From Pontiella desulfatans (GTDB lineage Bacteria; Verrucomicrobiota; Kiritimatiellia; Kiritimatiellales; Pontiellaceae): 64,000 bases of DNA. Made by a program: the position numbers and the translations under genes. The notes under the pieces were generated by a model. It was not told where the DNA came from, searched no databases, and worked only from the letters and a program-made list of their open reading frames with translations. The number at the start of each line of letters is the position of its first letter. Position 1 is the stretch's first letter. Shown in pieces: positions 1 to 64,000 of the stretch. Location: contig NZ_CAAHFG010000005.1 of the NCBI RefSeq assembly GCF_900890425.1, positions 124,001 to 188,000 on the forward strand. Direction: 5' to 3'.

Positions 1-1
1 A

Positions 2-529
2 CACCGGGCGGACACCGTATTCCTGCTTTCGAACGGATGGGGTCATATTTTCACCGAAAAAGCCCCGGCCGAGGCCTGGAGTGCATCAAAAATGGCCAAA
101 TACAAAGAAATTGAGAAAAAGGCTATGGAAAAGCTGGCCGAAGAAAACAAGGAACGGAAAGCGAATGGTCAGCCGGAGCGCGTGCTGGTTGGCGGATCGG
201 TTATCAATACATATTTTCCGGGAACGGAACATCCTCCACAAGCCGAACTCTATTGGTATACACCCAAAGAAATTGCCCAGTCCTGTGTCAACCTGCGCAA
301 GGTGAACAGCACCGATTTGCCGAAGAAAAGCGGGTTGAGTTCTCGAAACAGGAAGATACGTGATTTATTTGCATTTAACGTGATTCAGTTTGTTCCTGAG
401 TCCGGGGGACAGGAGGAAGCCCGGTTCAAGGAGCTCAGCGGGATGCTCGACGGCGAATACCGTTCCCTGCCGGGTTTGAAAGCGATTGAGAGTTATTTGA
501 AGACTGAATCCGGAAAATCCACAAAATAA
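2..529 (+). CDS. C-terminal part of a hypothetical protein, possibly von Willebrand A-like (5' truncated by window)
   Basis: The reading frame is open from the first bases and ends with TAA at 527-529, so only the C-terminal 175 residues are present. It begins ADTVFLLSNGWG, which resembles the central strand of von Willebrand type A domains (x-D-T-x-F-L-L-S-D-G). The middle is a charged, helical lysine/glutamate-rich stretch, followed by a possible second half near residues 120-140. An internal ATG at 92 has no convincing ribosome site and is probably not the start. The VWA assignment is inference from one short motif and could be wrong. It does not resemble the secreted modular proteins downstream and is probably not part of that locus. 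Confidence 0.55.
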   Translation, partial: HRADTVFLLSNGWGHIFTEKAPAEAWSASKMAKYKEIEKKAMEKLAEENKERKANGQPERVLVGGSVINTYFPGTEHPPQAELYWYTPKEIAQSCVNLRKVNSTDLPKKSGLSSRNRKIRDLFAFNVIQFVPESGGQEEARFKELSGMLDGEYRSLPGLKAIESYLKTESGKSTK

Positions 530-531
530 GA

Positions 532-627
532 AATCTGTACGACCTCTACCGAACTGTGGATACACACGCTCGTATTTTCCGTTACCTTAATGAGCGTCGT
601 GAAATGGGCGGATTCAATTTTGTTTAG
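532..627 (+). pseudogene. remnant of a protein C-terminus, homologous to the remnant at 33203-33355
   Basis: Translation gives a short tail containing LYRTVDTHARIFRYLNERRE, ending in TAG at 625-627. The ORF at 33203-33355 carries LYRTVDIHSRIFQYIDEHHE in the same arrangement, with no gaps over about 85 bp. Differences are spread as in a diverged coding sequence, so both look like decayed copies of one protein. I do not recognise the family; a transposase-like origin is possible. Each copy sits just before a gene of the modular secreted family (665 and 33397). Confidence 0.45.
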
Positions 628-664
628 GATGAGATAGAAGAGCAATTTTTACAGGAGTTTTAGG

Positions 665-3073
665 ATGAAAATAAGATGGAAGGTCTATTTGGCCATTATG
701 ATTTCAGTGTCCGCTGCGCACGCGGCAACCTGGGATGGCAGCGAATTAGACGGCTTATGGACGAATGAACTGAACTGGGCCGGAGACGCGTTGCCGACTG
801 ACGGCGAAACAATTGATATTTCCACTGGGGATACGGTTTCCGGGGAGGGGCTTTCGGGCCAGGTTCTTCCGAATGGAAGCACGGTTAACCTGAGCGGGAA
901 TTCCACCCTGACCCAGCCGGGCGGAGCTATCCGGATGAATGGATCCACCCTGAATGTGGCTTCCGGCTCGGGCCTGACCGGCAATGGGTTCTGGGATCTG
1001 TCTGGAGCGACCCTCAATTTTGAGGATGGGGCCATCGCGACCATGGCCGACTGGGAACAAAAGGGAAACAATACGTTCAAGTTTGAACTGAGCGCATCGG
1101 GATTTACAAAACTTGAGCCGGGTAATCTTCGACTGGGCGGCGGCGCCACCATGGCCAATGCTACGTATATTGCCGATTTGCAGAACTATTCGGGCGGAAC
1201 GGGAACCGTCACGCTGGTTGATTTCGCCAACGATTTTGCGGGAGTGACAGCAGAATCCTTTTCGGATTCAACCCGGTACGTTACGAATTCGGGGGTGTTT
1301 ACCAATTCGACCATCACGTTCGATGTGCTAAACGACGCGATCGTGTTGAATATTCTGGATGTGCTGCCGCCGGTGATTCCCCCGGTAACCTGGGATAATG
1401 AAAGTGGCGACGGTTCCTGGACGACAGCATCCAACTGGGATCCGGACGGTTTGCCGACCCTGGCTGACGATGTACTGGTCGGAACGGGTGGTGTGGTGAC
1501 CAACGGACGGAAAGAATTTGCCTTCCTGGAGATCAAAAACGGGGCCTCGGTTACCTTCAGCGAAAACCTGGAACCGGGAAATGTGATTTCCAATGCAGGA
1601 ACAGTCGATGTTGATGGCGTATGGCGCCTGCAGGGCAGCGAGGTTAACCTGGCCGGAACCGGCACTCTGGGAGCTAATTTGACCTTTCTCGATACCAGTG
1701 ACGGAACCCTCAATTTTGAGGATGGGGCCTCCTTTAATAATACCGGCATGGCGGTTGAGCTGAAGGCTTCCCCGACCTTTGGCTTTAAATTGTCGGAGAC
1801 CGGCTTTGCTACCGTGCAAGCTGGAGAACTTCTGAATGCTGGATCCGGCTCCACGACTACCACATGGGAAAACGTGACGTTTGAAATCGATGCAACGGAC
1901 TATGATCTTTCTAACGGAAAAACGCTGGTGCTGATGGACTTCACCAACGTGGCATGGAAAGGCTCCGACGAAATCTTTGATCCGACTGTAACGGTTGAAG
2001 GCGGCGTCGGAACAATGGCGTTTGATGAGGTTGAACATCAGGTGGTTCTCAGCCTGTTTGATGTCGTGGTTTGGGATGACGGCGGTTCCGGAAGCAGTTT
2101 CAGCACCGCCGAAAACTGGGTCGGCGATGTTGCCCCGGTCAGCGGATCCCAATCGGTTGCCTTCAAGAGTTCCATCAGTTCGGTTACGGCCTATTTCCTG
2201 TCGGAGTTCACCATCGGTTCGAATCAGGTGATGCTCTCAGAAGGGAACTTTGTTCCCATGCGGATTGGTGACGGGGCCGACCTGACTATTCAGTCGGGCG
2301 GTGTGCTGGACTTTACTTCCGGCGGTAACGGCATTCTGGCCCAGTCCGGGGCCGGCGATGTTGCAAATGTATCGCTGGAGGGCCAGGCCGCGGCATCCGT
2401 TCACTTCTATTATCCCCAGACGAACTGGACGCATACGTTTACTCCGAATGCATCCGGTATAGGAACCTTTGAAGTGAAACAGCAACTTGTTCTCGAGGGA
2501 AATCTGGTGGTAGACGTAAGTAATTATGATCCGGCCAACGGAACCGACCTGGTGCTCTTCGATTATGGCACACTGACCGGAAGCGGCTCGTTTGCCGATG
2601 TTACGGTGATCGGTGAGGACGATTATACACTGGTATATGATTACGATATCGACGGCAACGGTGATCTGGGCATTGCCCTGATTGTACCGCCGGCTCTCAC
2701 AGCTCAAGGCACCCCATACACATGGCTGGAAGACTATGATCTGGTCGTCAGCAATGAATATGAGCAGGCCGATCTTGAAGATACCGATCTCGATGGCTTG
2801 CTCAACTGGCAGGAATACCGGGCCGGAACCAATCCGACCAACAGCGCATCCGTTCTTGAGGTGAACAGTGTGACGGAAGTGGGGATAGATCAATATGACG
2901 TGGCCTGGCAGTCAGTGGCCGGCAAGACCTACAACGTGGTATCGGTCAATAACCTTCAATACGGTTCGCCGGTCACCAATGCCTCGAATGTCGTCGGAGT
3001 AGAGACGGAAACGGTCACTACGGTGACGGTCAGTTCGGATGCGACATTCTTTACGGTCGAATTGGCAGAATAG
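665..3073 (+). CDS. secreted modular beta-rich protein, three repeat modules plus TSP3-like and C-terminal domain
   Basis: This 802-residue protein starts with a typical signal peptide (cleavage near AHA-ATWDG, residue 20). Three modules follow at about 22-235, 241-465 and 467-670. The first two open with a W-D-x-x-x-x-D-G-x-W-x-x-x-x-N-W motif and contain blocks such as LNFEDGA and FKLSETGF; the third is more divergent. The opening motif resembles secreted proteins annotated with autotransporter-associated beta-strand repeats. Near 707-735 lies a calcium-binding thrombospondin-3-like segment (DTDLDGLLNWQEYRAGTNPT). The last 65 residues form a domain shared with the proteins at 4054, 7943 and 13190. 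No catalytic residues are apparent, so a binding, scaffold or surface role is inferred. ATG at 665 follows an AGGAG-type site. Confidence 0.85.
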   Translation: MKIRWKVYLAIMISVSAAHAATWDGSELDGLWTNELNWAGDALPTDGETIDISTGDTVSGEGLSGQVLPNGSTVNLSGNSTLTQPGGAIRMNGSTLNVASGSGLTGNGFWDLSGATLNFEDGAIATMADWEQKGNNTFKFELSASGFTKLEPGNLRLGGGATMANATYIADLQNYSGGTGTVTLVDFANDFAGVTAESFSDSTRYVTNSGVFTNSTITFDVLNDAIVLNILDVLPPVIPPVTWDNESGDGSWTTASNWDPDGLPTLADDVLVGTGGVVTNGRKEFAFLEIKNGASVTFSENLEPGNVISNAGTVDVDGVWRLQGSEVNLAGTGTLGANLTFLDTSDGTLNFEDGASFNNTGMAVELKASPTFGFKLSETGFATVQAGELLNAGSGSTTTTWENVTFEIDATDYDLSNGKTLVLMDFTNVAWKGSDEIFDPTVTVEGGVGTMAFDEVEHQVVLSLFDVVVWDDGGSGSSFSTAENWVGDVAPVSGSQSVAFKSSISSVTAYFLSEFTIGSNQVMLSEGNFVPMRIGDGADLTIQSGGVLDFTSGGNGILAQSGAGDVANVSLEGQAAASVHFYYPQTNWTHTFTPNASGIGTFEVKQQLVLEGNLVVDVSNYDPANGTDLVLFDYGTLTGSGSFADVTVIGEDDYTLVYDYDIDGNGDLGIALIVPPALTAQGTPYTWLEDYDLVVSNEYEQADLEDTDLDGLLNWQEYRAGTNPTNSASVLEVNSVTEVGIDQYDVAWQSVAGKTYNVVSVNNLQYGSPVTNASNVVGVETETVTTVTVSSDATFFTVELAE

Positions 3074-3139
3074 CAGAAGTTTTGCCGGAGGCCTGCTCCC
3101 GGAGAGCAATGCCACCGCATAAAAATAAAGGAGAACGAA

Positions 3140-3913
3140 ATGAAAAAAGCAGGAATAGTGGCAGGAATGCTTGTGCTGGCCGGGGTGGCGAATGCGGAAA
3201 TTGTATACAGCGGTGATGATGGCGCTGCCTGGAGCGTTGGTGCCAACTGGGTAGGAAATATAGCACCAGGTAATGGCAGTGCGGTCCAAATTGACAGCAC
3301 TAAAGAAGTGAATTGGGATTTCGGCGGCGGATGGCACTCGCCAGGAAATCCAGCGTCGGTCAATCTCGATGGCACGCTAACCACAGTTGGCGCCTTGCGT
3401 AATTGGAGCACCGACTGGGATATTAGCTCAACAGGCACGATCGATCTCGGCGGTAACTGGTTGGTGCTCTGGGGTGGTGGTTCGTCATTTACTTTTGATT
3501 CTGGCGCAACGCTCAACCAAACCTCCGGACGTATAGAGTTTGGTGATAGCGCAGCCACTACCCTCGGGTTTAACCTTGAGGCAACTGGCTTTCAAACCAT
3601 GTCCGCGGGCTTGCTTCAGTTCAACAACCATGTCGGCCAGGGAATCGATGTAAACATGGCCAATTATACCGGAGGTGCTGGCACGATAGTGCTGATGGAC
3701 TTCACCGGCAATAACGGCATGACTGATACGATCTTCAAGAATGACCTCAATGCCACAGTCAGCGATGCCGGTGCATACGCTGGCTCCACTCTGCAATGGA
3801 ACGAAACGACTTCGGCTATTGAACTGAATGTCATTCCGGAACCAGCGACGCTTGGGCTGGTTTGCGGATTCAGCACCCTGGTGTTCTTTGTTCGCCGAAT
3901 CTTTATTATGTAG
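3140..3913 (+). CDS. PEP-CTERM protein with a single repeat module
   Basis: The product has 257 residues: a signal peptide (to about residue 20), one copy of the module found in its neighbours, and a C-terminal PEP-CTERM tail. The tail is VIPEPATLGLV, then a hydrophobic segment, then the arginine pair in FVRRIFIM at the very end. PEP-CTERM tails are known to be recognised and cleaved by exosortase in Gram-negative bacteria. No exosortase gene lies in this window. The module is closest to the subtype in 7943 and 13190 that contains FGGGWHSPGNPA and LVLWGGGSSF. The ATG is preceded by AAAGGAG. A strong terminator follows the stop, so this gene closes the first transcription unit. Confidence 0.88.
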   Translation: MKKAGIVAGMLVLAGVANAEIVYSGDDGAAWSVGANWVGNIAPGNGSAVQIDSTKEVNWDFGGGWHSPGNPASVNLDGTLTTVGALRNWSTDWDISSTGTIDLGGNWLVLWGGGSSFTFDSGATLNQTSGRIEFGDSAATTLGFNLEATGFQTMSAGLLQFNNHVGQGIDVNMANYTGGAGTIVLMDFTGNNGMTDTIFKNDLNATVSDAGAYAGSTLQWNETTSAIELNVIPEPATLGLVCGFSTLVFFVRRIFIM

Positions 3914-3927
3914 CCTTTAAAGTGATG

Positions 3928-3957
3928 CCGCCCGTCGATCAGGCGGGCGGTTTTTTT
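3928..3957 (+). terminator. intrinsic terminator after the PEP-CTERM gene
   Basis: CCGCCCG (3928-3934) pairs perfectly with CGGGCGG (3944-3950) across a 9-base loop and is followed by seven T residues. It lies 15 bp past the stop of the 3140 gene. Confidence 0.88.
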
Positions 3958-4053
3958 GTGCCTGAAATGAGTGAAAAAAGGCGTTTTTTGCGTGATCCAG
4001 GTACTCAATGATTGAATTTTAGCGCCATTTGTGAAACGATATTGGGTTGATTT

Positions 4054-7000
4054 ATGAGTGGAAATTACACAGTCTTATTACTACTTTTCCTCAGTTTCGG
4101 GGTGAGCCGTGCGGCTACTGTTCAATGGGATGGCGGTGGAGCAGATAACCTTTGGTCGACCCCTGAAAACTGGAGCAGCGATGCCGTGCCCCTGGCCGGG
4201 GATGAAATCGTCATTGCCAATGGGGATACCGTTCAGCTGGCTGCTATTGAGTACCTGCCGAATGGGTCTGATTTAACCCTCAGCGGAGGATCGGTGCTTC
4301 ATAAGGATTCCGGGGCGATCCGGCTGAGCGGCTGTACGTTGAATTTAGCCTCAGATGGGGCACTCTCCGGCGATTTCTGGGATCTGGATAATGCGGCCAT
4401 ATATTTTGAAGACGGAGCCTCAGTAAATATCGATGACTGGGAAAACAAAGGGTCCAACTATTTCAGCTTTGAACTGAGTTCGACCGGTTTTGCAAAGCTG
4501 AATGCCGATAAATTCTGGATTGGTGGCGGCACCTCTATTGCTGATGCAACCTACCGGGTTGATCTGGCCGACTATAGCGGCCCATTGCACGATATTATAC
4601 TGGTCGATTATACCGAAAATAAAAGCAGTGTAACATCGAGCAATTTCCAGGATGCAACGATCATAATTGAGAATGCGGGAGCCCGTCCGTATCATCTTGA
4701 GTTTGACGAAATCAATCATGACATTGTGTTGGCCGTAACCGGCACCGTCGCTGCTACGCATGGACTGGCTGTTGTGTTTGATGAGAGTGCGGTGCCGGTT
4801 TCTCTGATCAATCCTGAGGGCGATGAATTGCTCAGCAATACCTCTTCAAAAGGTTTTTATTTACAGGAATTGGATTATTCCGAACGCCGGTTTGACACCC
4901 TAATCGACCTAGGTGGGGGGGGCTATCGTTTCGGGATTTCTGGCTCAACCGAACAGTTTGACCTTTTTATCGGCGGCACCAATGATTACATGACCATGCG
5001 CTTTTTGGATCTGAGCGGATTTGCCCTAGCGGGGGAGCGGTTCTATTTCAGCCTGAACGGGCAGAGTCAGAACCTGCAGGAGCTCGAGCTCGACTGCATG
5101 GTCAAGGCCAATGCCAACCGTAGCGTTTTCCGAGTGGAGCGCCAGAACCTCTGGGAAACCTCGAACAGCAACAAACTCGGTGCATTTGCACTGTATGAAT
5201 TCAAGGATACCGTTCAGGAGGATGAAACTCTGTTGGATCTTTGGGTGAACGAAGGTCTGCCGCACCCTGCAGTAACGGGCGTGTGGGACCGGGCAACTGC
5301 GGAGGCCTGGTTGGACGACTGGGTCGAGATGGCGTACGACACCAGTTACCTGAATATCGTGCCCGACACCGTTGAAGAGCACGATGATTTTATTCCTTAT
5401 GCCGCATCGATGGATGCCAAGGCCATCTACATGTGGAATTCGATCTGGCGGGGGGAATACTGGCTGCATTACCGGCAGAACGACGAAGTCAATCCGGATA
5501 TGTATCCCGCCGGGCAGACCAACCTGCAGGCCTTCAGCGATGGGCTGGCCGAAAACGGCATGAGCCTGATGCTGCACTATCTGTGCGGCACGATAGGCGA
5601 GGAAGATGTGGAATTCACTGCCGGAGCGGTACATCCCGACTTGCAGAGCTGGGGAACGGTGACGCTGACTCAATCCATCTCGGCTGCATCCACCTCCTTT
5701 ACGGTCGTGCCCGATCCGGGGGTGGCCCTGCCGGTTAAAAGCTCTTCTGCCTATCCGGTGGAAGCGCCTCCGGTGATTCCTTCTTTCTTTGAATTTAAAA
5801 CCTTCCGACTTGGCGACGAATGGATCAGCGCTTCATCTGTAACCGACCACGGCAACGGGACCTGGCAGTTGGACGGAGTCGAGCGTGGGAAATGGAATAC
5901 CGTTGCGGACAGTTATTCCCCCGGCGAAGGTTTGCGCGGCTATCTTCGACCCTATAACCAGGATTTTGTACCGGATCCGAATGCTGCCCTGTTCGATACC
6001 ATCGCTACCCGCTGGGCCGAGCTGAATAATGCCCTCGGCACCACCAAATCGGAATTTGACGGCTTTGAAAATCACCGAGCTACCGGTTCGTGGGGGGCGG
6101 AAAAGTTTGCCGCTACGGTGTACGAAAATCTGGATCATCCTTCTACAGCCAATACCAGCGAAGGCCGGCCGCCAAACGCGTGGATCGAGTACCGCTTTAA
6201 CCGGGTCAAGGACGCTTTGGGCGGCACCTTCCAGACCCGGCAGCATGCGGCACTTTTCCTTGGCGATAAATCGCGGATCACGCCCGGTCTTGAAGAGATT
6301 GAGCACGAGATGAACAAGTTCATGAATCTGAACAATCGCGGATTTTCACTGGGTTCCTATGATGTCAAGGGCATGTCGCTCAATACCCTGCAGACGCATG
6401 GTCAGATGGATGCCGTGCTTGATCTTGTTCGCGACTGGAAAGATGCATCGTTTGCCCTCACACCTGCTGAGAGGGCGTCGATGGAAAATTTCAGGGGATA
6501 CGATGGGGCGCGCTCGTCAATCAACGGAAATCATCCCTGGGCGGAATCCCACTGGCGTCTGGACGGCTCCGATTTCAGGAAATGGCATGCGCTGGGTACC
6601 GACCAATATACACATGAATGGCATTTCGGGCAGGAACACGGCACTATTACGCCTAGGTTTTATGTGCAGAATGGGCAGAGCCAATCCCTGGAAGTTCCGG
6701 TGGAATTTGATTCAGGTGCAGACCAAACCCGAATTGTGGGTAGGGTACTGCCGCGTTTTGATCCGGCGTCAGTCGGCAATATTGATTTAATGCCCTATAT
6801 CGGCACCAATGCACTGACGGTTGCGGCAACAAACTCGACCGGTTCCGGGATCTGGAAAGATACGGATTTTAATGTTTATTCGATCTGGCCCAGAGTGGAT
6901 TTTCTCAATCATCGGGGGATTGGATGCTGGGTGACGGGCGACGGCAGCGGTGCTGTACTGGTCATCCGTGTGAAGCGCAATGACAATGCCCGCGATTATG

Positions 7001-7833
7001 CTGTGCCGATTGATTTCACCGGCACACGCTGGATTGAAATTCCGACCGCTGAACAGGCCTGGCGCCTGAGGAACTGGGGCTGGGCGGTGGCGACACGGAA
7101 GTTCATGGACTACGCGGGCGTGAGTTCGGTTGAGGTCGGGATCGGTCATCTTCCGGCAAATACCACCTGCAGTGTTTTGATCGAAGACCTTCAGGGTTTG
7201 GAGGAAAATTCGGAGACCTTGGTTAATCCATCGTTTTCGCTGGGCGAACAGACGCTCAATATTACCGGAAGTATTCCGGTCGAACATCATTTCATCCTGG
7301 AGCCCAACGGAGATTTCACGGTCTACGACGAAGACTGGAATACGGTTTCTTTCCAGGCATTGGAAAGCCCGTTTGTTCCGACCAATCTCACTACGTTCAG
7401 CATGAGCTCGGCAACGGCCTCTTCCAATGTCTGGATCGAAGTCGGCGTGCAGACCTCCAGTGAATCGCTGCACAATCCGGCCTACACGACCAACGGAACG
7501 CCCTGGCGCTGGCTGGGTGAATACGGTTTAGATACCGACCTGATCGACGAAGATGTTGATGGTCACTGGACCTGGCAGGAATACATTGCCGGAACCAATC
7601 CAACCAACCTGTCGTCGGTTTTGAAACTGAGCGGTGTCGCTTCGAGCGGAAACAGCCATGTGCTCAGTTGGCAGGCGGTTATGGGAAAATCCTATTCCAT
7701 TCATTTCGCAACGAACCTGGTTGCTCCCATCTGGGTTGAACAGGATTCAGGCATTCCAGGCATTGAACCCGATTGCACCCATACCGCAATAGTGCATGGT
7801 GCTACAGGGTTCTTCCGGGTTGAAGTCGAATAA
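4054..7833 (+). CDS. large secreted protein with a TIM-barrel-like glycosidase region of unrecognised family
   Basis: This 1259-residue product has a signal peptide (about residues 1-20), one N-terminal repeat module (to about 235), a beta-sandwich-like part (about 240-360) and a central region (about 390-850) rich in aromatic and acidic residues. In the central region WRGEYWLHYR, FDGFENH (near 667) and YDVKGMS resemble the strand ends of a TIM-barrel glycoside hydrolase; the acidic FDGFENH is the best catalytic candidate. A TSP3-like calcium segment (DEDVDGHWTWQEYIAGTNPT, about 1160-1190) and the shared C-terminal domain ending GFFRVEVE follow. I cannot assign a CAZy family. Its place in an esterase/sulfatase cluster supports polysaccharide breakdown. 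The preceding terminator suggests that it starts a new transcription unit. Confidence 0.8.
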   Translation: MSGNYTVLLLLFLSFGVSRAATVQWDGGGADNLWSTPENWSSDAVPLAGDEIVIANGDTVQLAAIEYLPNGSDLTLSGGSVLHKDSGAIRLSGCTLNLASDGALSGDFWDLDNAAIYFEDGASVNIDDWENKGSNYFSFELSSTGFAKLNADKFWIGGGTSIADATYRVDLADYSGPLHDIILVDYTENKSSVTSSNFQDATIIIENAGARPYHLEFDEINHDIVLAVTGTVAATHGLAVVFDESAVPVSLINPEGDELLSNTSSKGFYLQELDYSERRFDTLIDLGGGGYRFGISGSTEQFDLFIGGTNDYMTMRFLDLSGFALAGERFYFSLNGQSQNLQELELDCMVKANANRSVFRVERQNLWETSNSNKLGAFALYEFKDTVQEDETLLDLWVNEGLPHPAVTGVWDRATAEAWLDDWVEMAYDTSYLNIVPDTVEEHDDFIPYAASMDAKAIYMWNSIWRGEYWLHYRQNDEVNPDMYPAGQTNLQAFSDGLAENGMSLMLHYLCGTIGEEDVEFTAGAVHPDLQSWGTVTLTQSISAASTSFTVVPDPGVALPVKSSSAYPVEAPPVIPSFFEFKTFRLGDEWISASSVTDHGNGTWQLDGVERGKWNTVADSYSPGEGLRGYLRPYNQDFVPDPNAALFDTIATRWAELNNALGTTKSEFDGFENHRATGSWGAEKFAATVYENLDHPSTANTSEGRPPNAWIEYRFNRVKDALGGTFQTRQHAALFLGDKSRITPGLEEIEHEMNKFMNLNNRGFSLGSYDVKGMSLNTLQTHGQMDAVLDLVRDWKDASFALTPAERASMENFRGYDGARSSINGNHPWAESHWRLDGSDFRKWHALGTDQYTHEWHFGQEHGTITPRFYVQNGQSQSLEVPVEFDSGADQTRIVGRVLPRFDPASVGNIDLMPYIGTNALTVAATNSTGSGIWKDTDFNVYSIWPRVDFLNHRGIGCWVTGDGSGAVLVIRVKRNDNARDYAVPIDFTGTRWIEIPTAEQAWRLRNWGWAVATRKFMDYAGVSSVEVGIGHLPANTTCSVLIEDLQGLEENSETLVNPSFSLGEQTLNITGSIPVEHHFILEPNGDFTVYDEDWNTVSFQALESPFVPTNLTTFSMSSATASSNVWIEVGVQTSSESLHNPAYTTNGTPWRWLGEYGLDTDLIDEDVDGHWTWQEYIAGTNPTNLSSVLKLSGVASSGNSHVLSWQAVMGKSYSIHFATNLVAPIWVEQDSGIPGIEPDCTHTAIVHGATGFFRVEVE

Positions 7834-7848
7834 AGGTGTGAAAAGCGC

Positions 7849-7866
7849 ATCCACCAAACGGTGGAT
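7849..7866. other. short perfect hairpin between modular genes
   Basis: ATCCACC and GGTGGAT form a perfect 7-bp stem around AAAC. It begins 16 bp after the stop of the 4054 gene. There is no T-run, so it is more likely an mRNA end-stabilising or attenuating structure than a classical terminator. Confidence 0.4.
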
Positions 7867-7942
7867 AGTCAAATTTGGGCCGCTGTCATATCTTGGTTAC
7901 GGTATCAATAGGAAACTCTAATTTTAAAGCAGGAGACGGGAA

Positions 7943-10900
7943 ATGGTAAAAAAAAATTCAATGATCGGAATGTGGATGGCTCTCGCCGTTGCAGCCCAGG
8001 CCGCATCGGTCAGTTGGGACGGAGAAGCAGCCGACAATAACTGGACGAGTGTAACCAACTGGTCGGACAATCTTGCCCCGAATTATGGTGATGATGTGAC
8101 CATCGATAGCGCATCGGTGAATTATGATGCCACAGCAGGCGCTGGCAGTTTTCTCGGGGACTCGCTGACTCTTTCCGGCACGGCAACACTCACGGCAAAT
8201 ACGGTGATCCGCTTTAACGGGGCTGATGTCAATGTGGGCTCGAATGCGTCGCTGGCCGGTTCCTCTTATTATGATTTCAACAGTTCAACGGTAACGTTTG
8301 ACGCGGGAGCGACCGCGACGATCGGTAACTGGGAGCAGAAAGGCTCTCCTACATTTCAGTTTAATCTCAATGCCGATGGATTTCCCGCGCTGACACCCGT
8401 CAACCTGCTTCGCAGTACCGGCATGGAGAATGTCACCTACATCGTTGATCTAGCCGCCTACACTGCTCCGGCTTCCAATATGACTCTGGTTGCTTTTAAT
8501 AACGCCGTCGGTCTGACCGATGCCGCGTTCCAGACGGCAACACTGATGGTTACAAACGCCGGCAGCTACGATGCCAGTCTGGTTTGGGTGGATGAAATCG
8601 ATTCGATCGTTCTCGATATGGGCGTTATCGAATACGACGTTGCATGGGTCGGCGGCGGTGCCGATAACAACTGGCTGACGACGAACAACTGGGATAATGG
8701 CTCCGGAACCGCTAATGGCGACGTGGTAGGGATCGGCAGTGAATATACAGTGAATTGGAATTTCGGTGGCGGTTGGCACTCACCGGGTAATCCTGCCGCG
8801 GTCTATCTTGACGGCACGCTGACTTCAAGTGATGCCCTGCGTTCCTGGAGTACCGTATGGAATATCGGTTCAACCGCCAACCTCGATCTTGGAACCAGCT
8901 GGTTGGTATTTTGGGGAGGAGGTTCCTCCTTTATTTTTGATGCCGGTGCAACGCTCAATACTTCCGGTAACCTGCAGTTTGCGAACCATTCAGAAATCAC
9001 TCTTGGGTTTAATCTAGATGCCGATGGTTTCCAGGCGTTGAGCGCAGGAGGATGGTTGATTGATGGTTTTGCCGGCCAGACGATTAGCGTGGATATGGCC
9101 GATTTTACCGGACCGCCCCAGAATATTACCCTCATTGATTTTGTCGCTGGCGGTGCCATGACGGCTGACACATTCACCAACTTCAACCTGGTTGTCGCCA
9201 ACAACAGCGGTTACCCCGCCAATCTGATCTGGGATGAGGCTACCGCTTCGATCGTTCTCGATATGGGCGTGATTGATTATGATGCCATCTGGGATGACGG
9301 CGCCTCCGACAGTGATTGGATGAGTGCCACCAACTGGAATACGGATACGGTGCCCGGCAGTGGCGATACGGTCCTGATTGGAGCCGGAGAGGTCGTCACC
9401 AACGTCCCGAACGTTTTTGCCAAACTGTATATCGGAACAGGTGCAGACGTAACCTTCGGCACTCAGTTTCCGGTTACGGCGAATGAAATTATATCGGACG
9501 GTCAACTTGATTTTCCCGGCGGCGTTGTGCACCTGAACGGTGCCACCTTAACGCTCGGCACTAACGGAAGCTTGAAATCAAGTATGGGCTGGCTGGACCT
9601 GCTCAACGGTTCGATTTATTTCGAGAACGGTGCGTCCTTTGGAAACACCGGAATCAGTATCGAGCACAAAGGAAACAACACGATCGGTTTCAAACTCTCT
9701 GAAACCGGGTTCACCACTGTGCAGGCCGGTGCGCTGTATGCCGGGAACAACGGTCAGTTTGTGGCTGGTTGGTCGAATGCCACCTATAACATCGATATTT
9801 CCGAATATAACCACACGAACGGTCTCTCCATCGTATTGGCGGACTACACGTCCGTCTTCGGCGGAACCTTTGATCCCACGGTGAACATTGAAGCGGGCGA
9901 CAGCGGCCTCGATGCGGATCTTTCCCTGAACACGACGGATTCCAGCCTGGTGCTGACCATCGACCCGCCCGGAAATGACGCGCCGACGGCGTACGACCAG
10001 ACCGTTACACTGGGGGGTACCTCCTCGGTCGCCATTGTGCTGATCGCAACCGATCCGGAAGATGATGCGCTTACGTACAATGTGGTTGACCTGCCGACGA
10101 ACGGCGTCCTGTCCGGAACCGCGCCGAATCTGACCTATACCCCGAATGTCGGTTCCAGTGGATATGATACCTTTACATTCACTGCGCAGGACTGGCAGAA
10201 GGTATCCAACACCGGAACGGTGTCGATCCTGCCCATCCCGCAGACGGCTGCTGAGCTTTGGGACACCTATCATAATTCCATCCTGAATGATCCGCTCAAT
10301 GTCGAGTGGCTCAAGTCCTGGACGGAAGACGATATCACCATCCATTTCATCCGCTACGAGCTGGGTGCATGGAGCGGAACCCAGACCAACGCAACGCCGA
10401 AAATCGCCGCTTACTATGCGTATCCTACCGGTGGAACCAATCTGCCCGGGGCGGTTATGATTCATGGCGGCGGACAGCGGGCAATGGCCTCATACACTAA
10501 ATACTGGGCGGAGCAGGGCTATGCTTCCATAAGTATCAACTGGGGCGGGCTTCCGCAGGAAGAGGGTTATCCGAATACCGACTGGGATGGACTCGCCTCC
10601 GGCTTTACCCGCGAGGGCGTAACCGATGCGATCTTCCATAACTGGACCGATCCCGCTGTCTACAGCGATGGCAGTACGCTTTTTGATGTGCCGCACCCGC
10701 TCAACAGCAGCTGGATGCATAACTCCTATGCCACCCGCCGTGCGCTGACCTTCCTGCAGAGTCAGTCGATCGTGGACGGTACGAAGCTGGGCCTGACGGG
10801 CCACAGCATGGGCGGACACACCACGGTGCTGTCGTCGACCGATCCGCGCCTTACCTGCGTAACGCCCTCGGTCGGCGGTTCCGGATTCCTCTATGAGGAC

Positions 10901-12385
10901 TGGTGGGGCGTGCCGAACAGCGGCCGGTCCACCAACGGCGTGCAAAGCCTGGACCTTCACATGAATACCGTTGAAGCGAGCCTCTATTGGCCGGACATCA
11001 CCTGCCCGATGCTCTTCCTCGAGGCGGCCAACGACTTTAATGCGCCGTTCGACCTAGTGACCCGTGCGATGGCGCTGCAACCGACCGATGTGCCGCAGCA
11101 GCTGGCCTTTGCGCCGCACTATAACCACCGCTTCGATACGGCTTCATTCGCGGCCCGTGTCCTGTGGCATAAAACCTGGCTGACCAGCGGGTTTGATTTT
11201 CCGGAGCGTTCCTCGGCGGAACTGGATCTGACCACCGTGGACGGTGTGCCGGTATTCCGGGTGTGGCCGGATGAAAGCACCTCGAATACGGTGGTTTCAG
11301 TAGACATCTATTATGGTACGGAACGCGATATTCTGAACCGCTTCTATCGTGATGCGCCGGTGACTCAGGTCGGTGACCATTGGGAAGCACAATGTCCGGT
11401 ATACAGCCTCAACGAACCGCTGGTGGCCTTGGCGGTCATTACCTATGACTGCGGATTCGATCTGGCGATGCCTCCGGGATATCATAATCCGAACCGTAAC
11501 TTCAGCATAGCCTCCGAGGTCTATACCGTTTATCCGGACGAACTCGTAAGCAACGGTGTGGTGCCGACAGCTGAAAGAAACCGTCTCATCGACGACTTCT
11601 CCCGCGGGTTCAAAGACTGGTACACCCTCAGCGAAGACAATCCGCATCACTGGATGTTCTACACCCGTAAAATGAATGATGCAGCCTGGAAGGGCCCGGT
11701 TGATGGTGAGCTGTCGTTTGACATTACGACCACCGAGGCGAATAACCTGCTGACGATTAAGCTCATGGATGAGTGGGGTGAGCATATCTGGAGTTCCTTC
11801 GCCGCAACCATCAATCTTCCGGTGGCTGGAACGAATACCGTTTCGCTTGCCCTGGATGACTTTGTTCTGTTGGGCGACGGAACCTCTACACTGAGCAGTT
11901 GGGAGGATGTGCGCTATATGGGCATTGCTTCCGCCAATAAGTTTGATTCAAGCACCTATCCGACCTGGTGGCAGGGCGATGTTCCCGTGTTGGAAAACCT
12001 GCAATGGGTCGGCGGGGAATGGACGTTTACCAATAACGTTACCTCGACCTATCTCGAGTCGTATGACCTCCCGCTCAATGACGGTGCCGTGATAAACGAC
12101 ATCGATAGCGATGGTCTGTCGACCTGGGAAGAGGAATTTGCCGGAACCGACCCGACCAACAGCGCTTCCGTGCTTCGAGTCAATGAAGTCTCCGTGGTCG
12201 GTGGCGACCGGGTCGTCAACTGGCAGGCCGTTGCAGGCAAAAACTATACGGTCTGGTTTAAGACCAACATGACCGATGCGGTGTGGATTGAACAGGCCAC
12301 AGGTGTTCCCGGAGTCGAGCCGTCCTGCACGCATACCGTGGCGGTGGACAGCGCGACCGGATTCGTGCTCATCGAAGTTGAATAA
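7943..12385 (+). CDS. secreted acetyl-xylan-esterase-like alpha/beta hydrolase with three repeat modules
   Basis: The product has 1480 residues. A signal peptide (to about 19) is followed by three repeat modules (to about 670), a cadherin/Big-like domain (about 675-760, with ATDPEDDALTYNV and TFTAQDW), and an alpha/beta hydrolase. The hydrolase shows an oxyanion-side HGGGQRAM motif and the nucleophile elbow GHSMGG near residue 955. A jelly-roll-like extension containing DWYTLSEDNPHHW follows and is also present in the 22950 protein. TSP3-like DIDSDGLSTWEEEFAGTDPT (about 1385) and the shared C-terminal domain end it. The fold is typical of acetyl-xylan and dienelactone-type carbohydrate esterases; deacetylation of a polysaccharide is inferred. 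ATG follows GCAGGAGACGGGAA. Confidence 0.85.
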   Translation: MVKKNSMIGMWMALAVAAQAASVSWDGEAADNNWTSVTNWSDNLAPNYGDDVTIDSASVNYDATAGAGSFLGDSLTLSGTATLTANTVIRFNGADVNVGSNASLAGSSYYDFNSSTVTFDAGATATIGNWEQKGSPTFQFNLNADGFPALTPVNLLRSTGMENVTYIVDLAAYTAPASNMTLVAFNNAVGLTDAAFQTATLMVTNAGSYDASLVWVDEIDSIVLDMGVIEYDVAWVGGGADNNWLTTNNWDNGSGTANGDVVGIGSEYTVNWNFGGGWHSPGNPAAVYLDGTLTSSDALRSWSTVWNIGSTANLDLGTSWLVFWGGGSSFIFDAGATLNTSGNLQFANHSEITLGFNLDADGFQALSAGGWLIDGFAGQTISVDMADFTGPPQNITLIDFVAGGAMTADTFTNFNLVVANNSGYPANLIWDEATASIVLDMGVIDYDAIWDDGASDSDWMSATNWNTDTVPGSGDTVLIGAGEVVTNVPNVFAKLYIGTGADVTFGTQFPVTANEIISDGQLDFPGGVVHLNGATLTLGTNGSLKSSMGWLDLLNGSIYFENGASFGNTGISIEHKGNNTIGFKLSETGFTTVQAGALYAGNNGQFVAGWSNATYNIDISEYNHTNGLSIVLADYTSVFGGTFDPTVNIEAGDSGLDADLSLNTTDSSLVLTIDPPGNDAPTAYDQTVTLGGTSSVAIVLIATDPEDDALTYNVVDLPTNGVLSGTAPNLTYTPNVGSSGYDTFTFTAQDWQKVSNTGTVSILPIPQTAAELWDTYHNSILNDPLNVEWLKSWTEDDITIHFIRYELGAWSGTQTNATPKIAAYYAYPTGGTNLPGAVMIHGGGQRAMASYTKYWAEQGYASISINWGGLPQEEGYPNTDWDGLASGFTREGVTDAIFHNWTDPAVYSDGSTLFDVPHPLNSSWMHNSYATRRALTFLQSQSIVDGTKLGLTGHSMGGHTTVLSSTDPRLTCVTPSVGGSGFLYEDWWGVPNSGRSTNGVQSLDLHMNTVEASLYWPDITCPMLFLEAANDFNAPFDLVTRAMALQPTDVPQQLAFAPHYNHRFDTASFAARVLWHKTWLTSGFDFPERSSAELDLTTVDGVPVFRVWPDESTSNTVVSVDIYYGTERDILNRFYRDAPVTQVGDHWEAQCPVYSLNEPLVALAVITYDCGFDLAMPPGYHNPNRNFSIASEVYTVYPDELVSNGVVPTAERNRLIDDFSRGFKDWYTLSEDNPHHWMFYTRKMNDAAWKGPVDGELSFDITTTEANNLLTIKLMDEWGEHIWSSFAATINLPVAGTNTVSLALDDFVLLGDGTSTLSSWEDVRYMGIASANKFDSSTYPTWWQGDVPVLENLQWVGGEWTFTNNVTSTYLESYDLPLNDGAVINDIDSDGLSTWEEEFAGTDPTNSASVLRVNEVSVVGGDRVVNWQAVAGKNYTVWFKTNMTDAVWIEQATGVPGVEPSCTHTVAVDSATGFVLIEVE

Positions 12386-12413
12386 GAGCGCATTCCAGAC
12401 CTTGGAAATGGAT

Positions 12414-12436
12414 GGGAGCAGGTATTTCCTGCTCCC
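12414..12436 (+). terminator. hairpin downstream of the 7943 esterase
   Basis: GGGAGCAGG and CCTGCTCCC pair perfectly (9 bp) around TATTT. A weaker TTCCA/TGGAA hairpin lies just before it. There is no T-run, so termination is uncertain; it may modulate expression of the SGNH genes that follow. Confidence 0.45.
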
Positions 12437-12469
12437 GCTATTTAGAAGATCTAACAGAGAAGATTGAAT

Positions 12470-13180
12470 ATGAAGAAAATCATTCAGTTGGGCGGAGTTG
12501 TGGCGTTTGTATGCATTTCCATGGCCGAGGAAACCCCGCAGGCGCTTCGGGCGGAGCGCCCCGGCGAATGGTGGATGCAACGGCATGATGAAAAGGTGGC
12601 TGCGGCCGCGCAGGGCGGAGTGGACCTGATTCATATCGGCGACTCGATTACACACTATGGCGAACGGGAAGCGCTCTATGACACCTATTTCGGACATCGC
12701 AACACGCTGAATCTCGGCTTCGGTGGCGACGGCACTCAGAATGTGCTGTGGCGCCTGCAGAACGGGGAGGTTGACGGGCTGACTCCGAAGCTGGTGGTGG
12801 TCATGATCGGTACCAACAATGCCGGGCGCGATGATCCCGCAGATATTGTTCTGGGCATTCAGGCGATCGTTACTGAGCTGCGCACGCGTGTGCCGGCTTC
12901 GGAAATCCTGCTCTTTTCCATTTTTCCCCGTGCAGCCGGTGCGGAGCACGATTGTAATGTGGCGGTCAATGCGCAGCTGGCATCGCTTGCGGACGGCGTG
13001 CATGTGTTCCACATGGATATTAATTCACATTTTGTCAACGGAGACGGATCACTCAAAGAAGAACTTTATTACACCGATCTACTGCACTTGAGTTCGCAGG
13101 GTTATCAGCTCTGGTGGGAGCAGATGGAGCCCGCCGTCAGCCAGGCGCTGGGTGATGATCCGGTGGAGCCGGCTGAGTAA
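12470..13180 (+). CDS. secreted SGNH/GDSL-family esterase
   Basis: This single-domain SGNH hydrolase has 236 residues from the ATG at 12470; a TTG six bases upstream is less likely. The N-terminus is a signal peptide (KKIIQLGGVVAFVCISMA). The catalytic blocks are clear: GDSIT (block I serine), GFGGDGTQNVLWRLQNGE (block II), MIGTNN (block III) and DLLHLS (block V Asp/His). The sequence resembles the platelet-activating-factor acetylhydrolase-like branch common in polysaccharide loci. The probable role is removal of acetyl or similar ester groups from sugars. It lies 9 bp upstream of the giant 13190 gene, whose N-terminal domain is a paralogue, indicating cotranscription and local duplication. 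Confidence 0.88.
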   Translation: MKKIIQLGGVVAFVCISMAEETPQALRAERPGEWWMQRHDEKVAAAAQGGVDLIHIGDSITHYGEREALYDTYFGHRNTLNLGFGGDGTQNVLWRLQNGEVDGLTPKLVVVMIGTNNAGRDDPADIVLGIQAIVTELRTRVPASEILLFSIFPRAAGAEHDCNVAVNAQLASLADGVHVFHMDINSHFVNGDGSLKEELYYTDLLHLSSQGYQLWWEQMEPAVSQALGDDPVEPAE

Positions 13181-13189
13181 AAGGATTTT

Positions 13190-16100
13190 ATGATGAAACC
13201 TGTTTTGAACAAAGTGTTGATTGCCGGAGCGGCGCTGAGTATTTCAACCGCGTTTGGTGATCAACCCCGTACCGTTACGCCGGAGCGGCAGAATGAGTGG
13301 TGGCACGCCCGGCACGAGGAAAAACTGGCCGAAATCAGCAATCGCGGCGACCAGATCGATCTGGTGTTTATCGGTGATTCCATAACCCATTTTATAGATA
13401 GCTATGCGCCGGGGCTGGTCCAACAGGTTTTTCCGGGGATCCAGCACCTCAATCTGGGCTACAGTGCGGATAAAACCGAAAATGTGTTGTGGCGATTGCG
13501 CAACGGGGAGCTTGCAGGAATTTCTCCGCAGGTGGTCGTCATTATGATCGGCACCAACAACACTGGGCACCGCCAGGATTCGGCGGCGGTAACCGGCGAA
13601 GCGATCGGCCTGATTGTTCAGGAAGTTCGGCAGCAACTGCCTGATGCGCAGGTGATTCTCCATTCCATCTTCCCCCGAGGCGAAGGGCCGACCGATGGAC
13701 TGCGCATGCTGAATGAAGAAATCAACGCCTTGCTGCCGGCCATCGCAGCAGGGGATGAAAAAATCATCCACATGGATATCAACAGCGAGTTTCTGGATCA
13801 GGACGGAATCCTTTCAACGTCCATCATGCCGGATCTGTTACACCCCAATGCAGCCGGGTATGACATCTGGATGACCGCCATCGAACCCGTGGCCGATCAA
13901 TATCTGATTCCGTCGTTTGAACCTACCATTAGCTGGGACGGCGAAGCGGGTGATGGCCTGTGGTCGAGTGTGACCAACTGGACAGGCGACCGATTGCCCG
14001 GAGCCACTGATATTGTCGGGATTGGCGACGTCACGGTGAATTATGATGTGACCGATGGGGGTGGAAATCTTCCGAGCGCATGCATCATCCAGTTAAGCAA
14101 TGCAACGCTGAATGCAACAACGGTGTTGCGCATGACCAGCTCCTCCATTCATGTCGGGTCCAATTCAACTGTGACCGGCTCCGGTTGGTGGGATTTGAAC
14201 GGCGGTTCATTTGTATTTGAGGACGGTGCTGCGGTGACCATGAACAACTGGGAGCAGAAGGGGCTCAATACCTTCACCTTTAACCTGAGTGCATCCGGAT
14301 TCACTACGCTGACGCCCGGCGCGCTGCGGATCGGCAATGACGGCGTCCACGGCGCATCCATTTCCAATGCAACCTATGTGGTGGACATGACGAACTATAC
14401 AGGCGGTGCCGGTACCATCACACTGATGGACTTCGGCACCGACGGCGCCAATATGGATAATGCCACTTTCCAGAGTGCAACCATGATCGTGACCAACGCG
14501 GGTGCGTATCAGGCCTCTATTCAATGGAACGATTCAACCGAAGCCATCGAGCTCAGCATTGCGGGAACGCCCCCGCCGGACCCGGATGCAGTTTCATGGG
14601 ATGGCGAAGCCGGTGACGGCCTGTGGACGAGCGCGACCAACTGGTTGGGTGATGTTGAACCGACCTATGGCGATGATGTGGTGATAAATAATGCTGCGGT
14701 AAACTGGGATGTAACCACCAATGCCGGAAGCTTCCTGCCTGACTCCCTGACCCTTACAGGATCGGCAACGCTGACGGCCAATACAGTAACTCGATTTAAC
14801 GGTACTGAAGTTAATGTGGGGCCCCAGGCAGCATTGGCGGGAACTTCTTTCTATGATTTTAACAGTTCCACCGCACGCTTTGAGGCCGGTGCAACGGCGA
14901 CAATGACCTGGTGGGAGCAGAAAGGCTCCCCGACGTTTGTTTTCAACCTCAATGCGGCCGGCTTCACTGTGCTGACCCCCGGCAACCTTTTGTCCAGCAC
15001 CGGCATGAGCAACGTGACCTATGTGGTCGACATGGCGAACTATACCGGCGTGGCTCAGGACATTACACTGGTGGATTTCACGAATGGCGGTTCCCTGACG
15101 GCTGCCGGTTTCCAGACAGCGAATCTGGTGGTGCAGAATGCGGGCAGCTACACGGCCAATCTCGTCTGGGACGATGCCAGCGATTCGATTGTTCTGGAGA
15201 TGGATGGTTCGAACCCCGGAATTGACTATGATGTCTCCTGGGACGGCGGTGGCGGTGCCGATAGCAACTGGCTGACAGCAGCCAACTGGGACAACGACTC
15301 CGGGACTGGAAATGGTGATGTGGTGCATATTGGCAGCAGTTACACTGCGAACTGGAACTTCGGCGGGGGATGGCACTCGCCGGGTAATCCCGCGGTGGTT
15401 GATCTCGACGGCTCGCTGACCGCCAGTGATGCCGTACGTTCCTGGAGTACGGTCTGGAATATCAGCTCTCAAGCATCACTTGATCTCGGAGCCAATTGGT
15501 TAGTGCTCTGGGGGGGCGGATCCGCGTTTATTTTTGATGCCGGTGCAACGCTTAGCACCTCCGGAAACATACAGTTTGGTAATCATGCAGATTGTACGCT
15601 CGGGTTTAATCTTGATGCCGATGGGTTCGATGCTTTGAATGCCTATGGGTTGGTGGTTGACGGGTTTGCCGGCCAGACCATTTCTGTCGATATGGCGGAT
15701 TATACCGGTTCGGATTCGGTCATCACGCTGGTCGATTTTTCCAGCGGCGGGGCCATGACCGCTGCCGACTTCCAGAACTTTAGCCTGATTGTGACCAACA
15801 CTGGAAGCTATCAGGCATCCCTCCAGTGGAATGAAACAACCGCTGACATTGAGCTCGCTATTGAGGGCGACGATTCCGGCGGTGGAGGAGATGATCCGGG
15901 GTATGTGCCGACGAATGGGGTTGCGGTCTTGGTTGTGCAGAGCGCGAGCGGTGGTGCCGGATCGACTCCTGTTGACCTTTCCGCGGATGGTGATCTGGAC
16001 TGGGGTGCCTGGGATGGAGAGCTCACAGTTCCCGGTGAAACGATGGCCGGTGGTGCCGGATTCGCCAGTCTCAGTGCGATTGGTGCAACCACGTTTGACG

Positions 16101-19100
16101 GTGGATTCTTTAACAGCCAGAACAGTTACAGTTGGACGAACGGGACACCAACCGCAACGGGAAGCACCACGCTGGCCGGCAATGCAACCATCACCTCCGT
16201 TGGGGATGGTGTTCAGCTGGCAATTGATGTTGCTGCTGCGGGGGCCTACCAACTGAAGTTTTACACCACGACCTACGACGTCAATCTCGATGCCACCGTG
16301 ACCTTGGCCTCCGGCGGGGTTTCTGATATGGCTCCTGGCACCTACGCGACGAACAGTACGATAAAATATGAATACACGGTTGATTTCTCGACCGACGGCT
16401 CGGATACACTGACGCTGGATCTGGTTAAAAGCGGCGGGGCCAATTCCATTTTTGCCTACGAAGCGTTTTCTCTTAAATCGGTAGCGTATGTTCCGGATAT
16501 GGTGGATGATCTCGGCAAGATTCTGTGCATCGGAGATTCCATCACTGAAGCGGATGCCCTGCGTGCAGCAGGCGATGGTAACTGGTCCTGGCGTTACCCG
16601 TTCTGGAAAAAGCTCGTTGATGCCGGGATATCACATGAGTTTGTAGGAACGCGTACGGCAAATTATCAGGGAACATCTGTTTACCCTGATTATAACGGCC
16701 AATCTTTTACGAATCGTCATGAAGCGATCTGGGGCTTAACCGCCCAGGAGCGTGCCGGCAGTGCGCCTACTTATCTGGGCGCGCTGAAGAGTCAGGGCGA
16801 TACGCCGGACACGGCGGTCATTTTCTGTGGCGGTAATGACGTTTCCGTGGATGCCAATGTGGCCGCCGAGACGGTGCGTGACCGGATAAAAACCATCGTC
16901 GACCATCTTCAGGGCGACGTCGGCACCAGCGGTAATTCCGATATCCGAATTTTGCTCGTGTCCATCCTTCCGCGTTTTTCCGGTACTACACCGCTGGCGC
17001 AGAATACACGGCACGAGGAAATTAATGATCTTCTGGGGTCGCTGGCGACCAACGAAACCACGGCGACTTCGTATGTAACTTATCTCGATATTTCGGATCT
17101 ATTTAATACTCCTCCCGGCCTGCTCTATGACGGTGTTCATCCCAATGGTGCCGGGGAAGAGGTTGAGGCGGATGAGATATTTGATGCGCTGGTTCTGGAT
17201 ACCGGAACGGGTACAGGTACGACCTACGAGATTACCTTCATCAATGTCGATCGGTCGGAAACCGTCGAAATAGCCGGTGTAGGTGAGGTTGCTGTTCCGC
17301 CACCGGGTGTTGATACCGCCTACAAAATGTTCACCGGCTGGCCGACTGTTTTACCCGCCACGGCAAATACGACGTATCAGGCCCTGTTTGATATTAAGCC
17401 TGCTCCCAATGGAGAATATGTCGACGTTTTCATTGCGACTGGTCAGTCCAATGCCTATTACCCGCTCAATCCGGATAACAGCGGTCAATATGCGTTCGGG
17501 CAGGGCATTCAGGCGGCTCTTTCCGCATCCGGATATTTCTCGAACCCGACGGTGGTGATCGCAGCGGAACCCGGTGTTCCGATTGCCTATTGGTGGGCAG
17601 AGTTTATCAATCCTCCGGGACCCAATACCCGTTATAATATGCACTTCTTTGATACCACGGGCACCGGCCCTGAAGGGCAGCTGGAAGCGAAAATCAATGA
17701 GATTATCGCCAATGGTGATACGCCGCGCTTCATGGGCGTCTTCTGGTGGCAGGGTGAAAGCGACGGAATCGGAGACTACGCTTCCGCCGATACTTCGCAG
17801 GCCGATTATGAATTGCGCTGGAACGGGATTCTTAATCAACTGACAGCCGACCTTGGTGCCGCAGGTGTAAACAGCAATGATTTTTCATTTGTCGTGAATA
17901 CTGTTTCTGAGTCGGGCGACAAGATTAACAACATATTAACCGGGATCGCAAATGCGGACTCGCGTGGAGCCGTCTTTGATACGCAGGTGGCGCCGTATTT
18001 CGATCAGGATATTATCGTGGAACCTCAGTATGGAAACCTGCATGACTACGATCACTATGCGGTCGGGCAGGCGAATGCCCAGCTGTTTATTGCCAGCTTC
18101 GGGGGAACGGTCGATCCGTCAGCGAATCAGGCACCCTCCGCACAGGACCAGACGGTTGCGATGGGAGATGCTTCATCGATTTCCATTACGCTGTCCGCTA
18201 CCGATCCGGAAGATGATCCGCTCAGCTATTCGATAATTGATCAACCGACGAACGGAACGCTTTCGGGAACCGCGCCGAATCTGACCTACACCCCGAATGC
18301 CGGCTGGAACGGACGCGATACGTTTACGTTCACGGCGCAGGACGTGTTTAACACATCCAGCGTGGCAACCATAACGATCACCGACGGTAAAGTGGTCGAT
18401 CTCTTTATAGCCACCGGGCAGTCCAACGCGTATTGGCCGCTCGGCACCAACAGCACCGGCACGTACCAGTTCGGGTATGGGGTACAGGATGCCCTGGATG
18501 CCTCCGGCCTGTTTTTGAATCCAGCGGTGGTGATCGATGGCGCTCCCGGGCAGGAGATTGCCGCCTGGCATACCGGTACGGCACCCAACGGCCTCTACAA
18601 TCAGCAGTTCTTTGATACCACCGGCGTGAGCACCGGAAAGCTGGAGGCGGCAATCCTTCAGATTATTACCAACGGCGATGTACCAAGATTCCGCGGCCTT
18701 TTCTGGTTCCAGGGCGAAACCGACGGACAGAATGGAAGCGAAGCTCAATATGCAAATCGATGGAACGGGTTGCTCGGCCAACTGGCTTCGGACCTGAACG
18801 CCCTGGATATCGCGACAAATGAGTTTCAGTTTGTCATGAACACCGTTGGCAACTCCGGCGCGCTGATCAACAGCACCCTGACGACCATCACGGATGCGGA
18901 TGCAAGAGGGGCGTTGTTTAATACACAGGTCACTCCGTATCGAACCAACTTTAATGATATCCACGGCTACGGCCACTATGCGGTCGGCGAGGCCAATGTT
19001 CAGCTCTATATCAACAGCTTTGGTGGATCGATCCGCCCGGTCGATATTTTTATTGTGGCCGGACAGTCGAACGCCAACGGGCAGGGGCTGGTCAGCGAAC

Positions 19101-20728
19101 TGACCGCTCAGCAGGCGGGTCCCCACGATGCGAGGTTCTATTGTTCATGGCACTATCAGGCCTATAATGCGGAAACCGATCAGTATTTTTCAGGCTGGCA
19201 GAATCAGACTGTAGCCGGTCAAACCCGATCATCATTCCACACCAGCAGCACCTTTGGTGGTAGCTCGTGGTTTGGTCCGGAGATCGGTTTCGCGGCCCGG
19301 GCCCATGCGATCAATCTTACCGGTAATCAGATGGCGGTACTCAAGTATCCGGTCGATGGGTCCTCTCTCAATACCGCAACGGATCAATTCGGTGAATCGG
19401 ATTGGGATCTGGCGGCGGCCGGTAATCGGGATGGCGACTGTTGGCGTGGATTCCAGGCGGCGCTCTCGAATGCGGTCGCTGGTCTGGAACAACAGGGTCT
19501 GACGCCGAACTTTAAAGGCATGATATGGTGGCAGGGTGAAAACGGTACCAGTGCTGCAGGCCTGAATACCTTCATTGCAGGCGTTCGTAATCACCTGGCC
19601 AATACCTACGGTTTACAGAATGCAACAGAGTTTCCGGTGGTGATTACCGGTAATGATCGCTGGGGCACCGGTTTGAAATCGGGCGTCGCGGCTCCGGATG
19701 ACTATGTCGGTTTTGTGAATTCCGATGCGTTCGGTCAGGCCGGTAATGTTCACGTAGGCAGCGATGAAGGACCCTCGGACTGGGATAGCAACGGCACCAA
19801 CGACATGTTTGAAATCGGTGCCGCCTATGCCGATGAAATGGCGCAGGTTCTGGCCGGGAATAACGGGGGTGGAACGGATCCTGTTGATGTGGTTGTCTGG
19901 GATGGCGAGGCCGGTGACGGCCTCTGGAACTCGGCCGCCAACTGGAGCGGCGATGCGTTACCTGTGTTAGGGGACACGATTGCGATCACGAATGGCGACA
20001 CCGTGAATATGCCCGGTAACGACTGGAGCCTTCCCGCGGATATCACCGTCAATGTGTCCGGCAGCTCTCAGATCGGGAATACCGTTGCGGCGGCCCGGCT
20101 TTACGGAAGTATGACGTTTAACTTTGCTGCCGGAAGCGGCATGTCCGGTGCCTACATTGATTTGTATGACGGTACATTGAATTTTGAAAACGGGGCCACC
20201 TTTACGCCTGGTTTCATTCAGCACCGCGGAAGTACGACCTATGGAATCACCTTCGGGGAAACCGGGTTTTCCTCCCTCACTCCGGGTACGTTGACGACAG
20301 GAGATCTTGGCGAAAACTGGTCGAACGTTACCTTCAATATCGATTTCTCAAACTACGATATTGCCAATGGGAACACCGTCGATCTGATCGACTACTCGGG
20401 GCACTCTGCGATATACAGCGGAACCTTTAATCCGACCGTTAATACCGATGAAGGAAGCTCCGGGCTGACCGGTACACTCTCGTTTGATACAGCGACCTCG
20501 AAAGTCATTTATACCTTCGAAGCGCCTGTCACTGCACCGGTCCTTACGCTGAACAGCGGCTTCCCGCCGGTGGTCGAGTGGTCCGCCGTCTCCGGACAAA
20601 CCTACAACGTGTGGTTTAAAACCAACTTAACCGATTCGGTATGGATCGACCTCGGTCCCGCCACGGACCGTTTTACCATGCCGACCAACGATGCGTCCGG
20701 CTTCATCCGCATCGAGGCAGGGCCGTAA
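13190..20728 (+). CDS. giant multi-esterase: two SGNH and three sialate-O-acetylesterase-like domains with four repeat modules
   Basis: This 2512-residue protein has a signal peptide followed by an SGNH hydrolase (GDSITHF near 61, MIGTNN, DLLHPN near 215). Three repeat modules (about 242-905) and a beta-rich insert (about 910-1105) follow. A second, different SGNH domain has GDSIT near 1114, GGND and DGVHPN. Then come three sialate-O-acetylesterase-like domains with serine motifs GQSNAY (about 1417), GQSNAY (about 1743) and GQSNAN (about 1958), each with a W[WF]QGE block. A cadherin-like domain (about 1645-1733) separates the first two. A fourth repeat module (about 2234-2440) and the shared C-terminal domain close the protein. 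Five apparent active sites on one chain suggest processive or multi-position deacylation. ATG follows AAGGATTTT; a second ATG three bases later is possible. Confidence 0.88.
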   Translation: MMKPVLNKVLIAGAALSISTAFGDQPRTVTPERQNEWWHARHEEKLAEISNRGDQIDLVFIGDSITHFIDSYAPGLVQQVFPGIQHLNLGYSADKTENVLWRLRNGELAGISPQVVVIMIGTNNTGHRQDSAAVTGEAIGLIVQEVRQQLPDAQVILHSIFPRGEGPTDGLRMLNEEINALLPAIAAGDEKIIHMDINSEFLDQDGILSTSIMPDLLHPNAAGYDIWMTAIEPVADQYLIPSFEPTISWDGEAGDGLWSSVTNWTGDRLPGATDIVGIGDVTVNYDVTDGGGNLPSACIIQLSNATLNATTVLRMTSSSIHVGSNSTVTGSGWWDLNGGSFVFEDGAAVTMNNWEQKGLNTFTFNLSASGFTTLTPGALRIGNDGVHGASISNATYVVDMTNYTGGAGTITLMDFGTDGANMDNATFQSATMIVTNAGAYQASIQWNDSTEAIELSIAGTPPPDPDAVSWDGEAGDGLWTSATNWLGDVEPTYGDDVVINNAAVNWDVTTNAGSFLPDSLTLTGSATLTANTVTRFNGTEVNVGPQAALAGTSFYDFNSSTARFEAGATATMTWWEQKGSPTFVFNLNAAGFTVLTPGNLLSSTGMSNVTYVVDMANYTGVAQDITLVDFTNGGSLTAAGFQTANLVVQNAGSYTANLVWDDASDSIVLEMDGSNPGIDYDVSWDGGGGADSNWLTAANWDNDSGTGNGDVVHIGSSYTANWNFGGGWHSPGNPAVVDLDGSLTASDAVRSWSTVWNISSQASLDLGANWLVLWGGGSAFIFDAGATLSTSGNIQFGNHADCTLGFNLDADGFDALNAYGLVVDGFAGQTISVDMADYTGSDSVITLVDFSSGGAMTAADFQNFSLIVTNTGSYQASLQWNETTADIELAIEGDDSGGGGDDPGYVPTNGVAVLVVQSASGGAGSTPVDLSADGDLDWGAWDGELTVPGETMAGGAGFASLSAIGATTFDGGFFNSQNSYSWTNGTPTATGSTTLAGNATITSVGDGVQLAIDVAAAGAYQLKFYTTTYDVNLDATVTLASGGVSDMAPGTYATNSTIKYEYTVDFSTDGSDTLTLDLVKSGGANSIFAYEAFSLKSVAYVPDMVDDLGKILCIGDSITEADALRAAGDGNWSWRYPFWKKLVDAGISHEFVGTRTANYQGTSVYPDYNGQSFTNRHEAIWGLTAQERAGSAPTYLGALKSQGDTPDTAVIFCGGNDVSVDANVAAETVRDRIKTIVDHLQGDVGTSGNSDIRILLVSILPRFSGTTPLAQNTRHEEINDLLGSLATNETTATSYVTYLDISDLFNTPPGLLYDGVHPNGAGEEVEADEIFDALVLDTGTGTGTTYEITFINVDRSETVEIAGVGEVAVPPPGVDTAYKMFTGWPTVLPATANTTYQALFDIKPAPNGEYVDVFIATGQSNAYYPLNPDNSGQYAFGQGIQAALSASGYFSNPTVVIAAEPGVPIAYWWAEFINPPGPNTRYNMHFFDTTGTGPEGQLEAKINEIIANGDTPRFMGVFWWQGESDGIGDYASADTSQADYELRWNGILNQLTADLGAAGVNSNDFSFVVNTVSESGDKINNILTGIANADSRGAVFDTQVAPYFDQDIIVEPQYGNLHDYDHYAVGQANAQLFIASFGGTVDPSANQAPSAQDQTVAMGDASSISITLSATDPEDDPLSYSIIDQPTNGTLSGTAPNLTYTPNAGWNGRDTFTFTAQDVFNTSSVATITITDGKVVDLFIATGQSNAYWPLGTNSTGTYQFGYGVQDALDASGLFLNPAVVIDGAPGQEIAAWHTGTAPNGLYNQQFFDTTGVSTGKLEAAILQIITNGDVPRFRGLFWFQGETDGQNGSEAQYANRWNGLLGQLASDLNALDIATNEFQFVMNTVGNSGALINSTLTTITDADARGALFNTQVTPYRTNFNDIHGYGHYAVGEANVQLYINSFGGSIRPVDIFIVAGQSNANGQGLVSELTAQQAGPHDARFYCSWHYQAYNAETDQYFSGWQNQTVAGQTRSSFHTSSTFGGSSWFGPEIGFAARAHAINLTGNQMAVLKYPVDGSSLNTATDQFGESDWDLAAAGNRDGDCWRGFQAALSNAVAGLEQQGLTPNFKGMIWWQGENGTSAAGLNTFIAGVRNHLANTYGLQNATEFPVVITGNDRWGTGLKSGVAAPDDYVGFVNSDAFGQAGNVHVGSDEGPSDWDSNGTNDMFEIGAAYADEMAQVLAGNNGGGTDPVDVVVWDGEAGDGLWNSAANWSGDALPVLGDTIAITNGDTVNMPGNDWSLPADITVNVSGSSQIGNTVAAARLYGSMTFNFAAGSGMSGAYIDLYDGTLNFENGATFTPGFIQHRGSTTYGITFGETGFSSLTPGTLTTGDLGENWSNVTFNIDFSNYDIANGNTVDLIDYSGHSAIYSGTFNPTVNTDEGSSGLTGTLSFDTATSKVIYTFEAPVTAPVLTLNSGFPPVVEWSAVSGQTYNVWFKTNLTDSVWIDLGPATDRFTMPTNDASGFIRIEAGP

Positions 20729-20754
20729 GTACTTTGCAGTATTAAGGAAGATCT

Positions 20755-22938
20755 ATGGGTTGTGGCATTATGGGTACAGTGGGGAAAGTGATCGCAGTGG
20801 CGGTCTTGTACGGTGCGTTCTCGGCCGGCGCGAAACCAAAGCCGAACATCGTTCATATCATGGTCGACGATCTGGGCTGGCAGGATATTGCCAGCCATAA
20901 GCTCGACGGCAACCCGGTCTATGAGACCCCGCATCTCGACCGCATGACGCGTGAAGGCCGCCGTTTTACACAGGCCTATTCCCCGGCACCGAGCTGTGCG
21001 CCGTCGCGGGTGGCCTTCCTGCGAGGACAGCATCCGGTCAATACCGAGGTCTATCATGTTTCGGGCGGGCGTATTCCGCGGGCCTGGCATAAAAACAGCG
21101 ACCGGATCTGCCCATACTATTCCTACGGACTGCCTGTCGAAGAGCCGATGATTCCGGAAGCCCTTACCAGAGCTGGATACATCACTGCACATGTGGGTAA
21201 ATGGCATGCAGGTGGAAAATCCGCCGGATATCCATTCCCGTTGGATCAGGGATTTGATTTCGGGTTCACGGAGCGCGATGGCCGGCATAAATATTATAAC
21301 GACGAGGATCTCTGGAATCCTGAAGAGCAGAATCGTAATACCTTTTTCGGAGCCTGGGCCAGCCCGGGCATGGAGAAGCGCCTCAGTGTTTTTGCAACGG
21401 ATGATCCGAATGATCCCTATCAAGTGAATGAAAAAGGGCGGCCGTTCGATAAGCCGCTCGATCTGGTACTGGGCTTCATGGAAAAGTACAAGGGTCAACC
21501 GTTCTTTATGAACTATTGCCCCTACGAAGTACATGGTCCGATTCAGACGCGCGATAAAAAGCGTTTTGATAATTATGTAAACAAGTTGGGCATGGAATAC
21601 CCTACGGATCCGAAGAAGACCTATTATGATCTCCCGGGGCACAGCGATCCATACTATGCCTCGATGGTGGATACCGTGGACTACTACATCGGCCAGGTGA
21701 TCAGCTATCTGGAGCAGACCGACGATCCGCGCAACCCCGGCCATAAACTGATCGATAATACCTATGTGATTGTCGACTCCGACAATGGCGGTGTTCATCG
21801 GTTTACAGACAATGCCCCGCTGAAGGGCGGCAAGCAGAATACCTGGGAGGGCGGTGTACGCATACCGTTCCTGGTTCGCGGCCCCGGAGTGCAGGCGGGT
21901 TCAATCTGCGATACACCGATCAATCTTATCGACCTGTTTCCTACATTCATGACCATGGCCGGACTGCCGCGGGATGAAGCGCTGGAGCTTGACGGATGCG
22001 ATATTCTTCCACTGATCCATGGTGAATCCGACACAGCTTTTTATGCTGATGGACGGGAACGCGAATCCCTCTTCTGGTTCTTTCCATGGGATGCCCATAT
22101 GTCATCTGCTCTTCGAAAGGGTCCGTGGAAGCTGGTTCGGCACTACGGCGCCGCTAAGCGCAAGCCGGATGTGCGGCTGTTCCGCCTGTATGCAGGTGAG
22201 CGGACCGATGACCTGAGTGAAGCGCGGGATGTCGGCGACCAGTTTCCTGAAGTCCGCAGGGGGCTTTTGGAAGAACTTGATCAGTTGATCGCTGTGGCGG
22301 GTGCACCGGTGCCGTTCGACAATCCGACCGCAAAGAATGCCGATCAGGCCGCCGTTGCGGCTATGCCGAACGTCCTGGATCTTGGATCCGAAGAAGATCG
22401 TGTCTGGGTGATGTTGGAATCCGGCAACGGCAAAGCCGAGATCGAAAATGCCCGGCTGCTGTATACTCTGAATCCACCTCCAATGGATACCATTGGCGGA
22501 AACCGTGAAGAGTGGCTTTCAGCACCGGCGACAATCTCTCAAGGCCGTGTGGAAGCGGTCATGCCTCCGGGTGCCACGCATGCGGTTTTCTCGATGGTGG
22601 ATGCCAACGGTTTTCTGATCAGTTCCGAGGCGATGCCGGCCGTTTGTGATGTGGGGCATCATGCGAAGGATTCGGAACTTCTTGCGAACGGTTTCGCTTA
22701 TAAGCCGGGATTATATGCCCTGATCAAGCTGGGGGAACAGGCATTTGCCACAACCGGCGACAAGGAACTCAAAGCAGTCTTAAAGGCCGCCAAGGCCAAG
22801 TATGCTGCGGAACAGATTGATAAAAAAATAATGTGTGATGCCATCCGCTCTCTTAGGACGGCTATCCGCAGTCAGCAAGGAACGCCTGAGGCGGCTCACC
22901 CTCTGCTGAACCGTTTTCCGACGGAGCCACTTTTTTAG
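20755..22938 (+). CDS. secreted formylglycine-dependent sulfatase
   Basis: This 727-residue type I sulfatase has an N-terminal signal segment. The metal-binding start (NIVHIMVDDLGWQD, near 30-43), the formylglycine motif C-A-P-S-R (cysteine near 81, CxPSR type) and GKWHAGG further on are all intact. The cysteine would need oxidation by a formylglycine-generating or anaerobic sulfatase-maturating enzyme, neither of which is in the window. It is longer than the usual 450-550 residues because of a roughly 200-residue C-terminal extension after the core. It hydrolyses sulfate esters, presumably on the same polysaccharide as the esterases. It starts 26 bp after the giant esterase with a good AAGGAAG site and ends 11 bp before the next gene, so it is in the operon. 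Confidence 0.93.
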   Translation: MGCGIMGTVGKVIAVAVLYGAFSAGAKPKPNIVHIMVDDLGWQDIASHKLDGNPVYETPHLDRMTREGRRFTQAYSPAPSCAPSRVAFLRGQHPVNTEVYHVSGGRIPRAWHKNSDRICPYYSYGLPVEEPMIPEALTRAGYITAHVGKWHAGGKSAGYPFPLDQGFDFGFTERDGRHKYYNDEDLWNPEEQNRNTFFGAWASPGMEKRLSVFATDDPNDPYQVNEKGRPFDKPLDLVLGFMEKYKGQPFFMNYCPYEVHGPIQTRDKKRFDNYVNKLGMEYPTDPKKTYYDLPGHSDPYYASMVDTVDYYIGQVISYLEQTDDPRNPGHKLIDNTYVIVDSDNGGVHRFTDNAPLKGGKQNTWEGGVRIPFLVRGPGVQAGSICDTPINLIDLFPTFMTMAGLPRDEALELDGCDILPLIHGESDTAFYADGRERESLFWFFPWDAHMSSALRKGPWKLVRHYGAAKRKPDVRLFRLYAGERTDDLSEARDVGDQFPEVRRGLLEELDQLIAVAGAPVPFDNPTAKNADQAAVAAMPNVLDLGSEEDRVWVMLESGNGKAEIENARLLYTLNPPPMDTIGGNREEWLSAPATISQGRVEAVMPPGATHAVFSMVDANGFLISSEAMPAVCDVGHHAKDSELLANGFAYKPGLYALIKLGEQAFATTGDKELKAVLKAAKAKYAAEQIDKKIMCDAIRSLRTAIRSQQGTPEAAHPLLNRFPTEPLF

Positions 22939-22949
22939 ATAGGAATTTT

Positions 22950-25900
22950 ATGAAACTTAGTTTGTATCGCTTTTCAGGTTTGATGATGACCGCCGTTTAT
23001 ATGCTCGCAGCCGGTGTAACAGCTGCTGCCGGTGAACCGTGGAAGACCGCCATTCCGGTGCCGGTTTACGAAGATGAACCCGGCTATGTTGAACTGTACT
23101 GGAAAGCCTGGGAACAGGCGCGCGATCATATCAAAGAGCAGCCCGGCCTGCCGCAGTCCCCCTATGTGGATGAAGCGTTCAGTGATGACTCAATTTGGAT
23201 CTGGGATACCTGCTTCATGGTGCTGTTCTGCAAGTATGCGCCAGACCTGTTCCCCGGGGTGGAGACATTAAACAATTTTTATGTGCCGCTTCACGATAAG
23301 TCGGTTCCGGCGGGAACCTATCCACTGAATGTACGGCATCCGGATAATCCGCCGCTTTTTGCCTGGGTGGAATATGACAACTTTGCCTTCACGGGCGACA
23401 AAGCGCATGTTCGCGAACTGCTCACGGACACGCAGTATCTTCAAAAGCACTTTAAGTGGTTTGATACGGTTCAGCCCGGTTGGACCTTCAAATCGGCCAA
23501 AGCCGAGAGCGCCAAAGTTGAGCTCAAAAGACTGGAGCACGGCTATCTCTGGTCCGGTTGCTCGAGCGGAATGGATAACACCGCGCGGCATCGGGGACTC
23601 TGGGTGGATGCCATTTCACAGCAGGCGCTTTCCGCGCTGTACATCAGCCGCATGGCCGACAGCATCGGGCAGCAGGATGTTGCCGCCGAATGGAAGGCGA
23701 AATACGACGAGCTTAAAAAGACGATCAATCAATACTATTGGGATGAAGACGACGGCATTTATTATGATGTGGATCCGAAAACGATGAAGCATCTCAAGGT
23801 GAAAACGCCGGCCTCGTACTGGCCGATGCTGGCGGAGGTCTGCAGCCCCGAACAGGCCGCACGAATGGTTAAACACATCACCGATCCCAACACCTTCGGC
23901 GGAAAACGCCCGTGGGTGACCGTGGCGCGAAATGATCCGGCATTTGCCATGCCGGATGGGGATTACTGGCGAGGAGGCATCTGGCTTCCGACCGCTTATA
24001 TGGGTACCAAAGCACTGGAAAAATATGGATTTTATGCCGAGGCCGACGCGGCGGCCGAAAATCTGTTGGATCATATGCTGCGCACGTTTAAGGCCTACGA
24101 ACCGAATACCATCTGGGAATGCTACAGCCCTACAAGAGATCATCCGGTCGTCCGGAGAAATGGTCACATTGTTCGACCCGATTTCTGTGGTTGGTCCGCC
24201 CTGGGTCCCATTTCCATGTTCATCGAAAATATCCTCGGCTTCCATAAAGTGGACGCGCTCGATAAGCGGGTCGAGTGGCGCCTCTACCGTCCGGGAAAGC
24301 ACGGTATCAAAAAACTGAAGTTCGCGGATGTCCAGACGGATATTCTCTATGACGGTGAGGGCAGCGTAACCATTGAAAGCAGCGCACCCTACACACTCGT
24401 GATCAACGGAGCCGCGCATTCAATCCCCGAAGGCCACTCGGCTCTCACGGTTGAAGCGCCCCCGCAAAAGGAAGATACCGAATCGCTTCCGTCGCTGACG
24501 GCCAGCGAGGTTCCACAGTCGGTTGATGAACTGTGGGCCGGTTACGACCCGGACCGCGAACCTCTGGATATAGAAGTGATTCGCGAGTGGAACGAAGACG
24601 GCTGTGTTATCCAATACCTCACCTATACGATCGGAACCTTTAAAGGTGAAAAATCGACCATGGCGGCATTTTATGCGGTTCCGGAAAATACAAAGGGAAA
24701 AATCCCGGCCCTGATCCAAATGCACGGCGGCGGCCAGCGTGCCATGATTGCCAGTGCGAAGTACGGCGCGGAGAATGGCTATGCCTGTTTGTCGATCAAC
24801 TGGGGCGGTCGCGAAATGGAGAACGCACAGCCCGGTGATCCCAACACGGATTGGGGAGCAATCGATGCAACGCAAACGGGACACAACAGCCATTACGGAA
24901 GCCTGGCTCCCGATCACCTGACGATCGATCCCTTTGAGTCACCGCGAAACAACAACTGGTTTTTGATTACCCTCGGTGCAAAACGGGGGGTCTCTTTTCT
25001 TCAGCAGCAGCCGGAAGTCGATGCCGACCGGATCGGTGCGTTCGGGCACTCCATGGGCGGTTTTCTCACGGTCATGCTGACGGGGGCCGACCCGCGCATC
25101 AAAGCGGCGGCTCCGTCCTGCGGTGGAAGCGGCTCTGCGCCGGAGCTGATCCGAAACCGTTTGAATTCGGGTGCGGCCCGGAAGCACTCCGAGCTGTATT
25201 ACAAAACGATCGACGACGCCCAGTATATCAAACGCATTCAGGCTCCAATCCTGTATGTCGGGCCGCACAACGACTTCTGCGGTAATCTCGACAACATGTA
25301 TGCGAACTGGAGCGGAATGCCGTCCGAACGTATTGGATACACCGTCACCCCTCACATGAACCATCGCGCAACACCGGAGCATGCCTTCGCGAATATGCTG
25401 TGGTTTGATCACCATCTCAAAGGAACCTTCGATTTCCCCGAAACGCCGCAGCTGACGGTGAACCTTAAAGACAGCCAAGGTGTGCCGATGGCCACCCTGA
25501 GTCCGGATCAGATCGATAAGGTAGCCAAGGTCGACTTCTATTATTCGGTCGATAATCACACGCTGACCCGTTTCTGGCGCAGTACCCCGGCGAAGAGGTT
25601 GGGCGATCAATGGCAGGCACAACTCCCGGTCAGCAGTGCAGATCAGTCCCTGTATGTTGTGGCCAATGTGTATTACCACATCGATCATAACGTGGTTGGT
25701 TATCCCTGGCTTCGGGACATGCCCGAAACCTTCGGCGTCAGCTCGGAAATGAAAAGCTTTATGCCTGCTGAACTGCAGACTGCCGGTGTGCGCGGCGACG
25801 AAAAACGTGAGCGGATGATTCAGGCGGAGTTCGACTATCAGGACTGGTATACACTGAGCTGGGAAAATTCGCATCACTGGTGTGCCTATACCCGGAAAAT

Positions 25901-26831
25901 CAAAGACCCCCGCTATGCCGGCCCCGATGGCGCGGAGCTGGCTCTGGACATTCAGGTCGACCACGATCTCTCCTTTATCATTCATGCGCGCAACAACAGC
26001 TGGGATGCATTTTCCGGCGAATCGAAAGGCGACTACTATGCGCTGGTTTCGGTGAGCGGGTCTCCCGACTGGCAGACCGTTAAAGTGAAACCGAGCGACT
26101 TTAAACCCGAGAACAGCCGGACCACCGCGCCGTTAATCCAGTGGCAGCATGTTACCGAACTGGGGCTGTGCGCACGCATCAGGGTCGATCAGGATGGTGG
26201 AGCCGTCGTGGTTCCGGAAGGAAAAGAAATCGCATTTCGCGAACCCCGTAAATTCAGAAACCTGCGCTGGGAGGGAGGGAGTTATGCAAACTTTCCGGCG
26301 TTCGGTGAAGTCGGCGGCGGAAAAATTTCCGCAACAGCCGGGCTGGGGGATGATGAATTCCAGAAGGCCATTGACGATTCTATTGCACTTGAAAAACAGG
26401 ATGAAGCGGCCGCTGAAGGCGGTAAAGTTTATCTGCGCAAAGAGATGGCTTCCTCGGTCGACAGTCATTGGCAGGTGCTGAATGACAAGGGGGTTGAAGG
26501 CAAGCCGATCCGTGTAGGTGGAAAAAAATACCTGCGCGGTTTGGGCGTCCATGCGGAGTCAAAAATCACCTTCCCGCTGAGCGGCCGGTTTTCCTCGTTT
26601 CATGTAGTTCCGGGGCCGGATGATGCGCACCACGGGCAGCTGGAAATGAAAATCTTGGTGGACGGGAAAGAAGTGTTCGCCACTGGAAAAGTACGAAGTC
26701 CCACATTTGAATCACAGCCGGTAACGGTTCCGGTGAAGGGCGCTGGCGAGTTGACTCTGATCGTCACCGATGGTGGCGAAGACATCGGCGGCGATCACGC
26801 CAGCTGGGCCGATGCTTATCTCACGAAGTAA
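22950..26831 (+). CDS. secreted bifunctional (alpha/alpha)6 glycosidase - acetyl esterase with NPCBM domain
   Basis: The product has 1293 residues and a signal peptide. The first half (about 30-500) resembles GH63/trehalase-type (alpha/alpha)6-barrel hydrolases: SIWIWDTCFM, GCSSGMDNT, GDYWRGGIWLPT and TIWECYSP. The second half (about 520-880) is an acetyl-xylan-esterase-like alpha/beta hydrolase with HGGGQRAM and GHSMGG (serine near 700), close to the esterase of 7943. A jelly-roll-like region with DWYTLSWENSHHW follows. The last 130 residues are an NPCBM-type carbohydrate-binding domain (GLGVHAES, GPDDAHHG, DHASWADAYL), almost matching the tail of the 30325 protein. One chain could bind, deacetylate and cleave the glycan. 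Exact GH family and linkage are not determinable by eye. Confidence 0.87.
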   Translation: MKLSLYRFSGLMMTAVYMLAAGVTAAAGEPWKTAIPVPVYEDEPGYVELYWKAWEQARDHIKEQPGLPQSPYVDEAFSDDSIWIWDTCFMVLFCKYAPDLFPGVETLNNFYVPLHDKSVPAGTYPLNVRHPDNPPLFAWVEYDNFAFTGDKAHVRELLTDTQYLQKHFKWFDTVQPGWTFKSAKAESAKVELKRLEHGYLWSGCSSGMDNTARHRGLWVDAISQQALSALYISRMADSIGQQDVAAEWKAKYDELKKTINQYYWDEDDGIYYDVDPKTMKHLKVKTPASYWPMLAEVCSPEQAARMVKHITDPNTFGGKRPWVTVARNDPAFAMPDGDYWRGGIWLPTAYMGTKALEKYGFYAEADAAAENLLDHMLRTFKAYEPNTIWECYSPTRDHPVVRRNGHIVRPDFCGWSALGPISMFIENILGFHKVDALDKRVEWRLYRPGKHGIKKLKFADVQTDILYDGEGSVTIESSAPYTLVINGAAHSIPEGHSALTVEAPPQKEDTESLPSLTASEVPQSVDELWAGYDPDREPLDIEVIREWNEDGCVIQYLTYTIGTFKGEKSTMAAFYAVPENTKGKIPALIQMHGGGQRAMIASAKYGAENGYACLSINWGGREMENAQPGDPNTDWGAIDATQTGHNSHYGSLAPDHLTIDPFESPRNNNWFLITLGAKRGVSFLQQQPEVDADRIGAFGHSMGGFLTVMLTGADPRIKAAAPSCGGSGSAPELIRNRLNSGAARKHSELYYKTIDDAQYIKRIQAPILYVGPHNDFCGNLDNMYANWSGMPSERIGYTVTPHMNHRATPEHAFANMLWFDHHLKGTFDFPETPQLTVNLKDSQGVPMATLSPDQIDKVAKVDFYYSVDNHTLTRFWRSTPAKRLGDQWQAQLPVSSADQSLYVVANVYYHIDHNVVGYPWLRDMPETFGVSSEMKSFMPAELQTAGVRGDEKRERMIQAEFDYQDWYTLSWENSHHWCAYTRKIKDPRYAGPDGAELALDIQVDHDLSFIIHARNNSWDAFSGESKGDYYALVSVSGSPDWQTVKVKPSDFKPENSRTTAPLIQWQHVTELGLCARIRVDQDGGAVVVPEGKEIAFREPRKFRNLRWEGGSYANFPAFGEVGGGKISATAGLGDDEFQKAIDDSIALEKQDEAAAEGGKVYLRKEMASSVDSHWQVLNDKGVEGKPIRVGGKKYLRGLGVHAESKITFPLSGRFSSFHVVPGPDDAHHGQLEMKILVDGKEVFATGKVRSPTFESQPVTVPVKGAGELTLIVTDGGEDIGGDHASWADAYLTK

Positions 26832-26852
26832 GCCGGATCAGGTTGAAGGGGA

Positions 26853-28079
26853 ATGATGAAGTTATTTGTTCTTTTGATTGTGACGGCATCTTCGCTTTCT
26901 CTCTTTGCGGAGCGCTGGCCCCCGTCAAAGGTGGAGGTTAAGAGAAGGACGACGGAAGTCTTTCGCCATGGCTCCAAAGATGAATGGGGCTATTCCAGAC
27001 CCCAGGATGATACGTTTTTTGTGGTTCATCCCCGGGGCGCGAAAACGAATGCGCCGCTCTATGTCGTGCTGCATTCTGCCGGCCACGATGTGTGGTCCGC
27101 CGTGCAATGTACTGCACAGGCCGGCAATCACGATATCTACCATTCGCCCGACAACTTTTATGCACTTTATCTCGATTGCCGCGCGAATCCAGGCGACTGG
27201 TGGTGGGGTGGTACGAATCCGCGCGATTCCGGCGATAAAAAAAAGAATTCCGGCGACGAGCTGCAACCGGTGGAGAACCGGGTGGTTGGTACCGTGAAGT
27301 GGGTGATGGAGACCTATGATATCGACCCGAACCGCGTTTATCTTTGCGGAAACTCGATGGGCGGCAGTGGCGCGCTGGGAATCGGGCTGCGCCATGGGGA
27401 TCTTTTTGCGGCGGTTAAGGCCAACGTTCCGGCGGGGATCGAACATGTGTCCAATCGGTTGTATTTCCCGCCGGCTTCGGTTCCGGCGGGGCTAAAACTT
27501 CCTGATCCGCCGGTGGTGGTCGATTACTCCGCACAGAATGATCAATGGTCTATCGGACATGGGCGATTCGTGAAGGCCATGAATGACCGGAAGTATCCGC
27601 TGTTCTTCTATTGGGGTCCGTTCGGCCATGCCAATAATCATGCCCGGATTCTCGGGGTCAATGATCTGATCAACTCGTTTGACTGGCTGAATGTGAAGAA
27701 GAACGAAGCGTACGCCGTTTTCTCCAACGCATCGTGCAACGACCCGTTGCCATGGCCGGATAACCTAAGCTCCACCGCTGCCGGGCAGGTGAATGCATTC
27801 TTCCGCTGGAAAACTATGGCCGATACGGAAAGCCGGTTTGAGATGCAGCTGTATCTGGTTTCTGAGAAGGATTTAACCACGACGTTTACGATCCCGAAGG
27901 CCGCAACAGCAGATGTTTCTTTGCGCAGGCTGCAACGACTTGAGATCGAACCCGGGCAGATGGTTCAATGGCAATACGGCAAGACGGGAGGCGAGATCTC
28001 GGCGGATGCCGATGGTCTGATTACGATTCCGGATCTGACGATCACTGAATCCCCCTCATTATTAATGATCAGCATGTAG
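26853..28079 (+). CDS. secreted alpha/beta-hydrolase esterase (PHB-depolymerase/feruloyl-esterase-like)
   Basis: This 408-residue protein has a signal peptide (about 1-19). The alpha/beta-hydrolase core shows APLYVVLHSAGH (oxyanion region) and the nucleophile elbow GNSMGG near residue 167, with a plausible catalytic histidine in the GPFGHANNH segment. It resembles the prolyl-oligopeptidase-like and feruloyl/PHB-depolymerase esterases often found in polysaccharide loci. A C-terminal beta-rich tail of about 110 residues (ending LTITESPSLLMISM) may be an accessory domain. The substrate is unknown; an ester on a glycan is inferred from context. It is 21 bp after the preceding gene, and ATG-ATG follows GAAGGGGA. 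Confidence 0.82.
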   Translation: MMKLFVLLIVTASSLSLFAERWPPSKVEVKRRTTEVFRHGSKDEWGYSRPQDDTFFVVHPRGAKTNAPLYVVLHSAGHDVWSAVQCTAQAGNHDIYHSPDNFYALYLDCRANPGDWWWGGTNPRDSGDKKKNSGDELQPVENRVVGTVKWVMETYDIDPNRVYLCGNSMGGSGALGIGLRHGDLFAAVKANVPAGIEHVSNRLYFPPASVPAGLKLPDPPVVVDYSAQNDQWSIGHGRFVKAMNDRKYPLFFYWGPFGHANNHARILGVNDLINSFDWLNVKKNEAYAVFSNASCNDPLPWPDNLSSTAAGQVNAFFRWKTMADTESRFEMQLYLVSEKDLTTTFTIPKAATADVSLRRLQRLEIEPGQMVQWQYGKTGGEISADADGLITIPDLTITESPSLLMISM

Positions 28080-28096
28080 AGGAGCGCGGAGATAGG

Positions 28097-28837
28097 ATGT
28101 GTAGATACTTATATTCAGGTGCCGTTTTTTTGTTTGCATTCGCGGCTCTGGCGGCCCCGGTTCACTGGGATGGCGAAGCGAATGACGGGTTGTGGTCAAA
28201 TCCTCGCAATTGGTCTAATGATATGCTTCCGAAGGTTGGAGATTCCGTAGTTATTGAGCGGGAGCGCGTTGTTTATGATGTGGATACGGATAACGGTAAT
28301 TTGCCGGAAGGGCTGAGCATTTGGCTGAAGCAGGAGGCCGAACTGTCTGTGGCCAAGGTGATCCGTCTGTATGATGCCTATCTGTCAGTTGAATCCGGCT
28401 GCCGTTTGTCCGGCGGCTCATGGTGGGATCTGGACGGGGGCACCCTTGAGTTTGAAGACGGGGCGATAGTTGATGTTAACGAGTGGGAACAGAAAGATTC
28501 AAATCATTTTAAATTCAAACTTGGGCCACAAGGATTCAGGCCCTTGACTCCGCACCGAGTGAACCTGGGGCATGGGTCCCTTGCTGCCTCCATGAAAAAT
28601 ATCACATTCACGGTCGATATGGCCGCCTATAAGGGGGGATCGCAAACCATTGTGCTGTTTGATTTTTTCCGTAATGACTGTGGTATTGATGCTAGAAATT
28701 TCGAGGCTGTATCCGTGAATATAGTCAATGCGGGCGAGTACCAGGTATCGTTGCAGTGGAACGATAAAACGGACTCCGTCGAGTTGGTGGTCCTGGGTGT
28801 AGCCCAGACCGAGACACTGGGACTTTTGGTTCTGTAG
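28097..28837 (+). CDS. secreted single-module protein with an apparently eroded PEP-CTERM tail
   Basis: The product has 246 residues: a signal peptide (about 1-20) and one repeat module opening VHWDGEANDGLWSNPRNW. It ends QTETLGLLVL and a TAG at 28835-28837. The matching part of the 3140 and 58708 proteins is PEPATLGLV, then a membrane segment, then FxRR. In-frame codons after the stop here read on to FRRMTTS and TGA at 28880-28882, which looks like the end of a PEP-CTERM tail. The hydrophobic segment seems to have been lost to a stop or small indels. The module itself is intact, so the gene may still be expressed, probably without exosortase sorting. Confidence 0.75.
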   Translation: MCRYLYSGAVFLFAFAALAAPVHWDGEANDGLWSNPRNWSNDMLPKVGDSVVIERERVVYDVDTDNGNLPEGLSIWLKQEAELSVAKVIRLYDAYLSVESGCRLSGGSWWDLDGGTLEFEDGAIVDVNEWEQKDSNHFKFKLGPQGFRPLTPHRVNLGHGSLAASMKNITFTVDMAAYKGGSQTIVLFDFFRNDCGIDARNFEAVSVNIVNAGEYQVSLQWNDKTDSVELVVLGVAQTETLGLLVL

Positions 28838-28946
28838 CTCCGGCTTCGGGAAGAATGGTTCAGGCGTATGACGACGTCCTGATTTTGATGCCGGGACTGA
28901 TGATCGCGACCGTTGATGGTCAGGAAGGTATAAAAAGGAAAAATTG

Positions 28947-30311
28947 ATGATTAAATTTTTGATCGCGGTATTGGCCATTTCTGTTCTGGTTGTATCCGGA
29001 GATCCCGGAAGGCCGATGGCGGCGAAGTCCGAACGCCCCTCTGAATGGTGGCACCAGCGTCATCTTGAAAAAGTGGCGGAGGCGGAAAAGGGCGATGTGG
29101 ATGTCATTCTGATTGGTGACTCAATTACCCAGTACGGTGAGCGGGACGGTTGGTATGGCTATTATTTCGGCAACCGGAAGGTACTGAACCTGGGGTTCGG
29201 GGGCGACTGCACCCAGCAGGTGCTGTGGCGTCTGCAGAACGGCGAAATCGACGGGCTTAATCCAAAGCTGGTTTCGGTCATGATCGGTACGAACAATGCC
29301 CGCCGTAATACGCCTGAAGCTATTGTTCGCGGCATTCAGGACATTCTTAAAGAACTGCGCCAGCGGTTGCCGGAATCGAAAATTGTTCTGTTTTCCATTT
29401 TTCCCCGTGCAGTCGGTACAGAGTACGACACGGTACAGGCGGTGAACAAACGCTTGCCGGAACTGGCGGACGGTCGGACGGTACTTCATGTGGATATAAA
29501 TGATCAGTTTTTAAATCCGGACGGATTGATCAACGAAGAGCTCTATTACAAGGATCTGCTTCATCTCAGCGACAAGGGTTATCAGCTGTGGTGGTCGCAG
29601 CTGGAGCCATATGTCAGCCAAGCACTCGGTGAAAAGCCATTAGTTTCGAATCCGCCGCGCGCGATTCGGTCTGAATTGCGGGGCGGCCCGCGGCATCAGG
29701 AGAAAGTGGCGGAATGTGCGGAGGGCGGCCATGAGCTGGTTTTTGTCGGTGACTCCATTACGCATTTCTGGGAGCGCGAGGGCGATTGGGGTATTGAAGT
29801 CTGGAATAAATACTACAGGCATCGCAAGCCCTTGAATCTGGGCTTCGGCGGCGACCGGACGGAGTGGGTGAACTGGCGCCTTCAGAACGGTGAGGTCGAC
29901 GGGCTGAGCCCGAAGGTGGTGGTGCTGATGATCGGCACCAACAATTCCGGGGTGAAGAACGACCGCCCCGAGGATACCCTGGCGGGGATTGAGAGCAACC
30001 TGCGGACGATCCGCTATCACCTGCCGGAGAGCAAAATTCTCCTATTATCGATTTTTCCGCGCGGAGAAATGCCGGACGATCCGCTGCGTAGGCGCAATGA
30101 GCAGGTCAATCTTAGGCTCCCGGCCTTGGCGGAGCGTATCCCGGGTGTGGTTCATTTGAATATTAATGAGGCATTCCTGGATGAGAACGGCGTACTGTCG
30201 CGTGAGCTGATGCCGGATCTGCTGCACCCAAATACCAGGGGTTATCAGGTTTGGGCCGAGGCGATGGAGCCAACGCTGAGTGAACTGTTTGGTGATGAGC
30301 CGGTTAAATAA
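28947..30311 (+). CDS. secreted tandem SGNH/GDSL esterase (two catalytic domains)
   Basis: The protein has 454 residues from the ATG at 28947, which follows AAGGAAAAATTG; the TTG at 28944 is unlikely. A signal peptide precedes two SGNH hydrolase domains. Domain 1 (about 35-230) has IGDSITQYGE, MIGTNN and DLLHLS and is closest to the 12470 protein. Domain 2 (about 235-450) has VGDSITHFWE, MIGTNN and DLLHPN and is closer to the N-terminal domains of 13190 and 30325. Both catalytic sets look complete. The pairing suggests fusion of two neighbouring esterase genes within this locus. The next gene starts 13 bp later with an identical style of ribosome site. Confidence 0.88.
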   Translation: MIKFLIAVLAISVLVVSGDPGRPMAAKSERPSEWWHQRHLEKVAEAEKGDVDVILIGDSITQYGERDGWYGYYFGNRKVLNLGFGGDCTQQVLWRLQNGEIDGLNPKLVSVMIGTNNARRNTPEAIVRGIQDILKELRQRLPESKIVLFSIFPRAVGTEYDTVQAVNKRLPELADGRTVLHVDINDQFLNPDGLINEELYYKDLLHLSDKGYQLWWSQLEPYVSQALGEKPLVSNPPRAIRSELRGGPRHQEKVAECAEGGHELVFVGDSITHFWEREGDWGIEVWNKYYRHRKPLNLGFGGDRTEWVNWRLQNGEVDGLSPKVVVLMIGTNNSGVKNDRPEDTLAGIESNLRTIRYHLPESKILLLSIFPRGEMPDDPLRRRNEQVNLRLPALAERIPGVVHLNINEAFLDENGVLSRELMPDLLHPNTRGYQVWAEAMEPTLSELFGDEPVK

Positions 30312-30324
30312 AGGATTTCGTGCT

Positions 30325-33138
30325 GTGAAGAAACATACTGTAAATTATTCGATTATACTGGTCGCATTGCTCGGTCAGATGACCTTTGGAGAGGCTTTGC
30401 CTGAGACCGTTGTTCCGGAACCTCGAGACAACTGGTGGATGCAGCGCCATGAGGAAAAGCTTCGGGAAGTTGAACAGAAGAAAAATGAAATCGATCTGGT
30501 TTTGATCGGGGACTCGATTACCCATTTCATGGATGACCGCGCTCCGGGAATTATTCAGCAGACGTTTCCCGGTGTGACATACCTCAATCTGGGGTTCAGT
30601 GCCGACCGGACCGAGAATGTTCTCTGGCGTCTGCAGAACGGGGAAATTGAGGGATTATCGCCCAGGCTGACCATGATCATGATCGGCACCAACAATACCG
30701 GCCACCGCAACGATCCGGCGGAGGCGACGGTTGAGGGTATCCGGCTGATTGTTGAGGAGGTCTGCCGGCGGATGCCGCAGACCAAAGTACTGTTGCTCTC
30801 GGTCTTCCCGCGTGGCGCAACGCCGGACGATGGTCACCGAAAGCGGAATGAGGAAATCAACGATCTGCTTCCAACGCTGGCCGATAACCATACGGTGTTT
30901 CATCTGAGCATCAATGATGCATTTCTGGATGCGGAGGGCGGATTGTCCAACGAGATCATGCCCGATCTGCTGCATCCGAATGCCGCCGGTTATAAAGTCT
31001 GGATGGATGCGGTAAAACCGACGGTTGAGATGCTTCTTGCCGGTCAACCGAAGGTTCCGACTCCGCCCGAAATCTGGGCGGACTATAATCCGGACAAGGG
31101 GGACTTTAAGGAGGAGATCGTTTCCGAGAAAACACGGGATGGAATTTATACCCGCGAGTCGTATATCAGCGCATACGTCAATGGTGAGGAGATCCGCGTT
31201 TATTGTAAATATGCAGTGAAAGAGGGTGCTCGGAATGCGCCGGGTCTGATGGATGTGCACGGATGGATGGGCGCACCGAATCCGGATATGAGTTTTGTGA
31301 ATGATGGATGGGCGGTGCTATCGCACGGGTACTGCGGCAAAGTGAAAGGCAGGCCCCATTACACGAAATATCCTAAGAAACTTCTGCAAGGGAACATGGA
31401 CCGGGCTGAAGGGCCGCCCGTCTGGTCATACACCGAGGGCCGGGAGCCGATTACAGATTATCGCCAGACCTCCGATTATCTCTGGTATGCCATTCAGCGG
31501 CGTGCGCTCAGTTATCTGCTGTCGCAGAAAGAGGTGGATGCTTCCCGTATCGGTTCCAAAGGGTACTCCTATGGCGGGACGATTATGTGGAACCTGGGCA
31601 TGGATCCGCGCGTGAAAGCGACGGTGGCTTACTTCGGAATTGGCTGGAACGAATATTACCGCAGCAAACAGGTGTGGATGTACAACCAGCCATACCAGAC
31701 TCCGAAAATGGATGAGGGAGAAAAAATTTATCTGCCGACCATGGCGCCGCAGGCGCATGCGCCGTATATCACGGCGGCTACTCTTTGGCTGAACGGCTCG
31801 AACGATCATCACGGCGGGCACGAACGCAGTGAGTTAATGTTTAATCGTTTCAGCCCCGACGTGCCGTGGGATTTTGCGGTTCAGGCGCGCGGGCATCACA
31901 ATACAGAAAAGCTGGGCGACGGCTGCAAACTCTGGCTGGAAAAGCATGTGCTTGGCCGCGATCACTTCTGGCCGGAACGGCCGGAATCAGAAATCAGGCT
32001 GGGTGCAGGCGGTGTGCCCGAACTCCACCTAACCCCGTCAAATCCGGACCGGATCAAGGAACTTCAGATTGTTCAGTGCCTGAAGATGGCCAATAACATT
32101 GAGCGCTACTGGCGTGATGTGAAGCCGGTGCGTAAAGGCAATACCTGGATTGCCAAGCTGCCGGTGATGAATGTGGATGAATATGTATTCTCGTATGCCA
32201 GCATCCGCTACGACAATGAATGTGTTGTTTCATCCGACTTTGAAGCCGTGATCCCGTCACAAATAGGGGATGCCTTGGCCACAGATAAAAAAGCGGATGA
32301 ACTTCCCGGCGGAGCTGATCGGTGGAGCCATGCTGCTCCCGCTGAAGGAATCGGCGGGATCACAGGGTTTCGCCCCATCGATAATCGGAGAGGCACGAAA
32401 AGCGAGCAGTTTTCTGATCCGAAATGGAGAGCCCCGGCCGATGCGGATTTGTCATTTAAGTTCTACTGTACGCAACCGCAAACACTGATTCTTACTGCAA
32501 ACGGCCGGTTTGCGATGGATGTTGAAATTACCGCATCGGACGAGTGGCAGAGCATGACGATCCATGCCGGACAGTTGATGAACCCGGAGGGGGTTGTGCT
32601 GGGAAATTGGTCGGACGTCAAAAATGTCGGGTTTAAACCCAAAGCCGGCTCGGATATCACCAAGGTGGTCTTTGCTGATTTTCAATGGAAGGCCTCTTCG
32701 GGAAAAGTGCCGGAAGTGAATGCAGACGGCAGGGCCTACCTGGACCAGGCGGCCGCTGTTTACTGTGAAAGCCACTGGCGCGTCATGGATGACAAGGGGG
32801 TTGAAGGGAAACCTCTCAGCATATCCGGTACGACCTATGAACGTGGTTTAGGCGTTCACTCCAATTCAGAAATCAAATATTCATTAAACGGATTATTTTC
32901 CACCTTTTATGTGATTCCGGGGCCGGACGATGCCCATCATGGCCTGCTTGAGATGACAATCCTCGTCGATGGAAGAGCGCTTTATTCCTCCGGAAAAGTG
33001 CGCTCCACCACCTTCGAAGCAAAGCCGTTGGAGATTCCGGTGCAAGGCGCCGGAGAACTGACCTTGGTGGTCACAGACGGCGGCGATGGTCAGGGCGGTG
33101 ATCATGCAAGCTGGGCGGATGCATATCTCATGAAATGA
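30325..33138 (+). CDS. secreted SGNH esterase - acetyl-xylan-esterase-like hydrolase fusion with NPCBM domain
   Basis: I choose the GTG at 30325, giving 937 residues, because it follows AAGGATTTC and yields a clean signal peptide (VKKHTVNYSIILVALLGQ). Longer starts would overlap the previous gene. Residues about 30-245 form an SGNH hydrolase (GDSITHFM, MIGTNN, DLLHPN). Residues about 255-640 form an alpha/beta hydrolase of acetyl-xylan-esterase type with the elbow GYSYGG near 414. A jelly-roll-like region and a C-terminal NPCBM domain (GLGVHSNS, GPDDAHHG, DHASWADAYL) follow; the NPCBM is a close relative of that ending the 22950 protein. Two esterase mechanisms on one binding chain imply a substrate with more than one ester position. 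Confidence 0.87.
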   Translation: MKKHTVNYSIILVALLGQMTFGEALPETVVPEPRDNWWMQRHEEKLREVEQKKNEIDLVLIGDSITHFMDDRAPGIIQQTFPGVTYLNLGFSADRTENVLWRLQNGEIEGLSPRLTMIMIGTNNTGHRNDPAEATVEGIRLIVEEVCRRMPQTKVLLLSVFPRGATPDDGHRKRNEEINDLLPTLADNHTVFHLSINDAFLDAEGGLSNEIMPDLLHPNAAGYKVWMDAVKPTVEMLLAGQPKVPTPPEIWADYNPDKGDFKEEIVSEKTRDGIYTRESYISAYVNGEEIRVYCKYAVKEGARNAPGLMDVHGWMGAPNPDMSFVNDGWAVLSHGYCGKVKGRPHYTKYPKKLLQGNMDRAEGPPVWSYTEGREPITDYRQTSDYLWYAIQRRALSYLLSQKEVDASRIGSKGYSYGGTIMWNLGMDPRVKATVAYFGIGWNEYYRSKQVWMYNQPYQTPKMDEGEKIYLPTMAPQAHAPYITAATLWLNGSNDHHGGHERSELMFNRFSPDVPWDFAVQARGHHNTEKLGDGCKLWLEKHVLGRDHFWPERPESEIRLGAGGVPELHLTPSNPDRIKELQIVQCLKMANNIERYWRDVKPVRKGNTWIAKLPVMNVDEYVFSYASIRYDNECVVSSDFEAVIPSQIGDALATDKKADELPGGADRWSHAAPAEGIGGITGFRPIDNRRGTKSEQFSDPKWRAPADADLSFKFYCTQPQTLILTANGRFAMDVEITASDEWQSMTIHAGQLMNPEGVVLGNWSDVKNVGFKPKAGSDITKVVFADFQWKASSGKVPEVNADGRAYLDQAAAVYCESHWRVMDDKGVEGKPLSISGTTYERGLGVHSNSEIKYSLNGLFSTFYVIPGPDDAHHGLLEMTILVDGRALYSSGKVRSTTFEAKPLEIPVQGAGELTLVVTDGGDGQGGDHASWADAYLMK

Positions 33139-33202
33139 GTCAGACTGGTGCGGTCATGGACATGCGAAGTATCCAGGTTTCCTGAAGTCAGCCCGTAAAA
33201 CC

Positions 33203-33355
33203 ATGTTTGCATGTGTCAGTCAATACAATGCGAAATCCTGCCTGCGAAAACTCGGACAACCACATGCCCTCTACCGAACTGTGGATATACACAGTCGCAT
33301 TTTTCAGTACATTGATGAGCATCATGAAGTGGGAAGGTTCGAAAGCTGGACCTGA
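33203..33355 (+). pseudogene. short ORF, remnant homologous to 532-627
   Basis: The 50-codon frame runs from ATG at 33203 to TGA and contains LYRTVDIHSRIFQYIDEHHE. It aligns without gaps to the remnant at 532-627. There is no clear ribosome site. It occupies the 258-bp gap before the 33397 gene. The family is unrecognised; I treat it as a decayed fragment, though a conserved small protein cannot be excluded. Confidence 0.4.
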
Positions 33356-33396
33356 CCGGGACAGCAATGCTTAAGCATGAAAACAAGGAGAGTAAA

Positions 33397-36300
33397 ATGA
33401 GGAGAACAGGAATACTGGCCGGAGCGCTTTTATTGGCCGTTGTAGCCAATGCGGCAACCGTTACCTTCATCGGGACCAATGGCGCTGCATGGAATGTTGA
33501 TGGTAATTGGTCGGATGGTGTTGTGCCGGATGCTTCTGACACCGCTCAAATTAACAGCGGTTCAATTGTGAATTTTGATTACGGCAGCGGATGGCCCGCT
33601 GCCAATGCAATAGCTGTCAATGTCGACGGCACGGTGACGGCAGCTAATCCCGTGCGCTCCTGGGCGACGGTATGGAACTTTGGCTCAACAGCTACGCTCG
33701 ACGGCGCTACCTGGTTGACGCTCCAGGGCGGTGGTTCGGCATTTTTGTTTGATTCCGGTGCGACCTTGACGAACATCACCGGATCGATGGAACTTAATGG
33801 TAACGCAGACGTAACCCTCGGGTTCAATCTCGATGCCGGAGGTTTTCAGCAGTTGACTGCCTCAACGCTGCAAATTAACGGTTATGTCGGTCAGACCATT
33901 CTGGTGGATATGGCCGCGTATACCGGTCCGACTCAAAACATACCACTGATCGAGTTTACCAATCCCGGAGGCTCCCCGACGGTTACGGCTGCTCAATTTC
34001 AGACCTTAAACCTGATCGTTACTAATAACGGTGGTTATCCCGCCAGTCTGGTTTGGGATGAAGAGGATGACTCGATTGTTCTTGATATGGGTGTCATTGA
34101 TTACGATATCACCTGGGACGGCGAAGCCGGTGATAGTCTTTGGGCCAGCGCATCCAACTGGACGGGCAATACGCTGCCTTCAAATGGAGATATAATCGGT
34201 ATCGATGACGCAACGGTTGAGGCCATCGAGTTTCTCCCAGGCCAGAGCATGATTTATTTGAACGGAACATCGACGCTGACCGGTGGGCTGGTGCGCGCAC
34301 AGGGCTCAACCTTCTATGTTGGTTCTCAGGCCGTGCTGACGGGCGGATTCTGGGACTTTGACAACGGTTCCGCGGTTTTCGAAGACGGTGCATCCGTTAC
34401 CATGAGCCAATGGGAATTTAAAAACGACAACCACTTAAACTTTAACTTGAGTGCGTCTGGATTCAGCACGCTGACCCCGGGCAGTCTTGTGGGTTCCGGT
34501 ACCATTAACAGCAATGATGCTTTCATGGTCGATATGGCCGACTTTACCGGCCCTGCCCAGAACCTGACACTGGTCGACTTTTCGAACGGCGGCGGGTTGA
34601 CTGATGTTCAGTTCCAGACGGCAAACCTGATCGTTACCAATGAGGGTAGTTATGAAGCTAACCTGATCTGGGATGAATCAACCGCTTCAATCAAGCTCGA
34701 TATGGGCGTTGTTGAATACGATGTCACCTGGGACGGCGAAGCCGGTGACGACCTCTGGTCGAATGCAACCAACTGGACCGGCGATACACTCCCTACAGCC
34801 GGAGAGGTTATCGGGATTGATGGATCGAACGTAACCTGGGATGTATTAGCCGCCAGTGGCAACCTGCCCGCCAGCTGTGAACTTCATCTGACCGGTGCAG
34901 CAATCCTGAATTTGACCACGACGCTGCGAGCAAACAATTCAACGGTTTATGTCGGGTCATCCGCATCCCTGACCGGTTCGGGCGCATTTGTTGCGGAGTC
35001 CGGAAATTTCATATTTGAAGCCGGTTCTACAGTGAATCTGTCCGGGAACAGTTTTATGGGCAGCGGAGCCGGATTAACTTTCAATCTAAACATCGGCGGC
35101 TTCACAACCCTTCAGGCGGGAAATCTGTTTTTGAACGGTTCCGCAGCGAATATCAGCAACTCCACCTTTATTGTCGATATGGAAGACTTCGACGGGGCCC
35201 CGCAAAATATTTCGCTGATCGATTTCAGTGCGGGCGCTGAAGGCGGCAGCCTTACGGATGCCCAGTTCCAGACCGCTGCGCTGATGGTCACTAACGACAG
35301 CGGCTATGGCGCCAGCCTGGTTTGGGATGAAGCAGAGGATCGGATCATCCTCGATATGAATGCGGTTGCGTATGACGTTGCATGGGACGGCGAAGGCATC
35401 GGAGACTTCTGGTCGAACCCGACCAACTGGACGGGCGATACCCTGCCGGGCAGCGGTGACGTTATCGGCATTCATAACGCATCCGTTGACTGGGATTCTA
35501 ATGCCGGTAGCGATAACCTGCCTTTCGCCTGCGAGATTCATTTGACCGGAACCTCGGAGTTGGAATCAACGGCAACCCTTCGTATGGCCAATTCGACGAT
35601 TAATGTGGGCGCAAATGCAACGATCACCGGCTCAGGGTTCTGGGACTGCGATGACGGGACATTCGTGTTTGAAGACGGTGCGGCCGCCACGATGAACTTC
35701 TTTGAATTCAAGGATGCCAACAGCCTCACCTTCAATCTGGGGGCATCCGGCTTTACGACGCTGACGCCGGGCAATCTGTTTGGAGCCGCGAACATTGGCG
35801 GCGATGATACCTTCACGGTTGACATGGCTGACTATACCGGCGGAACCCAAGCCATCACATTGATGGACTTTTCCAACGGTGGAGGTCTGACGGACACCCA
35901 GTTCCAGACTGCGAACCTGGTGATAACGAATGAAGGCAGCTATACTGCCGACCTTGAGTGGGATGCGGGGACGGCTTCCATTATACTGGAGGTGTTAGAC
36001 GGTGATCCGGCTCCGGTTGCTGATGATCAGACGGTCTATATCTCCGGCTCTTCAGTGGCCATTACGCTGACGGCGACCGATCCCGAAGGCGATCCGCTGT
36101 CGTGGGCCATCGTAGATGCTCCGGCCTTCGGAAGTCTTTCGGGTACGGCCCCGGATCTGACTTACACACCGACCGGCGCGACGGTGGCGGACAGCTTTAC
36201 CTTTACGGCATTTGATGGCTCCAGCCTGTCCAACACCGGAACGGTAACGATTCTGCCTACGGTACAATTTATAGAGAGTGGTTCTGCTCCGAATACAGAT

Positions 36301-37095
36301 GTACTGGTCAGCGTGCTGCCCGGTTCGCCCGGAGTAAATCCGGAAGCTCCGTTGCTCTGGAGTACCGGAGATGCCGGCTTGGGTCAATCCTTCCGCTTCG
36401 CATCTGACACGACGTTGAATGCCATCACCATTCAGAAATTTGGAGATGCCTCCTTTGACAGCGATGAGCATGTGCTGAAACTGTGGATCGGTGAATATGA
36501 TACGGATGATTCAATCGATGAGGGCTACCCGGCCACGACGCATTCGGTGGGTGCAACCCTGCATACCCAATATATCGACCTGTCGGGGCAGAACTTTACC
36601 AGTAACAACTATTACACCATCACATTGTCCTCGGGCGTCAGCCTGAGTGCCGATGTGGAATATGGGTTCGAGCTAGCCTTTACTGCACAGGATACGGACA
36701 ACCGTTTTGATCTGGTTAAATACTATGACCCGGCGGGCACCGGTGACGGTATATACGCGGGCGGTATGACGCTGTACCAGGCCAACATTACCGGAACACT
36801 CCCGTTTGTATCGTTGATTGATGAAGCGTGGAATGATCTGGCGTTTGTGTTGCAGGGGACCTCTGCCGGCGGAGCGGATCCGATCGGTGATATTTCGCTG
36901 GGCGGACTTGTTGCAGGCGATCTGGTCTTCTCATGGGCCACGTCCCTTGGCCAAACGTATAACGTCGAAACCAATGCCGACCTGACCACCTCGAACTGGG
37001 GCATACTGGAAACGGTTATCGGCGATGGTGGAACGGTTACGGTGACCAATACCCCCGGACTGTCTGAGTTGTTCTATAAAATAACGTCTCCGTAA
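33397..37095 (+). CDS. secreted modular beta-rich protein with four repeat modules and cadherin-like domain
   Basis: The start is the ATG at 33397, which follows AACAAGGAGAGTAAA; an upstream in-frame ATG lacks a site. The protein has 1232 residues, with a signal peptide (RRTGILAGALLLAVVANA). Four repeat modules occupy about residues 12-880, with linkers such as IVLDMGVIDYDITWDGEAG joining one to the next. A cadherin/Big-like domain (about 890-970, ATDPEGDPLSWAIV) and a beta-sandwich of about 180 residues containing LGQSFRFASDTTLNAITIQ follow; the latter resembles domains found next to anchoring tails. It ends with a divergent form of the shared C-terminal domain. No catalytic site is visible. 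A strong terminator ends the unit. Confidence 0.85.
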   Translation: MRRTGILAGALLLAVVANAATVTFIGTNGAAWNVDGNWSDGVVPDASDTAQINSGSIVNFDYGSGWPAANAIAVNVDGTVTAANPVRSWATVWNFGSTATLDGATWLTLQGGGSAFLFDSGATLTNITGSMELNGNADVTLGFNLDAGGFQQLTASTLQINGYVGQTILVDMAAYTGPTQNIPLIEFTNPGGSPTVTAAQFQTLNLIVTNNGGYPASLVWDEEDDSIVLDMGVIDYDITWDGEAGDSLWASASNWTGNTLPSNGDIIGIDDATVEAIEFLPGQSMIYLNGTSTLTGGLVRAQGSTFYVGSQAVLTGGFWDFDNGSAVFEDGASVTMSQWEFKNDNHLNFNLSASGFSTLTPGSLVGSGTINSNDAFMVDMADFTGPAQNLTLVDFSNGGGLTDVQFQTANLIVTNEGSYEANLIWDESTASIKLDMGVVEYDVTWDGEAGDDLWSNATNWTGDTLPTAGEVIGIDGSNVTWDVLAASGNLPASCELHLTGAAILNLTTTLRANNSTVYVGSSASLTGSGAFVAESGNFIFEAGSTVNLSGNSFMGSGAGLTFNLNIGGFTTLQAGNLFLNGSAANISNSTFIVDMEDFDGAPQNISLIDFSAGAEGGSLTDAQFQTAALMVTNDSGYGASLVWDEAEDRIILDMNAVAYDVAWDGEGIGDFWSNPTNWTGDTLPGSGDVIGIHNASVDWDSNAGSDNLPFACEIHLTGTSELESTATLRMANSTINVGANATITGSGFWDCDDGTFVFEDGAAATMNFFEFKDANSLTFNLGASGFTTLTPGNLFGAANIGGDDTFTVDMADYTGGTQAITLMDFSNGGGLTDTQFQTANLVITNEGSYTADLEWDAGTASIILEVLDGDPAPVADDQTVYISGSSVAITLTATDPEGDPLSWAIVDAPAFGSLSGTAPDLTYTPTGATVADSFTFTAFDGSSLSNTGTVTILPTVQFIESGSAPNTDVLVSVLPGSPGVNPEAPLLWSTGDAGLGQSFRFASDTTLNAITIQKFGDASFDSDEHVLKLWIGEYDTDDSIDEGYPATTHSVGATLHTQYIDLSGQNFTSNNYYTITLSSGVSLSADVEYGFELAFTAQDTDNRFDLVKYYDPAGTGDGIYAGGMTLYQANITGTLPFVSLIDEAWNDLAFVLQGTSAGGADPIGDISLGGLVAGDLVFSWATSLGQTYNVETNADLTTSNWGILETVIGDGGTVTVTNTPGLSELFYKITSP

Positions 37096-37124
37096 GCAGA
37101 ATTTACTGACCGGATACATGCAGG

Positions 37125-37156
37125 CGTGCCCGTGTTAAATGCGCGGGCACGTTTTT
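37125..37156 (+). terminator. intrinsic terminator ending the esterase locus
   Basis: CGTGCCCG (37125-37132) pairs perfectly with CGGGCACG (37144-37151), followed by five T residues. It lies 30 bp after the stop of the 33397 gene. Confidence 0.9.
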
Positions 37157-37286
37157 CTTGTGCGACAACAGCAGGAGGGTAACCCGCTTTTAGGCCTCCC
37201 TCAAATGTGGGATGGCGCAGCACGGAATCCCATCTATGATGATCTAAATTCTGAAAAGTTTCCGGCCGCTGTTACTGGAGTTAGAT

Positions 37287-37364
37287 ATGAAGAAAAAAAC
37301 GGGTAAAATAAACAAAGGCGCACCAAGCGGATTTGTAATCCGTTGGTCGTCAGTTCGACTCTGA
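37287..37364 (+). pseudogene. gene start interrupted by an integration junction
   Basis: ATG at 37287 has a good GGAG site six bases upstream and encodes MKKKTGKINKGAPSGFVI. It then runs into tRNA-derived sequence and stops at TGA (37362-37364). From memory, K-rich starts followed by KGAPSGFVIS and a hydrophobic segment open a protein family widespread in Kiritimatiellota and relatives. The frame loses that family at exactly the GGATTTGTAATC shared with a tRNA-Thr anticodon arm. I therefore read it as the 5' stump of a gene split by an integrated element. The rest is not in the window. Confidence 0.55.
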
Positions 37365-37376
37365 CCGCCGGCTCCA
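37327..37376 (+). tRNA. 3' half of tRNA-Thr (anticodon TGT), attachment-site remnant
   Basis: An anticodon arm (stem GCGGA/TCCGT with one wobble, loop TTTGTAA, anticodon TGT) is followed by a 5-base variable region. A perfect T-arm (GTCAG, loop TTCGACT, CTGAC), the acceptor 3' strand CGCCGGC, T and CCA complete it. The D-arm and the 5' acceptor strand (expected GCCGGCG) are absent, so this is not a functional tRNA. Such 3' halves are left at element ends by tyrosine integrases that recombine in the anticodon arm. Confidence 0.72.
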
Positions 37377-37380
37377 TCTT

Positions 37381-37419
37381 AAAGGCCTCGTAATTAGCAA
37401 GTTACGAGGCCTTTCTTTT
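37381..37419 (+). terminator. strong terminator-like hairpin after the tRNA fragment
   Basis: A perfect 13-bp stem (AAAGGCCTCGTAA with TTACGAGGCCTTT) around an 8-base loop is followed by CTTTTT. It sits 5 bp after the CCA end, where a tRNA terminator is expected, so it probably travelled with the tRNA 3' end. Confidence 0.85.
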
Positions 37420-37572
37420 TGTCTGTGTCGAGCCGCAGTTAGTGCAATAACGGCATGAAATGCAACCAAAAGACGGTAGTACGTTGCATTTGAGGTTGCA
37501 TTTGGATTTCCTTATTCTGGTTCGCTGATCCTCCGATTTGTGGTAACGGTATGAGATCAAGGGAGAGCGTCT

Positions 37573-38715
37573 GTGTCTGAAAACTATATTCGGAAATGTG
37601 CTGCAAGAGTTCTTACGTACAAGGATCTTGCGGCAAAATATGCCAGTGAGGATCTGGTTCTGAGCCCGGGCAAAAAGACAATCGATCAGGTCTTCAGGGA
37701 GATTGAGATATCGTTGACGAAGCCCCGCCTTCCGTGGGATGCCGACGAGGTATTCGAAGAACTGGAACAATTGCTTCAGTATTCTTCGTATGACTGGAAC
37801 AAAGAGGTCGAAATCTATGTCAGGAGCATTTTCCCCTCTGTCCTGCCAGCGTGTCCCGAAGGTGATGAGGAAGGTGTTCAGGCCGCACTCTCAGTCGGTG
37901 TAGACAGGGCTTTTACTCTGGCGAAGCAAATGGTCCAGCTTGACTACATCTTCAAGAAGTCTCCGAAGAAGTGGAGGGAGTGGAATTTGTTGACGCCCAC
38001 GGCCTATAATACAGCCGCCACAGAGAACGCGGTCCGGTCTCTCATAGAAGGCCATGGTGAATACCTTCTGCCGTTTTGTGATGGAAAGGGAAATCTCTTT
38101 GCACCTTCGTACAATGAGTTGCTTGGTTATATGGATTTCGAGTTGTCGGAAAATGCTTCCGATGTACATCTGAAGAAAGAGGCGTTGTCCAAGGCGGTCT
38201 CTGTTTTTCAGGAATACGGACTGTATAGCATCCGGCTGGGAGAAAATCCGGGATGGGATCGGGACTTTTTCAGATTTGAGCGCCCTGATCTTATTGATGG
38301 CCGTTCTGTTGTTGGAGTAACCGGGACTGTGCGGATTGTTATGCCATCAGGATACGCCGGGGTCGGATTGAAGAATCATTTTCCGCATGAAGCCTACAGG
38401 GTCGTATGTGCCCAGGTGAATGCAGTGACCGGCATCGAAAAGGCCGCGACAAAACCCGGGAAGCTTTCAGACGAGCAGTTGCTAGAAGTTGTTAGTATTG
38501 CTTTCCGTTCTTTGGAGGGAGCTGGCAGCAAGCTTCGGAAATCACAGGTAATAAAAGAACTGGACGCTGTGTCCAACGCAAAGTGGCGGAAGACGGTGTC
38601 TTCATCGTCTATCCCCGAGGTCAGGACGAGACAGTATTGCGTACGGTTAAGGCGGATCGATGTTCGGTATGAGCAGGCTTTCAGAGCCTGGTTATCCCAG
38701 CTTAAGCATGGCTGA
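37573..38715 (+). CDS. hypothetical protein of the mobile island
   Basis: The product has 380 residues starting at GTG (37573) after AAGGGAGAG. It appears soluble, with no signal peptide or membrane segment. The N-terminal 130 residues are helical and acidic. A middle part around 215-300 reads like a beta-rich core (RSVVGVTGTVRIVMPSGYAGVGL). A possible helix-turn-helix lies at SKLRKSQVIKELDAVSNA near 315-332. I do not recognise the family. As the first gene inside the island, next to the attachment junction and an excisionase-like ORF, it could be an element maintenance or regulatory protein; that is inference only. It is not a recognisable integrase: the R-H-R-Y pattern was not found. Confidence 0.75.
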   Translation: MSENYIRKCAARVLTYKDLAAKYASEDLVLSPGKKTIDQVFREIEISLTKPRLPWDADEVFEELEQLLQYSSYDWNKEVEIYVRSIFPSVLPACPEGDEEGVQAALSVGVDRAFTLAKQMVQLDYIFKKSPKKWREWNLLTPTAYNTAATENAVRSLIEGHGEYLLPFCDGKGNLFAPSYNELLGYMDFELSENASDVHLKKEALSKAVSVFQEYGLYSIRLGENPGWDRDFFRFERPDLIDGRSVVGVTGTVRIVMPSGYAGVGLKNHFPHEAYRVVCAQVNAVTGIEKAATKPGKLSDEQLLEVVSIAFRSLEGAGSKLRKSQVIKELDAVSNAKWRKTVSSSSIPEVRTRQYCVRLRRIDVRYEQAFRAWLSQLKHG

Positions 38716-38830
38716 TACATCTGTGATGGTGTCTATTCCGTTGTGCGCTAAAATATGCATAACAGTGCCGGTATAGTGTGAATCTGCATGTAATTGAAAT
38801 GCCGGTCACAGCCCCTATTGTCCTTCATCA

Positions 38831-38849
38831 GTTGAACACGGTGTTCAAC
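38831..38849. promoter_or_regulatory. perfect 19-bp operator-like palindrome
   Basis: GTTGAACAC-G-GTGTTCAAC is a perfect 9+1+9 palindrome centred 32 bp upstream of the ATG of the 41-codon helix-turn-helix ORF. Position and symmetry suggest a dimeric repressor site controlling that gene. Confidence 0.6.
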
Positions 38850-38871
38850 GTAACCCAGAAAGGACAAAGGA

Positions 38872-38997
38872 ATGAAAATAGAACCCAAGTATCTAAAAAC
38901 GGCATCGCTCGCAAAGATGTTGAATTTATCCCCCAGGTACATTCGGAAACTCGTAGCGGATGGGAGGCTTCCCTATACTCCTGATATTTCTCATTAA
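38872..38997 (+). CDS. small excisionase/AlpA-like helix-turn-helix protein
   Basis: This ORF of 41 residues starts at ATG 38872 behind AAAGGACAAAGGA and ends in TAA. The sequence TASLAKMLNLSPRYIRKLVA followed by DGRLP is a classic MerR/excisionase-type helix-turn-helix plus the start of its wing. Such proteins direct integrase toward excision or regulate mobile-element genes. Full Xis/AlpA proteins are usually 55-75 residues, so this one may be C-terminally shortened; the stop lies soon after the wing. The perfect palindrome just upstream and terminator 39090-39120 frame it as its own small transcription unit inside the island. Confidence 0.65.
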   Translation: MKIEPKYLKTASLAKMLNLSPRYIRKLVADGRLPYTPDISH

Positions 38998-39089
38998 CGG
39001 GATAAAAGAGGTCTGGTGGGGTTAAAACTGCCGAATTTATCGGAATAAATAATAGATGGGGACGGTTGGTCAAACAACTGTCCTGAACA

Positions 39090-39120
39090 GGTCGCCTGAT
39101 GCCATCGGGCGGCCTTTTTT
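39090..39120 (+). terminator. intrinsic terminator
   Basis: An 11-bp stem (GGTCGCCTGAT with ATCGGGCGGCC, two G-T wobbles) and a 3-base loop are followed by six T residues. It lies 28 bp before the next start codon. Its GG.CG.C..GGGCGGCC core recurs at 40561 and 43169. Confidence 0.85.
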
Positions 39121-39147
39121 ATGAAATAACCACGAAGGAGAATTACA

Positions 39148-39555
39148 ATGCTTACTTTGAATATATCACACTCTAAAAAGGTGCCCGCTGATGTCGACTT
39201 CAGCAGTAAAAGTTATTCCGTAGCCCTCTCTGTTGAGCTTCCGAACAATATGTCGGCGCAAGAACTAAAGGCTGAAATGCACCGGCGTTATGCCGAACTT
39301 GAAATAGCTGTTGATGAACAGATCACGGGCAAAGTAACCCGCAGAACGCAAGAGAGAAGACCTCAATCCAAAAAGGATTCCGCCAGCGAAAAACAATTAG
39401 TCTATTTAATGGATCTAGCGAAGGCTCGTAACGTGTCTCCGCAGCAACTTGACGCCCTAATTCAACAACGGGTCGGAGTAGAGTCAGCGTTGATGTTAGA
39501 CCGCAAAAGTTGCAGTTTGATGATAGACCAAATGCAGCAATATAAGGCTGCATAG
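39148..39555 (+). CDS. hypothetical mobile-element protein
   Basis: The product has 135 residues with an ATG behind CGAAGGAG. The first 60 residues look like a small alpha/beta domain (YSVALSVELPNNMSAQELKAE). After a basic hinge (TRRTQERRPQSKKD) the C-terminal 50 residues read SEKQLVYLMDLAKARNV...SCSLMIDQM. This K-Q-x-x-Y-L-x-x-L-A...L-I-D pattern is a small helical domain frequent at the ends of plasmid and ICE accessory proteins, where it may bind nucleic acid. No function is known to me. Its own terminator-like hairpin upstream and a roughly 500-bp untranslated stretch downstream suggest independent transcription. Confidence 0.72.
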   Translation: MLTLNISHSKKVPADVDFSSKSYSVALSVELPNNMSAQELKAEMHRRYAELEIAVDEQITGKVTRRTQERRPQSKKDSASEKQLVYLMDLAKARNVSPQQLDALIQQRVGVESALMLDRKSCSLMIDQMQQYKAA

Positions 39556-39678
39556 AACACTTGTGATAACAGCCTCAATGCCTACAGGACGAGAGGCTCT
39601 TGTCACATAATCCATGCACATATTGAATATGCTAAAGTTGGTTCTCGAGGAACAAGAATTCTGGATTTGAAAAAATCC

Positions 39679-39724
39679 AAGTCCACGAATCTCTGTTTTT
39701 TTCGGGCACGAGTGGGCTTTTTTT
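39679..39724 (+). terminator. possible terminator with long loop
   Basis: AAGTCCAC (39679-39686) can pair with GTGGGCTT (39712-39719, one G-T), followed by five more T residues. The 25-base loop makes it weaker than the other terminators here. Confidence 0.45.
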
Positions 39725-39832
39725 GTAACGAGGGACCGCGAATGCAATTGATTTGGAGCCGTTTATTGTCTCAATGGTCTCTGAATTGTCCTGAAAGTCC
39801 ATCGGTTGACCGTCATTTTAACCAATGGGAAT

Positions 39833-39874
39833 GGGGCTAAACTCGAGTTTCTTAGGGAATTGGTGTTTAGCCCC
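39833..39874. repeat. 10-bp perfect inverted repeat
   Basis: GGGGCTAAAC (39833-39842) and GTTTAGCCCC (39865-39874) are perfect complements 22 bases apart. The palindrome AAACTCGAGTTT overlaps the left arm, allowing an alternative fold. There is no T-run. Confidence 0.5.
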
Positions 39875-40050
39875 CTTTCAGGTCATCCTCCGGAATCCGA
39901 AAATCAGAACCCGAACTCAGAATCTGAAAATGGGTTTATGCTAAAAGTTAGCATGCTGGCCATGTAATTTGCCTTACACATCATCACGATTCACTCCTGT
40001 GATCAGGCTATCTCCACACCGATTTCATTAAACACATAAAGGAGATTCAT

Positions 40051-40491
40051 ATGATCATGCAATTAACGACGGAATTAGCCGTAAAAGAGGATCGAGAACC
40101 GGGGCCGAAGATCACTAAGCCTGCTGATGCGGCGGAATATCTGAAAGATCTTCGCCTCAGCCTGCTCCAGCAGGAAACATTTATTTGCGTAACATTGGAT
40201 TGTAAAAGCCAGATCATCGATCGCCATATTATTTCGATCGGGGTTCTGGACAGCACGCTGGTGTCACCGAGAGAATTATACCGGGTGGCAATCAACGATT
40301 CGGCCAAGAGTATTCTGGTGGCCCATAATCATCCAAGTGGCGACTTAGCCCCTTCAGCCCAGGACCTTCAGGTGACGAAGAAGCTGATCGAGGCGGGGAG
40401 GATTATGGAAATCGCACTGCTAGATCACCTTATAATTGCAGCGGGAGATGACCACCTAAGCCTGAAGGAATCTGGTCTGGTCAAGTTCTAG
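40051..40491 (+). CDS. radC: RadC-family JAB/MPN-domain protein
   Basis: The product has 146 residues. The JAMM metal-binding signature is intact: HNHPSGDLAPSAQD near 92-105, plus the usual RadC context (FICVTLDCKSQIID, SPRELYRVAI). It lacks the N-terminal helix-hairpin-helix part of chromosomal RadC, which is typical for the short RadC/YeeS-like proteins of genomic islands, plasmids and ICEs. The biochemical role is not established; it is commonly found beside antirestriction genes, as here with ardC downstream. ATG follows AAAGGAGATTCAT; a second ATG two codons on is possible. The next 30 bases after the stop contain two operator-like palindromes. Confidence 0.9.
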   Translation: MIMQLTTELAVKEDREPGPKITKPADAAEYLKDLRLSLLQQETFICVTLDCKSQIIDRHIISIGVLDSTLVSPRELYRVAINDSAKSILVAHNHPSGDLAPSAQDLQVTKKLIEAGRIMEIALLDHLIIAAGDDHLSLKESGLVKF

Positions 40492-40497
40492 TTCAGC

Positions 40498-40516
40498 TTT
40501 GGAACACTGTTCCAAA
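40498..40516. promoter_or_regulatory. perfect 19-bp palindrome, first of a pair
   Basis: TTTGGAACA-C-TGTTCCAAA is perfectly symmetric. It lies 7 bp after the radC stop and about 230 bp before ardC, with a second site 12 bp downstream. The GAAC...GTTC core resembles some LexA-type and repressor operators. Confidence 0.58.
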
Positions 40517-40528
40517 ACAAGTCAGACT

Positions 40529-40546
40529 TTTGGAACGCGTTCCAAA
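40529..40546. promoter_or_regulatory. perfect 18-bp palindrome, second of a pair
   Basis: TTTGGAACGCGTTCCAAA is a perfect palindrome and shares the TTTGGAAC half-site with the copy at 40498. The centres are about 30 bp apart, roughly three helical turns, which would favour cooperative binding on one DNA face. Confidence 0.58.
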
Positions 40547-40560
40547 GTTTGTCACACTGC

Positions 40561-40590
40561 AAGGGTCGTCCATCCGGGCGGCCCTTTACC
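40561..40590 (+). terminator. terminator-like hairpin downstream of radC
   Basis: An 11-bp stem (AAGGGTCGTCC with GGGCGGCCCTT, two wobbles) closes a 4-base loop; the T-run is interrupted (TTTACCCTTTT). It has the same core as the terminators at 39090 and 43169. Confidence 0.55.
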
Positions 40591-40607
40591 CTTTTCCGCC
40601 AAGCGCC
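40582..40607 (+). repeat. imperfect direct repeat, upstream copy (flanks ardC)
   Basis: The segment CCCTTTACC-CTTTTCCGCCAAGCGCC recurs as CCCTTATTC-ATTTCCGCCAAGCGCC at 41741-41765, sharing an identical 14-base TTCCGCCAAGCGCC core. Together the copies bracket the ardC gene. Confidence 0.5.
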
Positions 40608-40691
40608 AGACGCTGGAGGCAGACGCCAGGCGTCAGGAAACACGAAGACGGCACGCCCTGTGTGGGGCGGTCGGAGACTAACAACGAACCA

Positions 40692-40731
40692 GCAACAAGC
40701 CACCTCCCCGTTGTGGGAGGTGGCTTGTTGC
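40692..40731 (+). promoter_or_regulatory. very strong 17-bp hairpin just upstream of ardC
   Basis: GCAACAAGCCACCTCCC pairs perfectly with GGGAGGTGGCTTGTTGC around CGTTGT. It ends 18 bp before the ardC start codon. No T-run follows, so it is not a standard terminator. The 3' arm carries a GGGAGG Shine-Dalgarno-like core that the hairpin would bury, so translational control or a processing site is possible. Confidence 0.6.
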
Positions 40732-40749
40732 GTATGGAGATAAGTAAGT

Positions 40750-41676
40750 ATGAATGGAAGAGATAAAATTAATCAGCTCATCACACAACGGATGATAGAT
40801 CGCATAACCGAGATCGGTGAGCTGCCATGGCACAAGCCGTGGACCTCGGTGTCGATGATGCCGCGAAATCTGGTCAGCAAAAAGAACTACCGTGGCGTGA
40901 ACGTCTTCCTTCTCCATATGATGGGGTTCACTTCGCAATGGTGGCTAACGCTCAAGCAGGTAAACGCCCTTGGCGGAAAAATCAGAACGGGGGAGAAGGG
41001 CTCGCCTGTGGTTTTTTTTAAGATCGTGGAGCCGAGGGGTGATGCCGTTGGCAGTGACGGCAAGTCTAAGTCTTTCGCGATGCTGCGCTATTATCGAGTA
41101 TGGAACACTGACCAGTGCGAAGGGCTTGATGGCAAGGTGCCAGTGGTGGAAGTGCCGAAGCGGGTGCATACACCCATTGAGAACGCCGAAGCCGTTATCC
41201 GCAACATGCCGTGCCCGCCGCGTGTTGCACATGGCCGGAGGCAGGCATCGTACTGCCCGCCGACCGACACGGTCAGTATGCCGTCACCGGAAACATTCGT
41301 CAGTGGAGAGAGTTATTTTTCAGCCCTCCTTCACGAATGTGTTCATGCCACCGGGGCAGCGAAGAGATTGGCCCGTAAAGCCATCATGGAGCCTAACCGG
41401 TTCGGAAGTGACCCGTATGCCAAAGAAGAGCTTGTTGCTGAACTTGGCGCAGCTTTCCTCTGCGGGCACTGCGGTATCTTGCCGAAGACCGAGGAGAACT
41501 CTGCTGCCTATCTGAAAGGTTGGTTAGCGAGGTTGAAGGCTGAGCCTTCGATGCTGATCACCGCCGGTAGTCAGGCTCAAAAAGCCTATGACTATGTATT
41601 GGGTAACCTAGAAATCAAAGCACCCGCTGCTGAACCGGTTGCTGAGGGCGTAGTGGCTGAGAAGCTTGCCGCGTGA
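40750..41676 (+). CDS. ardC: ArdC-type antirestriction protein with zincin metallopeptidase domain
   Basis: The product has 308 residues. Residues 1-130 are an ArdC N-terminal domain (INQLITQRMIDRITEIGELP, then LHMMGFTSQWWLTLKQV and GEKGSPVVFFKIVE), which in relatives binds single-stranded DNA. Residues about 135-300 are the associated metallopeptidase-like domain with the zinc motif H-E-C-V-H followed by ATGAAKRLAR, and a downstream acidic residue in KEELVAELGAAFL. ArdC proteins protect incoming conjugative DNA from restriction enzymes of the recipient. This fits the RadC neighbour and island setting. ATG follows ATGGAGATAAGTAAGT. Translation may be influenced by the hairpin at 40692-40731. 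Confidence 0.9.
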   Translation: MNGRDKINQLITQRMIDRITEIGELPWHKPWTSVSMMPRNLVSKKNYRGVNVFLLHMMGFTSQWWLTLKQVNALGGKIRTGEKGSPVVFFKIVEPRGDAVGSDGKSKSFAMLRYYRVWNTDQCEGLDGKVPVVEVPKRVHTPIENAEAVIRNMPCPPRVAHGRRQASYCPPTDTVSMPSPETFVSGESYFSALLHECVHATGAAKRLARKAIMEPNRFGSDPYAKEELVAELGAAFLCGHCGILPKTEENSAAYLKGWLARLKAEPSMLITAGSQAQKAYDYVLGNLEIKAPAAEPVAEGVVAEKLAA

Positions 41677-41740
41677 AGGCCTGATCACCACACCGCGAAC
41701 CTCCGCACCCTGAACACAGGCCATTGCCGTATTCGGGGTG

Positions 41741-41765
41741 CCCTTATTCATTTCCGCCAAGCGCC
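41741..41765 (+). repeat. imperfect direct repeat, downstream copy (flanks ardC)
   Basis: This is the partner of 40582-40607, sharing TTCCGCCAAGCGCC. It lies between the ardC stop and the IS3 element. Confidence 0.5.
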
Positions 41766-41870
41766 TGACTGTGCGCCTACCCCCAATCTTAAACCACGGA
41801 TCGGTGAACTTAAGGTGGAACCTGCGGTTCCCTGTTCCGTGTTCTGGCGGCCAACGAGCCGCCCTTCCAT

Positions 41871-41945
41871 GATGCCGTCGCGGAGCGGAGCCCGTCCCCG
41901 AAGGGGCGGCCCGGAGGGCCGAGGGCGGAGCGCAGCGACGGCATC
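41871..41945. repeat. inverted repeat inside the IS, downstream of the transposase
   Basis: GATGCCGTCGC (41871-41881) and GCGACGGCATC (41935-41945) are perfect 11-bp complements around a GC-rich centre that itself folds (CCCC-GAAG-GGGC). It lies between the transposase stop and the IS end and may block read-through or shape the end. Confidence 0.55.
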
Positions 41946-41953
41946 ACTTGCGA

Positions 41954-42799
41954 TCATGTTCTGACTGCTCCTTCCATGAATACCTCGGCGGGGGTGCGTT
42001 TGTCCAGAGCGCTGTGCTTCCTCTCGTGGTTGTAATATTTAAAATAGCTGTCAAGGCCCCGATGCAACGCATGCCCGTCGGCATAGCATGCGGGATAGAT
42101 TTTCTCATACTTCACCGACCACCACAGTCGTTCGATGAATACGTTGTCCAACGCCCGGCCTCGCCCGTCCATGCTGATGGTGATGTTCTCGTTTAACAGG
42201 ACACCGGTGAAGGCGTTCGAGGTGAACTGGCTTCCTTGGTCGGTGTTGAATATCTCCGGATTCCCCTGCGTCAGCGCACGCTCCAGCGCATCAACGCAGA
42301 ACGTGCTCTCCATGGTGCTTGAGAGCTCCCAGGCGAGCACATAGCGGCTGTACCAGTCGATTACGGCGGTCAGGTACATGTATCCATGCCGCATCGGGAT
42401 GTAGGTGATGTCCGTACTCCAAACCTGGTTCACCCGTTCGATGTCCACATTGCGCAGCAAATAAGGGTAGATCTTGTGCCTCGGGGCGGGCTTGCTCGTG
42501 TGCGGACCGGGCGTGATGGCCTGAATCCCCATCAGCTGCATGAGGCGGGCGACCCGCTTGTGATTGACATCATAGTCTTGATCACGCAACCAGTCCGTCA
42601 TGCGTGGATAGCCGAACTCCGGATGCCGGAGATACTGCTCGTCGATCAAACGCATCAGAAGCAGGTTCTCCGGCGTTTCCGGGGCGGGGTCGTAGTAGAA
42701 GCCCGATCTGGGGACGCCTGCGAGCCTACACTGCCGCCGAACCGAATAATCGGTGCCGGGCTCCACCCAGCTGCGGCGCGTTGAAAGCGGCAGGCTCAT
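41954..42799 (-). CDS. IS3-family transposase OrfB (DDE catalytic part)
   Basis: OrfB has 281 residues from its own ATG at 42799. In life it is mainly produced as an OrfAB fusion by -1 frameshifting at A-AAA-AAG. The catalytic triad context is present: STDITYIP (first Asp), NTDQGSQF (second Asp) and DNVFIERLWWSVKYE (Glu). An HTH_21-like segment (HPEFGYPRMTDWLRD...VNHKRVARLMQ) precedes it. The C-terminus NHERKHSALDKRTPAEVF is typical of IS3-group integrase-core transposases. The longer open frame back to 42946 is the frameshifted overlap with OrfA, not a separate start. Confidence 0.92.
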   Translation of the reverse strand: MSLPLSTRRSWVEPGTDYSVRRQCRLAGVPRSGFYYDPAPETPENLLLMRLIDEQYLRHPEFGYPRMTDWLRDQDYDVNHKRVARLMQLMGIQAITPGPHTSKPAPRHKIYPYLLRNVDIERVNQVWSTDITYIPMRHGYMYLTAVIDWYSRYVLAWELSSTMESTFCVDALERALTQGNPEIFNTDQGSQFTSNAFTGVLLNENITISMDGRGRALDNVFIERLWWSVKYEKIYPACYADGHALHRGLDSYFKYYNHERKHSALDKRTPAEVFMEGAVRT

Positions 42800-43080
42800 A
42801 GCTTTTTTTCGAGCCACTTCACGTCCATCTTCAGACGCCCGATCTCTTCGTAAAGTGGAGCCGTAAGCTCTTCTTCCGTTTGAGCCTGCTTCTTTTTCCC
42901 CGATGCAAAAAGATCCGGCGCATTCGAAAGCAACTGCTTCTTCCAATCCGAAATCTGGTTCGGATGGACCTGATATTCCGATGCCAGCTCCGCCAATGTC
43001 TTCACGCCCTTGATGGCCTCAATCGCCACCTTGGCCTTGAACTTGTCCGTGAATGTTCTTCGTTTTCTTCCCATTTCCAT
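42796..43080 (-). CDS. IS3-family transposase OrfA (helix-turn-helix)
   Basis: OrfA has 94 residues. It begins MEMGRKRRTFTDKFKAKVA and contains the HTH_Tnp_1 pattern TLAELASEYQVHPNQISDWKKQ. It ends with a leucine-zipper-like coiled coil (LYEEIGRLKMDVKWLEKKL) used for transposase multimerisation. The final codons GAA-AAA-AAG contain the slippery heptamer, so a fraction of ribosomes shift into OrfB. OrfA alone normally acts as a DNA-binding regulator of transposition. Confidence 0.92.
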   Translation of the reverse strand: MEMGRKRRTFTDKFKAKVAIEAIKGVKTLAELASEYQVHPNQISDWKKQLLSNAPDLFASGKKKQAQTEEELTAPLYEEIGRLKMDVKWLEKKL

Positions 43081-43168
43081 GCGTCCTTTTGTACCATGTT
43101 GAGGACGCAGGTTCCACTTAAGCCGGTGGTCCGAAAATCGGGGTTAAGCGCACTGGCACGAAGAAGCT

Positions 43169-43203
43169 GGGGCCGTCCTGCATACAGCAGGGCGGCCCCT
43201 TTT
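43169..43203 (+). terminator. strong intrinsic terminator
   Basis: A 13-bp stem (GGGGCCGTCCTGC with GCAGGGCGGCCCC, one wobble), 5-base loop and TTTT. It lies 33 bp upstream of the 43237 start codon and shares the GG.CGTCC...GGGCGGCC core with 40561 and 39090. Confidence 0.88.
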
Positions 43204-43236
43204 AATTTAACAACTAAACAAACAAGGAGAATAACA

Positions 43237-43548
43237 ATGAGTGAAGCAACCATAGAACAAAGCCCATCCAGTGGCATGCGAGCCTTCTGCATGGGTAAAA
43301 TCGTGTCGACACCGGGTGCGTTGGCGGCTCTTGAATCTGCAGGACATAACGCCAGTGAATTCCTTGTCCGCCATGCTTTGGGCGACTGGGGAGACTTGGT
43401 CGAAGAGGACAAGGTCAGCAATGACGAAGCCGTGGCAGATGATCTCCGCATTCTGTCGGCATACCGTCTGCAGGATGGAGTTCGTATCTGGGTAATAACG
43501 GAAGCGGACCGGTCTGCAACGACCATCTTGCTTCCGAGCGAATACTGA
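43237..43548 (+). CDS. small conserved mobile-element protein
   Basis: The product has 103 residues from the ATG behind AACAAGGAGAATAACA. The segments IVSTPGALAALESAG, FLVRHALGDWGDLVEEDK and WVITEADRSATTILLP match a small protein very common on plasmids and ICEs of Proteobacteria. It is often labelled hypothetical or, wrongly, as a type I restriction subunit. Its function is unknown; it is usually encoded with antirestriction and single-strand DNA-handling genes. The open frame extends far upstream through the IS, but that part is fortuitous. It forms an operon with the next gene (10 bp gap). Confidence 0.85.
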   Translation: MSEATIEQSPSSGMRAFCMGKIVSTPGALAALESAGHNASEFLVRHALGDWGDLVEEDKVSNDEAVADDLRILSAYRLQDGVRIWVITEADRSATTILLPSEY

Positions 43549-43558
43549 GGAGAGAGTC

Positions 43559-44623
43559 ATGTATGAAGAAGATGAATTCGGAGAATATGATGACTATCCC
43601 CCGCAGCAACATCGACCATCTCGTCGCCGATTGTGCTTTCCCCTCCAATGGAAACTCGCTGTGGCGGCTGCGGTGGTGTTCGTGCTGGTCTCACTGCGTT
43701 TTTGCAGTGGAGGTCGCCAGGAGCCAGATACGGAGCTTCCGCGCAAGCAAACGGTTCGCGTGGTATCTATGAGTGAGATCGATCTTCGTGTCAGGGCCGC
43801 AGCAGTTTCCGCAAGGGATAAAGCTGCGCGCCATGCAGAGGAATCGGTCCGGCATTGGGTTGACGGCCTGCGCCGTCGCAATGTCGAATTCTGTGACTGG
43901 TATTTCAGTTACCTTACAGCCAACTCGCTTGAGTTGCGTGCGCTGGGATACCATCTGGCAGATACGGTACTTGTTGAAGCCATTGCCGGACAGCAACCGA
44001 CAGCGGAAGAGCGTCTGGAGGATGTGGTAAGTGAGGCGTATGCCGCACGGGTTCTTCATCCCTCAAGCGCTCAGCTTAAAGTTGAGAGTATTTGCCGTGT
44101 GAGCGTGGAGTTTTACCTCCAGTCCCTGAGTCAGCAGTTATCAGGGCTGGAGGCTGAGTTCGAGATTGCGCAGGCCGATTGGCCGCAGTACCTCGAAGGG
44201 CTGTCGAGATTAACACTGTCGATTGAGAATGGAAGACAGGTGCCTGTCGTCACTAAAGCGGTGATGGCTGGCAGCGGTATTGCCGTGGCCAAGGCCGTAA
44301 AGGTCGGAAGCGGGCAACTCCGGAGTCTGGTGGTTAAGGCCGGTGGTGACAGGTTGCTGGCCGGAGGCGCACGTGTTGGCGGTAAGTTTGTGAAAGGTGC
44401 GGGTTGGTGGCTGGCCATCGGTTTGACTGCGGCTGATCTCATTGACCATAGGCACACCGTCAGCGTTAACCGTCCGGTCCTTGAACGCAGCCTGAACGAA
44501 TATCTCGATGAGTTGGTCCAGTTAACTCTGTATGACTCGCAAACAGGCATCGTGCCTGTTATCGACGGTGTTCAGCGCGATGTTCTCAGCCGGATCGAAA
44601 CTGAAGACAAAAGCGAGAGGTAA
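43559..44623 (+). CDS. hypothetical membrane-anchored protein of the island
   Basis: The product has 354 residues. An acidic and basic N-terminal tail precedes one transmembrane helix (about 31-48, KLAVAAAVVFVLVSLRF), then a long helical soluble domain. Near 230-280 the sequence is glycine/alanine-rich with a second hydrophobic patch (GAGWWLAIGLTAADLI), possibly a second membrane contact. No enzyme motif is visible. The topology resembles small envelope proteins of mobile elements, but I cannot name a family. ATG lies behind GAGGAGAGAG. The gene ends 4 bp before the clamp-like gene, so the three genes 43237-45260 are one operon. Confidence 0.75.
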   Translation: MYEEDEFGEYDDYPPQQHRPSRRRLCFPLQWKLAVAAAVVFVLVSLRFCSGGRQEPDTELPRKQTVRVVSMSEIDLRVRAAAVSARDKAARHAEESVRHWVDGLRRRNVEFCDWYFSYLTANSLELRALGYHLADTVLVEAIAGQQPTAEERLEDVVSEAYAARVLHPSSAQLKVESICRVSVEFYLQSLSQQLSGLEAEFEIAQADWPQYLEGLSRLTLSIENGRQVPVVTKAVMAGSGIAVAKAVKVGSGQLRSLVVKAGGDRLLAGGARVGGKFVKGAGWWLAIGLTAADLIDHRHTVSVNRPVLERSLNEYLDELVQLTLYDSQTGIVPVIDGVQRDVLSRIETEDKSER

Positions 44624-44627
44624 TAAA

Positions 44628-45260
44628 GTGAAAGCAATAGAACTGAAAAATGGAGATCGGGGTGATCCCGATTTCCACCGCATGCGCTCTTTGCTTGCGT
44701 GTGTCGGAAAAGACAAGATGCGGCCGGAACTCCATTATATCCTCGTTGAAAAGACGAAGGCCGGGGTTTATGCGGTTGGATGCGACGGTCTCCGCCTGCG
44801 TCGGGACCTGTTCCGGATCAAGGTGGAGCCAGGTCTGTATGAGATTAAGGTAAACAACAGCCGGGAGATCCGGCTTATGCCCAGTCCGATGAAGGTCCGC
44901 TATCCAGCATACCGGAAAATAATCCCGGGTCTGGAACCTGAGTCGACATACAGCGCCGTAGGCAAAAGCCCGCGGTTTGTCATGTGGATCGGTGCGGCGC
45001 TGGGTTGTTATGTTGACCCAAAGCTAGTACCTATTGCGCATGATGAATACGGCGAGATCCATATCCAGAAATTGGATGGTGAGATTATGCCCCTGGTATT
45101 CCGGAATGACCACACTCTGGTTGTGGTTATGCCAATGAAGCTGGATGGCCATATCGGGGAGCAACTGGATCGTATGCAACTAGACCGGTTGCGCCGACTG
45201 CGGAAGTGGCTAAATCCAGCACCAAAAAAGAACCCACCCCATGGTGGACAACGTTGGTAA
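44628..45260 (+). CDS. reduced DnaN-like (beta sliding clamp-like) protein
   Basis: I choose the GTG at 44628 (behind GAGAGG), giving 210 residues. Longer frames overlap the previous gene. Segments line up with the bacterial beta clamp: MRPELHYILVE then VGCDGLRLR (clamp: R-x-x-L-x-G-x-L-x-E and A-T-D-G-H-R-L-A), YPAYRKIIPG (clamp F-P-D-Y-R-R-V-I-P), and PLVFRNDHTLVVVMPMKL (clamp C-terminus ending Y-V-V-M-P-M-R-L). Normal DnaN has about 366 residues in three domains; here only clamp domains II-III seem represented, with internal deletions and an extra 35-residue basic tail. A role in element replication, or as a decoy or partner of the host replisome, is inferred. The similarity was judged by eye. 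Confidence 0.6.
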   Translation: MKAIELKNGDRGDPDFHRMRSLLACVGKDKMRPELHYILVEKTKAGVYAVGCDGLRLRRDLFRIKVEPGLYEIKVNNSREIRLMPSPMKVRYPAYRKIIPGLEPESTYSAVGKSPRFVMWIGAALGCYVDPKLVPIAHDEYGEIHIQKLDGEIMPLVFRNDHTLVVVMPMKLDGHIGEQLDRMQLDRLRRLRKWLNPAPKKNPPHGGQRW

Positions 45261-45394
45261 GGCGCAAGGCGGCCTAGGCCGCCGGGAAGAAGGCGGTGGA
45301 ATACCCATCCCTTCTTTTTTGCTGACGAAAAATGGGTTATGGGGTTGTGGGCACCCTAAGTTCAAATCCAACCGGGCTACCGGACTCGTTGCGA
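45261..45394. other. island/host boundary region with GC palindrome
   Basis: No gene is apparent. A perfect 16-bp palindrome GGCGGCCTAGGCCGCC lies at 45268-45283 and a T-run follows about 30 bp later. A stretch near 45359-45381 (AGTTCAAATCCAACCGGGCT) looks like a tRNA T-loop and acceptor 3' end, but its T-stem does not pair. This is the last sequence before typical host genes. Confidence 0.4.
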
Positions 45395-46825
45395 TTATGC
45401 GGTTTCGTGGCGTTCGGCGAGTTGCTCCTTGACCCGTTCTGCGTCCTTTTCGGTGAAGGGGTAGCGGAAGACGAAGAAGCCGCCGACCAGGGTGAAGATG
45501 GAGGGCAGCAGGGTGAATAGAAGCCGCATGTTGAACACCGCTTCCGGGGTCTGCACATCGGCGCTATCGACAATTCCTGCAACGTTGATGAGCCATCCGC
45601 TGGCGGCCATGGCGATGGTGACGCCGACTTTGAGCAGCCAGGCGGAGGTGGCGCTGTACATACCTTCACGACGCGTACCCGTTTCGAGATCATCCCGGTC
45701 GCAAATGTCGGCGTACATGGAAGGAAGGATGGTCCAGACCAGGATGAGGCCGGGGTAGATAAGGATGGAGAGCCAGACTTGCAGGAAGGGGTTTTGCGGA
45801 ACAAAGAAAAACCATTTTATGAGCTGCCCGATGACGATCAGGACGATTCCGCCGATCAGGGTTTGTTTTTTCCCAAAGCGACTGGCAAACCAGGAGATGA
45901 TCGGTACGGCCACCAGGCTTGCGACCGCACCGACCGTCCCGCCCCAGCCCATGATCTCGGACGCAGCCTGCTTGGCCTCTTGAATCGGCAGGTCGCCGTA
46001 CACAAAGAACACATTGATATAGTAGCCCATGCCGCCAACCATCACGACGCCGCCGCAGAATAGCGCTGTAAAGACGCACAGTCCGATAAAGTGCTTGTTT
46101 TTAAAGGTATATTTGGCTGATTTCAGGAAGGAGATCTTCGGAGCCGCTTTCGCGGTGGTGTGCGATTCTTTACAGAAAAACGCGGACATAATGGCGGTGA
46201 GGGTCATGATGACGCCCACGATGATACCAACCGTGCGGACGCCGATGACCTCGTCGGCAACGCCGGCGACCTCATGGCCTTTGCCTAAGTAAATAGCCAG
46301 CGGCATGATCCATGGAATAATAAAGGCCGCGCCTGTGGCGAACATGCTACGCGTGGCTTGTACGCTGTTGCGCTCCTGCACGTCCGGTGTCAGGTCGAGT
46401 CCGAGCGCCATCCATGGAATGTTCCACATGGTGAAAAAGGTGAAGAAAAGCAGGCTCATCGCAATGAACCACGCCAGCAGTCCGGCTTCGCTCCACGATG
46501 TGTTGGGCATCCAGAGCAGGGCAAAGGTGAGGCCGACCCCGATGCCGCCGAGCAGGATGTAGGGGCGCCGCCGTCCCCAGCGCGAGCGGGTGTTGTCGCT
46601 GATGTGTCCCATCAGTGGGTCGGCGATAGCGTCCCAGACGCGGGGCAGGGCCAATGCAATCCCGATCCAGGTGGCTTTCACGCCGAGTCCGAGCGAAAAA
46701 ATCGGCATAGCAAGCAACATTAGGGCGTTGACCATGTCGTTGGTGAGACCGCCGAGCCCCCAAGCGATCTTTTTCGGCAGGGATACATAGTGGGAAGGAC
46801 GGTTTGCTTTATCGGATGATTTCAT
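45395..46825 (-). CDS. GPH-family (MFS) sugar:cation symporter
   Basis: The protein has 476 residues from the ATG at 46825; an earlier in-frame start would include an atypical MIICHKQWSH. It is a 12-helix transporter. The opening LPKKIAWGLGGLTNDMVNAL and the motif WDAIADPLMGHISDNTRSRWGRRRPYIL are diagnostic of the glycoside-pentoside-hexuronide:cation symporter family (MelB, XynP). It probably imports mono- or oligosaccharides released by the secreted enzymes, driven by Na+ or H+. The C-terminus is cytoplasmic and charged (EKDAERVKEQLAERHETA). A 15-bp motif 15 bp upstream of the start is shared with the GntR-type gene at 47379, suggesting direct control. Confidence 0.92.
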   Translation of the reverse strand: MKSSDKANRPSHYVSLPKKIAWGLGGLTNDMVNALMLLAMPIFSLGLGVKATWIGIALALPRVWDAIADPLMGHISDNTRSRWGRRRPYILLGGIGVGLTFALLWMPNTSWSEAGLLAWFIAMSLLFFTFFTMWNIPWMALGLDLTPDVQERNSVQATRSMFATGAAFIIPWIMPLAIYLGKGHEVAGVADEVIGVRTVGIIVGVIMTLTAIMSAFFCKESHTTAKAAPKISFLKSAKYTFKNKHFIGLCVFTALFCGGVVMVGGMGYYINVFFVYGDLPIQEAKQAASEIMGWGGTVGAVASLVAVPIISWFASRFGKKQTLIGGIVLIVIGQLIKWFFFVPQNPFLQVWLSILIYPGLILVWTILPSMYADICDRDDLETGTRREGMYSATSAWLLKVGVTIAMAASGWLINVAGIVDSADVQTPEAVFNMRLLFTLLPSIFTLVGGFFVFRYPFTEKDAERVKEQLAERHETA

Positions 46826-46839
46826 GTGGCTCCATTGCT

Positions 46840-46854
46840 TATGACAAATTATCA
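46840..46854. promoter_or_regulatory. candidate operator shared with the GntR-type regulator gene
   Basis: TATGACAAATTATCA lies 15 bp upstream of the transporter start and matches 14 of 15 bases with the site at 48516-48530 read on the other strand. TGA/TCA half-sites give partial dyad symmetry. Confidence 0.55.
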
Positions 46855-46993
46855 TAATAAGTTATACCTGTTCAGGATCGAAGGCAAACGCGAAAGGAAT
46901 TTATTCTGGGGCCGGGTGAAACTGTAAGGAATTATTTACCACCCGCAGCGTTCCTGCTGGAGCAGTTTCGGTTTTGTTTGTCGCAAGTCTCAA

Positions 46994-47075
46994 AGGTAGG
47001 GATGGCTCGCCGAGCCGTCCGCACGCTGGATCGGTCCTCCCTGCGGGCGGCAGTTTCGTCGAAACAGCCCTACCT
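46994..47075. repeat. 82-bp inverted-repeat element
   Basis: Ends AGGTAGGG and CCCTACCT are perfect complements. Inside are GGCTCG-C-CGAGCC and GTTTCG-T-CGAAAC palindromes. It looks like a REP- or MITE-like dispersed repeat. Confidence 0.5.
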
Positions 47076-47232
47076 CACGAATCCGACAGATTAAAGAAAG
47101 TATGTTCAGGAGAGGGCCGTGCCGGCCTGAGCTTCTCCTTCGTCAAGACTACGGCGGACAAGTTCATCGGCTAGCCGAGGTTTAACCGTAAAAAAGAGAG
47201 GTCGTCCTTCCATGGAAGGTTCCGCTAAACAA

Positions 47233-47271
47233 AAGGCACGAAGAACACGACGTTTGAGTTCTTTGTGCCTT
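47233..47271. repeat. 14-bp inverted repeat with short loop
   Basis: AAGGCACGAAGAAC (47233-47246) pairs at 13 of 14 positions with GTTCTTTGTGCCTT (47258-47271). Phrases of this kind (AAGGCACGAAG) recur between genes in many environmental genomes. Confidence 0.5.
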
Positions 47272-47378
47272 AAGCGTAGAGGGGTTAAGGTCTGCACACA
47301 AGAGCGGCGGCAGGGGTGGAACCCTGATCTTGTCAGGAATCCAGTCATCCAGTTATCCGGCCATCCATATCCGCAGGG

Positions 47379-48512
47379 CTACGCCGGCGGAGCCAGTGTC
47401 TCACCTTCCACAAAGAACGGGGCGGCGAGCATGGTGCTGAGTTTCCATCGGCGGTCAATCATCTGTTGACGCAGGAACTGGATGCAGAGGCCGATCTCAT
47501 GTTCGGGCGAAAAGCCGATACCGGAAAGCATTTTTCCATTGGGCATGCTGTAGTCGGATGTCGGGTTGGCACTGACCACGCTGATATCTTTAGGAACATC
47601 CCGCTTGAGGAGCTGAAGGGCGCTGATCAACTGCTCGGAGCGGGCGAGCGACATACTCAGGAAACAGGTCGTTCCATTGGTTTTTTCGAGGGCCTTGGTC
47701 AGTCCGGCGGTGTCACGCAGGCTGGTTTGCGAAAGGGCGTCGAGCAGGTTTTCATGCGGCTCCAGGCCAGCTTCCCGGATGGCGGCCCGGTAGCCCCGGA
47801 TATAGCAATCCTTTACATGCGGGGTCAGGATCGGGCAGGGCACCAGACTGATGTGCTGGTGTCCTTCTCCTATGACTTTGTTCGTCAGGTGATAAAAGGC
47901 TGCTTCATAGTCACTGGCAATGCAGGGGGCGCAGCGATGATCCGGTTCACACCAGAAGACCAGCGGGATCCGATCCGGGGCCAGGGTAGATTGGAGAGGC
48001 CGGTGGAACGGAAAGAGGGAGATGATGCCCTTTACTTTTTCATCGAACAGGTAGCCGGCCTTGTTCAGGTCCTCGTGGTTGTCCTTGGCGCTGACATAGA
48101 CCACCTTGGTCTGGTAGTTGACGTCCGCCGCCTCTTTCATGAAGGCGTGGACCAGTTTTTGTTCGAAGGCGAGGAAGTCGAGTTCCCGTTCATTTTCGGA
48201 GTCGGCCAGCAGGAGGATACCGATGGTGCCGATGGGGCTGCGGCCTTCGGGAGCCATGGAGGCCAGATAGACCCCCGAGCGGTTTTCCTGCCTCAAATAC
48301 CCTTCTGCACCGAGGCGCTCAACAGCCTGCTGGACCGGCATGCGACTGACCTGGCATTCGCCGGCAATGGTCATCATACTGGGCATCTTTTCATCGACTT
48401 TCCAGCGACCTGCGTGGATTTCCTCGCGCAGGATATCATAAATCTGGTCCGCGAGCGGCAGGTGCCCTGACTCGCGTGTAACGGGATGGCCATAGAGTCT
48501 TGTAATGTTCAT
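47379..48512 (-). CDS. GntR-type transcriptional regulator with LacI-like sugar-sensing domain
   Basis: The protein has 377 residues. The N-terminal winged helix is GntR-like (LADQIYDILREEIHAGRWKV, then PSMMTIAGECQVSRMPVQQA and YLRQENRSGVYL). The rest (about 90-370) is a periplasmic-binding-protein/LacI-type effector domain (IGTIGILLLAD, VKGIISLFP, GYRAAIREAGLEP), as in AraR-type regulators. It probably senses a sugar. It is encoded on the same strand as the GPH transporter and upstream of it. Its own start is preceded within 20 bp by the same 15-bp motif seen before the transporter, pointing to autoregulation and local control. Downstream, about 520 bp of repeats separate it from the transporter. 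Confidence 0.88.
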   Translation of the reverse strand: MNITRLYGHPVTRESGHLPLADQIYDILREEIHAGRWKVDEKMPSMMTIAGECQVSRMPVQQAVERLGAEGYLRQENRSGVYLASMAPEGRSPIGTIGILLLADSENERELDFLAFEQKLVHAFMKEAADVNYQTKVVYVSAKDNHEDLNKAGYLFDEKVKGIISLFPFHRPLQSTLAPDRIPLVFWCEPDHRCAPCIASDYEAAFYHLTNKVIGEGHQHISLVPCPILTPHVKDCYIRGYRAAIREAGLEPHENLLDALSQTSLRDTAGLTKALEKTNGTTCFLSMSLARSEQLISALQLLKRDVPKDISVVSANPTSDYSMPNGKMLSGIGFSPEHEIGLCIQFLRQQMIDRRWKLSTMLAAPFFVEGETLAPPA

Positions 48513-48515
48513 GCT

Positions 48516-48530
48516 TGATAATCTGTCATA
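48516..48530. promoter_or_regulatory. candidate operator in front of the GntR-type gene
   Basis: TGATAATCTGTCATA (reverse strand TATGACAGATTATCA) lies 4-18 bp upstream of the start at 48512 and matches 14 of 15 bases of the site before the GPH transporter. Confidence 0.55.
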
Positions 48531-48639
48531 TTAATAAGTAAAAATCAATGACAAAAATCCCGTTGTCGTCAAGGGCCGCAATCTTACGGATTGTAAATGG
48601 ATTGATGGGGCTTTGGATAGCTGGATGGTTGCGAATTAA

Positions 48640-48671
48640 GACAGGATCAGATTTTGGTTCATGATACCTGT
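48640..48671. repeat. degenerate copy of the GACAGGAT inverted-repeat element
   Basis: GACAGGATC is followed by an inverted GATACCTG about 20 bases on (one bulge). It is similar to elements at 56792-56863 and 62122-62201. Nearby CCAACCATCCGGTTATCC-type repeats fill the rest of this 230-bp gap. Confidence 0.4.
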
Positions 48672-48745
48672 TTTTTTTATGCGATTCAGCTGTGTCCAAT
48701 AATCCAACCATCCGGTTATCCATCAATCCAACCCGTAATGCTGGG

Positions 48746-49672
48746 TTATGCAACCGGTCGGCCGGCACGGTAGGCGGTGGGGGGCTGGCCGATGGCTTTG
48801 CGGAAGGCGCGCGAAAAGTTGTGCACGTTGGTAAAGCCGAGCCGGTCGGCGATTTCGGAGATGGAGAGGTCGGAATAGATCAGCTCGTCGCCGGCGCGGC
48901 GCATTTTGGCGGCGAGGTGGGCGTCGCGCGGGCTTTGTCGGTAGTGTTCCCTGAAGAGCCGCCGGAAGTGGGTCGGGCTGAGACCGTGCTGGCGGGCGAG
49001 GGTTTCGATGTTGAGTTGCTCGTTGCTGTGCATCTGGATGTGACGCATGGCGTTTTCGATGGCCTTCACGTGGCGCGCGTCGAGCGGGGAATCGTTGTGG
49101 CGGCTGCCGAGCAGGTGGCCGATCAGCTGCAGCACGCCGCCGGCAACGGGAAGGGTGGAGATCTGCGCCCGGTTATATTCCAGGATAATGCGGTGCAGCA
49201 GTTCCGCGACCTGGGCTGAATTATAGCCTTCCAGTTTTCCGCACCAGTTTCCGATGATGGGATCGTCGATGGGCGGGTGCATGAGATCCGGCCAGGCGGT
49301 AAGATCGGTGGTTCCGCCCGGGATATGGGCACTCCAGTGACTGCGGGCGGAGTCGTAGATCAGGTCGAAGTGGATATATTGAAGCCGTGTGCCCGGGGCA
49401 TCGCCGCGCAGTTCATGCAAGGCGTCCGGCGGAATCCAGAACAGGTCGCCTTCGCTCGCGGTATACCGAGTTCCATCAATCGTGAAAACGCCGGAGCCTT
49501 CGATAAGATGAACCAGCAGGTAATCAAACAGTCTGCGGGGTTTGATCTGCCAGGTTGGTCGAAAGCCCTCCTGCGCCTCCCGAACATAGGGACGCAGCGA
49601 TAGCAGGCGTTCCTGTGACGCGGGCGCGGGCGCGGTATGTGGCAGTTCGCCGGGGATGTTTTGTGCTGTCAT
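48746..49672 (-). CDS. AraC-family transcriptional regulator with cupin sensor
   Basis: The protein has 308 residues. The N-terminal half is a cupin-type ligand-binding domain (LVHLIEGSGVFTIDGTRYTA, DLFWIPPDALHEL). The C-terminal 100 residues carry two AraC helix-turn-helix units (LNIETLARQHGLSPTHFRRL and ISEIADRLGFTNVHNFSRAF) and the usual ending GQPPTAYR. It is transcribed divergently from the desaturase gene 49779, about 106 bp away, which is a candidate target. The sensed ligand is unknown; cupin-AraC regulators of this shape commonly sense sugars. Confidence 0.92.
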   Translation of the reverse strand: MTAQNIPGELPHTAPAPASQERLLSLRPYVREAQEGFRPTWQIKPRRLFDYLLVHLIEGSGVFTIDGTRYTASEGDLFWIPPDALHELRGDAPGTRLQYIHFDLIYDSARSHWSAHIPGGTTDLTAWPDLMHPPIDDPIIGNWCGKLEGYNSAQVAELLHRIILEYNRAQISTLPVAGGVLQLIGHLLGSRHNDSPLDARHVKAIENAMRHIQMHSNEQLNIETLARQHGLSPTHFRRLFREHYRQSPRDAHLAAKMRRAGDELIYSDLSISEIADRLGFTNVHNFSRAFRKAIGQPPTAYRAGRPVA

Positions 49673-49778
49673 GAATTAGTCCATTGGTCGAAAATGATAC
49701 ATTAATGATCGGTCAGGCTAAAGACAATCTCAAAGGGCGGGAGTATAAAACCATCATTATTAATGGAGATGATTTGAA

Positions 49779-50855
49779 ATGATTTTGGAATTTACCCCCC
49801 GCGAGGAACTCTCGGAGTTTGAGTGGAACCATGAAGGGCGCAACTGGAAACGGTTGGACGTCGATAAGGAAGTGATCAAGCAGCTGTCGGAGCGCAGCAC
49901 GTGGAATGGCCTGTGGCGCGTCGGCCTGTTTATGTCGTTTCTGGCGGTGACCGCTGCGGCGACTTTATGGGCTGCAAGCTATAGCCTGTGGCTGGTGATT
50001 CTTTCGCTTTACGGCTACTATTTCTTTTATGGCTTCTGGGTGGCGATCGGTCATGAGCTGCAGCACAGCACCGTCTTTGCCAAAAACTTTGATTGGTTTA
50101 GTGAGCCGTTCTTTCGTTTGGTTCAGGCGCTGATGTGGAACAGCCCGACCTATGCCCGTAAATCGCACCAGCTGCACCATCGCTATACCATGGTGCGCGG
50201 CATCGATCCCGAAACGGACTGGCCGGAGGTCTTCGATACGAAGTTTGTCCGCTCGGTCCTGGTATATGCCGTCAAATCGCTGCTCGTTTTTGGTGCCGTT
50301 CGAACCCTGATCCGTGATATCGCCACGCAGATCAACCGGGTGCGCGGACAGAAAGACCGCATGATGACCGATCATTGTACCGACAAAGAGAATGCCGCCA
50401 TCCGCCGCGAATCGCTCGGCATCCTGTTGTTTCATCTGGTCATCGTTGCCGTGGCGATCGTATTCGGGCGCTGGGAGCTGATCGCGTTTATCACCCTTGC
50501 CTGGCAGATCGGTGCACCCATCGAAGGGTTGTGGCATAACACGGAGCACATCACGCGACTCTACGATGTAAACGATCAGCGCCTCTGTACCCGCTCGGTC
50601 AAGGTGGGACCCTTGGTGCACCTGCTCTACTGGGGCCTCGACGACCACATCGACCACCACATCTATCCCTTGGTGCCGTCGCGCAATCTGCCGAAGCTGC
50701 ACCAACTGCTGAAGCATGATTTGCCGGAACCGCTCAGTATGATCGACTGCTGGAAGGAAATGTTCGCCATCGCCAAGGAGAAGGATGCTCGGCCGAAGAA
50801 CGAATTTGTGGCGTATGAAGGGAACAGGTTAAAAGTTAAAGAGTTAAAGGGGTGA
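49779..50855 (+). CDS. membrane fatty-acid desaturase family protein
   Basis: The protein has 358 residues with several membrane segments (about 48-88, 160-175, 210-240). All three histidine boxes of membrane di-iron desaturases are present: H-E-L-Q-H (92-96), H-Q-L-H-H (130-134) and DDHIDHHIYP near 287. Family members insert double bonds in acyl chains or hydroxylate related substrates using O2 and an electron donor. The true substrate here is unknown. An oxygen-requiring enzyme is notable if the host is an anaerobe, as relatives of this lineage often are. ATG follows TGGAGATGATTTGAA. It is divergent from an AraC regulator and upstream of a URO-D-like gene. Confidence 0.88.
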   Translation: MILEFTPREELSEFEWNHEGRNWKRLDVDKEVIKQLSERSTWNGLWRVGLFMSFLAVTAAATLWAASYSLWLVILSLYGYYFFYGFWVAIGHELQHSTVFAKNFDWFSEPFFRLVQALMWNSPTYARKSHQLHHRYTMVRGIDPETDWPEVFDTKFVRSVLVYAVKSLLVFGAVRTLIRDIATQINRVRGQKDRMMTDHCTDKENAAIRRESLGILLFHLVIVAVAIVFGRWELIAFITLAWQIGAPIEGLWHNTEHITRLYDVNDQRLCTRSVKVGPLVHLLYWGLDDHIDHHIYPLVPSRNLPKLHQLLKHDLPEPLSMIDCWKEMFAIAKEKDARPKNEFVAYEGNRLKVKELKG

Positions 50856-50931
50856 AGGGTTGAAAGGCCTTTTTTCGTAGATCGTGTAATAGTAATCAGG
50901 CGGCTGTGCTGCCATAATCAGGGGAAATAAA

Positions 50932-51984
50932 GTGAAAAAATTCGAACCGGACTACCGGCATATGGTCGATGCGGCGTATAACAAGGAAGCGGAGCGCCTG
51001 CCGCTCTATGAACACGGATTTGATCCGAGCGTCGTGGAAAAGATCATCAACGAGCCGGTCATGCCGTTGCTGGAGTCAAGCTATGAAGACCATGTCGAGG
51101 CGCAGCGCCGGATCGCCCGCTGCGGCATCCAGCTGGGGTACGATGTAATTCCGTTCGAGCGCCCGGTCGTCCGGGTGGTTCAGAATGGTGCCGCGTTGAT
51201 GGGGCACGCGCCGGCACTGATAGAAACCATGGAGGATATCGAGGCCTATCCCTGGGAAAAGAAAGCGGCGGAGTTTCTTGCGCACTTTGAATTTCACTAC
51301 GACGCCCTGCGTGAAGCGTTGCCTGAAGGTATGAAAGCGGTCGGCGGCATTGGAAACGGGCTATTTGAAACCGTGCAGGATTTCACGACGTTCCAGGAGC
51401 TCGCCTTCCTGCAGGTGGATGAGCCTGAAGCGTTCGAAGCGCTGTGGCAGCGGGTCGGCGATCTCCAGTTTGAATTGTGGAAATGGCTGCTGGAAAACCA
51501 TGCCGACAGCTTTGCGGTCTGCCGTTTCGGCGATGACCTCGGCTTCCGCTCCTCCACGCTGATCCAGCCGGACGATATCCGCAAGCACGTTCTGCCGCAG
51601 TACAAGCGCATTGTTGATCTCGTTCATTCGTACGATAAACCGTTCCTGCTGCACTCCTGCGGGAAAATCTATGACGTGATGGACGATATCATTGACGGGG
51701 TCGGCATCGAAGCCAAACATTCCAACGAAGATGCCATTGACGTCTTTGATGTCTGGGTCGATCGCTATGGTGACCGTATCGGCAACTTCGGCGGAATCGA
51801 AATGAACATCATGACGCTCAACACGCCGGGAGAGGTTAAGCAGTATGTCCTCGACCTGCTCGACCGCATCGGTAATGGAAACGGCGGCATCGCCATCGGA
51901 ACCGGCAATCAGATTTCCGACTACACCGAGCCGGCCAACTGGATCGCCATGTGCGAAGCCGTCCGCGAGTGGAGGGGGGAGTAA
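50932..51984 (+). CDS. uroporphyrinogen decarboxylase (URO-D)-like protein
   Basis: The product has 350 residues from GTG at 50932, behind AGGGGAAATAAA. It has a URO-D/MtaA-type TIM-barrel pattern: FETVQDFTTFQELAF, FGDDLGFRSSTLIQPDDI, LHSCGKIYDVMDDII, ending GGIAIGTGNQISDYTEPANW. The LHSCGK segment matches the metal-binding H-x-C region of cobalamin-dependent methyltransferase relatives, not haem-pathway HemE. Such proteins are abundant in PVC and Lentisphaerae-type genomes and may transfer methyl groups from sugars or small methylated compounds; that role is inference. A second, diverged family member is encoded at 53240. Confidence 0.85.
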   Translation: MKKFEPDYRHMVDAAYNKEAERLPLYEHGFDPSVVEKIINEPVMPLLESSYEDHVEAQRRIARCGIQLGYDVIPFERPVVRVVQNGAALMGHAPALIETMEDIEAYPWEKKAAEFLAHFEFHYDALREALPEGMKAVGGIGNGLFETVQDFTTFQELAFLQVDEPEAFEALWQRVGDLQFELWKWLLENHADSFAVCRFGDDLGFRSSTLIQPDDIRKHVLPQYKRIVDLVHSYDKPFLLHSCGKIYDVMDDIIDGVGIEAKHSNEDAIDVFDVWVDRYGDRIGNFGGIEMNIMTLNTPGEVKQYVLDLLDRIGNGNGGIAIGTGNQISDYTEPANWIAMCEAVREWRGE

Positions 51985-52261
51985 TAGGTGAGAGATTAAG
52001 CATTGCCTTTCAATCGATTCGCTATGCAACGTTTCCTTCGTTCCTCAGGTAAACGTTCTCTACACATAAAATGATACCCCATGGTGTAGAGACCGCTTAC
52101 CCGAACAACGTGAGGGAAGCGGTGCCGGAGGAATGGCTCGTTTTCAAACAGGTATGCTGGTTCCTTCCTAAAGCATCAGTTGTTCGAAATATGCGTATAA
52201 TAGAAAGCGTTAGAGGGGGGAGTAGGGATTTTACGGCACAGGATTTCAGTCATTGGGACTG

Positions 52262-53164
52262 TTAAACGGGCGGGTGGTTTTGTCTGCGGTATTCGGAGGG
52301 GGGCGTGCTGAATGCACTTCGGAAGGTGCGGTTAAAGTTGGAGATATCGGAAAAGCCGCAGTCGTGGCAGATGGTGAGTATCTTGTCGCTGGTGGTGCGC
52401 AGCTTTTGAAGGGCGGCGGCGAGGCGGCGCTGTTTCAGGTAGTTCCCGGTGGAGAGTCCGGTGTAGGCTTTGAACTGCCGGCAGAGATTGGCTTGCCGAA
52501 GGTTGGACAGTTCGCAGAGGGTATCCAGCCGAATGGGCTCCGCGAAGTGAGTTTCCAGATAAAGCCGCACCGTTTCCATGCGCGGATTGATTTCGTTTTC
52601 TGGCGGGTTGAGACCGGCCGGTGCAATACGGCACAGTTCGATGAGCACCAGCCTGAAGAGGGTCTCGATGGCCGCTTCGCTTCCCTGGGACGATGCCTGC
52701 TGTTCGCGATGGAGAAGGTGCAGGATTTGCGTGAAGCGTCCGGGGTCGGGTACGTGCAGGCGCCGGATGCGGTTTAGGCGGTGACCGAGCATGGGGTGTA
52801 TCGGGATCAGGTCCTGCAGGCGTGCAGCCAGCGGATCGGGCAGGTCAGGTACGGGCTGTTTTTTCAGGTCCCAATAGACGTTCATCAGTTCGACCGGTCC
52901 GTTCGGCGTTTTGAGGGTGTGGAACTGGTTATAGTTGAGGATGGTGAGCCCGCCGGCGGTTTCATCAACAGTCCGATCGGCGGTGACGTGTCGGAAGGTT
53001 CCGTTGATGACGAAGAGCATTTCGACAAAATTATGGGTGTGGAACTCATGCGTTTTCTGTTCAAAGGCCGGGAAATATTCCACGGCCAGTCCCGTTTTTT
53101 TTAATTGATCCGCCGCATTGGCCTTAACCGGGGATTTGGTCAGCTGTAAATTTTTACGATTCAT
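52262..53164 (-). CDS. AraC-family transcriptional regulator
   Basis: The protein has 300 residues from the ATG at 53164; a TTG at 53182 would add six. The N-terminal cupin half contains HEFHTHNFVEMLFVINGTF and LTILNYNQFHTL. The C-terminus has the double helix-turn-helix of AraC proteins (RLDTLCELSNLRQANLCRQF and ILTICHDCGFSDISNFNRTF, then STPPSEYR). It is encoded back to back with the URO-D-like gene 53240, 75 bp apart, so it probably regulates that gene. It differs clearly from the AraC protein at 48746, so the two URO-D genes may answer to different signals. Confidence 0.9.
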   Translation of the reverse strand: MNRKNLQLTKSPVKANAADQLKKTGLAVEYFPAFEQKTHEFHTHNFVEMLFVINGTFRHVTADRTVDETAGGLTILNYNQFHTLKTPNGPVELMNVYWDLKKQPVPDLPDPLAARLQDLIPIHPMLGHRLNRIRRLHVPDPGRFTQILHLLHREQQASSQGSEAAIETLFRLVLIELCRIAPAGLNPPENEINPRMETVRLYLETHFAEPIRLDTLCELSNLRQANLCRQFKAYTGLSTGNYLKQRRLAAALQKLRTTSDKILTICHDCGFSDISNFNRTFRSAFSTPPSEYRRQNHPPV

Positions 53165-53239
53165 CAGGTAAAAATATACCAAGAAAAATAATTTAACAGG
53201 TTTATATTGTTATCCTGATTAAATCGGAAGGAATTGATT

Positions 53240-54295
53240 ATGAATGCAAGAGAACGGGTGTTGGCTGTATTGAATCGCGAGACACCGGACCGGGTGCCGG
53301 TGGATATCTGGCTGGTGCCGGAGCTGGTGGAAAAATTTAAACAAAAGCTTGGCGTGGACGATGAACTCGATGTCTACCGCAAGCTGGATGTGGATAAAAT
53401 CGCGTGGCTCGGCATTCCCTGCAAGGGCGTGGTGTTGAAAGATCCCAACGAACATCAGCAGGTCAATCACTGGGGCGTCGGGTTTGAAATGGTCGAGGCC
53501 AACGAAAATGCTGAATACGGCGAGGTTTCCTTTCATCCCTTGCTCGAACTCGATTCGGTCGAACAGCTCGATGCCTATCCCTGGCCGAATCCCGATGATT
53601 TTGATTATGAAACCGCCGCGGCCGAAGCGAAGATGCTCGCCAAAGAATTTGTTACCCTCGGCCCATGGATCTCATTGTTTGAGGTCTACTGCTCTATGCG
53701 GTCGCTTGAAGAGGCGCTGATGGATACCATTGCCGAACCGGAATTCCTGCATGCGGCACTGGACCATATTGCCGAAGCACAGGGCGAAATGGTACGCCGC
53801 TTTTTCGAGGCGGCCGACGGCGCAATCGATATGCTGTTTATCAGCGACGATGTGGGATCGCAGAACAGTCTCATTATGTCGCCGGAGGCATTTGATGAAT
53901 TTATATTCCCGCGCCTCAAGGTCTGGTGCGATCTGGCGCATTCCTATGGAGCGAAGGTGTTTTTTCATACCGACGGTGCTGCCGAGCCGCTGATTCCGCG
54001 CCTGATTGAGGCGGGCATTGATGTGCTCAACCCGATTCAGCACGTTTGTCCGGGCATGGACTGCAAAGAATTGAAGGCCAAATATGGCGATCAGGTGATT
54101 TTTCACGGCGGCGTGGAAAACCAGAAAATTCTTCCGTTCGGAACCGCTGAAGAAGTGGCTGTCGAAACGAAACAATGTCTGGATGAGCTCGGCCCCGATG
54201 GCTACCTGCCATGCTCCTGTCACTTCGCGCAGGCCGACACCCCGGTCGAAAACGTCACGGCGCTGATTGAGGCCGTGCAGCAATACAAAGCCTGA
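53240..54295 (+). CDS. uroporphyrinogen decarboxylase (URO-D)-like protein, second copy
   Basis: The protein has 351 residues. I choose the ATG at 53240 behind GGAAGGAATTG over the TTG at 53234. The opening MNARERVLAVLNRETPDRVP is the usual URO-D/MtaA-family start. Downstream are FISDDVGSQNSLIMSPEAF, FFHTDGAAEPLIPRLIEAG and VIFHGGVENQKILPFGT. Compared with 50932 the histidine-containing segment lacks the following cysteine (FHTDG rather than LHSCG), so metal binding may differ. The fold suggests methyl or carboxyl transfer chemistry; the substrate is unknown. A divergent AraC regulator upstream is the likely controller. Confidence 0.88.
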   Translation: MNARERVLAVLNRETPDRVPVDIWLVPELVEKFKQKLGVDDELDVYRKLDVDKIAWLGIPCKGVVLKDPNEHQQVNHWGVGFEMVEANENAEYGEVSFHPLLELDSVEQLDAYPWPNPDDFDYETAAAEAKMLAKEFVTLGPWISLFEVYCSMRSLEEALMDTIAEPEFLHAALDHIAEAQGEMVRRFFEAADGAIDMLFISDDVGSQNSLIMSPEAFDEFIFPRLKVWCDLAHSYGAKVFFHTDGAAEPLIPRLIEAGIDVLNPIQHVCPGMDCKELKAKYGDQVIFHGGVENQKILPFGTAEEVAVETKQCLDELGPDGYLPCSCHFAQADTPVENVTALIEAVQQYKA

Positions 54296-54635
54296 TCTTA
54301 ACCGTCGGGGCTGTTGGGGATGGGCGCTTTGATCGCGTGGATCACGTCCGAAGAACACGGCGCGACGCGAGTCTGAGCCCGCGCAAGACAACCACCGTGC
54401 TGCGTGGAACGCTTCTCCGGGCTAATGGCACTGACTTAAGCACAATTTGCGTTGCGGGAAGCAGGCGGGACGCCTGCGATACGTTTCGTATCGCCCCCAT
54501 CTTGGCGGCTGCATGGAGCCCGCTGGAAGCTTGCGGTAAAAAATGTACTGCATGCGTCCTGCCTGCCCCGTCGAACGGCCAGTTCTTTGGGAAAACCCCT
54601 TAAGTCAGTGCCATTAATCCTCAGGGCCGGCTTCT
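54296..54635. other. gap between convergent genes, carrying a MITE-like element
   Basis: No gene is seen. Most of the 340 bp is the inverted-repeat element at 54423-54616, whose right end lies 19 bp from the stop of the galactosidase gene. Confidence 0.6.
54423..54616. mobile_element. 194-bp MITE-like element with 18-bp perfect terminal inverted repeats
   Basis: TAATGGCACTGACTTAAG (54423-54440) and CTTAAGTCAGTGCCATTA (54599-54616) are exact complements. The outermost TA could be a duplicated target dinucleotide. Inside are two small hairpins (GCAGGCG-GGA-CGCCTGC and GATACG-TTT-CGTATC) and no ORF of transposase type. It looks like a non-autonomous element moved in trans. Confidence 0.75.
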
Positions 54636-56747
54636 TTATGTGTGAAAAAGATCGGTTTCTCCGGGGGTGAGGGTGATGGAGCTTCCGGTCTTGCCGGAGA
54701 AGAGGCCTTTCCTGGGTCCATCCAGATTTGCGGTGGCGGGTTCGTTGCCGGTGTTCTGCAGGACGATGAAGGCGGGGGCTTCGTTCCGGTAGAGGATATC
54801 GAACTGGATGCCGGGGTCGGCTTTTACGAGGGGCGGGGAGGAAACGCCGGCTTTTTCCATGGTTTGGAAAAGCAGGCTGTTCGCGGCTTCGGGGCATTGG
54901 TCAAGTGTGCAACCCAGGTTGGTGCCGCAGTAAAAGACCGTTCCGCTGCCGATGGCGCGGGTGGCGATGACGGTTTTTCCGTCGTGTTTGGCAATGGGCG
55001 TCCAGTCGCCGTTGGTCAGCTCGGCAAAGGTGTCGGCGCCGAGCAGGGTTTCTCCGCTGTTCAATGTGATCGGGAAATAGAGACCGCCGCCTTCTTCGCC
55101 GAGTGCCTTGGCCACATCGGGGTTGATGCCTCCGGCCATTGGTTCGCCGACGGAATCGCTCAGGTGGATGGAGGCGCAACTGTCGACTTCGTGCAGGTTC
55201 CATGTTGAGGCGAGTCCGCAACCGGGCACGGTACGTTCGTGTCGTCCGGCGGTTTCGTTCCAGGCCCCTAGATGGGATTCGCACAGCAGCGTTCCGCCGT
55301 TGCGTACCCATTGATCGAGTGCGATGGCTTCTGCTTCAGTTAAGCAGTAGCAGGACGGCATAACGAGCAGCTTGATACCGTCGAGCGCACTTTGTTCGAG
55401 CAGGGCATCGTTGATGTTGATGGTAGGAATGTTGTGTTTGCGGAACCAGATGCGGTAGCCCTCGATGTGATCGGCGAGGCGGCTGAGGTCGCCGCGCGCG
55501 CAGAATTCAAACAGTTCGTTGCGCGTGCTTTTCCAGATGGCCACCTGCGCGGGTTCGGGCGTGCATTCGATCAGTTGCTGCATAAAGGGCGCGAGCGCTT
55601 CGCCGAATTGCTGCACAGCGCGGGTGACGGGGCGATCGGAGCCGTCGGGGCGTACGAGTCCCCAGGCGGGGGCCTCGGTGCCGAGTACTTCCGGGCGATA
55701 TTGCCAGAAAAGGAATCCCTTTACCCCCGCGCCGATCTGCGGTAGCAGGTCGCTGAGTACATCGTCGAGTTCCAGCGGTTTCTGGTGCAGGGAAATCTGT
55801 CCGGCATTGAGGTGGCTTTCGACGTTGTAACAGGTTTTTCCGCGCCCGGCCGAGATCAGCTGGTTCGGCCAGATGGCCCCGCCGTTGGAGGTGGAGGCAA
55901 AGAGGTCGCACGGCTCGGCCATAGCAAAGTCATCGACGCCGGTTACCGAATTAAAGATGCGCATGGTGTTGGGCACCACATGCAGGTAGGCGGGGTGATT
56001 TGGATCGTTGGCTTTCACGCAGTCGAGGCGCGCTTTTGCTTCGCGTTCCATGACGCGCAGCTGGTAGCGGCGGAAGTCGATAAAATCCTTGATCGTCTGC
56101 CCGTTGCGCGGCGCTTCAATCTCGTCCCAGTCTTCATAACACCGGCCCCATACGGCGTTGAGTGCTTCGATGGTGCCGTATTGATTTTTCAGTTCTTCCG
56201 TAAATCCGGCCAGGCAGTGCGGACAGAAGCAGGTGAGTTTATCGACGGTTGGGTGGCGGTTTACAAAATTCTGCTCCGGCTCATTCCAGACATCCCACAT
56301 GCCCATGGCCGGATGATCGGCGTAACGCTTGACCGTGGTTTCCAGAAAGTGATTTCGCGCCTGTTTGGCCTCCGGATGGTTAAGGCAGGGGCCGGGGAAG
56401 CCGCCGATCTGGCGGAAGCAAAAGGCGCGCGGCAACACCGGCAGTCCGTCGGCCGTGACCGGATGCGAGTCCGGCCATTCCTTCAGCACCCACGACGGGG
56501 CGACATCAAAGATGGTGTTGAGGGTAACAGACAGCCCGTTTTTGTCGGAGAGATCCATCAGCCGGTCGATGTCGTCGAACACGAAGCGATCAGGCGCGCG
56601 ATGGCTCCAGCGCCACTGCACCCAGAATTTAACATGGTTAAAGCCCAGCTCGTGCATGCGCTGCAGGTCGGATTCCCAGCATTCCGGTTCGGGCGTTGGA
56701 GCGCGGTAATACTGCGCACCGAATATAAATGGATGATTTGTTTTCAT
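54636..56747 (-). CDS. GH42-like beta-galactosidase
   Basis: The protein has 703 residues from the ATG at 56747, which has a GAGGA site. The longer frame adds an implausible cysteine-rich leader. The N-terminal TIM barrel opens FIFGAQYYRAPTPEPECWES and carries the acid/base motif MGMWDVWNEPEQ, as in GH42. CFCPHCLAGF is a zinc-type cysteine cluster often found in GH42. The trimerisation/Rossmann-like middle (KLLVMPSCYCLTEAEAIALD) and a C-terminal beta domain follow. There is no signal peptide, so it acts in the cytoplasm on imported galactosides. The neighbouring sulfatase on the same strand suggests a sulfated galactan fragment as substrate; that is inference. Confidence 0.85.
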   Translation of the reverse strand: MKTNHPFIFGAQYYRAPTPEPECWESDLQRMHELGFNHVKFWVQWRWSHRAPDRFVFDDIDRLMDLSDKNGLSVTLNTIFDVAPSWVLKEWPDSHPVTADGLPVLPRAFCFRQIGGFPGPCLNHPEAKQARNHFLETTVKRYADHPAMGMWDVWNEPEQNFVNRHPTVDKLTCFCPHCLAGFTEELKNQYGTIEALNAVWGRCYEDWDEIEAPRNGQTIKDFIDFRRYQLRVMEREAKARLDCVKANDPNHPAYLHVVPNTMRIFNSVTGVDDFAMAEPCDLFASTSNGGAIWPNQLISAGRGKTCYNVESHLNAGQISLHQKPLELDDVLSDLLPQIGAGVKGFLFWQYRPEVLGTEAPAWGLVRPDGSDRPVTRAVQQFGEALAPFMQQLIECTPEPAQVAIWKSTRNELFEFCARGDLSRLADHIEGYRIWFRKHNIPTININDALLEQSALDGIKLLVMPSCYCLTEAEAIALDQWVRNGGTLLCESHLGAWNETAGRHERTVPGCGLASTWNLHEVDSCASIHLSDSVGEPMAGGINPDVAKALGEEGGGLYFPITLNSGETLLGADTFAELTNGDWTPIAKHDGKTVIATRAIGSGTVFYCGTNLGCTLDQCPEAANSLLFQTMEKAGVSSPPLVKADPGIQFDILYRNEAPAFIVLQNTGNEPATANLDGPRKGLFSGKTGSSITLTPGETDLFHT

Positions 56748-56791
56748 TTTCCTCGTAAAGTCTCCCGTGCAACTGTGCGAACGCTGTATCG

Positions 56792-56863
56792 GACAGGATC
56801 TACATGATTTATCAGTTCCCGCCACCTGTATTCCTGATCATGTCAATCTGCGTTAATCCCGTC
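56792..56863. repeat. GACAGGAT inverted-repeat element
   Basis: GACAGGATCTACATGATTTA on the left and a diverged inverted copy ending TTAATCCCGTC on the right. The reverse of the right arm (GACGGGATTAACGCAGATT) matches the left arm of the element at 62122. It sits between the sulfatase stop and the galactosidase start. Confidence 0.5.
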
Positions 56864-56882
56864 TAATATGCTCCAGTTAGGT

Positions 56883-58406
56883 TTATTCCCCAAAATTTTT
56901 CTGTCTCATTTTGGCGCGGTATGTTTCGAAGGCCTGTTCGTCGAAGTCCGGGTTGACGGCGGGGATGAAGGCGTTTTGCTGTTTGAGTTCTGCCATGAGT
57001 TTCTTTTCCAGTTGCGCGGTTTTTTCGGGCATGGCGGCGGCCAGGTTTTTGGTTTCGCCGATGTCGTCTTTCAGGTTGAAGAGGCGATAGCCGCCTTCGA
57101 AGAGCTTAATCAGTTTCCAGTCACCCACGCGGATGACGCCGCAGGAGGGCATTTCGTCGGGCATGCCGAGTGCCATGTAGTGCGGCATAAACCAGGTGAG
57201 CTGCTTTCGGCTGGATGGCTTTCCCTGTAGGATCGGTTTAAGGTCGATACCGTCGAGCGGATGGTCCGCTTGTGGGGCGAGTCCGGCGGCGGCGAGAAGG
57301 GTGGGGTAGAAGTCGGTCGAGACCACCGGTTCTTTGCTGACGGATCCGGATTTGGCGATGCCGGGCCAGCGGATGATCTGCGGAATGCGGATGCCGCCTT
57401 CCCACGTGGTGCTTTTGGAGCCGCGCAGCGGAGCGTTGTCGGTCACGAAGCCTTCGATGGTGCCGGGTGTTTCGGGCTTGGTGAAATGGATGCCGCCGTT
57501 GTCGGAGGTGAATATGATGATGGTGCTCTTTTCGAGTCCCAGTTCGTTGAGCTGATCCATCAACTGCCCGATGCTGTCGTCCATGCTTTTGATCATGGCG
57601 GCATAGTGCGGATTTTTGTGCGCCATGCCGGGGCGGATCTTTTTCTTAAAGTGTTCCACATCGTCCGGTTTGCCCTGCCAGGGGCCGTGCACGGCAAAGT
57701 GCGAGAGATAGCAGAAGAAGGGTTTTTCAGCTTTGGCTGATTGTTTGATGAAGGCGCAGGCCTCATCGGTCAGGCGGTCGGTCACATATTCGCCTTTGGG
57801 GCCGTCGGGCAGGGTCGATATTCTGTAGGGCGAAAAATAGCTGGGCGGCCAGCCGTAGTGGGTTCCGCCGATGTTGATATCGAATCCCTGCTTGTCGGGA
57901 TATTTGTCGTCGTCCGGGCCGAGGTGCCATTTGCCGAAGTAGCCGGTGGCATAGCTGGCTTCCTTCAGGCGTTCGGCGATGGTGATGGTGGCGAGCGGCA
58001 GTTGGCCGAGCTGAACCGGTATTTCGGTTTTCAGGGCCTTCGCGCTGCGCAGCTTGGGTTCGACGTTCCACGATTCATAATCGGCAAAGCTGCTTTCATA
58101 TTTCTCCGTCCGTTTGTGTGGGGTGACGCCGTGGAGGTGCTGGCGGGCGGGGGCGAAGCCGGACAGGATGGCGGCGCGGGTGGCGGAGCAGAGCGGGGCG
58201 GAGGCATAGGCATCGGTAAAGCGGACGCCCTGTTTGGCCAGTTTATCCAGATTGGGGGTTTCATAGAGGTCGCTCCCGAAGCAGGCGAGGTCGGTCCAGC
58301 CCAGGTCGTCGGCCAGCACAAAAACAATGTTGGGGGGGGGCGGTGCGGCGGTCGCTATGGTTGCGGCGATCAGCACGGTACTTAGTGTGAGGCGGAACGG
58401 ACTCAT
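56883..58406 (-). CDS. secreted sulfatase (second copy, CSATR variant)
   Basis: The protein has 507 residues from the ATG at 58406 behind AAAAGGAATTC, with a signal peptide (SPFRLTLSTVLIAATIATA). Sulfatase hallmarks are NIVFVLADDLGWTDLACFG (metal site), PLCSATRAAILSG with the formylglycine cysteine at 73, GYFGKWHLGP, IIIFTSDNGG and a WEGGIRIP block. The signature reads C-S-A-T-R, i.e. the C-x-A-x-R form, not the more usual C-x-P-S-R of the 20755 sulfatase, which it otherwise resembles only moderately. It would act in the periplasm or outside on sulfated glycans. The GH42 gene follows on the same strand, 135 bp away. Confidence 0.92.
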   Translation of the reverse strand: MSPFRLTLSTVLIAATIATAAPPPPNIVFVLADDLGWTDLACFGSDLYETPNLDKLAKQGVRFTDAYASAPLCSATRAAILSGFAPARQHLHGVTPHKRTEKYESSFADYESWNVEPKLRSAKALKTEIPVQLGQLPLATITIAERLKEASYATGYFGKWHLGPDDDKYPDKQGFDINIGGTHYGWPPSYFSPYRISTLPDGPKGEYVTDRLTDEACAFIKQSAKAEKPFFCYLSHFAVHGPWQGKPDDVEHFKKKIRPGMAHKNPHYAAMIKSMDDSIGQLMDQLNELGLEKSTIIIFTSDNGGIHFTKPETPGTIEGFVTDNAPLRGSKSTTWEGGIRIPQIIRWPGIAKSGSVSKEPVVSTDFYPTLLAAAGLAPQADHPLDGIDLKPILQGKPSSRKQLTWFMPHYMALGMPDEMPSCGVIRVGDWKLIKLFEGGYRLFNLKDDIGETKNLAAAMPEKTAQLEKKLMAELKQQNAFIPAVNPDFDEQAFETYRAKMRQKNFGE

Positions 58407-58707
58407 AGAATTCCTTTTCTGTCGTTGGTTTGTTGTTGCCATATGAAAAACAGTAATATGGAGGATGTCAATGGTGTTTCTATCGATTATGACGGTGTAT
58501 TGACGTTGAATTGTGTCGTGCGAATGGGTGGCCAATAAATTGGGAGTGGGGCATGGATTTCAGTTTTTGGTAATATCATACGAGTTTCAGCGGTTTTTAA
58601 TGTCAAAAGAGCTGTTGACAATGGCTTCCTAGTATTATAGATAGTAATTACAAAGCGGCGTAGGTAGTACGTTGCTTCTTTTGTAATGCTATGGAAAAGG
58701 AGAGCGG
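58407..58707. other. divergent intergenic region with promoter
   Basis: This 300-bp gap separates the sulfatase and the PEP-CTERM gene, which diverge. It contains a good sigma-70-type promoter reading right (58615-58643). Nothing else distinct was seen. Confidence 0.5.
58615..58643 (+). promoter_or_regulatory. sigma-70-like promoter for the PEP-CTERM gene
   Basis: A consensus -35 TTGACA (58615-58620) is 17 bp from TAGATA (58638-58643). The start codon lies at 58708, giving a leader of about 60 bases. Confidence 0.55.
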
Positions 58708-59457
58708 ATGTTGAAGCCAGTGAAGTCGATGATGGTGGTTTTGTTTGCGGTGGTTGCAACCCATGTGCAGGCATCTCAGTATGCTTGGTCGAGTATTCAT
58801 GGCGACGACACGGACGAATGGGACCGGGTTGCGAACTGGTGGTGGGGCGACGGCGGCCAGCCGTCGGAAGCCCCCGGAGCCGATGACAATGTTTTGATCG
58901 GTGCGATTTTTTCCAATACGCAGCTGGATTGGCCTGTGATGAACACCACGGTGGCGGTCAGCAACCTGTTTCTTGGAGGGGGCAAGGGAACCCCGGGGAA
59001 AGATGGGGAGTTGACAATTGAGAGCGGGGCGAACCTGACGGTGGGTGGTGCTTTCCGTTTGGGATCGGATGGCGGGGACAGCCTTGGCTATACCGGAACG
59101 CTCTATATGACCGGCGGCTCGATGGTTTCCGATGTTTTTGCGGTGGGTATGAACGGCAGTGAAGGGCTCGCATACTTGAGTGGGGACGCGAGCATTACGG
59201 TTAATACGTTCTTCACGTTCAGGGAGGAAGGCACAGGTACCATCTATATGGCGGACAGCTCGGTTTTGACGGTTGCCGGCAACAAGACGGGTTTGGCGAA
59301 CGACCGTATTATGGCGAGTGTTGGCGGAGAGTCCATTTCGGCCAGTTATGATGGTTCTTCGACGACGTTTACCGTGATTCCCGAACCCGCAACGCTGGGT
59401 CTGGTTGCGGCGGTTGGCGGTACGGTGCTGTTTATTCGGCGGCGCTTCATGATGTGA
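58708..59457 (+). CDS. PEP-CTERM sorted secreted protein
   Basis: The protein has 249 residues: a signal peptide (about 1-22), a beta-rich body and a C-terminal PEP-CTERM tail (VIPEPATLGLV, hydrophobic segment, LFIRRRFMM). The body begins YAWSSIHGDDTDEWDRVANW, a variant of the WDG...NW module opening, and continues with short glycine-rich strands (LTIESGANLTVGGAFRLG, GTLYMTGGSMVSD). This is typical of autotransporter-style beta-strand repeats. The tail is nearly the same as that of the 3140 protein, so both should be processed by the same exosortase. ATG follows AAAAGGAGAGCGG. The role is probably extracellular or surface structure. Confidence 0.88.
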   Translation: MLKPVKSMMVVLFAVVATHVQASQYAWSSIHGDDTDEWDRVANWWWGDGGQPSEAPGADDNVLIGAIFSNTQLDWPVMNTTVAVSNLFLGGGKGTPGKDGELTIESGANLTVGGAFRLGSDGGDSLGYTGTLYMTGGSMVSDVFAVGMNGSEGLAYLSGDASITVNTFFTFREEGTGTIYMADSSVLTVAGNKTGLANDRIMASVGGESISASYDGSSTTFTVIPEPATLGLVAAVGGTVLFIRRRFMM

Positions 59458-59533
59458 CGTCGGGAGAAGAGGCAATAGATAATAGCAATTAATGATCGGA
59501 AAGGGCTTCCGGTTTAACCGAAGGAGAGGTCGA

Positions 59534-62110
59534 ATGAAGAAAATATTGAAGTGGATGATGGTTGGATTCCTGGTTGTGCTGAGCGCGCAGGCGGGGACAG
59601 TTTGGGATGAAAGTTTCAGCGCGCTTCCGGCGTGGGATGATGATTTTGCCCCGGTGTCGATGTGGGAGGACGACTTCAGCGGATCGCTCAGTTCGAACTG
59701 GACGGTCTTTACCCAAGGGCCAGCCGCATCCGTGACGCATTCGAATTCAACCATGGTCTTGGATTCCGGCGATGAGAACGGCGGCCGACAGGCGGCGGTC
59801 AACACAACGACGGACGAAACCGGCACGGTTTCCAACTTTAACGGAGAAGCGCTCTACAATTTTTATGACCATCAGGTGAGCGCCCGTTTTGATATTGCAT
59901 CCATTACCGGCAGCAACGCCACTAAACGCAACGTATTCTATTTTTCGATCGGTGATGATGCGGGTGGAAACTATATGCCGATGGATGGCGTGATCGACGA
60001 CGGAATCGGGTATGTGATTGAACAGGTGACTGAGACACCGTATTGGCGGATTCAGTATGTGACTTCCGAAGGGGGAGTTCCGGGAGCAGGAGGCGTTGTT
60101 GCCAATATCAGCGGTGTCCCCAGCGCCATCACCTATACGTTGGATGGTAACAACGTCACCATTCAGATGGAGGGTGCAACGATTACGGCGGTCGGCAGTC
60201 AGGGTAACGGCACCGTGGGCGGCTCCAACCTGACGGCGACGGTGGCGGATTTTTCCGCCAATATTTCCGGCTACACATTGGCCTATGGAGCGTATAATCG
60301 GGGCACGGTGGCCGAAAAAACCGTGGTAACGCTGGATGATGTGTCCGTGGATGTCGGCGGCGGTTTGAACGAAAACTGGACGGTGAAGGAAAACGGATCC
60401 GGCGCTTCGGTGTCGCAGCCGGGAACCACGATGGTACTGGATACGGCCGGCACAGGCGGCGGTCGCCAGGCGGTGGTCAGCACGACCACGGACGAGACCG
60501 GCACGATGTCCACCTACAACGGTGAAAAACTCTACAACTTTTATAAACATCCGGTTCAGGCACGATTCGATATTGATTCCTTTACAGGGGGGACAACCCC
60601 GGGTCGCAGTGTCTTTTTCTGCTCGATCGGGTATGATTCCGACGGCAACTATATGCCGCAGAGCACCCTGCTGGATGACGGCATCTCGTTCGTGATTGAG
60701 CGCACGGCAGGCGCTCCCTATTGGCGCCTGATGAGAACAAAAATGGTTTCCGGAGCAGAAACCAGCGATGCGCTGGGTACCCTGAACGGATACCCCACAG
60801 CGATCACCTATGCGATGGATGGAACCAACGTTACCATTACCATCGAAGGCACCACCTTTGCGTATGTTCCCCCGGCGGATGCCACTTCGATCAGCTCGAC
60901 GCAGATTCAGACCACGGTCGATGACATTTCAGCCAACCTGACCGAGTATGTCCTGGCGTACGGTGTCCACAACCGCGGCACGGTCTCGACAGGAACCGTG
61001 GTGGCGGTGGATGCATTTTCGGTGGAAATCGGTGGAGGCCTGAACGAAAACTGGGCGGCATATACCGCAGGTGCCGGTGCTGGGTCGACCCAGACGGGCG
61101 GGCAGCTCATTATGGATACCGGCGTTGCTGCGGGAAGTGCCCGTGCAGGGCTGTTTACTGCAAGCGACGAAACCGGTGCGGTAACCACCTTCAATGGTGC
61201 GCAACTGTATGATTTCTATGATCATCTGGTGAAAGCACGCTTTGAAATCGACTCGATCGACGGGGTGTCACCTGAAGGGAATAAACGGAACGTCTTTTAT
61301 TGCACGATCGGCGAAGACGCCGGCGACAACTATCTGGCACAGAACACCGTGCTTGATGATGGAATCTGTATTGCGCTTGAACAACTGAATGTCACCACCA
61401 GCAACGAATACTGGCGCTTCACGATTGTTGCCAGCCAGGGTTCATCCACGATTGAAGGGGGCTGGGCGGCGGATATCAGCGGTGTGCCGACCGCGATCGA
61501 CCTCACCTTCAACGGCGGTCAGATCATTGTTGATATGGAAGGGGCTGTGGTTACGGTTCCCGGCGATGACATTGGCGAATCCGTCACCAACGGAACCACC
61601 ATTGTTGCTAACTTCACGAATGACCTTTCTTCAGCGATCGGAACCTACAACCTGGCCTATGCGGCGCATAACCGTGCAACCGTGACGGAAAAGACGGTGG
61701 TTACGCTCAATGCGATGACTGTAACCGTCGAGGCAAAAACCTATTCCACCTGGGCGGAAAGCTGGGGTGTGGATATCGGATCGGAAACCAACGACTATGA
61801 TGGCGACTATGTCGATAACCTCGGCGAGTACGGCCTCGGCGGCGACCCGACCGATCCGGCGGACAAAGGCCAGACCAGTGTGGCGCTTGATGGAACCACC
61901 CTGGTTTATGCGCATGCGCAGCACAGCAGTGACGGAAACCTGACCTACTGGCTGGAAACCACCGACGACCTGCTGAATCCGAGCTGGACCAATATCGGCT
62001 ATTCCGTGGTCGGAACCAACGTCACGGGCGAAACGTATGATTTCGTAACCAACACGGTGCCGACCGATGCGGACCAGACCTTCATCCGCCTGCGGATCCA
62101 GAATAATTAG
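59534..62110 (+). CDS. secreted protein with three concanavalin-like repeat modules
   Basis: The protein has 858 residues from the ATG at 59534, behind CCGAAGGAGAGGTCGA; an upstream in-frame ATG has no site. The signal peptide is KKILKWMMVGFLVVLSAQA. Three modules of about 225 residues follow. Each begins LxxNWTV..., contains GRQAxVxTTTDETGT and LYNFYxHxVxARFDI, and ends AEKTVVTLDxxSVxV. They look like LamG/concanavalin-type beta-sandwiches and are unrelated to the WDG modules. A TSP3-like segment (DYDGDYVDNLGEYGLGGDPT) and a relative of the shared C-terminal domain end the protein. Near the N-terminus the module start is stuttered: WDESF, WDDDF and WEDDF occur within 25 residues. No active site is visible. 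Confidence 0.8.
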   Translation: MKKILKWMMVGFLVVLSAQAGTVWDESFSALPAWDDDFAPVSMWEDDFSGSLSSNWTVFTQGPAASVTHSNSTMVLDSGDENGGRQAAVNTTTDETGTVSNFNGEALYNFYDHQVSARFDIASITGSNATKRNVFYFSIGDDAGGNYMPMDGVIDDGIGYVIEQVTETPYWRIQYVTSEGGVPGAGGVVANISGVPSAITYTLDGNNVTIQMEGATITAVGSQGNGTVGGSNLTATVADFSANISGYTLAYGAYNRGTVAEKTVVTLDDVSVDVGGGLNENWTVKENGSGASVSQPGTTMVLDTAGTGGGRQAVVSTTTDETGTMSTYNGEKLYNFYKHPVQARFDIDSFTGGTTPGRSVFFCSIGYDSDGNYMPQSTLLDDGISFVIERTAGAPYWRLMRTKMVSGAETSDALGTLNGYPTAITYAMDGTNVTITIEGTTFAYVPPADATSISSTQIQTTVDDISANLTEYVLAYGVHNRGTVSTGTVVAVDAFSVEIGGGLNENWAAYTAGAGAGSTQTGGQLIMDTGVAAGSARAGLFTASDETGAVTTFNGAQLYDFYDHLVKARFEIDSIDGVSPEGNKRNVFYCTIGEDAGDNYLAQNTVLDDGICIALEQLNVTTSNEYWRFTIVASQGSSTIEGGWAADISGVPTAIDLTFNGGQIIVDMEGAVVTVPGDDIGESVTNGTTIVANFTNDLSSAIGTYNLAYAAHNRATVTEKTVVTLNAMTVTVEAKTYSTWAESWGVDIGSETNDYDGDYVDNLGEYGLGGDPTDPADKGQTSVALDGTTLVYAHAQHSSDGNLTYWLETTDDLLNPSWTNIGYSVVGTNVTGETYDFVTNTVPTDADQTFIRLRIQNN

Positions 62111-62121
62111 GAGAGGTCTTA

Positions 62122-62201
62122 GACAGGATCTACGCAGATTTACATGATTGAAAATCCGGAAATGGAAATTAACAAAATCATGTCGATCGTGTAGATCCAG
62201 T
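62122..62201. repeat. GACAGGAT inverted-repeat element, best copy
   Basis: Nested complements: GGATCTAC (62126-62133) with GTAGATCC (62191-62198), and CATGATT (62143-62149) with AATCATG (62176-62182). Related sequences are at 56792-56863 and 48640-48671. It lies between two paralogous secreted-protein genes. Confidence 0.55.
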
Positions 62202-62222
62202 CAAAAAGCTACATGTCGAATG

Positions 62223-62242
62223 CGCGCCTCGAAGGAGGCGCG
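62223..62242 (+). other. short GC hairpin in the leader of the 62278 gene
   Basis: CGCGCCTC and GAGGCGCG form a perfect 8-bp stem around GAAG, followed by TGTTTCG. It could be a weak terminator of the preceding unit or a leader structure of the gene that starts 35 bp later. Confidence 0.45.
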
Positions 62243-62277
62243 TGTTTCGTATCGGTTTAGTAAGGATGGAATAGAAT

Positions 62278-64000
62278 ATGTTGAGCTCAAAAATCGGTCT
62301 AGCGAGTATAACGGCAGCGGTTTTGTTGTCGGGCACCTGTATTGCGGGCGTGCTCTGGGATGAGGATTTCAGCGGGGCGTCGCTGAACGCCAACTTTACG
62401 GAATTCACCCAGGGTGCCGGCGCGGAGGTGGTGCAGGCCGGCGGGCAACTGGTCATGGACACCGGCGTGGCGGCCAGCAGTGCGCACGCGGCGCTCAACA
62501 CCGTTTCGGATCAGTCGGGTACCCTGACGCACACCAATGGGGCCGCGCTCTATAATTTTTACAACCACCCGGTGCAGGCGCGCTTCGATATTGCCTCCAT
62601 CAACGGCTCCAGCGGTACGAAACAAAATGTGTTTTATTTTTCGATCGGCGATGATGCTGCTGGAAAATATATGCCTCAGGTGAACGTGCTCGACGAGGGA
62701 CTCGGCTTCCGATTGGAAAAGACCAGTTCGGATTCAACGTGGCAGATTGTTTATCAGGCGCTCGACGGAGCTGCCAGCGCAGGCAACGGTACGGTTGCCA
62801 TCCTGAGCGGTGCGCCGACGGCAGTCACGTATACGCTGAGTGGAACGCAGGCCGCTATCCAGCTGGAGGGTGCAACCTTTACGGCTCTCGGGATCGGCAA
62901 CGGAACACTCGGCGGTTCCAACCTCACCGTTTCTGTGGCGGATTTGTCGACCAACATTTCCGGCTACACGCTTGCCTTTGGCGCCTACAACCTCGGTGCG
63001 GTCATCGAAAAAACCGTCGTGACGCTGGATGCGTTCCGTGTGGAATTGATTACGGATCTTGATCCGCTGTCGTTCGGCGCTGTTCCGGATGATGCAAACG
63101 ACGACACCTTCGGCATCCAGATGGCATTGAATCTTGCCGGTGGGTTGACCGGAACCAATACGGTGCATCTTTCCGCCGGCGATTATTTTGTCGATACGCT
63201 CTACATTGGCGGAAACACCGTGTTGTCCGGCGACGGCAGCACCGGCGCCGCGGTTTCGCGCCTGCGGCTGAATGAATACATGCGCGGCAGCAGTTCCATC
63301 ATTAAAAACCTGAACCGCGACAGCGTCGTCGACCGGAATATTGCATTTGAAAACCTCTGTTTTGACGGGCGCAGATCGGTGCAGACCAATGGGTATATCC
63401 ATTCGGTCAACATGCAGAATGTGGTCGGGTTGACGATCGAGAGCTGTCATTTTGAAAACTCTTCGGCCATCGGCTGTGTGGTGCAGGGGACGCAGGTGGA
63501 GGATTGCCGAACGGACATCCTGAACTGTACCTCAACGGGGAACCTTCTGGGCTTCTATGTGCAGTCGCGCAGCGACTTGATTGATTCAGTCAACGGCGTT
63601 GTTTTCAGCAACTGTGTGTCAGATGCCGATCAGTGGGGCTTCGATGTTTATCTGGCCAGCAATACGACCTTTTATTCCTGTACAGCAAACTATGCATCCA
63701 ACGGGCACGGGTCGGGATTCTCCTCCGACTCCTGCACCGATCTGCGCTATGTCGACTGTTCCGCGGAAGGGAATGAAATACGCGGTTTTGCCGTGTTTAT
63801 TAATGCGAATAACCTGCGCCAGCCGTACGATATCACCTTTTCAAACTGCATATCCCGCTGGAATGGGCGGAACGGGTTTGAAATTGCCAACGCCAGCGAT
63901 GTGACGCTGACCGATGTGCAGGCTTACGGAAACGGGGAGTACGGCATCAGCGCCCTGAGCAGCTTCCTCTACGACCGGCTCAGTACCGGCCATCTGGTGG
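62278..64000 (+). CDS. secreted protein with concanavalin-like module and parallel beta-helix (3' truncated by window)
   Basis: The frame from ATG 62278 (behind TAAGGATGGA) stays open to the window end, giving at least 574 residues. A signal peptide (about 1-22) is followed by one module like those in 59534 (DEDFSGASLNANFTEFTQG, LYNFYNHPVQARFDIASING, EKTVVTLDAFRVEL). From about residue 265 the sequence changes to a pectate-lyase-type parallel beta-helix: LSFGAVPDDANDDTFGIQMA and LSAGDYFVDTLYIGGNTVLS, then repeated N-C/S-x-S turns (FSNCVSDADQWGFDVYLA, YDITFSNCISRWNGRNGF). Such folds are typical of polysaccharide lyases and GH28/epimerase-type enzymes. The catalytic residues cannot be judged because the protein is incomplete. 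Confidence 0.85.
   Translation, partial: MLSSKIGLASITAAVLLSGTCIAGVLWDEDFSGASLNANFTEFTQGAGAEVVQAGGQLVMDTGVAASSAHAALNTVSDQSGTLTHTNGAALYNFYNHPVQARFDIASINGSSGTKQNVFYFSIGDDAAGKYMPQVNVLDEGLGFRLEKTSSDSTWQIVYQALDGAASAGNGTVAILSGAPTAVTYTLSGTQAAIQLEGATFTALGIGNGTLGGSNLTVSVADLSTNISGYTLAFGAYNLGAVIEKTVVTLDAFRVELITDLDPLSFGAVPDDANDDTFGIQMALNLAGGLTGTNTVHLSAGDYFVDTLYIGGNTVLSGDGSTGAAVSRLRLNEYMRGSSSIIKNLNRDSVVDRNIAFENLCFDGRRSVQTNGYIHSVNMQNVVGLTIESCHFENSSAIGCVVQGTQVEDCRTDILNCTSTGNLLGFYVQSRSDLIDSVNGVVFSNCVSDADQWGFDVYLASNTTFYSCTANYASNGHGSGFSSDSCTDLRYVDCSAEGNEIRGFAVFINANNLRQPYDITFSNCISRWNGRNGFEIANASDVTLTDVQAYGNGEYGISALSSFLYDRLSTGHLV

Follow-up and report, generated by a model that had tools for sequence, protein, structure and literature searches.

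Two related sulfatase-bearing islands in tandem at tRNA-Thr(TGT) in Pontiella desulfatans, the first apparently trimmed at a core copy within its own cargo

The stretch of DNA considered here (the window) is a 64,000-nucleotide section of the Pontiella desulfatans genome, C5:124001-188000 in an assembly of 8.66 Mb and six contigs; coordinates given without a contig name refer to the window. At 37329-37340, the start of a protein gene (MKKKTGKINKGAPS) runs into the anticodon arm and 3′ half of tRNA-Thr(TGT). The ATG at 37287 opens a reading frame of 25 amino acids (MKKKTGKINKGAPSGFVIRWSSVRL) whose stop codon ends at 37364. What survives of the gene, a cargo gene of the KGAPSGFV family whose remainder is deleted, is its 5′ end (37287..37340, plus strand). 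Its last 12 bp are a core, GGATTTGTAATC (37329..37340, plus strand), common to the cargo gene and the tRNA-Thr anticodon arm. The tRNA-Thr(TGT) 3′ half (37329..37376, plus strand) includes the CCA (37374-37376) and is followed by a terminator (37381..37420, plus strand) composed of a hairpin (37381-37414) and a T run. The terminator hairpin is strong, and the predicted fold of the junction stretch has a z of -4.6. No complete tRNA was detected in the window with ARAGORN and no match with Rfam, as expected since only half a tRNA is present there. The passage from gene start to tRNA half, CCA and terminator, as reported in a preliminary description of this DNA, is confirmed at the same coordinates.

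The 3′ half at the junction is identical to that of an intact tRNA-Thr(TGT) on the same contig (C5:90976-91050), a counterpart that the preliminary description had proposed to look for. The core GGATTTGTAATC occurs three times in the genome (C5:91003, 161329 and 221266), always on this one contig and on the plus strand, and all three copies are directly followed by the tRNA-Thr 3′ half. On their other side the three copies differ: the first adjoins the tRNA 5′ half, the second the start of the gene, and the third an integrase end that includes arm sites. By base composition, about 0.6 copies would be expected per genome, and about 0.002 in 70 kb. Because the 12-mer is found only three times and the same tRNA 3′ half follows each time, chance microhomology is judged an unlikely source of the junction.

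The gene start is genuine, since its N-terminus (MKKKTGKINKGAPSGFVI) matches that of a family represented many times in this genome. Members have a TonB-like N-terminus, and one full-length homologue contains an SHD1 domain. The exact GGATTTGTAATC is absent from the other family copies of this genome, and a genome-wide search for the missing 3′ part of the gene preceded by the core, suggested in the preliminary description, found no copy. In other genomes of the genus, three intact family genes do carry the exact core (G027:C4:54418, G013:C189:30450 and G016:C99:68759), in agreement with the earlier proposal that a protein gene with the same 12 bases had served as a secondary site. None of the three continues as a tRNA-like sequence beyond the 12 bases: the next two bases are AG in all three, versus CG in the tRNA. 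The stretch shared by gene and tRNA is thus limited to 12 bp, with the crossover inside it; this limit rests on relatives of the gene, since its own bases to the right of the core are lost. A degenerate motif search across 28 genomes returned 43 copies; the window's own aside, the exact 12-mer is present in three of 42, so it arises now and then through codon choice.

The junction lies within a longer arrangement, which begins with the tRNA 5′ half, continues with element A (70.3 kb) and then element B (59.9 kb), and closes with the displaced tRNA 3′ half. The intact tRNA-Thr stands 70 kb upstream of the junction, and the third core 60 kb downstream, where it comes after three arm-like sites beside a tyrosine integrase gene; the terminator beyond its tRNA 3′ half differs from the others. 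The intact tRNA and the displaced 3′ fragment have equal orientation, with the island DNA between them. The crossover falls in a known tRNA sublocation, the anticodon loop, and identity begins in the anticodon stem, as it also does in related elements in tRNA-Arg and tRNA-Lys. Over the first 188 bp from their left ends, A and B match at 89%, and within this stretch both have the same arrangement of ATGCAACC, GTTGCAT and GGTTGCAT. A backbone stretch of 2.0 kb is 84.5% identical at the DNA level, and the two elements have RadC-like, ArdC-like and several unclassified backbone genes in common, as well as sulfatase genes.

To the left of tRNA-Thr, the chromosomal flank is syntenic in five relatives, and beyond B the right flank has no synteny in the relatives compared, which together mark tRNA-Thr as a variable site. 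Right of B, C5:225458-239804 contains several large genes that do not lie beside the tRNA in most relatives; two of them have weak matches near the tRNA in G027. Another relative of the same genus has about 72 kb between two tRNA-Thr 3′ halves (G021:C2:1618316-1690516), with an ArdC-like gene, an integrase-like gene of 507 amino acids near one end and a backbone mostly unlike those of A and B. In a genome of the same family, locus L010 (G028:C181) has an extra tRNA-like 5′ half directly upstream of tRNA-Thr.

Element B (C5:161329-221265, 59.9 kb, plus strand; 37329..64000 in the window) is the element that the preliminary description placed to the right of the junction, an anticodon-arm tyrosine-integrase element bearing the tRNA 3′ half. 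This 3′ half forms the tRNA side of its attP, and the terminator next to it resembles that of A. The tyrosine integrase, likewise anticipated nearby, lies beyond the right edge of the window, at the right terminus of B (P0001, PF00589; C5:219833-221131, minus strand), accompanied by three arm sites and an HTH gene. B, and the array as a whole, thereby contains a cognate integrase. At the left end of B, three putative integrase arm sites (ATGCAACC, GTTGCAT and GGTTGCAT; 37460..37501), recognised by repetition only, are arranged as in A and in the tRNA-Lys and tRNA-Arg elements. A backbone gene of 380 amino acids and no family (37573..38715, plus strand) has homologues in the same place in the tRNA-Lys (83%) and tRNA-Arg (57%) elements. 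It is followed on the same strand by a RadC-like JAB-domain gene (40051..40491), homologous to genes in A (51%) and the tRNA-Lys element (45%), by an ArdC-like antirestriction gene (40750..41676) with homologues in the same two elements, and by two further backbone genes of 354 and 242 amino acids (43559..45260) that are 94% and 86% identical to genes of A and belong to the 2.0-kb stretch of 84.5% DNA identity. Besides sulfatases, the cargo of B includes a beta-galactosidase-type gene. An IS3-type transposase gene (rve, HTH_21; 41954-42946, minus strand) has 100% identical copies in the tRNA-Arg element, at the start of contig C3 and near C3:40 kb.

Two sister elements occupy other tRNA genes of this genome, one in tRNA-Lys(CTT) (C4:299511-362220, 62.7 kb) and one in tRNA-Arg(ACG) (C5:454258-456172, up to the contig end, and C3:1-41594). 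Since the latter leaves C5 at the contig end and finishes on C3, and an IS3 copy marks the break, the sequence suggests that C5 and C3 are neighbouring contigs. At their right ends, both sisters have an HTH gene close to an integrase that is 74-77% identical to P0001, the tRNA-Lys element also has a family-A DNA polymerase gene, and B and the sisters bear the same kind of cargo as A. Close relatives of P0001 adjoin 3′ halves of tRNA-Thr(TGT), tRNA-Arg(ACG), tRNA-Arg(CCT), tRNA-Lys(CTT) and tRNA-Phe(GAA), all of which begin in the anticodon arm. The best-matching integrases come from Kiritimatiellales/Pontiellaceae and one Lentisphaerae MAG.

To the left of the junction, too, the DNA belongs to an integrated element, one whose own right end is missing. 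Element A (C5:91003-161328, 70.3 kb, plus strand; 1..37328 in the window) starts at the intact tRNA-Thr, 33 kb left of the window. It carries sulfatase, glycosidase and esterase genes, secreted Ig-type proteins and a sodium:solute symporter, together with primase-like and PD-(D/E)XK genes; its last complete cargo gene encodes a 1242-amino-acid protein with a Big_9 Ig domain (33367..37095, plus strand). No homologue of the right-end integrase or of the 207-amino-acid HTH gene is found in A, and its last 1.7 kb contain no arm heptamers. Instead, A ends inside a cargo gene of a repeated family, whose start sits where the right module is expected. A gene start as the standard end of such an element can be rejected, because the right ends of B and the sisters bear integrase and arm sites. 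No relative with an undeleted A was found. The only tyrosine recombinases within A, none of them a cognate integrase, are three consecutive genes at C5:101259-104493, which resemble a recombinase-in-trio element and are located between two parts of the ArdC-like gene. The trio also occurs at C1:2745343, C1:3741525 and C2:610733, with equal scores.

These features do not fit the simplest account, offered in the preliminary description, in which a single element entered an ordinary host gene. At its far end (C5:221266), B meets the original 3′ half of tRNA-Thr, the core joined to the 3′ part of the gene exists nowhere in the genome, and the supposed host DNA is an island that starts at tRNA-Thr and lacks a right end; on these grounds a simple insertion is rejected. 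The site is very probably an internal junction between two related islands inserted in tandem in one tRNA-Thr(TGT), the first of which has lost its end at a pseudo-core. Each island carries a tRNA 3′ half, from the anticodon arm onwards, with a terminator on its left and, normally, a tyrosine integrase with arm sites on its right. Element A would have integrated and restored tRNA-Thr. A KGAPSGFVI-family gene among its cargo would have held GGATTTGTAATC, the recombination core of the islands, by chance. Recombination between this pseudo-core and a true att core at the right end of A would then have removed the remainder of the gene, the integrase and the arm sites, leaving the gene start joined to the core. 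B may have entered the resulting hybrid site of gene and tRNA 3′ half later, or may already have been the second member of the tandem. Overall, part of a tandem array has been deleted, and we infer that an integrase was responsible. As to the order of events, a deletion at the standard att site is moderately favoured; the end product is alike whether B was already behind A, came later or entered the gene first. A alone is predicted to be unable to excise. The 130-kb pair could, by prediction, be mobilized together by the integrase of B, since a normal attL (of A) and attR (of B) still flank it.

The last of these orders is a direct insertion, in which B entered the gene inside A as a secondary site, the kind of insertion that the preliminary description envisaged, and the remainder of the gene and of A was later removed by another event involving the right ends of both elements. 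It is a sub-scenario of the tandem array that differs in the order of events, and is a credible but clearly less likely course. An exact core can arise in this gene family, the homologous integrase genes at sister right ends (74-77%) could allow homologous recombination, and the end product would be the same. However, B would have needed an unusual site despite the standard att site at the end of A, the intermediate in which the core is joined to the 3′ part of the gene is absent from the genome, and no sequence trace distinguishes this course.

That the right end of A was lost independently of the integrase, by slippage or illegitimate recombination between 12-bp direct repeats, is improbable. 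An identity of 12 bp is enough for rare RecA-independent deletions, but the breakpoint coincides exactly with the integrase core instead of any other repeat, and the genome has no 12-mer of this kind beyond the three copies, with about 0.002 expected by chance in 70 kb. Still less probable is that a larger rearrangement placed ordinary chromosomal DNA next to B, on the left of the junction. Although the 37 kb of the window on that side hold mostly metabolic cargo rather than mobile-element genes, the tRNA-Thr core marks the precise start of the segment, which has a left end of the element type and backbone genes homologous to those of B and the tRNA-Lys element, and which carries the same type of cargo as B and the sisters. 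The least credible alternative is an assembly chimera of unrelated copies, for which three identical tRNA 3′ halves would be a natural spot, but the three junctions give a consistent array with matching ends, and a chimera would leave the core in such a gene unexplained when other genomes independently contain family genes with the core.

Tandem accretion of integrative elements with decayed, CIME-type members is described in a review that cites work on ICESt1 (PMC5704250). As there, two elements share one tRNA target, the resident lacks an integrase, the second sits in its att site, and the composite is in principle excisable as a unit. A CIME, however, is a decayed element without integrase that retains both attL and attR, whereas the right arm of A is gone, its attR lacks the left arm side, and it ends in an interrupted cargo gene that runs into the core. 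tRNA islands with anticodon-loop crossover are described in the Islander paper (PMC4383910; its reference 10, Williams 2002), and these likewise show a tyrosine integrase, a split in the anticodon arm, a tRNA restored by the 3′ half of the island, a displaced 3′ fragment at the far end and tandem arrays. In contrast to A, which has no cognate integrase, Islander accepts tandem members only with an integrase and a fragment each. Tandem accretion and anticodon-centred islands have both been described, so the present case adds an instructive example to a known class. SGI1 also combines a secondary attachment site with tandem copies made by one integrase family, but its target is protein-coding (PMC2297512); at the present locus a tRNA serves as primary target, and the element's own cargo contains the secondary site. 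Tycheposons are likewise large cargo islands bounded by tRNAs, with a tyrosine recombinase, nutrient-use genes and, in some members, replication-type genes such as primase, PolA and exonuclease (PMC10872708). They differ in that the cargo here consists of sulfatases and glycosidases and the host is of the Pontiella type (Kiritimatiellales). The tRNA border, tyrosine recombinase and large nutrient-related cargo are all present in the Pontiella islands, a likeness of layout. The original tycheposon work was reportedly done in Prochlorococcus. Assignment to the ICE or IME class finds no support in the two families searched, as neither PF03432 (relaxase) nor PF12696 (TraG-type) has a match in the whole genome.

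As a natural experiment, the junction narrows the crossover site of this integrase clade down to 12 bp within the anticodon arm. It also illustrates how an island can be cut short where a copy of the core occurs by chance inside its own cargo. Island finders that demand a separate integrase for every tandem member would misread A and B or fuse them into one. The locus also exposes a family of tRNA islands of roughly 40-70 kb with sulfatase loci in a marine bacterium for which 521 sulfatases have been reported (PMC7356697), in a text that does not contain the terms integrase, genomic island, mobile or horizontal. It may be, though this is a tentative proposal, that conjugation-free islands bearing replication genes move among anticodon arms in Pontiella and its relatives, pile up there, and trade sulfatase cargo at chance cores, that is, anticodon-like sequences inside conserved cargo genes at which cargo is gained or shed. 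If so, part of the very large sulfatase repertoire would have been built through recombination at such chance cores.
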